A DNA stretch of 32,046 nucleotides, from positions 1 to 32,046 of the forward strand of contig JADHWH010000020.1 of the NCBI GenBank assembly GCA_016783555.1, given 5' to 3'. Below, in pieces: positions 1 through 32,046 of the stretch (the first letter of the stretch is position 1; every line of letters starts with the position of its first letter). Origin of the DNA: Candidatus Omnitrophota bacterium. Lineage in GTDB: Bacteria > Omnitrophota > Gorgyraeia > JABMRJ01. The position numbers and the translations under genes were made by a program. The notes under the pieces are model-generated. The model did not search any database, was not told the DNA's origin, and saw nothing but the letters and a program-made list of their open reading frames with translations.

Positions 1-1389
1 CTAATCTCCCTTGGCCATAAGATATAATATTCTCTTAGAATCCTTGATCTCTACGGATTTCCGGATTGTAAAATATCTTTTAAATGCGCTTTCAAAACCT
101 TCCCTGTTATAATCATTGAATATATCTTCTCTTGTCGAAAGAAGCCTCTGGACCTGTGAATCATCTTTAGGGATGAATTCGATGATAACGGCGTTAGAGA
201 TATCGCTGAAGAAGCGGGCGATCTTCTCAAACGGCAGATTGTTGGAGATGGCTAAATGGTGAACCAGCGCGAGGGCCAGCGCCATATCTGCGGGGCCGCG
301 TTTAAACAGAGAGGCCCTCTCTTTATTCTCCCAGCCTATATCAGGGCTTGGGTTCGTCAAATCGAGCACCAAAGGAAGAATATTGCTCTCGCTCTTTTTA
401 ATGGTTTCGAGATAATTCTTCTCAACAGCCGCAGGATCGATATCGAAAGATATGGTCTCTATCCCCTTATCGCTGGCTACGCGGCCAAATACGCCGACAT
501 TCGCGCCGAGGTCCCACACAGTTCGCGGCTTAATCTTTTCTATAAATTCAGCCACAAGCTCTTTTTTATGTCCAAAAGCGCCGGATGAATAATTGGTATC
601 CCCGTAGTAATCGGCCCATTCTGTATCTTGAGTGCGCCATTTCAACTTACGGATGCCGCCTTCCAGGCTATCTATAAGGCCGAGAAGAGACAAGTCGCCC
701 ATCATGCGCTTCTCTTTAGCCACCGCCTTACCGCCGAAATGTTTCTGCGCCTTAGCGTGAAGGAATATATGGGTAAGTATGAAAAAATTAAAACGGCTGG
801 AGATAGGAAGAAGCGCGCTTGCCAGATCAAGCGGTATACCGTCTATATATATGCGGAATAACTGGCTTAGCCTTACGTCAGTATGCGACATAAGCGCTAA
901 CGGGGCCGCAAAGTGCTGGCAGAACTGCCTATAAGCTACCCACGGCCTTCCTTTGTGGTATCTTTCAAAAGAGAGTGTGTCTATTAATATAGGCCTTCCC
1001 TTCCTGAACTGGATATTATAGGAGCTGGAGTCTTTCAGGGAGATGCCGAACTGAAGCGCTCTCTTCTGAATCCTTAACGTCGTTAAAGCCGCTTCTTTCA
1101 ATTGGCTAAAAGACCACTCATAAGGATATGACATAAATGATATCTCTTCGGGTATAATGACTTTATATACGAGATCTGACTTTGCGTAACTTTTGTCTGT
1201 CTCTTTATGCGGGATAAGCAGCCGGTCATCCACAAGGGCCTTATATAGCCCCGAATCCATCAAGCGGTCATAATCTTCCCTGTAACTTTTGTTTACCTGG
1301 CGGTATATAAGGCCGTCCTGATAAAAAAGGAATCCGCTTGGATCCCGAAATGAACTTGAGACCTCACCGTTAATCTTTAGGCCTTTCAT
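1..1389 (-). CDS. Class I SAM-dependent methyltransferase, NoeA-like (long N-terminal region)
   Basis: 462-aa ORF, complete (TAG stop at position 1-3). Methyltransferase motif 'VWDLGANVGVFGRVAS...SFDIDP'. N-terminal 'FRDPSGFLFYQDGLIYRQVNKSYREDYDRLMDSGLY' resembles NoeA-like proteins. Confidence 0.8.
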   Translation of the reverse strand: MKGLKINGEVSSSFRDPSGFLFYQDGLIYRQVNKSYREDYDRLMDSGLYKALVDDRLLIPHKETDKSYAKSDLVYKVIIPEEISFMSYPYEWSFSQLKEAALTTLRIQKRALQFGISLKDSSSYNIQFRKGRPILIDTLSFERYHKGRPWVAYRQFCQHFAAPLALMSHTDVRLSQLFRIYIDGIPLDLASALLPISSRFNFFILTHIFLHAKAQKHFGGKAVAKEKRMMGDLSLLGLIDSLEGGIRKLKWRTQDTEWADYYGDTNYSSGAFGHKKELVAEFIEKIKPRTVWDLGANVGVFGRVASDKGIETISFDIDPAAVEKNYLETIKKSESNILPLVLDLTNPSPDIGWENKERASLFKRGPADMALALALVHHLAISNNLPFEKIARFFSDISNAVIIEFIPKDDSQVQRLLSTREDIFNDYNREGFESAFKRYFTIRKSVEIKDSKRILYLMAKGD

Positions 1390-1606
1390 CCTTCCTCTTT
1401 CTGAACAACAGGGATTTTAAAAAAGTTATCACCCTGCCCCAAAATAACTTAAGGGCGAATAACCCTCCGAGCAAAACCCCTATAAGAAGCTGCAGAAGAT
1501 AGCTGCCGCTTCCAGGGTCAAGATAGGCGTAACTCTCCTTTGTAAAAATAAGACCGAGGATAACGATTATGATAAATATTAAAAGAGAGTCTTTAAAATA
1601 TCTCAT
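1370..1606 (-). CDS. Small membrane protein with 'YLDPGSGSYLLQLLIG' motif, function unknown
   Basis: 78 aa: N-terminal hydrophobic segment, then 'AYLDPGSGSYLLQLLIGVLLGGLFALKLFW', then a basic tail. Overlaps both neighbours (4 nt ATGA with the upstream gene, 20 nt with the downstream gene). Confidence 0.75.
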   Translation of the reverse strand: MRYFKDSLLIFIIIVILGLIFTKESYAYLDPGSGSYLLQLLIGVLLGGLFALKLFWGRVITFLKSLLFRKRKDERPKD

Positions 1607-2598
1607 ATCAGCACCTTCCGCTTCTCTTTATCCAGCCATTTGACTAAGTTCTTAAGCCCCTCTCTCAGATCGGTCCGGGCCTTAAAACCTATCATCCTTT
1701 CGGCTTTTTTGGTCTCTGCCAAACGCCTCTCTACCTCAACCCTTCTGCGGTTATCGGTTATAGGTATAAATTTAGGTTTTAAATCCGAGCCCATGACCTC
1801 CAGCAATAACCAGCACAATTCCTCCAGGGATGTCTCTCTGCCGCTTGCTACATTGAATACCTCATCTTTTATATCCGACTTAAGCGCCGAGATGCTGGCC
1901 CTGGCTACATCTTCTACATAAACGAAATCCATTGTCTGTTTCCCGTCGCCGTATATCAGGGGCCGCTCTCCTTCCCTTATCATGTCATACCATTTAATCA
2001 ATACCTCGGTATATTTACCGTATATGTCCATGCGCGGGCCGTAGATATTAAAATAACGCATAGCGACGAATTTCAGCCCGTACATATGATAGAAGGAACG
2101 AAACATAAGCTCGTTTGAGGCCTTGGCTGCCCCGTAAAGAGTGAAATTATTATACGGGTGATGTGCCTCATTTGTGGGAAAGGTATCGGCCTGCCCATAC
2201 AAAGAAGCCGAGGAAGCCAGGAGAACCTTTTCTACGCCGTGGTTGACGCATGACTCCGCTACATTGAAGGTCCCCTCAAACATGACCTCAAGCGCCTGCC
2301 TGGGTTCGGCCGCGCAATGTGTTATACGAAGCGCCGCCATATGAAAACAATAGTCGATGCCCTTGAAGGTATCCTCCAATAAGCCGCGGTCTCTTATATC
2401 CCCTTTTATAAAATTTATCTTGCCGGAGGAGAGAAGATGCTTAATATTATTCTCAGAGCCCCGGATGAGATTGTCTAAAAGAAGGATCTCTTTAACGCCT
2501 TCCTTTATGAGCTGATCAGCGATAGATGACCCTACAAAACCCGCGCCGCCGGTGATAAGCGCCATCTTATCTTTTAGAGAGTTCATATTCTCTGACAC
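1603..2598 (-). CDS. NAD-dependent sugar epimerase/dehydratase (extended SDR)
   Basis: 'ALITGGAGFVGSSIADQLI' Rossmann motif, 'YGAAKASNELM' YxxxK motif. Start is uncertain (32-nt overlap with the upstream gene; ATG at M12 is an alternative). Confidence 0.9.
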   Translation of the reverse strand: MSENMNSLKDKMALITGGAGFVGSSIADQLIKEGVKEILLLDNLIRGSENNIKHLLSSGKINFIKGDIRDRGLLEDTFKGIDYCFHMAALRITHCAAEPRQALEVMFEGTFNVAESCVNHGVEKVLLASSASLYGQADTFPTNEAHHPYNNFTLYGAAKASNELMFRSFYHMYGLKFVAMRYFNIYGPRMDIYGKYTEVLIKWYDMIREGERPLIYGDGKQTMDFVYVEDVARASISALKSDIKDEVFNVASGRETSLEELCWLLLEVMGSDLKPKFIPITDNRRRVEVERRLAETKKAERMIGFKARTDLREGLKNLVKWLDKEKRKVLI

Positions 2599-3076
2599 CG
2601 TTCTTTCTTAAACACCTGGCCGGATTACCCGCCCAGGTCTGGTTCTTCGGTATATCCTTTGTAACAACACTCCCGGCCCCTACGACCGAATTATCACCGA
2701 TCTTTATGCCTCCGAGTATCGTCGCGTTTGAGCCGATAGATACGTTGTTACCTATATTAATCTTAACGAGCCTTCCGGCCCAATCATCCTCTGATTCCGG
2801 TCCCCCATCTTTGTTTACCGCGCGCGGGTAGTTATCATTTATAAAGACGACCCCGTGGCCGATAAAAGAGTTTTTCCCTATGGTCACCCCTTCGCATATG
2901 AATGTATGGGAAGAAATTTTACAGTTCTTTCCGACTTTCGCGTTCTTCTGTATCTCTACGAATGCGCCTATCCTGGTCTTCTCCCCTACCTCGCACCCGT
3001 ATAGATTGATAAATTTTGATAATTTTACGTTCTTCCCTAATTTTACGTCTTGTGACACGTAGACATCTCTTCTCAT
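2567..3076 (-). CDS. Left-handed beta-helix (hexapeptide) acyltransferase, WbpD/WlbB-like
   Basis: Hexapeptide repeats ('IGNNVSIGSNATILGGIKIGDNSVVGAGSVVTKDIPKNQTWAGNPAR'). Confidence 0.88.
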   Translation of the reverse strand: MRRDVYVSQDVKLGKNVKLSKFINLYGCEVGEKTRIGAFVEIQKNAKVGKNCKISSHTFICEGVTIGKNSFIGHGVVFINDNYPRAVNKDGGPESEDDWAGRLVKINIGNNVSIGSNATILGGIKIGDNSVVGAGSVVTKDIPKNQTWAGNPARCLRKNGVREYELSKR

Positions 3077-4074
3077 AACTTAACCGTCTTTCCATTGTTT
3101 CTCAATGATTCATTTGCCGCCTCAAGCAGTTTTACAATCCTCAAACCGGCGCGGCCGTCGTTGATGGGGTTTTCGTTGTTTAAGATACAATCGACAAAAT
3201 ATTCCGTCTCGATCTTAAGCGCCTCCGTATGGTCCGTTATGGGCGCCCACATATCGCCGGACCGGTAATCCACCAACAGATTATAAACCCCTTCTCTGCC
3301 CTTGACCTCTACCCCTTTGTCATATACCTTTATCTTCTCATCCGCCTCAAGGTCGTCCCAAACGAGCATCTTCTTTCCTCCGCCGATACATGTCCTTCTT
3401 ATCTTGACGGGCGATAGCCAGTTGACATTGAAGTGGGCTATCATCCTGTTAAAATATGCCGTTATATACGCCACGTTCTCAAGCCCCGTGTTTAAATGAT
3501 CCATGCCGCTTGCGACTATGGCGCCGGGCTTCTCTTCTATCACATAGTCCATAACTGACAGATCGTGCGGGGCAAGATCCCAGATAACGTTTACATCATG
3601 CTGAAAGAGGCCGAGGTTCACCCTTGTGGAATCATAATAATAGATATCTCCCAGGAGCCTCTCTTTTAGGAGCTCTTTTATCTTTCTTACCGCCCCTGTA
3701 AATAAGAATGTATGGTCCACCATTATCTTAAGGCCTTTTTTGTCCGCCAGGGTTATTAAATCTTCCGCTTCTCTGCTGGTATATGTAAAGGGCTTCTCCA
3801 CAAATATATTCTTTCCGTTATCAAGGGCCTCTTTGGCTATAGGGTAATGAGTTGAGACAGGCGTGACTATACAGACCGCGTCAATATCCCGCGATGATAT
3901 AATATCGCGGTAATCCTTGGTGATATTAAGGCCCGGGCGTTGTCTCTTAGCCCGGTTTAAAGCGTGCGGGTCGATATCACATACCGAAACAACCTCTGCC
4001 TTATCAGTTAGCGCGAAGTTGCGGACGATATTAGGCCCCCAATAACCGTATCCGATTACACCTATCTTTATCAT
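3073..4074 (-). CDS. Gfo/Idh/MocA-family oxidoreductase (WbpB/WlbA-like)
   Basis: 'IGVIGYGYWGPNIVRNF' Rossmann start; 'VCIVTPVSTHYPIAKEALDNGKNIFVEKPFT' with EKP motif. SD 'AAGGTGG' upstream of ATG. Confidence 0.9.
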   Translation of the reverse strand: MIKIGVIGYGYWGPNIVRNFALTDKAEVVSVCDIDPHALNRAKRQRPGLNITKDYRDIISSRDIDAVCIVTPVSTHYPIAKEALDNGKNIFVEKPFTYTSREAEDLITLADKKGLKIMVDHTFLFTGAVRKIKELLKERLLGDIYYYDSTRVNLGLFQHDVNVIWDLAPHDLSVMDYVIEEKPGAIVASGMDHLNTGLENVAYITAYFNRMIAHFNVNWLSPVKIRRTCIGGGKKMLVWDDLEADEKIKVYDKGVEVKGREGVYNLLVDYRSGDMWAPITDHTEALKIETEYFVDCILNNENPINDGRAGLRIVKLLEAANESLRNNGKTVKL

Positions 4075-4107
4075 TTTTCCACCTTCTTATACTTTAATAA
4101 GGCTAAT

Positions 4108-4136
4108 ATTATAACATAAATAGATACTTAGGTCAA
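4108..4136 (-). promoter_or_regulatory. Putative sigma70-type promoter TTGACC-N17-TATAAT
   Basis: Reverse complement of 4108-4136 reads TTGACC TAAGTATCTATTTATGT TATAAT, exactly 17 nt spacing, in the 58-nt gap ahead of 3073..4074. The -35 hexamer overlaps the TGA stop of 4133..5575. Confidence 0.75.
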
Positions 4137-5575
4137 ATACCGGCTTCTTCTCTGTCGTCGGTATGCTCTCTATAAAAGAACCTTGCTATAATACAAAATG
4201 CGAAGCACAAAGAGACAAATAATCCCTGAATGACATACCACTCCCTTGGAATTCGATGCCCGAAATTCATTTTATAAAAATCGAGGTCTGCGTTTAGCCC
4301 GAGCCAGACTTTCGAAAGGATTAATGAGATAACCATAAAACCCAGATATATCCTATTATCCCATTTAACCCTGTCAATGAAGAGAACCACAAAGAATACC
4401 ACAAAAGGGACGATATTAATGCTGCCTCTCGATTCCGCGAAAATCGCGAGCGATAAATTTGCGATTAAGAGCGCTGTTATGCCGATCCCCCAATCCTTTG
4501 TCAGCTTTGATATCTTGTCAAAAAATACAGCCGCGATAATTATCGCTGGGCCAAAATAGACAACATGGGCCAAGAGAAAGGTCAAAGGTCTTATAACGGG
4601 AGTGATAAAGATTCTATAAAGAATAATGGAGAAGAGCGTGCTCTCTCCAGTGCCGGGATGGCGCACGAAATAAGAGTAAGCGGCGCTCAATACGCCAAAG
4701 AGGAGTAAGATAAATATCACGCGCCTGGCAATAACGGAGAGATTCTTTACCGTAAATATAGAGCTCATCTTAATATCTCTTAAGAGGAGGTATGACATAA
4801 GAAATAAATAGAAAAGGACAGAGGCAACGCTAAAGGGGAGCAATCCCTTATTTACCGCGATACCGCCTCCATACCCTGAAAGATAATGGAAATACAAAAA
4901 GAATAAGAGATATAAAAGAGAGATACCTGAGGCTATTATCTTAGGCATAAGTCTTGAGCGAGATCTTACCGCTTTTATCTTTTTTGGAAAGATATAGAGA
5001 ATAACGGCGTTTAGTATGGCGACGGGCCAGGTAAAAAATGAGATAAAAAGCATAAGAAGGATTCCGAGACTGCTCTCTTTAATGTAGAAATACAACAAAC
5101 CCAAACCAAGCGCAAATGCCGTTGTATCGGTCAGCGTGGGATAATAGAAATTCATCTTCAATATAGCGAAACTGCCGAATAACAAGAGATAGCCGAACCA
5201 TCTACTCTTTTCTGTCAGTCTTACAGACTTTGCTATTTTGCTCCAGATAAAAAGAGAGATGAGCAATATGGCAAGATTATAGATCTCGAAACCTTTTAAG
5301 ATATGGGCATTATCGAGCGGCAGATTTAATAATCTTAAGCCGTAGTGTATTACTGCCGAGGGGAAGACGCGATGCAGCCTGTATGGGGAGATCTCTTTTT
5401 TTAAAAAGAGTGTTTGGAAATCCTTTGCTATCTTTGCATACGCCGCGCCGTCATATCCGAGTCCTTCGTTGATCTCTATCTTTTCAGCGTAAAAAGTCAG
5501 GGCGTAAAATATTAAGACTATTAAAGCTACGCCTATAAAGCCGGCGTGCTTTTTGAGATAGAAGGGTCTTTGCAT
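4133..5575 (-). CDS. Polytopic membrane protein, possibly GT-C type
   Basis: 480 aa with many hydrophobic segments. 'GLGYDGAAYAKIAKDF' near the first TM/loop boundary. No family firmly recognised. Confidence 0.65.
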   Translation of the reverse strand: MQRPFYLKKHAGFIGVALIVLIFYALTFYAEKIEINEGLGYDGAAYAKIAKDFQTLFLKKEISPYRLHRVFPSAVIHYGLRLLNLPLDNAHILKGFEIYNLAILLISLFIWSKIAKSVRLTEKSRWFGYLLLFGSFAILKMNFYYPTLTDTTAFALGLGLLYFYIKESSLGILLMLFISFFTWPVAILNAVILYIFPKKIKAVRSRSRLMPKIIASGISLLYLLFFLYFHYLSGYGGGIAVNKGLLPFSVASVLFYLFLMSYLLLRDIKMSSIFTVKNLSVIARRVIFILLLFGVLSAAYSYFVRHPGTGESTLFSIILYRIFITPVIRPLTFLLAHVVYFGPAIIIAAVFFDKISKLTKDWGIGITALLIANLSLAIFAESRGSINIVPFVVFFVVLFIDRVKWDNRIYLGFMVISLILSKVWLGLNADLDFYKMNFGHRIPREWYVIQGLFVSLCFAFCIIARFFYREHTDDREEAGI

Positions 5576-5590
5576 TAGACGCTCCTCATT

Positions 5591-6643
5591 CTATTTTAAC
5601 TTTTTTGACGGTGATCTCAGCACAGCAAGATAATAATCGCTTCTTTCCAAATCACCATCCATCTTATAGAGACTCGCCAGGTATTTAAGGATATCGAGCC
5701 TTCTCTTTGACCCGGGAAAATCTTTAAGGAACGCCTCCAAACCAAAGGCGGCCTCATGGCGCTCTCCCCTGTCCAAACATATCTGGCTTTTAAAAAACAT
5801 GCATTCAGACTTTTCTATATTATCGTCGGTCGTATCTATGATCTCATCGTAATCGGAGGCGGCGGAATCAAATCTAAACGCCAGATGTTTATACCGCGCC
5901 CTCGTAAAGATATCCGCGCCCGACAATTTAAAATACGCCTCTTGATACAAGATTAAAAACGCCTCTCCGAATACGTCATAATACGCATCCATCATTCTCG
6001 ATAAAACGAATCTTTTCTTATCCTGCTCGAAATTTGTCCTGAAAATTTTAGGGGGGTATGCGGGCTCAAACATTCTAAAATACGCATCCGGACCGGCAGC
6101 GAATTTAGCCAAGCCGCTCTCTAATACAAAGGGCCTGGATTCGACATTGCCTCTCTGGATATCCTCAAAGGTCGCAATCTCTTTTTCTTTGTTCATAAAT
6201 ACCAAGTTATAGGTGGGGTCGCATATTCTGAATTTGCCGTTGACGCATAAGTCGCACAGACTATGCCGCGAAGAGTTCTTATCTCCCCGCAGAAAGACAA
6301 GCCGCCCCTTAATATGGGCCTTCCTCGCCAATGTTACAAGCGTATTTGCCACCTGATCGCATACGCCTACATTTCTAAAGAGATCGTTTAAGGGGTGTTT
6401 ATCTATGACCTCAAAACCGGGCACATTGATGCGCACATGCAGATAGACATAATCCATCAGCCTAAAGGCCCTCTCTCTATCTGTCCTTGCTCCGGCTGTC
6501 ACCTTATCGGTTATCACCTTATAGACTAACTCCTTATGCAGATAATCCCTAAGGCGCGCCGGGCCGAAGAGCATGCCGAACGGTATAAATAATATTAACA
6601 GGATCGCAATAAAAGCTGTGTAGATCTTCTTTTTTCTCATCAT
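5591..6643 (-). CDS. Transglutaminase-like protein with C-terminal TPR-like region
   Basis: 'GVCDQVANTLVTLARKAHIKGRLVFLRG...SRHSLCDLCVNGKFRICDPTYN' fits a Cys-His-Asp transglutaminase-like core. N-terminal hydrophobic segment. Confidence 0.72.
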   Translation of the reverse strand: MMRKKKIYTAFIAILLILFIPFGMLFGPARLRDYLHKELVYKVITDKVTAGARTDRERAFRLMDYVYLHVRINVPGFEVIDKHPLNDLFRNVGVCDQVANTLVTLARKAHIKGRLVFLRGDKNSSRHSLCDLCVNGKFRICDPTYNLVFMNKEKEIATFEDIQRGNVESRPFVLESGLAKFAAGPDAYFRMFEPAYPPKIFRTNFEQDKKRFVLSRMMDAYYDVFGEAFLILYQEAYFKLSGADIFTRARYKHLAFRFDSAASDYDEIIDTTDDNIEKSECMFFKSQICLDRGERHEAAFGLEAFLKDFPGSKRRLDILKYLASLYKMDGDLERSDYYLAVLRSPSKKLK

Positions 6644-7857
6644 CTTCCCCTCCGATTATTTATTAATGAGAGCATATTTATTATTCCGGCGCTAGCCATA
6701 ATAAAAGCAAACGGCAATATAACCGCCCTGTGCCTGAATGCCGTACCGAAGTTACCTTCGGCTAATGAGTAACCTATCGATACCATAGCTACGAAAAATA
6801 TGATTAGAAATATCGCGCGCCACTTCGTCCTATATATGTATAGGCCATATAAGGCAAATATGAATAGTGCATACCAGAGAAGGGTCTCCGGTATAGCTAT
6901 CTTCTGCTGTAGGCTCTCCGTCATCCATGGAAAAGGCGCAAATAGGAAATAAGACATGCCTTTCGGCAGATAGCGCAGCGCCAGGAGAGGCGTCGATATA
7001 TCTACGTCTTTGGCAATGATCAATCTTCCTGTTGCCAAGTCCCTTCTGCATTCATTAAGATGTTCAAAATCCCTATACACATTAAGGACGGGCCTTTCGG
7101 TCTTTGTAAATAAGGAACGGACATAGACAGGTATGGAAGAGAGTATACCGGCCTCCAGATTTTTATACGGGCTCTGGGCGGATATGCATAAAAAGATAAA
7201 GAAATAAACGGCATAGATAGAATTTTTTACAAAACTCAACCTTCTTATATTTACTATAAAGTGCAGTATGACGGTGTAGATAAGAAAGATAAATATATAA
7301 TGACGCAGTAAGTTCAGTCCGTACAAAAGCGGTAATATCGAGACCAAAACAAAAAGATGCAGAAGCCTGAATGGTCTCTGTAGATTTAGGATCAGCCATA
7401 TACTCGCAATAACCGCAAATAAGACCATAATATCCCGCAGGTTCAGGATTGACCAGAAAATAAGGGACGGGAAGAATGCATACAGAATAGATGAAAGACG
7501 AGCAACTCTTTCGTCAAATAAATATTTGGCTATACCGTATATAAAAAAGAGTATCAGCGCCCCAAACAAGGAGTTTATGACCTCTGCGATTACAGGGCTA
7601 TACCCGAAGACACTATATATAAAGGCCACGTAACTGTGGTATTCGTCGTTTGAGGCCTTTTCTATTTTTGCCCCGTCTCTCCAGGAATTGAGAATCACAA
7701 GCGCCCGGTTGTCGCAACGCGCATCAGGAGGCTCGATCATATACCGCATTTCGTCACTCAAGACATACTGAACGGCCAGGGCTGCACATATTCTAATAAC
7801 GAGCGCTATTACGAAAACAAATACTACCCATCTCGTATTGTTTATTTTCTCAAGCAT
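6640..7857 (-). CDS. Polytopic membrane protein, GT39/PMT-like glycosyltransferase candidate
   Basis: 405 aa, about 8-10 hydrophobic segments; conserved-looking 'FPSLIFWSILNLRDIMVLF' and 'SIGYSLAEGNFGTAFRHRAVILPF'. Confidence 0.65.
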   Translation of the reverse strand: MLEKINNTRWVVFVFVIALVIRICAALAVQYVLSDEMRYMIEPPDARCDNRALVILNSWRDGAKIEKASNDEYHSYVAFIYSVFGYSPVIAEVINSLFGALILFFIYGIAKYLFDERVARLSSILYAFFPSLIFWSILNLRDIMVLFAVIASIWLILNLQRPFRLLHLFVLVSILPLLYGLNLLRHYIFIFLIYTVILHFIVNIRRLSFVKNSIYAVYFFIFLCISAQSPYKNLEAGILSSIPVYVRSLFTKTERPVLNVYRDFEHLNECRRDLATGRLIIAKDVDISTPLLALRYLPKGMSYFLFAPFPWMTESLQQKIAIPETLLWYALFIFALYGLYIYRTKWRAIFLIIFFVAMVSIGYSLAEGNFGTAFRHRAVILPFAFIMASAGIINMLSLINNRRGR

Positions 7858-9157
7858 CTTGGGTCTTCTCTTTTTTTAAAAAGATTTTTTCAAACTCTCT
7901 CGATATGTTCTCGTATCTGCACTCGTTTAAAAAACGATTTTCATATTCCCAGGTCACAAAACCCTTCTTCTTCCATTCGCTATACAGGCTCTTTACAAAC
8001 GATTCCAACGATCTATTCAGAGGGGGTTGATTATAAACGACCAATCCTACATTGATATCCTTAAAGAGCTTCTCCATCTCTTCATCCTTCTGCCCGTTTA
8101 TAATACATAATATAGGTCTTCCTGCGGCCAGATATTCATAAAATTTTCCTGTTATTACCCCTTTTTCGCCTCTATCCGACCAGGTCAAAACCAGATTTAT
8201 AGAAGCCTTATTCTGCAACTCTAAAACCGCATCCCTATCCAAGTCTCCCAATAGTTCTATATTTTCTACCATATTATTCTCTTTCGCCCACGTTAGCCAT
8301 AACTCTCCCTGGCTGCCTGCATATATGAGCTTGAAGTCATTCCCGATCTCTTTATTATCGGCTAAACGTTTTAAACAGTTAAATAAGAGAAAGGCGTCTC
8401 TCTTACCGTAATATAAGGCCCCTGTATAGACGATATTGAAAGTCTCTGTCTTTACCGGTTTTTTTGTAGGATCGATATCGACAGGGATGCCGTTTCTTAT
8501 TACTTCAATATTTGAATTATATTTTTTTAGCCTCTCCTTTAGACCATTGGATACCGTAGTGATGTAATCGGTCTTACCGAATATAATCTTATTGAACTTC
8601 CTCTGTAAACTTGGCAATAAAATTTCTTCATAACTATCGCCAAACGGCAAATCTCTGAAATCAGCTATCCATACTAAGTCCTTATTAAATTTTTTCAGCA
8701 GGAATGCCAGCATATGATTAGAGTATATGCTGTAGGTAGAGAATAGATAACGTATATTGTATCTACGTATAAAATAAAGCCCCTTAAGAAGACCCGTCAA
8801 AATAAATAAAAAACCGCCTGCGGAAAACATATTGAAGGGGAAAGAATGTATCATCCGAAGCATACTGTTCCGCATTGAAATATTTCTCTTCTTTAAAAGC
8901 TTGGCCAGAAAAAATTTTATTGTCTGTAAGTCGAAGGTGGGTAAATTTACCTTATTCTTATCTGTTGCCAATCTCTGGAAGTTCTTGTCGGTCTCTAATA
9001 ATCTATAGTTAGAAGAACTAAAGACATAAACATTCCACTTGGCCTTATCCAGGGTTTTTGCCAGAAAGAAAGGCCTTAAGCTTCCCATCGCTTTTATGGG
9101 CGGATAATGGTAGCTGATGATTAGAAGGTTGTTCTTTTTATTATCTTCGATAATCAT
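7850..9157 (-). CDS. Glycosyltransferase, GT-B fold (GT4-like)
   Basis: N-terminal 'LLIISYHYPPIKAMGSLRPFFLAKTL', 'GALYYGKRD', C-terminal 'GKFYEYLAAGRPILCIIN'. Confidence 0.85.
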   Translation of the reverse strand: MIIEDNKKNNLLIISYHYPPIKAMGSLRPFFLAKTLDKAKWNVYVFSSSNYRLLETDKNFQRLATDKNKVNLPTFDLQTIKFFLAKLLKKRNISMRNSMLRMIHSFPFNMFSAGGFLFILTGLLKGLYFIRRYNIRYLFSTYSIYSNHMLAFLLKKFNKDLVWIADFRDLPFGDSYEEILLPSLQRKFNKIIFGKTDYITTVSNGLKERLKKYNSNIEVIRNGIPVDIDPTKKPVKTETFNIVYTGALYYGKRDAFLLFNCLKRLADNKEIGNDFKLIYAGSQGELWLTWAKENNMVENIELLGDLDRDAVLELQNKASINLVLTWSDRGEKGVITGKFYEYLAAGRPILCIINGQKDEEMEKLFKDINVGLVVYNQPPLNRSLESFVKSLYSEWKKKGFVTWEYENRFLNECRYENISREFEKIFLKKEKTQDA

Positions 9158-9172
9158 ATTTTTATCTCTGGT

Positions 9173-11596
9173 CTAATCCTTTATCTTAAGAACTCTTCTG
9201 CAGATAAATCTTGGGGCCCTCGTCCATCTTATATCGCTTTTAAAATCAAAGTGACTTCTGATGGGAAGATTCATTAATCTCTCAAACTCCTCTTCTGTAA
9301 TATCGAATTTTTTAAGGAGGAGACCCTTATCTCTTTTTAACTCTTCTTCCGGATAAGTAGGCTTTTCTATCTCTTTCAGGGCCTCTTCTCTTGTAATCTG
9401 TTCCGAACAAATCAAGGTTGACAAATGAGACCTTCTCTTATCTATATTAAATTTTCTGGGCAGTATGTGCATCTGATAAAAACGGGTGAATAGGGATTCG
9501 CAATGTTTGCCGCCGTAATCCTTCCAACCGAGCTCTTCTTTAATAAATTTCTTAGCATCATTCCTAATATAATCGATATAATGCAAAGGATATATGAACC
9601 TGATATTTTTGATAAACTGATAATATAACTTTTTCCACCTGCCAAGGGTAGGAAAACCCTCCGCCCTGATTGTCCCGAATTGGTTATAGATATCCTTTAA
9701 ATTTGTTAAGTCATACTTGTTATGATACCAGCTCTTAGGCATTATATACTCGCTCATGACATTGTAGCCGCTTAATACATATCCGATCCCCCTCTTACGG
9801 GCGGTCTCATACAAGACAGCCATTAATAGGTGGTCCGTAGGGAATTCTATATCAACGACGGATGCCTTAAAATATGCCAATTGCAAATCCTTAAATATCT
9901 TCCAATTGACCTTGTAGGTATATAAATCGACGCCTAGGGCTTTCGTTATTTTTTCAATATTTTCTGATGCTGTGTCTGAATTCCATTCATTGTCTAAATG
10001 CATAACCAAAGGCCTAAGGCCCCATTTTAGTGTAAGATATAAGAGATACGTACTGTCTACTCCGCCGCTGATACCTGTAATGCAATCATGGTTTTTATTT
10101 CTACCGTCTTTCTTAATCTTATCGATGATTCTTTTAAACTCCTTTTCTTTCTCTTTAGGGATATACCTCTCAACCGCTTTACAATACTCTTTACAATGGT
10201 TGCAGATACCCTTTTCGTCAAATTCTATATCAGGGTCTGTTGTGTCCATAATACATGTTGTACAAATTTGATATCTCTTTTTCACTATCTCTCTCCCTTT
10301 TACATTCTCAAGGCGGTATCTCAAACGCCTTAATGATTGAACCCAGGAAGACGGCAAAAAGAAGAAGACCAAACGAAGAGAATAACCCTCTAGGGCAACT
10401 ATCATCCAGATTAACCATTCACGCAGTCGATTGTAGAAATATAAAAAAGCATCTACGAGGGGCCTTCGCTTAACTTTGACAGACTTAAGAGAGCCCGCCA
10501 GGACATCGCGAACAAAATCCTTATAGGTAAACCTCTGACTTTCGACAATATCTCTGTAGGCCCTTTCGACAATCTCCCCCCTTAGAGAATCGTTCTTTAT
10601 AATTTTAAGGACTTCTTCGATATTGCTGAAATCTTTTTTAAGAGGGATATAGTGGAGGTTCGGCTTTAAGATGCCGTTATAATCTCCCTCAACTAAAATC
10701 TGGCAGGTCCTGGTGGCGCAGGCCTCCAAATGCCTGGGGGAGATAGTGGAAATGTTCAAGCCCCCGTCCAATCCTTTAAAACAGGCCTCTTCTACCTCTT
10801 CAAAGCCGGCATTGGGATTATCGGCCAAATAATTTTCGGCCTTATCCCTTATGCTTCCATCCTTATCGAGAATGCTGCTGCCCCCCTCTACCCCTATGAA
10901 ATATTTACAATTTAACAGAAATCTATACCAATCAAAACCCAAAAATAGATCTCTTTTTTCCGTAGATATATCCATCCTAAATCTTCTCTTCGGGGCGTAC
11001 TCTTTAAAGAGGTCGGCGATCTTGGTCTTAAGATACCCGTGACGGCCGAGCCAATATGGCGCCTTATTTGCGCGATATCCGATATCGACAGGGCGGTCTC
11101 CTTTTCTTTTAAAAAGGCGCTGAATCTTTCTTAATGTCTTCTCTTCCAAGTAACCCGTCAGGACTCTGGCGAATTTTACTTTAGAGCGGTCTACATCGGG
11201 ATATATCTTTTTCCATTCGCCCTCTTCGGCTACGGAAAATACGGCGCTTATTCCAAACCCGTTAATGAACTGCGAGATAACGTCCGTCCGGATAAATTCG
11301 TCTTGAGTCAGCGCGATCTTAACGGCGTCTATCTTCTTTAAAACCGCGGTCTTTCGAACCAATACCGAGTACGGCAATCTGCTCCACCTAATACTGGTAA
11401 GAAAGATAGTGGGAAATATGACTAGATCAAAATCTATGCCTAATATATATCGCGGCACCCCAAAGGCGGTATTTAAATAAAAGACGCGATGCGTAGAATG
11501 CCTCGCAAATGAATATAGATAATCCTTGAGTGTCTCTCGCATCGGAAAGCTATATCGATGGTGATAGACTACTAGAATATTTGCCTTTTCCGCCAT
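9173..11596 (-). CDS. Fusion: N-terminal glycosyltransferase-like domain plus C-terminal N-acetyl sugar amidotransferase (WbpG/PseA-like)
   Basis: 807 aa. C-terminal part (about 9173-10287) has 'CTTCIMDTTDPDIEFDEKGICNHC' and PP-loop 'ISGGVDSTYLLYL'. N-terminal part (about 10288-11596) is a clear paralogue of 15496..16809. Confidence 0.85.
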   Translation of the reverse strand: MAEKANILVVYHHRYSFPMRETLKDYLYSFARHSTHRVFYLNTAFGVPRYILGIDFDLVIFPTIFLTSIRWSRLPYSVLVRKTAVLKKIDAVKIALTQDEFIRTDVISQFINGFGISAVFSVAEEGEWKKIYPDVDRSKVKFARVLTGYLEEKTLRKIQRLFKRKGDRPVDIGYRANKAPYWLGRHGYLKTKIADLFKEYAPKRRFRMDISTEKRDLFLGFDWYRFLLNCKYFIGVEGGSSILDKDGSIRDKAENYLADNPNAGFEEVEEACFKGLDGGLNISTISPRHLEACATRTCQILVEGDYNGILKPNLHYIPLKKDFSNIEEVLKIIKNDSLRGEIVERAYRDIVESQRFTYKDFVRDVLAGSLKSVKVKRRPLVDAFLYFYNRLREWLIWMIVALEGYSLRLVFFFLPSSWVQSLRRLRYRLENVKGREIVKKRYQICTTCIMDTTDPDIEFDEKGICNHCKEYCKAVERYIPKEKEKEFKRIIDKIKKDGRNKNHDCITGISGGVDSTYLLYLTLKWGLRPLVMHLDNEWNSDTASENIEKITKALGVDLYTYKVNWKIFKDLQLAYFKASVVDIEFPTDHLLMAVLYETARKRGIGYVLSGYNVMSEYIMPKSWYHNKYDLTNLKDIYNQFGTIRAEGFPTLGRWKKLYYQFIKNIRFIYPLHYIDYIRNDAKKFIKEELGWKDYGGKHCESLFTRFYQMHILPRKFNIDKRRSHLSTLICSEQITREEALKEIEKPTYPEEELKRDKGLLLKKFDITEEEFERLMNLPIRSHFDFKSDIRWTRAPRFICRRVLKIKD

Positions 11597-11611
11597 TCTC
11601 CACCCCTATGC

Positions 11612-12568
11612 CTATCCCTTAAGGTGTGTATACGTCTCTTTAATCTCGTGTTTACCATACCATCGAACGGCATGCCCTATACCCTCCCCTAAAGGGGTCT
11701 TTGTCTTCCAATTAAAATCATCGTTTGCCCTCGTGGGATCCAACAAGATGGTATAGACATCGTCTTTGTTGCGCGGTCTTACTTCTACAGGTTCTGACAG
11801 TTTGATGCCTAATGCGCCCACTACGGCGTCAAAGATATCCTTAGTAGAATAATCGCTGCCGGAAGATATATGGTAATACCCTTTATCTCCCATTCCGTCT
11901 ATGGCCTTCATTACGACATCCATCAGGTCCTGCACAAAAATATAGTCTCTTCTGGTATCCATTACGAAACATCTCTTCCTTGAGGTTAATCTACTATAAA
12001 ATGTAGGCACGGCCCCGCTAAGATTTCTTGGTCCGTATATATTTGCCAATCTAAAAGAGATAAAATCGATACCGCTTAGCGCGATATACTGCTCGGCTGC
12101 GGTCTTGCTGATAGCATAACTGCTCTCCGGATAGAGGGGATGGTCCAATGTAATAGGCTGTTTCAGCGGTCTTAATCCATAACACAGGGATGTCTGAAAA
12201 TATATTAAACGCCTTACACCTGTTTGCTTGGACGCATTAAGAACATTTATTGTGCCAAGGACGTTTGTCCGCGCATCCGTCTTCCAATCTTCCGGATCTT
12301 TATAAGATGCTGCGGCATGAATAACAATCTCAGGCTGAAAATCCAAAAAGGCTTTTTCTACAAATGCCCTCTCTGCGATATCGCCTTCGGAAATAGTAAG
12401 CAAGTTATGTAACTTGAGGTTATCCGGTCTGCCTGTGGCATAATTATCCAATACCAATACTCTGTCTGAACGAGAGATGAGCAGCTCGGCAATATGTGAT
12501 CCAATAAACCCTGCTCCCCCCGTAATTAAAACTTTCATCTTATCCTCCTCTAACTCTTTGTCAGCCAA
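11612..12568 (-). CDS. NAD-dependent sugar epimerase/dehydratase
   Basis: 'VLITGGAGFIGSHIAELLISR', 'YAISKTAAEQY' (YxxxK). Confidence 0.9.
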   Translation of the reverse strand: MADKELEEDKMKVLITGGAGFIGSHIAELLISRSDRVLVLDNYATGRPDNLKLHNLLTISEGDIAERAFVEKAFLDFQPEIVIHAAASYKDPEDWKTDARTNVLGTINVLNASKQTGVRRLIYFQTSLCYGLRPLKQPITLDHPLYPESSYAISKTAAEQYIALSGIDFISFRLANIYGPRNLSGAVPTFYSRLTSRKRCFVMDTRRDYIFVQDLMDVVMKAIDGMGDKGYYHISSGSDYSTKDIFDAVVGALGIKLSEPVEVRPRNKDDVYTILLDPTRANDDFNWKTKTPLGEGIGHAVRWYGKHEIKETYTHLKG

Positions 12569-13587
12569 TATACGCCGCCGACACCGGCATACTTACCCTG
12601 ATGGGTTAAAAACCCCTGGTCGTCCTGTTTCAGGCCTTTAAGAAAATTTTTGTGTTCTATACTAAGCCTGTCGTCTTCAAGGGCTATTCGGTTGTATCTT
12701 TTAAACAATTTGAGCACATAATTCCAGAAATAGCCTCCGGCATAATCAACGTCTTTAAAATTTACATTTCCGCATATCTCGATAAATTCTTCCGGTCTAT
12801 AGCATCGCGATATCGGACAGTCTCTTCCATCAGTGTTTTTCGAAAATGCCTCCCGCACCGACTGACCCCTAAATTCCCCGTCCAGGATCATCCTAACGTA
12901 CGCGACTACTAGATGTAGATATATCGAATTATAATTGTACACCATTATACAGGCCCTTGAGCCGGGTTTTAATACTCTGTAAAATTCCCTCAAGATAAGC
13001 GCCGGATCAGAAACATGGTGAAGAACACCTGAACAATTTATGTAATCGACGCTACTATCGTCGAGCGGGATCTTAGAAAAGGCGTCCGAAATATTGATCA
13101 ACTCTACCTCTTTAGGGTCTATTCTGTGGAGTGCCAGCCTGTATCCAGCAAGATGAAGGCTCTTCTTAGATATATCGATCCCGATTAATCTTTTCGCATG
13201 GCTGTAAAGCGCAAATCCTATCAGATCGTTACCGGGTCCGCATCCGTAATCCAATAATATCTTACCGCTATGGTCTCTATAAAGCTGCATAAGCTCTTTT
13301 ATGGGGGGATGTTCGGAAGACCTCCGTTTAAGATAAGTTATAGATTGTGCGCGAGAAACAAAAGGCCTTGAACCTACAGTATGCCGGGCCCAATAAGAGT
13401 CTACGGGAGTATGGTTCTCTTTATGATAAAGATGGACTTGCGGCAGCATTCCACGCCTACCAAAATACCAATTCCTTAAACAGCGCCAAGAACCGAGTAA
13501 TATGATATAGAGATGGTTATAAATTTGATTCTTTAATGTAGAAACAAATTTTACTAAGCCTCTATCTATAAACATTTTCCAATTCAT
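12550..13587 (-). CDS. Class I SAM-dependent methyltransferase
   Basis: 'KILLDYGCGPGNDLIGFALYSHAKRLIGIDIS', 'INCSGVLHHVSDPALILREFYRVLKPGS'. Confidence 0.88.
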   Translation of the reverse strand: MNWKMFIDRGLVKFVSTLKNQIYNHLYIILLGSWRCLRNWYFGRRGMLPQVHLYHKENHTPVDSYWARHTVGSRPFVSRAQSITYLKRRSSEHPPIKELMQLYRDHSGKILLDYGCGPGNDLIGFALYSHAKRLIGIDISKKSLHLAGYRLALHRIDPKEVELINISDAFSKIPLDDSSVDYINCSGVLHHVSDPALILREFYRVLKPGSRACIMVYNYNSIYLHLVVAYVRMILDGEFRGQSVREAFSKNTDGRDCPISRCYRPEEFIEICGNVNFKDVDYAGGYFWNYVLKLFKRYNRIALEDDRLSIEHKNFLKGLKQDDQGFLTHQGKYAGVGGVYWLTKS

Positions 13588-15508
13588 CTCTTTTTGTTTT
13601 GTAAATATTTTTTATCTCATACGCTTTGTCGTGAAACTCCTGCTGCCATAACTCAAGAGAGAGCAAGGCCCATACCCTCCGGCTAAATTTTCCTTCTTTT
13701 GCCATAAGATTACGCGTGTCAAGCTTGGGATGCAGGTATTCACGATTGCGCGCTTTTTGGCTTGAGAAGATATCAAGGACGAAGTCCTTTAAGTCAGACT
13801 TTAACCAGAGTGACAAAGGAACGGGAAAACCTTTCTTGTCCTTGCGCTCCCTTATTACCTTTGGAATATGCTTTTTAAATGTGTTTTTTAGAAAATGTTT
13901 TAAGTCTCCGTTTTTGAATTTTATGTTTGATGGAATAGACGCCGCAAGTTCTACTATAGGGTGGTCTAATAAAGGGGTTCTCGACTCCAACCCATGGGCC
14001 ATGCTCATTCTATCCTCAACCTGCAACAAGGCCGGTAAGAGAGTCTTAAAGTCAAAATGTGTCATATTGTCAAAATACGATTCTGGTCCAACATTCTTAC
14101 CCCAAAAAATCTTTTTGAAATTATCAAAAGAAGAATACCGGCCTAATAAGTCCCAGTTAATCTTATCCTCCATGCCACTGGCTCTATTAATCAACTTAAA
14201 ATAGCGCTCGTCCCTATTACCGAATAATCCATCGCTCCAGAACTCCTTCATTAACGGCGCATAATCCCTTAATGTCATAAGGTTTGGAATAATAGATTCG
14301 TATGTAACTATAAAGTTCCCGCTATGCATAGTGCCCTCTATGGCCCCCTTTATGCATAGCTCGAAATAAGCCAGGAGGTAACGGGTGTAACCGCCGAATA
14401 TCTCGTCTCCCCCCTGTCCCCCCAGTGCCACTTTAGTATATTGGCTTGCCAATTTTGATACCATATATTGAGGGAAAGAACCGGGTCCTGCAACCGGGTA
14501 ATCTAGATGATAGATAACCTTTCTGATATTATCTATGAAATCTTTAGGGGTAATCACTAATTCATGTAAGTCTAATTTATAATCCTCTGCCATCTTTTTT
14601 GCATATACGGATTCGTCGTATTCCGCCCCTTCATCGAATTTTCCTGTGAATACATGAAAGGCGTCTTTATTCTGTATCGCCCTGGCGAGCGAAACGAGAA
14701 TGCTGGAATCTAATCCTCCGCTTAGATACGCCCCGACAGGGACGTCGCTGCGTAGATGCAGCTTCACTGAATCCGTTAATAATGCGTCTATCTTTTCTTT
14801 AAAATAACCTTCGGAGTGCTTCCAATCTAACTTGTAATAGACATCCCAGTATCGGCTTATAGAAGTGTGACCGTTCTTTATTACCATTGTGTGTGCCGGG
14901 GGCAATTGTTCTATGTCTTTAAAAAGAGTCTTATTTTCAAAGATAAATTGGAATGTAAGATAATCTTTCAACCCCCTGTAATCGGTAGCGATTTCGTCAA
15001 CAAAAGGGAGCAGTGCCTTAGCTTCTGATGCAAAAAAGAACCCTTCTTTTGTTTCTGCAAAATAGAAAGGTTTTATTCCGAAGCGGTCACGGGCGCAAAA
15101 AAGAGTATCTTTCTTTTTATCCCATATAGCAAATGCAAACATTCCCCTAAAATGGTCTACGCAGTTCCGGCCCCATTTTTCATAGGCGCGCAGTATTGTC
15201 TCAGTATCAGAGGTAGTCTTAAATTTTTCTATACCCAGTGTTTGTCTTAATTCAATATAATTATATATTTCACCGTTATATACAATCACCAGACCCGATG
15301 ATTCGGCCACCATTGGTTGGTGCCCCTTAAATAAATCTATAATACTAAGTCTCACATGGCCCAATCCTATCTTCGCGTCTTTATCTATCCATAAACCTCT
15401 ATCGTCAGGACCTCTATGGGCCTGCATATGGTTCATAATTTTGATAACGCTATTTATCCTTTCAGCGCATACTGATTCAGATGGTAAAAAGCCCGCTATT
15501 CCGCACAT
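13562..15508 (-). CDS. asnB: Asparagine synthase (glutamine-hydrolysing)-like protein
   Basis: 'MCGIAGF' with Cys2 nucleophile, 'VYNGEIYNY', 'SDTETILRAYEKWG', PP-loop 'YLSGGLDSS', 'GGQGGDEIFGGY'. Confidence 0.92.
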   Translation of the reverse strand: MCGIAGFLPSESVCAERINSVIKIMNHMQAHRGPDDRGLWIDKDAKIGLGHVRLSIIDLFKGHQPMVAESSGLVIVYNGEIYNYIELRQTLGIEKFKTTSDTETILRAYEKWGRNCVDHFRGMFAFAIWDKKKDTLFCARDRFGIKPFYFAETKEGFFFASEAKALLPFVDEIATDYRGLKDYLTFQFIFENKTLFKDIEQLPPAHTMVIKNGHTSISRYWDVYYKLDWKHSEGYFKEKIDALLTDSVKLHLRSDVPVGAYLSGGLDSSILVSLARAIQNKDAFHVFTGKFDEGAEYDESVYAKKMAEDYKLDLHELVITPKDFIDNIRKVIYHLDYPVAGPGSFPQYMVSKLASQYTKVALGGQGGDEIFGGYTRYLLAYFELCIKGAIEGTMHSGNFIVTYESIIPNLMTLRDYAPLMKEFWSDGLFGNRDERYFKLINRASGMEDKINWDLLGRYSSFDNFKKIFWGKNVGPESYFDNMTHFDFKTLLPALLQVEDRMSMAHGLESRTPLLDHPIVELAASIPSNIKFKNGDLKHFLKNTFKKHIPKVIRERKDKKGFPVPLSLWLKSDLKDFVLDIFSSQKARNREYLHPKLDTRNLMAKEGKFSRRVWALLSLELWQQEFHDKAYEIKNIYKTKRDELENVYR

Positions 15509-16809
15509 CTTTGCTCCTGTAATTGGTTATGTGAACGCCTGCTGGGAAATTGCATGCATAGAACTTTACTATACAGCTTTCTTAAAATATGCTTTTTATA
15601 TAAAAAAGACAACTCTTTTGTAATAAGAGCGTAGTTCTTATCTGCGTCAAAATCTATAGGCTTAGGCTTGAATCCGCCTTTTAAGAGTTCCATATCGAAA
15701 ACTTCGATGAAACGTTTGTACGTATAGCGTTCGGATAGTATCAAGTCCTGATAGGCGTTCTTTACAATCTGCCTTCTGAAATTTCCATCCTTGAATAGAC
15801 CGATAACCTCATCGAAGTTAGAAAAGTCTTTTCTTAACGGTATATAGTGGACCATCGGCCGCATAACTCCTGAATAACCTCCCTCAAATAATATTTGGCA
15901 TGTTTGAAGCGCTGCTGCTTCAAAATGTCTCTGGCTAAAAGTGCGGTTAGGGATATTATTCTCCCACTTATGTAAAAATTTCTCCCACATCTGGTTAAAT
16001 GTAATCTTAGGATCTATCTTTACCGCCTTTAGATATTCATCATATATAGTACCGTCTATATCAAAGATAGAGGCCCCTGACTCTGCTCCAAGCGTAGCGC
16101 GACAATCAGCTAGAAATTTATACCAATCCTTACCGTAAATCCTACTCTCCTCATCTGTCTTAATATCATTTTTTAATCGTAAACCCTTGGCGCGTTCTCG
16201 AAAACCTGCGGCAATATCATACTTTTCCCGCGCGCCTTTTCCCATATAAAAAGCCAATTCTCGCCCTCTGTATCCAATGTCAATTTTGCGTTTACTATCC
16301 GGGCTTACAATGCTTTTTGCGGATCTGATTAATTCCTCGCTTACATACCCGGAGAAAGGAATATGTATTATTTTAGAGACAGACGTATATTTCCTGTAGA
16401 CATCCTTAAAATACTCCGGTTTGATCAAAGTATAAATAGAATCAATCTTATAATGATTGATAAAACCGAAGCGCTGCTTACAATATTGGAATTCATCCTG
16501 AAAGATGGCAATCTTATAGCTTCTACGGCATCTATTTAAGTATTCCAAAAAATCACTATTTAGCATGAATGGCCATGTACCAAAGAGTGAGTAATGTAAA
16601 ACTATGGTCTGAAATTTTGCAGCCTTAAGCGCCTTAGGAAACCCGAACGCGGTATTGACCTTTAAGACTTTAAATTTAGAATAACGCTCAAACGCATTTA
16701 CATATTCCATAATAGTAGAGGCGTTCAGATTTAGGGGATAATGATACAATAACAATATCCCATTTAATAGACTATTTTGATTGTTCTTTTTTACGCTTTT
16801 TACATTCAT
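15496..16809 (-). CDS. Glycosyltransferase-like protein, paralogue of the N-terminal half of 9173..11596
   Basis: 437 aa. Shared blocks with the 807-aa protein: 'DIGYRGRELAFYMGK'/'DIGYRANKAPYWLGR', 'QRHFEAAALQTCQILFEGGYSGVMRPMVHYIPLRKDFSN'/'PRHLEACATRTCQILVEGDYNGILKPNLHYIPLKKDFSN'. Confidence 0.7.
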   Translation of the reverse strand: MNVKSVKKNNQNSLLNGILLLYHYPLNLNASTIMEYVNAFERYSKFKVLKVNTAFGFPKALKAAKFQTIVLHYSLFGTWPFMLNSDFLEYLNRCRRSYKIAIFQDEFQYCKQRFGFINHYKIDSIYTLIKPEYFKDVYRKYTSVSKIIHIPFSGYVSEELIRSAKSIVSPDSKRKIDIGYRGRELAFYMGKGAREKYDIAAGFRERAKGLRLKNDIKTDEESRIYGKDWYKFLADCRATLGAESGASIFDIDGTIYDEYLKAVKIDPKITFNQMWEKFLHKWENNIPNRTFSQRHFEAAALQTCQILFEGGYSGVMRPMVHYIPLRKDFSNFDEVIGLFKDGNFRRQIVKNAYQDLILSERYTYKRFIEVFDMELLKGGFKPKPIDFDADKNYALITKELSFLYKKHILRKLYSKVLCMQFPSRRSHNQLQEQRCAE

Positions 16810-16820
16810 AGACTACCTGA

Positions 16821-17585
16821 TTATTTTTTGACCAATATATACCCGCGTATCCTAGAAAATTTAGCAAAAGATTCTGGGTTATACTTACTCGCTAGTCTCA
16901 TAAATTTTTCATGAAATACAGTATTGTGTTTCGCATTTCCCGGACCGACTAATAATGGATATGCCAAACGCGTAAGAAAATCGTAACTGCCCAAATGCAG
17001 TTCTTTTTTTATTTTAAAAAATTTTTCGAGACACGGTTTTAAATCCTCGGTAAAGCTGTAAAAGTTAATTTTGGCCGGTTTTACCGGAGGCATCTCCATC
17101 TTTCTGCGCATTTCATTTAAATATATAAAACCATCCTTAAACCCTTCGACCAAAATCAATAAACCTTTCTTTCTGACAAACATAGCTAAGTTGCGTAAAG
17201 CCGTTTTTTGTTCTTTTAAATTACGAAGATTTATAAGGACTCTCACGCAAACCACTAAATCGTAAAATCCTGTTAAATGTTTGGGCTTAAGAATATTATC
17301 TACAAAAAAACGGTTCTTCTTCTGGCCAAAAACGCGCCTTGCCCTTTTAATCATATTCTCCGAAATATCCATAGCATCGACATGTCCGACTAAATCCCGA
17401 AAATTTGAAGTTGAATAACCATTACCGCAGCCTACCTCGAGAATCTTCATATCTTTCTTAAGATAAGGACAGATAATAAGTTCATTTTCCAATTCGCGCT
17501 GATAAATGTCTGCTATATTAACCATAACCTTATCATTTATTATCTCTGCCCTCTTATCCCAGTGAAGATTAGTTGATGTCTTCAT
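16821..17585 (-). CDS. Class I SAM-dependent methyltransferase
   Basis: 'DMKILEVGCGNGYSTSNFRDLVGHVDAMDISENMIKRAR'. Confidence 0.88.
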   Translation of the reverse strand: MKTSTNLHWDKRAEIINDKVMVNIADIYQRELENELIICPYLKKDMKILEVGCGNGYSTSNFRDLVGHVDAMDISENMIKRARRVFGQKKNRFFVDNILKPKHLTGFYDLVVCVRVLINLRNLKEQKTALRNLAMFVRKKGLLILVEGFKDGFIYLNEMRRKMEMPPVKPAKINFYSFTEDLKPCLEKFFKIKKELHLGSYDFLTRLAYPLLVGPGNAKHNTVFHEKFMRLASKYNPESFAKFSRIRGYILVKK

Positions 17586-17587
17586 GA

Positions 17588-18262
17588 CTATACTCTGCTC
17601 TTTTTTAGCTTCTTCTGTAATAGATCATCGATTGCCCTCTTGATAAACGGTAATATTGTCTGGGCATAAAGTTCATGGCCCTTAGGGCTTAAATGCAAAA
17701 GATCCGGATATGGAAGCAATAACTCTTTAACTTCATTTTCTTTAAGGCTTTTAAAAACTGATCTTATATCACAAAGCGTTGTCTTTGTCTTTTCTGCTAC
17801 TTCGTGTATTATTTTGCTATAGCGTTCGTCGGCATTCTTATACATCTCCCCGCTTATCATGCGTTTTTCCCTTAGCACAGTGTGATTGGTCATCAATATA
17901 ACATGGGCGCATCCAAAGTGCCTTGCGCGGTCAATCATCTCGATTAGATTAAATTCAAAACATTGCGGCGAAACGCGCGGCAGCCCTCTGTCTGTCTGCC
18001 AACAATTGCAATCATTGAGACCGAACTGCAATGTCACTATATCAGGGGCGTTATTTTGCACATCCTTAGCAAAACGAACCAGCCCCAAAAGTGTGGTTTC
18101 ACCCGATACGCCGCAATTTATGGAATTGATATACGCTCCTTCTTTTTGATATCCTGGTGTAATAATATTTTTGACTCTTTCTGTCCAGCGCAAATGGGGA
18201 TCGCAATATTGCCCGAACGTCATAGAATCGCCCATGTGAATTAAATTAATTTGAGTAAGCAT
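17588..18262 (-). CDS. SGNH/GDSL-family hydrolase
   Basis: 'IHMGDSMTFG' (block I), 'LQFGLNDCN' (block III), 'DLLHLSPKGHELYA' (DxxH block V). Confidence 0.87.
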   Translation of the reverse strand: MLTQINLIHMGDSMTFGQYCDPHLRWTERVKNIITPGYQKEGAYINSINCGVSGETTLLGLVRFAKDVQNNAPDIVTLQFGLNDCNCWQTDRGLPRVSPQCFEFNLIEMIDRARHFGCAHVILMTNHTVLREKRMISGEMYKNADERYSKIIHEVAEKTKTTLCDIRSVFKSLKENEVKELLLPYPDLLHLSPKGHELYAQTILPFIKRAIDDLLQKKLKKSRV

Positions 18263-18286
18263 AACTTTTTTTCAAGTAACTCCTTT

Positions 18287-18785
18287 CTATTTTCCGGCTT
18301 TATCTACATACCACGCTTTCTCTGGTAAATTAGGAAATCTATCAACATATGCTATTTATATTCTTATCGATATACATTATCTTTTCCAGCTCGTTATCGT
18401 TAAATTTCAAAATAGTGAAATGCGCGCCTTTGATTTTTTCCGCACCTTTGTATTTACGCCGGCAATCTGAATGAGAGAACAATATATGTTTTTCATCTCC
18501 CCGGGTTATAGCGACTCCGCATATATAATTATAGGGAGGCATCTTATTATTTGCGAAAATAGGTTCGACAGAGACTATGCCTAATATAGTCTTTATAAAA
18601 ATCCACGGCATGGTTAATATAAGGCGAAGATAATAAAGCGCGAAGGTGCCAATGCCCTCCTGTCTCTTTATTATCATCTTTGGTATCTTAAAAAACAATC
18701 CGGCATAAAACAATATGAGGATTACGCCGCCTGTCCACCGTCTTGTTCTCTGCAATAACTTCTTAATAGATTCGGTTTTCTTCAT
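18287..18785 (-). CDS. Small membrane-associated protein of unknown function; uninterrupted ORF is 18342..18785, apparent frameshift near 18352-18360
   Basis: 147-aa ORF with hydrophobic segments. The next frame continues as 'AYVDRFPNLPEKAWYVDKAGK*' to a TAG at 18287-18289. The full span is 499 nt (3n+1). Confidence 0.55.
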
Positions 18786-18798
18786 CTTCTAAAAGCCT

Positions 18799-19896
18799 TC
18801 ATATGGAATTGTATACAGTTTCGAGATTTTTCGCAACGTTGACATAGTGGTGGTGCCTCAAAGCATACTCTCTAGATTTCTCGCCTATCTCTTTTAACCT
18901 CTCAATGTTGTCTAACAAATTTTTCAGCACTTCAAAGATATTATTGATATTGGCATTTATCAGAGGGTGTTGACGGGTAATAATCCGTTCCACCTTGGGA
19001 TCAATATAGGTCACAACGGGCTTGGCCATCGATAGACATTCGATTGCTGTTGAACCGTACCATCCGGCCTTAAGCTGGTCGACTACTATGTCTGCCTGAG
19101 CTTGAAAATATTTTAACTCCTTATTAGGAATCTTGCCAAAAAAGATAAGCTCTACCCTGTAACCCTCCTCTCTCAATCTCTCAACAGCCGCTTTGATATG
19201 TCTCGTCCCTTTAATATCGCCTCTCTCCTGGCTATTTGCGAATGAGTGGTATATCCTTATTCTATCTGTTGCTGGAAGCCGAAACGGCCCGGGTATATCA
19301 TCATATTTAAGCGGCTTCCATTCATCACAATCGATCGCGTTATCCATCCATTTTATATCTTCGCAATACGCAGCTAAGTCACCGGCGGATAATTGGCGAT
19401 CGCCATACTCAAAGGCCTTCTTTAACATCTCTTTTTTACTTGGCGCCATGCAGGTTTTTTTAATATCATCCGCACATTCATAACAGGCAAAATAACTATA
19501 TTCTCCATTAGCCTCCGGTATCCTCACATCTGAGCATCCCCACCAACTAATAACTATTTTTTTACCTAATCTCTTTAGAAATTTAAGTTCGCTGAGACTC
19601 TCGCACACAGGATACGTAGGGCTCAGGAGGCCGCATCCGCTGTGAAGATGGAAAATATCATAATTTTTTGCTGCATAAAGGAAAAATTCTATCTCTCTAG
19701 TCTTTCTTGTGCGGCGTTCTTCAAACCTAGAGTCTAGATCAAAATCACAATCACGGCCATATGACCCGAATTTTCTAAAATTATAAACCATGTAATCTGC
19801 TTTGTAGCCCAACTCTCTCAAACCCTTTACATATAAGAATGGCTGATAGAGAGCCACTATTGGACAATGCAAAATTCTAGGTTTTTCTACAGACAT
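18799..19896 (-). CDS. Glycosyltransferase, GT-B fold
   Basis: 'RIYHSFANSQERGDIKGTRHIKAAVERL', 'ADIVVDQLKAGWYGSTAIECLSMAKPVVTYI'. Confidence 0.8.
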   Translation of the reverse strand: MSVEKPRILHCPIVALYQPFLYVKGLRELGYKADYMVYNFRKFGSYGRDCDFDLDSRFEERRTRKTREIEFFLYAAKNYDIFHLHSGCGLLSPTYPVCESLSELKFLKRLGKKIVISWWGCSDVRIPEANGEYSYFACYECADDIKKTCMAPSKKEMLKKAFEYGDRQLSAGDLAAYCEDIKWMDNAIDCDEWKPLKYDDIPGPFRLPATDRIRIYHSFANSQERGDIKGTRHIKAAVERLREEGYRVELIFFGKIPNKELKYFQAQADIVVDQLKAGWYGSTAIECLSMAKPVVTYIDPKVERIITRQHPLINANINNIFEVLKNLLDNIERLKEIGEKSREYALRHHHYVNVAKNLETVYNSI

Positions 19897-20678
19897 GGTC
19901 CGAAATAACCCTTTAATTTTCTAAAAAAGTTTATACCTGCGTAAAACAAAATAATATCCAGCGCAAATAAATATAGCAAACCGGCTATATTGGGTATTCT
20001 ATTATATATCACGCAAGATCTATAACCGTCGATTATTTGATAGAAAGGATTAAAAAAAGTTATCTTCTGTACAATACTGGGCATCATCTGGCGGCTATAA
20101 AAGATAGGTGTAAAGAAAAGACATAGTAAAAGTAGGCTATTTATAAGCTGCGAAACATCTCTTATAAATACCGTTACCGCAGATGTAAAGAAAGAGACTC
20201 CGAGAGTAAAGGCGACCTGCAGCAAAACTACAGGCATAAGCCAAAGAATATGAATGGTATATCTGCCGCCGCTGAAGAAGATAAGGACAAAGAGAAAAAC
20301 AGAGGAAACAAAAAGAGGGACGATTCCCATCAATGAAGAAGCTATAGGTAAAACTTCTGTTTTAAATACTGTATTTTTTACAATTTCAGAATGCATAACG
20401 ACGCCATTACACCCCGTATTCATCCCTTCAGAAATACCAAGCCATGGAGCAAGTCCGCTTATAAGCCAAACCGCGTAAGGCAATGATTCCTCACTCACCG
20501 GGACCCTGGCTTTGAATATAAAAGCAAATACAAATGTATAGATACTCAACATCAATAAGGGGTTAATAAACGCCCAGTAGACCCCGAGAATAGAACCGAT
20601 ATATCTATCCTTCAGGTTCATTTTAAAAAAATTGTAGACCATCCGCAAATCTTCTTTTGCAAAACCTAAAAGCGGCAT
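19887..20678 (-). CDS. ABC-2 type polysaccharide export permease (Wzm-like)
   Basis: 263 aa, 'DLRMVYNFFKMNLKDRYIGSILGVYWAFINPLLMLSIYTFVF', six hydrophobic segments, adjacent to a Wzt-like ATPase. Confidence 0.9.
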   Translation of the reverse strand: MPLLGFAKEDLRMVYNFFKMNLKDRYIGSILGVYWAFINPLLMLSIYTFVFAFIFKARVPVSEESLPYAVWLISGLAPWLGISEGMNTGCNGVVMHSEIVKNTVFKTEVLPIASSLMGIVPLFVSSVFLFVLIFFSGGRYTIHILWLMPVVLLQVAFTLGVSFFTSAVTVFIRDVSQLINSLLLLCLFFTPIFYSRQMMPSIVQKITFFNPFYQIIDGYRSCVIYNRIPNIAGLLYLFALDIILFYAGINFFRKLKGYFGPCL

Positions 20679-21904
20679 ATCTCCTCCTCTTTGGCTTCAT
20701 CGATATCGCAATTTACCGGCTGAAAAAAAGCAGGATTATCAAAAGAGCATTCGGGGTTATCGACTTTCAGCATGCTATATCTTGTTGCCATTGCCTCTTT
20801 TGTCTCTTTATTAAAAAGTTCGGCTTTGACTTCATAAATATTCTTTCCAAACAAAACCTTATCCATATAAATTTCAAATTCTGCTTTATCTGTGATATTT
20901 CCCAATGTAAATCCATCTTTGCTCGCCAGATTCTCCATCAACAAAATATCATCTGGTCTTATAAATGAAATTCTCAGATCGGTGTTCTTGACTCTATTTT
21001 TAGAACTAACGCTTATTCGAATTCTCATCTCCTCTCCTACGTTGAATACAAATCTCCTTTTACCCATACTGTCCAAAAAATCCAACTTTGTAATATTTAA
21101 ATCCTGACTTGATGACTGCTCTTTTATGAGCTTATCGAATCTCTTAAGAAATCCCTTCTCTTCTTCATCTTTGATAGACTCCAGGTATCGAGAGGTCACC
21201 TCTTCGGGATTGCCGTCCATAACTACCTTGCCTCTATCCAGCCATATGCATCTATTACATATCTGTTTTATATCACCCATATTGTGAGATGCCATTATCA
21301 CGATCTTTCCCTTATCGCACATCTTTCTAATCGCTGACGCCGATTTTAACATAAACTGCACGTCTCCAACAGAGAGCAACTCGTCTATTATTAAGACCTC
21401 TGGTTCAAGATAGGTAAGCATAGAAAAAGCCAGGCGCATCCTCATACCTGTAGAATAGGTCCTCACCGGCCTATCTATAAAATCTCCGATATCTGCAAAG
21501 GTTATTATATTATCTATTACCCTATTGATTATCGATTTGCTCTTACCGTTGATCTCACCGTCAAGATAAATATTTTCTCTTCCTGTTAAGTCCCCTTTTA
21601 AACCCACTCCCAAGGTCATCGTACAGGTAACTTTTCCATCTACGTTTACGCGGCCTAAAGTAGGTTGGGCCAAGCCGGCAATAGTCCGCAAAAGCGTAGT
21701 CTTGCCTGCGCCGTTCCTGCCGATTATACCGACGCGTTCCCCCTCACGAATATTAAAAGAAATGTTATCAGCGGCTATTACGTTCCCCTTGCCGTGCATT
21801 ATCTTCTCTCTTCTCCCGAAGAACGCCGTGCCTATAATAAATATGGCTTGGTCTAATAGTGAACTCTTGAAGACATTGTATAATTTTTTCACTGAAACGT
21901 GCAT
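20666..21904 (-). CDS. ABC transporter ATP-binding protein (Wzt-like) with C-terminal extension
   Basis: Walker A 'GRNGAGKTTLL', signature 'YSTGMRMRLAFS', Walker B 'VLIIDELLSVGD', H-loop 'MASHN'; about 170-aa C-terminal Wzt-type domain. Confidence 0.92.
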   Translation of the reverse strand: MHVSVKKLYNVFKSSLLDQAIFIIGTAFFGRREKIMHGKGNVIAADNISFNIREGERVGIIGRNGAGKTTLLRTIAGLAQPTLGRVNVDGKVTCTMTLGVGLKGDLTGRENIYLDGEINGKSKSIINRVIDNIITFADIGDFIDRPVRTYSTGMRMRLAFSMLTYLEPEVLIIDELLSVGDVQFMLKSASAIRKMCDKGKIVIMASHNMGDIKQICNRCIWLDRGKVVMDGNPEEVTSRYLESIKDEEEKGFLKRFDKLIKEQSSSQDLNITKLDFLDSMGKRRFVFNVGEEMRIRISVSSKNRVKNTDLRISFIRPDDILLMENLASKDGFTLGNITDKAEFEIYMDKVLFGKNIYEVKAELFNKETKEAMATRYSMLKVDNPECSFDNPAFFQPVNCDIDEAKEEEICRF

Positions 21905-23322
21905 AATAACCTCTTGATTCTATTAAGCATGCCGGATGTAAATCTTTTATAACTACGGTTCTTTATACGCGTTGTATATTTAATGCTCTTCTGCACCCTG
22001 GTCCAGATTCCGTTTTCCATTTCTTGATAAATTAATTCATTTGAACAGGGTTGCCGGCTGCAGTAAAAACATTGGAATCTATCGGTAACTTTTCCGCTTA
22101 ACATTTCATATCTCAGTCTACTAAAATTCTCGCCATTCCAAATATCTGATATGCTGGAATCATTAACATTTCCTAAAATTTCGTTCTCTCTTCGGGTATC
22201 GGTGACTCCGCATACATATGTATCGCCGTTAGAAGTAATCAAGAAATTGTGCCAAGGTAAGATACAAAAATTCTTATTCAAAAAACCGCCAAACATATTT
22301 AAAGACGAAAACTTATTATCTTTAAATACTACACAATTTTGGAGAGAAACGGTATCTACTAAATGGGCGTATTTATCAAAGGGTGTCTGCCATTGGTGCC
22401 GATTCTCTTCCATCCTCACTGCCTTTATGCCAATTTTATTCTTTTTTGTTTTAAATATTTTTCTTGCAGCTTCAACAGAAGCCGTGATTTTGTCAAAGGA
22501 TGCGCCCCTTCTAATTAACTCGTATGTCTCTTTATCAAAGCCGTCTATGCTAAAAAATAAGGCTGAAAGACCGGAATCCCTGAATTTCCTTAATAACTCC
22601 TCCGTCACAAGCTGCCCATTTGTTAGAAGCGATACATATATCTTATGCTTGGTAAATACCTCTATTATCTTTGTAATCTCAGGATTTAGTAACGCCTCCC
22701 CCCTGTAAGAGAGTTCCACCATTGGTTTCACCGGCCACTCATTTATCTCTTCTGCTATTTTTTTCGTCAAATCTACGGACAACATTAAAGTACCTTTGTC
22801 TTTCTTCGATAGAAAATAGGTTTGGTAATTACACATTCTGCATTTGAGGTTGCACAAGGGTGTAGGTTCCAAATTAATAGTACGTGGATATTTATATTTA
22901 TCTAAATTACTGCCTACGTATTTAACCAGCAATTCTTCTTCAAAATCCAAAACTACTCTTTTATTAAGATGTTTCATATTTAATGTGGCGTCAGGTAAAA
23001 AATCAACTCTTTTACCGATATCCATCTTCTTTAAATACCCGGATGGTATATATTCCCACGCTACCTCAGGCCGCAATATACAACTTAAATCTGCATGTAT
23101 ATAGCTATCAGGGTAGTCGGATATCTTATTATAAAAGTAATTTAGAAACCCATAAAACGAATCGTCAGCGTGTGTAGCGCAAATTATAGAATTTCCTGCA
23201 TTGCTTTTTAAAATATCTTCGAATCTACATAGAAAATCAAACCTGACATTTCTTTCTGAAAGAAATCTTCTTGTCTTTCTTCCCGGGAACTTATTTTTAA
23301 AGAAAATTATGGTCCGTGCCAT
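21889..23322 (-). CDS. Radical SAM/SPASM domain protein with long N-terminal extension
   Basis: 'TPLCNLKCRMCNYQ' (CxxxCxxC); C-terminal 'NFCILPWHNFLITSNGDTYVCG...CFYCSRQPC' SPASM-type cysteines. Confidence 0.9.
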   Translation of the reverse strand: MARTIIFFKNKFPGRKTRRFLSERNVRFDFLCRFEDILKSNAGNSIICATHADDSFYGFLNYFYNKISDYPDSYIHADLSCILRPEVAWEYIPSGYLKKMDIGKRVDFLPDATLNMKHLNKRVVLDFEEELLVKYVGSNLDKYKYPRTINLEPTPLCNLKCRMCNYQTYFLSKKDKGTLMLSVDLTKKIAEEINEWPVKPMVELSYRGEALLNPEITKIIEVFTKHKIYVSLLTNGQLVTEELLRKFRDSGLSALFFSIDGFDKETYELIRRGASFDKITASVEAARKIFKTKKNKIGIKAVRMEENRHQWQTPFDKYAHLVDTVSLQNCVVFKDNKFSSLNMFGGFLNKNFCILPWHNFLITSNGDTYVCGVTDTRRENEILGNVNDSSISDIWNGENFSRLRYEMLSGKVTDRFQCFYCSRQPCSNELIYQEMENGIWTRVQKSIKYTTRIKNRSYKRFTSGMLNRIKRLLCTFQ

Positions 23323-24773
23323 CGGAAATTAGTATAAATGTTATGGTGTTTTTCAGTATAGATAGAAATGTTTCCATCCACTTCGTAATAACCACAGCCT
23401 GTATGCCACATATCGCATCCGGCGCATACCGGATGCATCGGAAGCGAGCCGTCATCCAAAAGCATGCTATTCCTAAACTTTTTTAGATTGCCGCCATTCC
23501 ATATTTCAGGTAATCTTGATAACTTTAGATCACCCAGCATCATCTCAGAATTATAGTCTCTGCAACAAGCAGAAACTAGACCATCGGTGGATATGACTTG
23601 CATTTGATACGGTTGAATACATGCGAATCTCTCATCGGGCAGATGCAATTCATAAGATTTATACTGCTTTTCTGTCGCAGGGTCGGACCAAAGCATAGTT
23701 ACTATACCAGCAACCTTTGGCATCCATCTCTTACGAAACATACCAAATTCTTCTTCATTTAAGTTAGGCATTAAAAGATACAATAAATTTAAAGGCTTAT
23801 TATAACTAGACATCAATCTTGCGCATTTTTCTATATTTCTGATCGTTTTATAAAAATCTCCGTTTGGTACTATTTTTTTATAAGTCTCTTCTTTAAACGC
23901 ATCTATGCTTATGGAAAGCGAAGAGAGGCCGGAATCCAGCATAGATTTAAGAATATCTTTTGTTAACAGAGTACCGTTTGATGTATGCGAAAAACGCATT
24001 CTTTTTTTACGCAAATATTTGACGGCATCAAAAAACCCTGGATGGAGAATGCTCTCCCCGGAGATAGATAGATATACCATAGTACGGGGATAAGCGTTTT
24101 CTACGATCTTTTTAAACATATTGATATCCATATCTAAAGGCTTATTCCTCCAGCCCATTCTCCCGCTCGCATCAGGTTTGTGATATGGGCATTTGACACA
24201 GCTTAAATTACATCTATGAGTTAAATCGCAGCTGTAACTTGGTGAATATGGCGGACAACTACTTTTAAGAAAATAATGCTTCCTAAATTTATTTGTAATC
24301 CAATATCTGTGCATATTTCCTGTAAATTCAGGCGCGCCATTAAATAAAGCATTCCGCAGATATTTTTTTTCCTGACGAATGACGTTTTTGAAAAAACGAT
24401 ATGTAATTTTTTCAATGAAAAATTTTTGAATTATCTCTTTTCCGTCAGAAAAATAATAACTTCTATCCTGCGATTTATTGATAAAATCTATTATGAGCTC
24501 CTTTAATATCTGATCCTTCTCATGTATGTAAATAATCTCTGTCTCTTTCCCGAAGCGGTTAAAGATATATTTTATTAATTCAAAACGACTGATCAGGTGG
24601 CGTATGAGCAAAAATTTTTCTTTTCCATGTACAAATTTCCAATATATGCCGTTCCTGCTTATTCCTATAGCGATATTAGCGAAGGGTTTTAGAGAATCGA
24701 GGGTCTCTCCAAAATTATCTCGGCCATATTTATATAAAATTACTAGTCTCTTCATTGGATTAGCCTCTTCCAA
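23307..24773 (-). CDS. Radical SAM/SPASM domain protein with long N-terminal extension
   Basis: 'THRCNLSCVKCPYH' (CxxxCxxC); C-terminal 'CIQPYQMQVISTDGLVSACCRDYNSEMMLGDL...HPVCAGCDMWHTGC'. Confidence 0.9.
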   Translation of the reverse strand: MEEANPMKRLVILYKYGRDNFGETLDSLKPFANIAIGISRNGIYWKFVHGKEKFLLIRHLISRFELIKYIFNRFGKETEIIYIHEKDQILKELIIDFINKSQDRSYYFSDGKEIIQKFFIEKITYRFFKNVIRQEKKYLRNALFNGAPEFTGNMHRYWITNKFRKHYFLKSSCPPYSPSYSCDLTHRCNLSCVKCPYHKPDASGRMGWRNKPLDMDINMFKKIVENAYPRTMVYLSISGESILHPGFFDAVKYLRKKRMRFSHTSNGTLLTKDILKSMLDSGLSSLSISIDAFKEETYKKIVPNGDFYKTIRNIEKCARLMSSYNKPLNLLYLLMPNLNEEEFGMFRKRWMPKVAGIVTMLWSDPATEKQYKSYELHLPDERFACIQPYQMQVISTDGLVSACCRDYNSEMMLGDLKLSRLPEIWNGGNLKKFRNSMLLDDGSLPMHPVCAGCDMWHTGCGYYEVDGNISIYTEKHHNIYTNFRWHGP

Positions 24774-25990
24774 ACCAGATCTTTTCTTAAAATAGGGTAT
24801 TTTGTATTAGTTGTTCCCTCATCTCTTTCTCTTTTGTCTTCCACCCTAAATCTTGCGTTCGAATCGTCTAAATAAGTCTTTGTATCATAAATCAATCTGA
24901 TCCCATCTGTCTTTAATGGCGTAATATAAAGCGCGAACTTGTAATCGCCGGGGTAGAGATATAATGGAGAGAACCTTAATCTGATCTTCTTTGGTTGGTA
25001 TAATTTTTCTCCGGGAGGAAATACCGCTTCTGATTTTGAGGCAAAGCACCATTCTTTACTGCCTGTCCTTAGGACATTAAAATAGACTCTATAATCCCTG
25101 ACTGGAGAAAAGAGTTTTAAATCAACATCAACGGTCAGGCTATTCTCCTCATATTTGCAGTTACATTCAATGATTTCAATGAACTTTTTATAAATCGCCG
25201 GGTCAAAACTGTAAAGATTCAACAGGTCTTCTTCGGAATTGCTATTGGAATAAAGCTTCCCGATGGTCTGCTGGATATAATCATCCAATACCTTCTCGCT
25301 ATCGCCGAAGTTAACCACCCTCCCATCCTTAAGCCAAAGGAGTTTGTTGCATAACTTTTTTAAAAAAGCCCAGTTATGGGACACGAATATAAAAGTTCCT
25401 CCTTTTTCAGCAAGTTTCAAAAATCTTCTATAACATTTCCCTATAAAATACTCGTCTCCTACATATATAAATTCATCAATAAGATACACATCTGCAGGAA
25501 CACTCGTAATAACAGAGAATAGCAGTCTCATTAACATTCCGGATGAATAGCTATTGATATGCCTATGCCTCCAATCTTCTAATTCTGAAAATTCAAATAT
25601 ATCATCCATTACTCTTAAGGCATCATCTTCAGACACACCGTAAATAGCAAGAAATCTTCTCGCTGTTTCCTCTCCGGTTAAAAAGAGATTTTTAAGGGGG
25701 AATTCTGCGCCGAGAACTGAAAATTTACTTCCATCTACCACCACTTTCCCCGTATGTTCTAGGATCCCGCTTAATACCCTTAAAAGCGTGGTTTTGCCTG
25801 AACCATTTAATCCTATAATTCCCAGCTTATCTCCCTTTTTTAATGAAAAACAGATATCTGACAGCGCATGAAATGTAGGAAGAGAATTTTTGTCTATAAA
25901 TACTCTGAAAATATCTGAGCTTTTATCTAATAGATAATAGTATTTGTTTACTTTGTCTGCGAAAACATTTATATTGTCTTTTACAGCCAT
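24752..25990 (-). CDS. ABC transporter ATP-binding protein (Wzt-like), second copy
   Basis: Walker A 'GLNGSGKTTLL', signature 'YSSGMLMRLLFS', Walker B 'VYLIDEFIYVGD', H-loop 'FVSHN'; C-terminal extension. Confidence 0.9.
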   Translation of the reverse strand: MAVKDNINVFADKVNKYYYLLDKSSDIFRVFIDKNSLPTFHALSDICFSLKKGDKLGIIGLNGSGKTTLLRVLSGILEHTGKVVVDGSKFSVLGAEFPLKNLFLTGEETARRFLAIYGVSEDDALRVMDDIFEFSELEDWRHRHINSYSSGMLMRLLFSVITSVPADVYLIDEFIYVGDEYFIGKCYRRFLKLAEKGGTFIFVSHNWAFLKKLCNKLLWLKDGRVVNFGDSEKVLDDYIQQTIGKLYSNSNSEEDLLNLYSFDPAIYKKFIEIIECNCKYEENSLTVDVDLKLFSPVRDYRVYFNVLRTGSKEWCFASKSEAVFPPGEKLYQPKKIRLRFSPLYLYPGDYKFALYITPLKTDGIRLIYDTKTYLDDSNARFRVEDKRERDEGTTNTKYPILRKDLVWKRLIQ

Positions 25991-26970
25991 CTTATATCAC
26001 CGGTTACTACATGCCTTTTTAAATTAAACCATACATCAGGAAACAACGACCAGACAATACAGTCTTTGCAAAGCTCTACGCTGTCATATCTATTATCACA
26101 ATGCAATTCTCTCAACCGCCTCAACTTTTCACCTTTCCATATAGACTCAAAGCCTTGTTTCAATATATTGCCGAGGGGATCTCTGTCGCCTGTTACATGT
26201 ACAAAACATTTGGAGACATCGCCGTTAGGTTCGATCTTTGTCGCATACCAAAGCCAGATACATGGATAGCGTTTTGAAGGTATCTTCTGTCCTTCTGCGG
26301 GTGTAACTTCATTTCTATCCACCATGCCGGCCCAATTGCCATAATTACGCACCGTAGCATCGTCAGTAATGCCGGACCAACGTCTTATAAAATCATCAAA
26401 TTCGCGGGATAGCTCTTTTATTCCTATAATATGCGTGGTTATCTTTAAATGCTTTGCGGACCGCTTATTGCGGATCCTGACCAACATCTCTAGATTTCTG
26501 CATATCTGGCCGTAATTATCGGCGCCTGTAAGCCACTTATAGGATTTTTCTGTGCCGGCATTCAAAGAGAAGGACAAATGGTCGATCCCGCTATCTACGA
26601 TCTCTTCACATCTTTTGCGGTCTAAAAACGCGCCGTTTGTAGCTACTATGATACAGGCCTTAGGGCATAATCTTCTTGCCGTGGATAAATATTCAAACGA
26701 TTTCGGATGCATGAATGTCTCGCCATAAGCGCTTATTTCAAGGTTGCAGGAACGATCGCCCAGTTCCATACAGGCCCTTTCAAAAATCTTGTCTGTAATG
26801 TATCTCTCTTTCTTGGGGGGAGTTCCATACATAGGACACATCCTGCATTTCCTATTGCATTTATATTCGCCCAAGGAGATGCTATAGGAATAAGGAAAAT
26901 CGGGCCTTAAGTAACGTTTGCGTTCTATTATTTTTTTTATCGCGCTTAAATTATGTATATTTATTCCCAA
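25981..26970 (-). CDS. Radical SAM/SPASM domain protein
   Basis: 'LGEYKCNRKCRMCPMYG' (CxxxCxxC), SPASM 'CIWLWYATKIEPNGDVSKCFV...CKDCIVW'. Track start is 26988; a TTG at 26970 has AGGAG 6 nt upstream and is a better start. Confidence 0.88.
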   Translation of the reverse strand: MGINIHNLSAIKKIIERKRYLRPDFPYSYSISLGEYKCNRKCRMCPMYGTPPKKERYITDKIFERACMELGDRSCNLEISAYGETFMHPKSFEYLSTARRLCPKACIIVATNGAFLDRKRCEEIVDSGIDHLSFSLNAGTEKSYKWLTGADNYGQICRNLEMLVRIRNKRSAKHLKITTHIIGIKELSREFDDFIRRWSGITDDATVRNYGNWAGMVDRNEVTPAEGQKIPSKRYPCIWLWYATKIEPNGDVSKCFVHVTGDRDPLGNILKQGFESIWKGEKLRRLRELHCDNRYDSVELCKDCIVWSLFPDVWFNLKRHVVTGDIRWL

Positions 26971-27667
26971 GTTTTTCTCCTGATACAATCTTTCTCGCCT
27001 GCTCGGCTCCGATATTAAAGATACAATCTATTATAGATAAGCCCTTCACAAATTCTTTTGTATTAAACTGCTCATATACAGGGTGATTAAAATCTTGATA
27101 AATCAACTTTACGTCTCCGGCAAATATATTATCTACTTGGTATCCGGATGCCCCCCCGCCGCATAAATAGGTATCTCCTTTTACCTTCTTCACAATCTCT
27201 ATAAGCAATCTTGTAGATCTTTCACCTGTCTGCAAACCGTTCTGAATAATAAATCTAGGCGCGGTGATCTTTAGAAGTTTGCAAATTAATTTAATGGTTT
27301 GAATATTGTATTTTGAAAGGTTGCATTCATCAGCTAAAATCATCTTTTTTATCTCTTTCCAGCTTTCATTGAAACGCGGCGCCTTTTTATAGCTGTGCTC
27401 AATGGCGCGCACTGTCTTTACTTTCCAGTCTGAACCAACATCCATGGCAATATCTTTTATTAACATTTTGCTTCTTTGTCTCTTAATCGGGCAGGTAACC
27501 CATCTTTCCTGCCCTGAGATCACCATCTTTACTCTGTTTACCCAGCAGCCTTTACCCGTCATGGGATATTGCACGTCATCCATAAACACGAAGACTTCGC
27601 TTTTTGCTATCTTATTAAAGTATCCCAGCCACGGAAAGAAATTGGGTTGATGTATTGCCACTATCAT
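26951..27667 (-). CDS. WbqC-like family protein
   Basis: 'MIVAIHQPNFFPWLGYFNKIAKSEVFVFMDDVQYPMTGKGCWVNRVKM' matches the WbqC-like family opening. Confidence 0.88.
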   Translation of the reverse strand: MIVAIHQPNFFPWLGYFNKIAKSEVFVFMDDVQYPMTGKGCWVNRVKMVISGQERWVTCPIKRQRSKMLIKDIAMDVGSDWKVKTVRAIEHSYKKAPRFNESWKEIKKMILADECNLSKYNIQTIKLICKLLKITAPRFIIQNGLQTGERSTRLLIEIVKKVKGDTYLCGGGASGYQVDNIFAGDVKLIYQDFNHPVYEQFNTKEFVKGLSIIDCIFNIGAEQARKIVSGEKLGNKYT

Positions 27668-28215
27668 AAATTCTTATCCTTCAATATGCCCATAATCACT
27701 ATGTCTTTATAAATACCGTCGATACAGGCCGCTTTCCTCATTATGCCTTCAACGTTAAAACCTGCCTTTATATACGAACGTATAGCCCTTCTATTATCTT
27801 CGAAGACAAAACAAGATACCCTCTTCAACTTTAAATACTTCCATGCATGCCGCAATAAGAGACCAACGGCCTCAGTACCATATCCTTTAGATAAGAAGCG
27901 TCTATCTCCTATTCTAATCTGCAATTCAGCACTTCTGTATATCCTGTTTATCTTCGTTAACTTGCAGCAACCTATAATCCTATCATCTTTGGACCTTATG
28001 CCAAAGATTGATGTACTCTTATCTTTCGATATCTTTCCCCACCATTTCATATGTTCCTGCCAGCTAATAGGTCTATAAGAATTACTCAATTTAACCAAAT
28101 CGGGGTTATTTATCCATTCAAATAGTTTTTTTAAATCATCTTTCTTTATGGGAGAAAGGATTATTCTTGGCCTATTAATCCTCTTCTGTTTGGTCCTTAT
28201 CTTAATATCAATCAT
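27664..28215 (-). CDS. GNAT-family N-acetyltransferase (RimJ/RimL-like)
   Basis: 'LSPIKKDDLKKLFEWINNPDLVK', 'GYGTEAVGLLLRHAWKYLKLKRVSCFVFEDNRRAIRSYIKAGF'. The 28302 start in the ORF track would overlap the upstream gene by 95 nt; the internal ATG at 28215 gives an 8-nt overlap with a purine-rich SD. Confidence 0.85.
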   Translation of the reverse strand: MIDIKIRTKQKRINRPRIILSPIKKDDLKKLFEWINNPDLVKLSNSYRPISWQEHMKWWGKISKDKSTSIFGIRSKDDRIIGCCKLTKINRIYRSAELQIRIGDRRFLSKGYGTEAVGLLLRHAWKYLKLKRVSCFVFEDNRRAIRSYIKAGFNVEGIMRKAACIDGIYKDIVIMGILKDKNL

Positions 28216-28960
28216 AACCGATATTCTCTCTTCCAAAATCCCCGAGTAATTTATTATAACTTTTATAGGTAGATCTCCTTCTTCCTTCAACGCATCGTAC
28301 AATTCTCTCCCATGGCGATACTGCGCTTCTCTGCCACCAGCCAGGATGAATAAGTATATGCATCTTATCGTATCTTCTATCCTTTAGTAGATCGCTTAAT
28401 CTTCTATATCTCCAATAGCCATTAGAATCTGAAATATATTTCATCTTATTCATAAAAAAGCCGTTATAAACATTTATTAAACCTGCTATTCTAAAGTTAA
28501 CTATATTAAGTTCTTTTTTAAGAGGGTTATGGAAGGAGAAGATGTCTATCTTTGTCCCAAGTCTCTTTTCTACTATATCCTTTTCATATAGAATATAGTC
28601 TTCTAATTTTTTAAAGGGCTTAATATTGTACAAAGAAGAATCGAAATGAAGCCCGATAGAATGTTTCAACTTCTTTATCTTTAAAAATGTATCTTTGACT
28701 TCGCGTTCAAAAATATTGTAAAAGAAACTTCCTAATTGAACACAGTACGTCGCTCTTATACCCATATTATTCTCAATCTCTGCCAATGCCAAAGCCCTGT
28801 GCGGTGAAAAATCCACATCGTGCCGCAAGATTATATATTTATCTTTAGCCCTATCTGCTTCTTTGTAAGAGATGAACCTATAATTATTAGATTTTGCTAA
28901 ATTTAAAATCTTCTTATAATTCTTTTCCGTAAAATCAGAAAAATTATAGACTTTTTTCAT
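28208..28960 (-). CDS. Polysaccharide-deacetylase-like protein
   Basis: 'YIILRHDVDFSPHRALALAEIENNMGIRATYCVQ', 'HSIGLHFDSS', 'MHILIHPGWW'. Confidence 0.8.
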   Translation of the reverse strand: MKKVYNFSDFTEKNYKKILNLAKSNNYRFISYKEADRAKDKYIILRHDVDFSPHRALALAEIENNMGIRATYCVQLGSFFYNIFEREVKDTFLKIKKLKHSIGLHFDSSLYNIKPFKKLEDYILYEKDIVEKRLGTKIDIFSFHNPLKKELNIVNFRIAGLINVYNGFFMNKMKYISDSNGYWRYRRLSDLLKDRRYDKMHILIHPGWWQRSAVSPWERIVRCVEGRRRSTYKSYNKLLGDFGRENIGYD

Positions 28961-29579
28961 TTTTTCTTCCCTGCGTAAACTTTAATTCTATCTTTCCCTT
29001 TTTGGTTACTACTACCTTGCCCACAATCTTAGCAGGTATCCCAAATACGATAGAATTGCCTGGAATATCTTTATCAACAAAACTGCAGGTTCCAATAACG
29101 CAACGATCGCCTATAGTAACGCCCATTGAAACTATCGCATTTGGCCCGAAATAACAACGGTCTCCTATCTTTACTGGGCCATATTCATATCTCTTCTTCC
29201 CTCCAGATAATGCCCATCTGAGGCTATCATGAGTATATATTTGTACCCCTGTGGATATAGAACAATAAGAGCCTATTTCCAATCCTGCGGTTCCGTCTAA
29301 AACTGTAAAAGGCCCTACCCAGGTATTCTCACCTACCTTTACATCTCCAAAGACCAAAGAACTATCATATATACTCGCCCCTTTTGCAAATTTCAAAAAT
29401 TTTGCCTTTTCCCATCTGTCACCAATCTCCTCATTAAAGGGTAGGACCCTATTCCATTTTTTCTTAATTTTGTTTCTCAACAACTTATGCAACTTATCTA
29501 AATCCTTAAACGCCTTTAAATCTTGCCTTTTCATCTTTGCCTCGTTGGAACAAAATGTTAAAATAACCTCAACCACCAT
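28944..29579 (-). CDS. Hexapeptide-repeat acyltransferase
   Basis: 'VGENTWVGPFTVLDGTAGLEIGSYCSISTGVQIYTHD', 'IGDRCYFGPNAIVSMGVTIGDRCVIGTCSFVDKDIPGNSIVFGIPAKIVGK'. Confidence 0.88.
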   Translation of the reverse strand: MVVEVILTFCSNEAKMKRQDLKAFKDLDKLHKLLRNKIKKKWNRVLPFNEEIGDRWEKAKFLKFAKGASIYDSSLVFGDVKVGENTWVGPFTVLDGTAGLEIGSYCSISTGVQIYTHDSLRWALSGGKKRYEYGPVKIGDRCYFGPNAIVSMGVTIGDRCVIGTCSFVDKDIPGNSIVFGIPAKIVGKVVVTKKGKIELKFTQGRKNEKSL

Positions 29580-31426
29580 TCAAAGCAGAGCAAAGACCAA
29601 ATAAACAAGCGATGATTCTTCTTGCCCTGCAGGTGTTCTTCGACCAGGACCCTCACTACATCACGATTGAGATAATCATTGATATGGGCCTTCTTATCTA
29701 ATATGAGGTTCTTTACATAATCGATGCTTTCGCCCTTAAACCAGCTTGCATCAGGGCCGCTAAAACCCTGCTTATACTGCCCTGCTATCTCACCGTCTGT
29801 ATATCTTCCCAAGACCTTGCGCAGGATCATCTTCCCATCGTGCATCTTTTGAAAATACTCTTCTCTCTTTGCCAGGCCGTCTTCGTCTATATTTATAATC
29901 TCCTCTATCCTCCTGAGCTTCAGCCTTACCGGCACCTTCAAGGCAAAATCTACCAGATCGTTGTCCAGAAACGGCAGCCTTACCTCCAGGTTATGCACCA
30001 TGCCCAATTTATCATCTACGACCAGGAGGCCGTGGAGGAAGGTCTTTATCTCAAAATATAGAGAGTGGTTTATAAAATCCTCCGGATCCTTCGGAACGAG
30101 CTTGTGTTTGACGAAGACGCCTTTAAAGATATCCTCGGTCCAGACGTCCTTAACCTTATTCCAACTCGGCGAAAATAGCTCTCTTAAGGTTTTATTAGGA
30201 ACGAGCCGCTGCCAATATTTATAGTAACCGCTTATATATTCACCGAAGCCCCTGCTCTTCAAGGCCCTGTAGTACCTCCATGGATACCCTGCGAACAACT
30301 CATCTCCACCGGCGCCCGATAGAGAGACTTTCACAAAGCGCGAAGCGAGCTCTGAGGCATAGTAGTTGGGATAACTCTGCCCCAATCTTAAATCTTCCAG
30401 CGCCCATACGAGATCCGGCAAAGACCTCTGCATATCTCCGGACTTTAAAACTATCTGATGGTGCTCTGTCTGGTAACGGTCGGAGATACGCCTGGCCTTT
30501 TCTCTTTCATCAAAAGAAAGCTCCATGCCCGAAGCAGAAGATAGATCGAATCCAACGCAGAAGGTCTTTAGCCTCTTGATCTCTTGAGAGGCTATAGCGA
30601 CGATCGAGCCTGAATCTATTCCACCGCTTAAAAATGAGCCTATCTCGACATCGCTTATAAGTTGTCTTCTTATCGCTGTCTTAAATAACCTATCGAGCTC
30701 TTCTAAATATTCGTCTTCTCTCTTTATGGCCTTATCCTCTTCGAAATGAAAATCCCAGTATTGCGATATCTTTATCTTTTTTCTGCCCTTAAGGGGTATC
30801 TGCATAATATGGCCCGGAGGTAAGAGCTTTACATCTTTGAATAATGTCTTGTATGTAAACGTGTTCTGAAAGGTGAAATATTCAAAGAGCGCTTCAAAAT
30901 CTATACCTCGTTCAAAGGCAGGGTGCTTGAAAAATGCTTTAATCTCTGAGGCAAATAGAAAAATATCGTCTCTCTGCCAGTAATAAAGCGGTTTGACGCC
31001 GTAGCGGTCCCTTGCCAATGTCAGAACCATCTTCTCCTTGTCCCAGATGGCGAATGAAAACATTCCGTTAAAACGATTCAGACTTCTGGTGCCCCATTTC
31101 GCAAAGGATTTGAGGACTACCTCTGCATCTGAGTGGGACATAAACTTTATTCTTTCGTCTTCCAGCTCTCTTCTCAATTCTTTAAAGTTATAGACCTCAC
31201 CGTTATAAACGATTACGAAATTCTTATCTTCCGTCAGCATCGGCTGATGGGCGCGGCTCGATAGGTCTATAATGGCAAGGCGCCTATGGCCCAATCCTAC
31301 GGAGCCATCGACATAGATCCCCCTGTCGTCGGGGCCGCGATGGGCCAATGCATCGGTCATAGACCAAAGCACTTCTTTGTCTATAGGTCTTCTCTTCTTA
31401 TTTATAATTCCGGTTATGCCGCACAT
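29558..31426 (-). CDS. asnB: Asparagine synthase (glutamine-hydrolysing)-like protein
   Basis: 'MCGITGII' with Cys2, 'VYNGEVYNF', PP-loop 'FLSGGIDSGS', 'SGAGGDELFAGYPWRYY'. Confidence 0.93.
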   Translation of the reverse strand: MCGITGIINKKRRPIDKEVLWSMTDALAHRGPDDRGIYVDGSVGLGHRRLAIIDLSSRAHQPMLTEDKNFVIVYNGEVYNFKELRRELEDERIKFMSHSDAEVVLKSFAKWGTRSLNRFNGMFSFAIWDKEKMVLTLARDRYGVKPLYYWQRDDIFLFASEIKAFFKHPAFERGIDFEALFEYFTFQNTFTYKTLFKDVKLLPPGHIMQIPLKGRKKIKISQYWDFHFEEDKAIKREDEYLEELDRLFKTAIRRQLISDVEIGSFLSGGIDSGSIVAIASQEIKRLKTFCVGFDLSSASGMELSFDEREKARRISDRYQTEHHQIVLKSGDMQRSLPDLVWALEDLRLGQSYPNYYASELASRFVKVSLSGAGGDELFAGYPWRYYRALKSRGFGEYISGYYKYWQRLVPNKTLRELFSPSWNKVKDVWTEDIFKGVFVKHKLVPKDPEDFINHSLYFEIKTFLHGLLVVDDKLGMVHNLEVRLPFLDNDLVDFALKVPVRLKLRRIEEIINIDEDGLAKREEYFQKMHDGKMILRKVLGRYTDGEIAGQYKQGFSGPDASWFKGESIDYVKNLILDKKAHINDYLNRDVVRVLVEEHLQGKKNHRLFIWSLLCFEWWLRLF

Positions 31427-31438
31427 CTCTTCTTTCTC

Positions 31439-31482
31439 GCACCGTTAGACCTACTCGTCATCTTTCTGAGGTCTAACGGTGC
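31439..31482. repeat. Perfect 14-bp inverted repeat (RNA hairpin) between a radical SAM stop codon and the asnB start
   Basis: gcaccgttagacct (31439-31452), 16-nt loop, aggtctaacggtgc (31469-31482), exact reverse complements. No U-tract follows on the minus strand. Confidence 0.85.
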
Positions 31483-32046
31483 TCGTAGACTTCCCCGATT
31501 ATGTGATTATCTGTATAATACATCTTCCAATGGGAGCAATCTCTGCATGGTAAAAAATCTTCTACGTCGTTATTAAGCTGCCTTCTTCTTATTTCGTCAT
31601 AAACCCGGCCGCGCCATATCTCTCTTATCGACTTTTCATTAACATTCCCGATAAATAAATCTCTCCGCCAATCATGATTGCATATCGCCACGTCTCCGTT
31701 CCAATAGATAACCATATCTGTCAGCATCTTTAGGCAGAACCTTCTCTGGTCTCCTCCTCTATCTTCCTTGAGATGCCCCAATCTACCGTCTAAAGAATGG
31801 GCAGAGTATATCCTTACCCTGTCTGCTCTATCTTTCCAAAATGTTATGAACTCCTCCACAAACTCTCTATTCTCTTCTGTCTTTACACAGGAGATTTGGA
31901 TCTCGGGACGTTTACTTCTCTTCTTATTTTTGGCTTCGATAAACTTTAAAATATTCGAGAAGACCTTCTTAAAACTATCGCTTCCCCGCATCCTGCTGTA
32001 TAAATCCCTATCCATCGCATCTACGCTAAAAGAGATGAAATCTATT
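31473..32046 (-). CDS. Radical SAM/SPASM domain protein, C-terminal part (5' end outside the window)
   Basis: The frame stays open through the window edge: upstream of the called Met reads 'IDFISFSVDA-MDRDLYSRMRGSDSF', a typical radical SAM core segment. SPASM-like 'FCLKMLTDMVIYWNGDVAICNHDW...CRDCSHW'. Confidence 0.88.
   Translation of the reverse strand, partial: IDFISFSVDAMDRDLYSRMRGSDSFKKVFSNILKFIEAKNKKRSKRPEIQISCVKTEENREFVEEFITFWKDRADRVRIYSAHSLDGRLGHLKEDRGGDQRRFCLKMLTDMVIYWNGDVAICNHDWRRDLFIGNVNEKSIREIWRGRVYDEIRRRQLNNDVEDFLPCRDCSHWKMYYTDNHIIGEVYEHR

Follow-up and report, generated by a model that had tools for sequence, protein, structure and literature searches.

A candidate glycosyltransferase-sugar amidotransferase fusion in a surface glycan cluster of Candidatus Omnitrophota

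Acetamidino groups make the cell surface more positively charged, and to our knowledge the step at which they are added, on the nucleotide sugar or on the lipid-linked glycan, is not settled for most systems. An 807-aa open reading frame (ORF) of a Candidatus Omnitrophota bacterium raises the question of whether amidination and glycosyl transfer can be brought together on a single chain. An earlier note on this DNA, made from its letters, described the ORF as a glycosyltransferase-like domain fused to a sugar amidotransferase and proposed that the fusion links amidination and transfer, with both acting on the same sugar. We followed up this proposal in the window (the whole stretch of DNA analysed, 1-32046, which is also the whole contig). 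Our main reading, to which we give a probability of about 0.5, is that of a genuine, probably young fusion in an ABC-exporter-type surface glycan cluster, in which a GT-B-like transferase is joined to a WbuX/WbpG-family amidotransferase and would place amidination beside glycosyl transfer. The features of the fusion and its paralogue are as follows.

9173-11596, minus strand: 807-aa fusion ORF, GT-B-like domain plus N-acetyl sugar amidotransferase (ORF call, domain searches).
10291-11596, minus strand: GT-B-like N-domain, aa 1-436, made up of a core (1-371) and a hydrophobic tail (shares similarity with 15496-16809 and with each half of a tandem protein in G028, a genome of another class).
10337-10429, minus strand: hydrophobic/amphipathic stretch in the N-domain tail, aa 390-420, which may touch the membrane (aligned to the tail in which the G028 protein naturally ends).
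9176-10285, minus strand: amidotransferase domain, aa 438-807, TIGR03573 WbuX (profile match).
10193-10264, minus strand: zinc-type tetracysteine C445xxC448...C465xxC468 (alignment; motif in PMC10607449).
10052-10069, minus strand: PP-loop SGGVDS, aa 510-515 (alignment).
9986-9988, minus strand: Glu537 replacing an invariant Gly, DNGWNS to DNEWNS (Gly in 103 of 103 relatives).
15496-16809, minus strand: stand-alone N-domain paralogue, 437 aa (sequence similarity).

The ORF begins with ATG and runs on the minus strand as a single open frame with 0 internal stops; the plus-strand frame across the same interval has 35. The earlier note had the coordinates right, and the strand is minus. The C-terminal part is certainly a WbuX/WbpG-family N-acetyl sugar amidotransferase: aa 443-775 matched TIGR03573 (WbuX) over model positions 2-343 of 344 with 282.6 bits (E = 5e-84), against a curated cut-off of 203.2 bits. 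Two features are named for this family, a tetracysteine (CxxC...[GN]xCxxC) and a PP-loop (SGGxDS) (PMC10607449). We observed that Cys445/448/465/468 and SGGVDS are intact in the fusion and conserved among its relatives in the alignment, bearing out the assignment that had been made from the Cys cluster and the SGGVDS motif. A profile search of the genome found no second WbuX-family gene above the cut-off.

The N-terminal part is probably a GT-B glycosyltransferase, to judge from its relatives. It is 33% identical to ORF 15496-16809 over 370 aa, confirming the relationship previously noticed for the first ~436 aa. Searched alone, the domain matched 0 Pfam families at E values up to 10 and stayed under every Pfam cut-off. 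Its tandem homologue in G028 reached PF13524 (Glyco_trans_1_2) with a score of 25.3 against a cut-off of 25, and a profile of the four family members matched POGLUT1 (GT90) at E = 6.7e-6 over 38 positions only, with weaker matches to POGLUT2 and Rumi. The POGLUT1, POGLUT2 and Rumi matches always fell on LKPxxHYIPLKxDFSN, a donor-side motif. The label "glycosyltransferase-like" given in the earlier note can thus be sharpened to a probable GT-B enzyme by way of the family profile and the homologue, not by way of any Pfam cut-off reached by the domain itself. Two AlphaFold2 runs with 4-row alignments (one on the window copy, one on a homologue core) gave pLDDT values of 49-50, and we did not rely on fold searches for that reason; in a PDB search with the second model (pLDDT ~50), two glycosyltransferases came first at E = 1.3e-3, with flavodoxins, receiver domains and other unrelated Rossmann-like folds close behind.

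The four N-domain copies share 51 identical alignment columns at a mutual identity of only ~30-36%, which argues that the family is under strong constraint, as for a working enzyme; the alignment suggests that nothing points to a dead domain. Such conservation also argues against a mere anchor. We considered that the amidotransferase might act after transfer on a lipid-linked glycan, with the N-domain serving only for membrane positioning and the transferred sugar differing from the amidinated one. The hydrophobic tail at aa 390-420 would suit this arrangement, as would the presence of other transferases and two N-domain copies in the cluster, but in view of the conservation we hold it to be very improbable and favor an N-domain that is itself a transferase.

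Among 384 genomes of the phylum, strong N-domain matches were confined to the source genome (2 copies) and G028, whose 2 copies lie in tandem in one 902-aa protein (L116:8477-11185) without an amidotransferase. Searching the classes of both these genomes with profiles yielded no further solid homologues. None was found in plasmids, phages or viral contigs, nor in 50 WbuX-bearing genomes of other phyla, the latter in a search that had no positive control. A search for the same architecture found the exact GT-B-like/WbuX fusion in no second genome among the 384 of the phylum and 20 relatives. Long frames at weak matches in G240, G139, G338 and G019 were rejected as fusions and are ordinary stand-alone genes. 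The fusion protein aligns to the second G028 N-domain up to aa 433, soon after which the G028 protein ends naturally. We therefore assign the hydrophobic "linker" at aa 372-433 to the transferase, so that the fusion joins two natural gene ends.

The junction, which had been placed at about 10288, matches aa 437/438 and carries the following relic.

10283-10296, minus strand: GGAG at 10293-10296, a 7-nt spacer, GTG at 10283-10285 (Val438) and an out-of-frame TAG at 10285-10287 overlapping the GTG (sequence; start codons of relatives).

The TAG and GTG overlap as TAGTG, and one base fewer in AAAAGGGAGAGAG would turn the ORF into two normal overlapping genes. By ungapped extrapolation, the aligned ATG of the relatives falls at residue 437 in 15 and at residue 438 in 15, and within 434-442 in 70 of 106; in stand-alone relatives the ATG starts concentrate at 436-438. 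The N-part has a G+C content of 0.44 and the C-part one of 0.37, which fits two origins. Given the retained start site and the single base that separates the fusion from a gene pair, the join could be a recent event, could still allow a free amidotransferase to be made, or could reflect an assembly indel. The ORF might, then, be two overlapping genes (TAG/GTG) joined by a one-base indel in the assembly or the strain, or translation might also begin at the internal GTG and yield the C-half as a separate protein. The match in position between the GTG and the starts of stand-alone relatives, the GGAG 7 nt ahead of it and the overlapping TAG all speak for this possibility, as do the ease with which one base restores the pair, the G+C shift and the end of the G028 homologue soon after aa 433. 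On the other hand, errors are not typical of a four-base A run or a three-base G run, the assembled sequence has an open frame, and other glycosyltransferase-amidotransferase fusions exist without such relics. We regard the two-gene alternative as unlikely, albeit a real contender, and continue to prefer a genuine fusion.

Those other fusions bear directly on the earlier proposal. Sugar amidotransferases were said to be usually stand-alone, and about 95% of the relatives that we examined are; nevertheless, the homologues are not all unfused, since four others among 100 aligned rows (L046, L049, L085 and L039) each carry an in-frame N-terminal domain. The partner is a GT4 domain in L046, L049 and L085. 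The L039 protein (L039:5389-7170), from a Bacteroidota metagenome-assembled genome (MAG), joins a hexapeptide acetyltransferase to a WbuX-type amidotransferase. We detected no similarity between the GT4 domains (PF00534) and the fusion N-domain, and in a maximum-likelihood tree the 5 fused rows required 5 separate changes. The four other cases are metagenome assemblies, any one of which could be an artefact; this is less likely for all five. Judged from the tree, fusion to a sugar-handling enzyme has evidently arisen repeatedly, and the repeated, independent joining of glycosyltransferases to amidotransferases is the best evidence for a functional coupling of amidination and transfer. The ORF studied here puts known domains together in a new way. 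No account of such fusions turned up in the collection of papers searched, although one may exist outside it.

Long frames upstream of WbuX in the G+C-rich L098 and L108 looked, on visual inspection, like frames open by chance, and we did not accept them as fusions. In L155 (G007:C94) and L156 (G264:C10), a WbuX-like amidotransferase is preceded in one fused chain by a class II glutamine amidotransferase (GATase_6 by Pfam in L155, a similar sequence in L156), possibly a built-in ammonia supply that replaces HisH/HisF.

A HisH/HisF-type partner is common, not obligatory, in the WbuX family: among the 50 relatives whose flanks reach 5 kb or more on each side, 34 have a HisF-like gene nearby and 16 have none. 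The closest same-class relatives directly follow a HisF-like gene. The source genome (93% complete) contains no partner of the WbuY/WbuZ type (HisH2/HisF2). Its one HisF and one HisH both lie in an ordinary his operon, and this HisF passes the HisF cut-off with 388 bits and stays under those of WbuZ and HisF2. The fusion enzyme would have to draw on free ammonia, the his-operon pair or a gene in the missing 7%. We also considered the AsnB proteins of the window as a source and set them aside: each carries a synthetase domain of its own, and we saw no link between AsnB and the fusion enzyme.

Retention of every invariant position, a yardstick of our own rather than a published defining feature of the family, breaks down at Gly537, which is Glu here. 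In addition, residue 567 is Ile where 88 relatives have Glu, and the end branch of the fusion in the maximum-likelihood tree has a length of 0.89, about twice the median (0.45). Taken with a genome that lacks HisH2/HisF2, set against the HisF-like neighbor of most relatives, these observations could mean that the fused amidotransferase is altered or losing function and, having no ammonia partner, is inefficient at making acetamidino sugars, leaving the protein mainly a glycosyltransferase. However, just 3 of the 59 conserved columns deviate in the fusion (rank 38 of 104), the PP-loop and the four cysteines are intact, the frame is open over 370 aa, and the 16 relatives likewise have no nearby HisF. 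The domain does not appear to be badly eroded overall. Some impairment is possible; a protein reduced mainly to glycosyl transfer seems to us distinctly unlikely, and we prefer to read the fusion as carrying two working halves.

The surrounding genes suggest which sugar might be involved.

11612-12568, minus strand: SDR epimerase/dehydratase, directly upstream of the fusion, 61% to its G028 counterpart (sequence comparison).
13562-15508, minus strand: AsnB-type glutamine-dependent amidotransferase, 58% to its G028 counterpart (sequence comparison).
19887-21904, minus strand: ABC exporter of polysaccharide-export type, permease 19887-20678 (50% to G028) and ATPase 20666-21904 (43%) (sequence comparison).
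1603-4074, minus strand: SDR, hexapeptide acetyltransferase and Gfo/Idh dehydrogenase (profile matches below equivalog cut-offs).

The epimerase, AsnB, permease and ATPase make the G028 cluster syntenic with that of the fusion. The genes at 1603-4074 may be part of a diacetamido-sugar type pathway and a possible source of an N-acetyl sugar, and the amidinated sugar is perhaps a 2,3-diacetamido sugar. Because the contig extends no further than the window, the glycan cluster is truncated on either side, and absent pathway genes, for example an aminotransferase, may lie elsewhere. We also observed two different polysaccharide-type ABC ATPases (24752-25990 and 20666-21904, minus strand) with only one permease seen in the cluster. 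Four radical SAM/SPASM-type proteins lie in the cluster on the minus strand, the first (21889-23322) recognized by NCBIfam and the other three (23307-24773, 25981-26988 and 31473-32015) by sequence appearance.

We reasoned that the C-part would activate the acetamido oxygen of a sugar with ATP and that ammonia would then be added to the activated sugar to give the acetamidino group, while the fused N-part would carry out glycosyl transfer beside this reaction. The target of amidination could be the sugar in transfer or one just joined to the growing lipid-linked glycan, and the cluster's ABC transporter would then export the finished glycan. The coupling proposed in the earlier note is backed by the independent fusions; its "same sugar" is only one of several possibilities. 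A bolder view, which we think improbable, is that glycosyltransferase-fused amidotransferases form a recurrent, self-contained transfer-and-amidination class, whose amidotransferase would act on a sugar within or beside the transferase site and would dispense with a dedicated HisH/HisF ammonia supply. The repeated fusion points to amidination near the moment of transfer, and the fused proteins offer single chains on which the timing of amidination can be tested.

Compared with known systems, the fusion has in common with WbuX of E. coli O145, WbpG of P. aeruginosa O5 and LpNASAT (8WEX) a full-length domain, the tetracysteine, SGGVDS and a glycan-cluster setting. Unlike these enzymes, it sits behind a GT-B-like domain, its genome has no dedicated HisH/HisF-type partners, and Gly537 is replaced by Glu. 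The N-domain family shares LKPxxHYIPLKxDFSN, near the GT-B donor side, with GT90 proteins (POGLUT1, Rumi) and PF13524, a likeness limited to one short stretch. The tandem protein of G028 belongs to the same family, its two halves being 35% and 35% identical to the fusion N-domain, and lies in the same cluster order with epimerase, AsnB and ABC exporter; it differs in having two N-domains in one chain and no amidotransferase, and the WbuX-family gene is elsewhere, on a separate contig in a HisH-HisF-WbuX operon. The fusions in Bacteroidota MAGs (L046, L049, L085) likewise place a glycosyltransferase N-terminal to WbuX, with the join at the same point, but they have a GT4 partner, separate tree positions and no start-site relic at the junction. 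Finally, the diacetamido-type genes of the fusion cluster are similar in kind to those of a Sphingomonas cluster with WbuX, HisF2 and HisH (PMC11340318).
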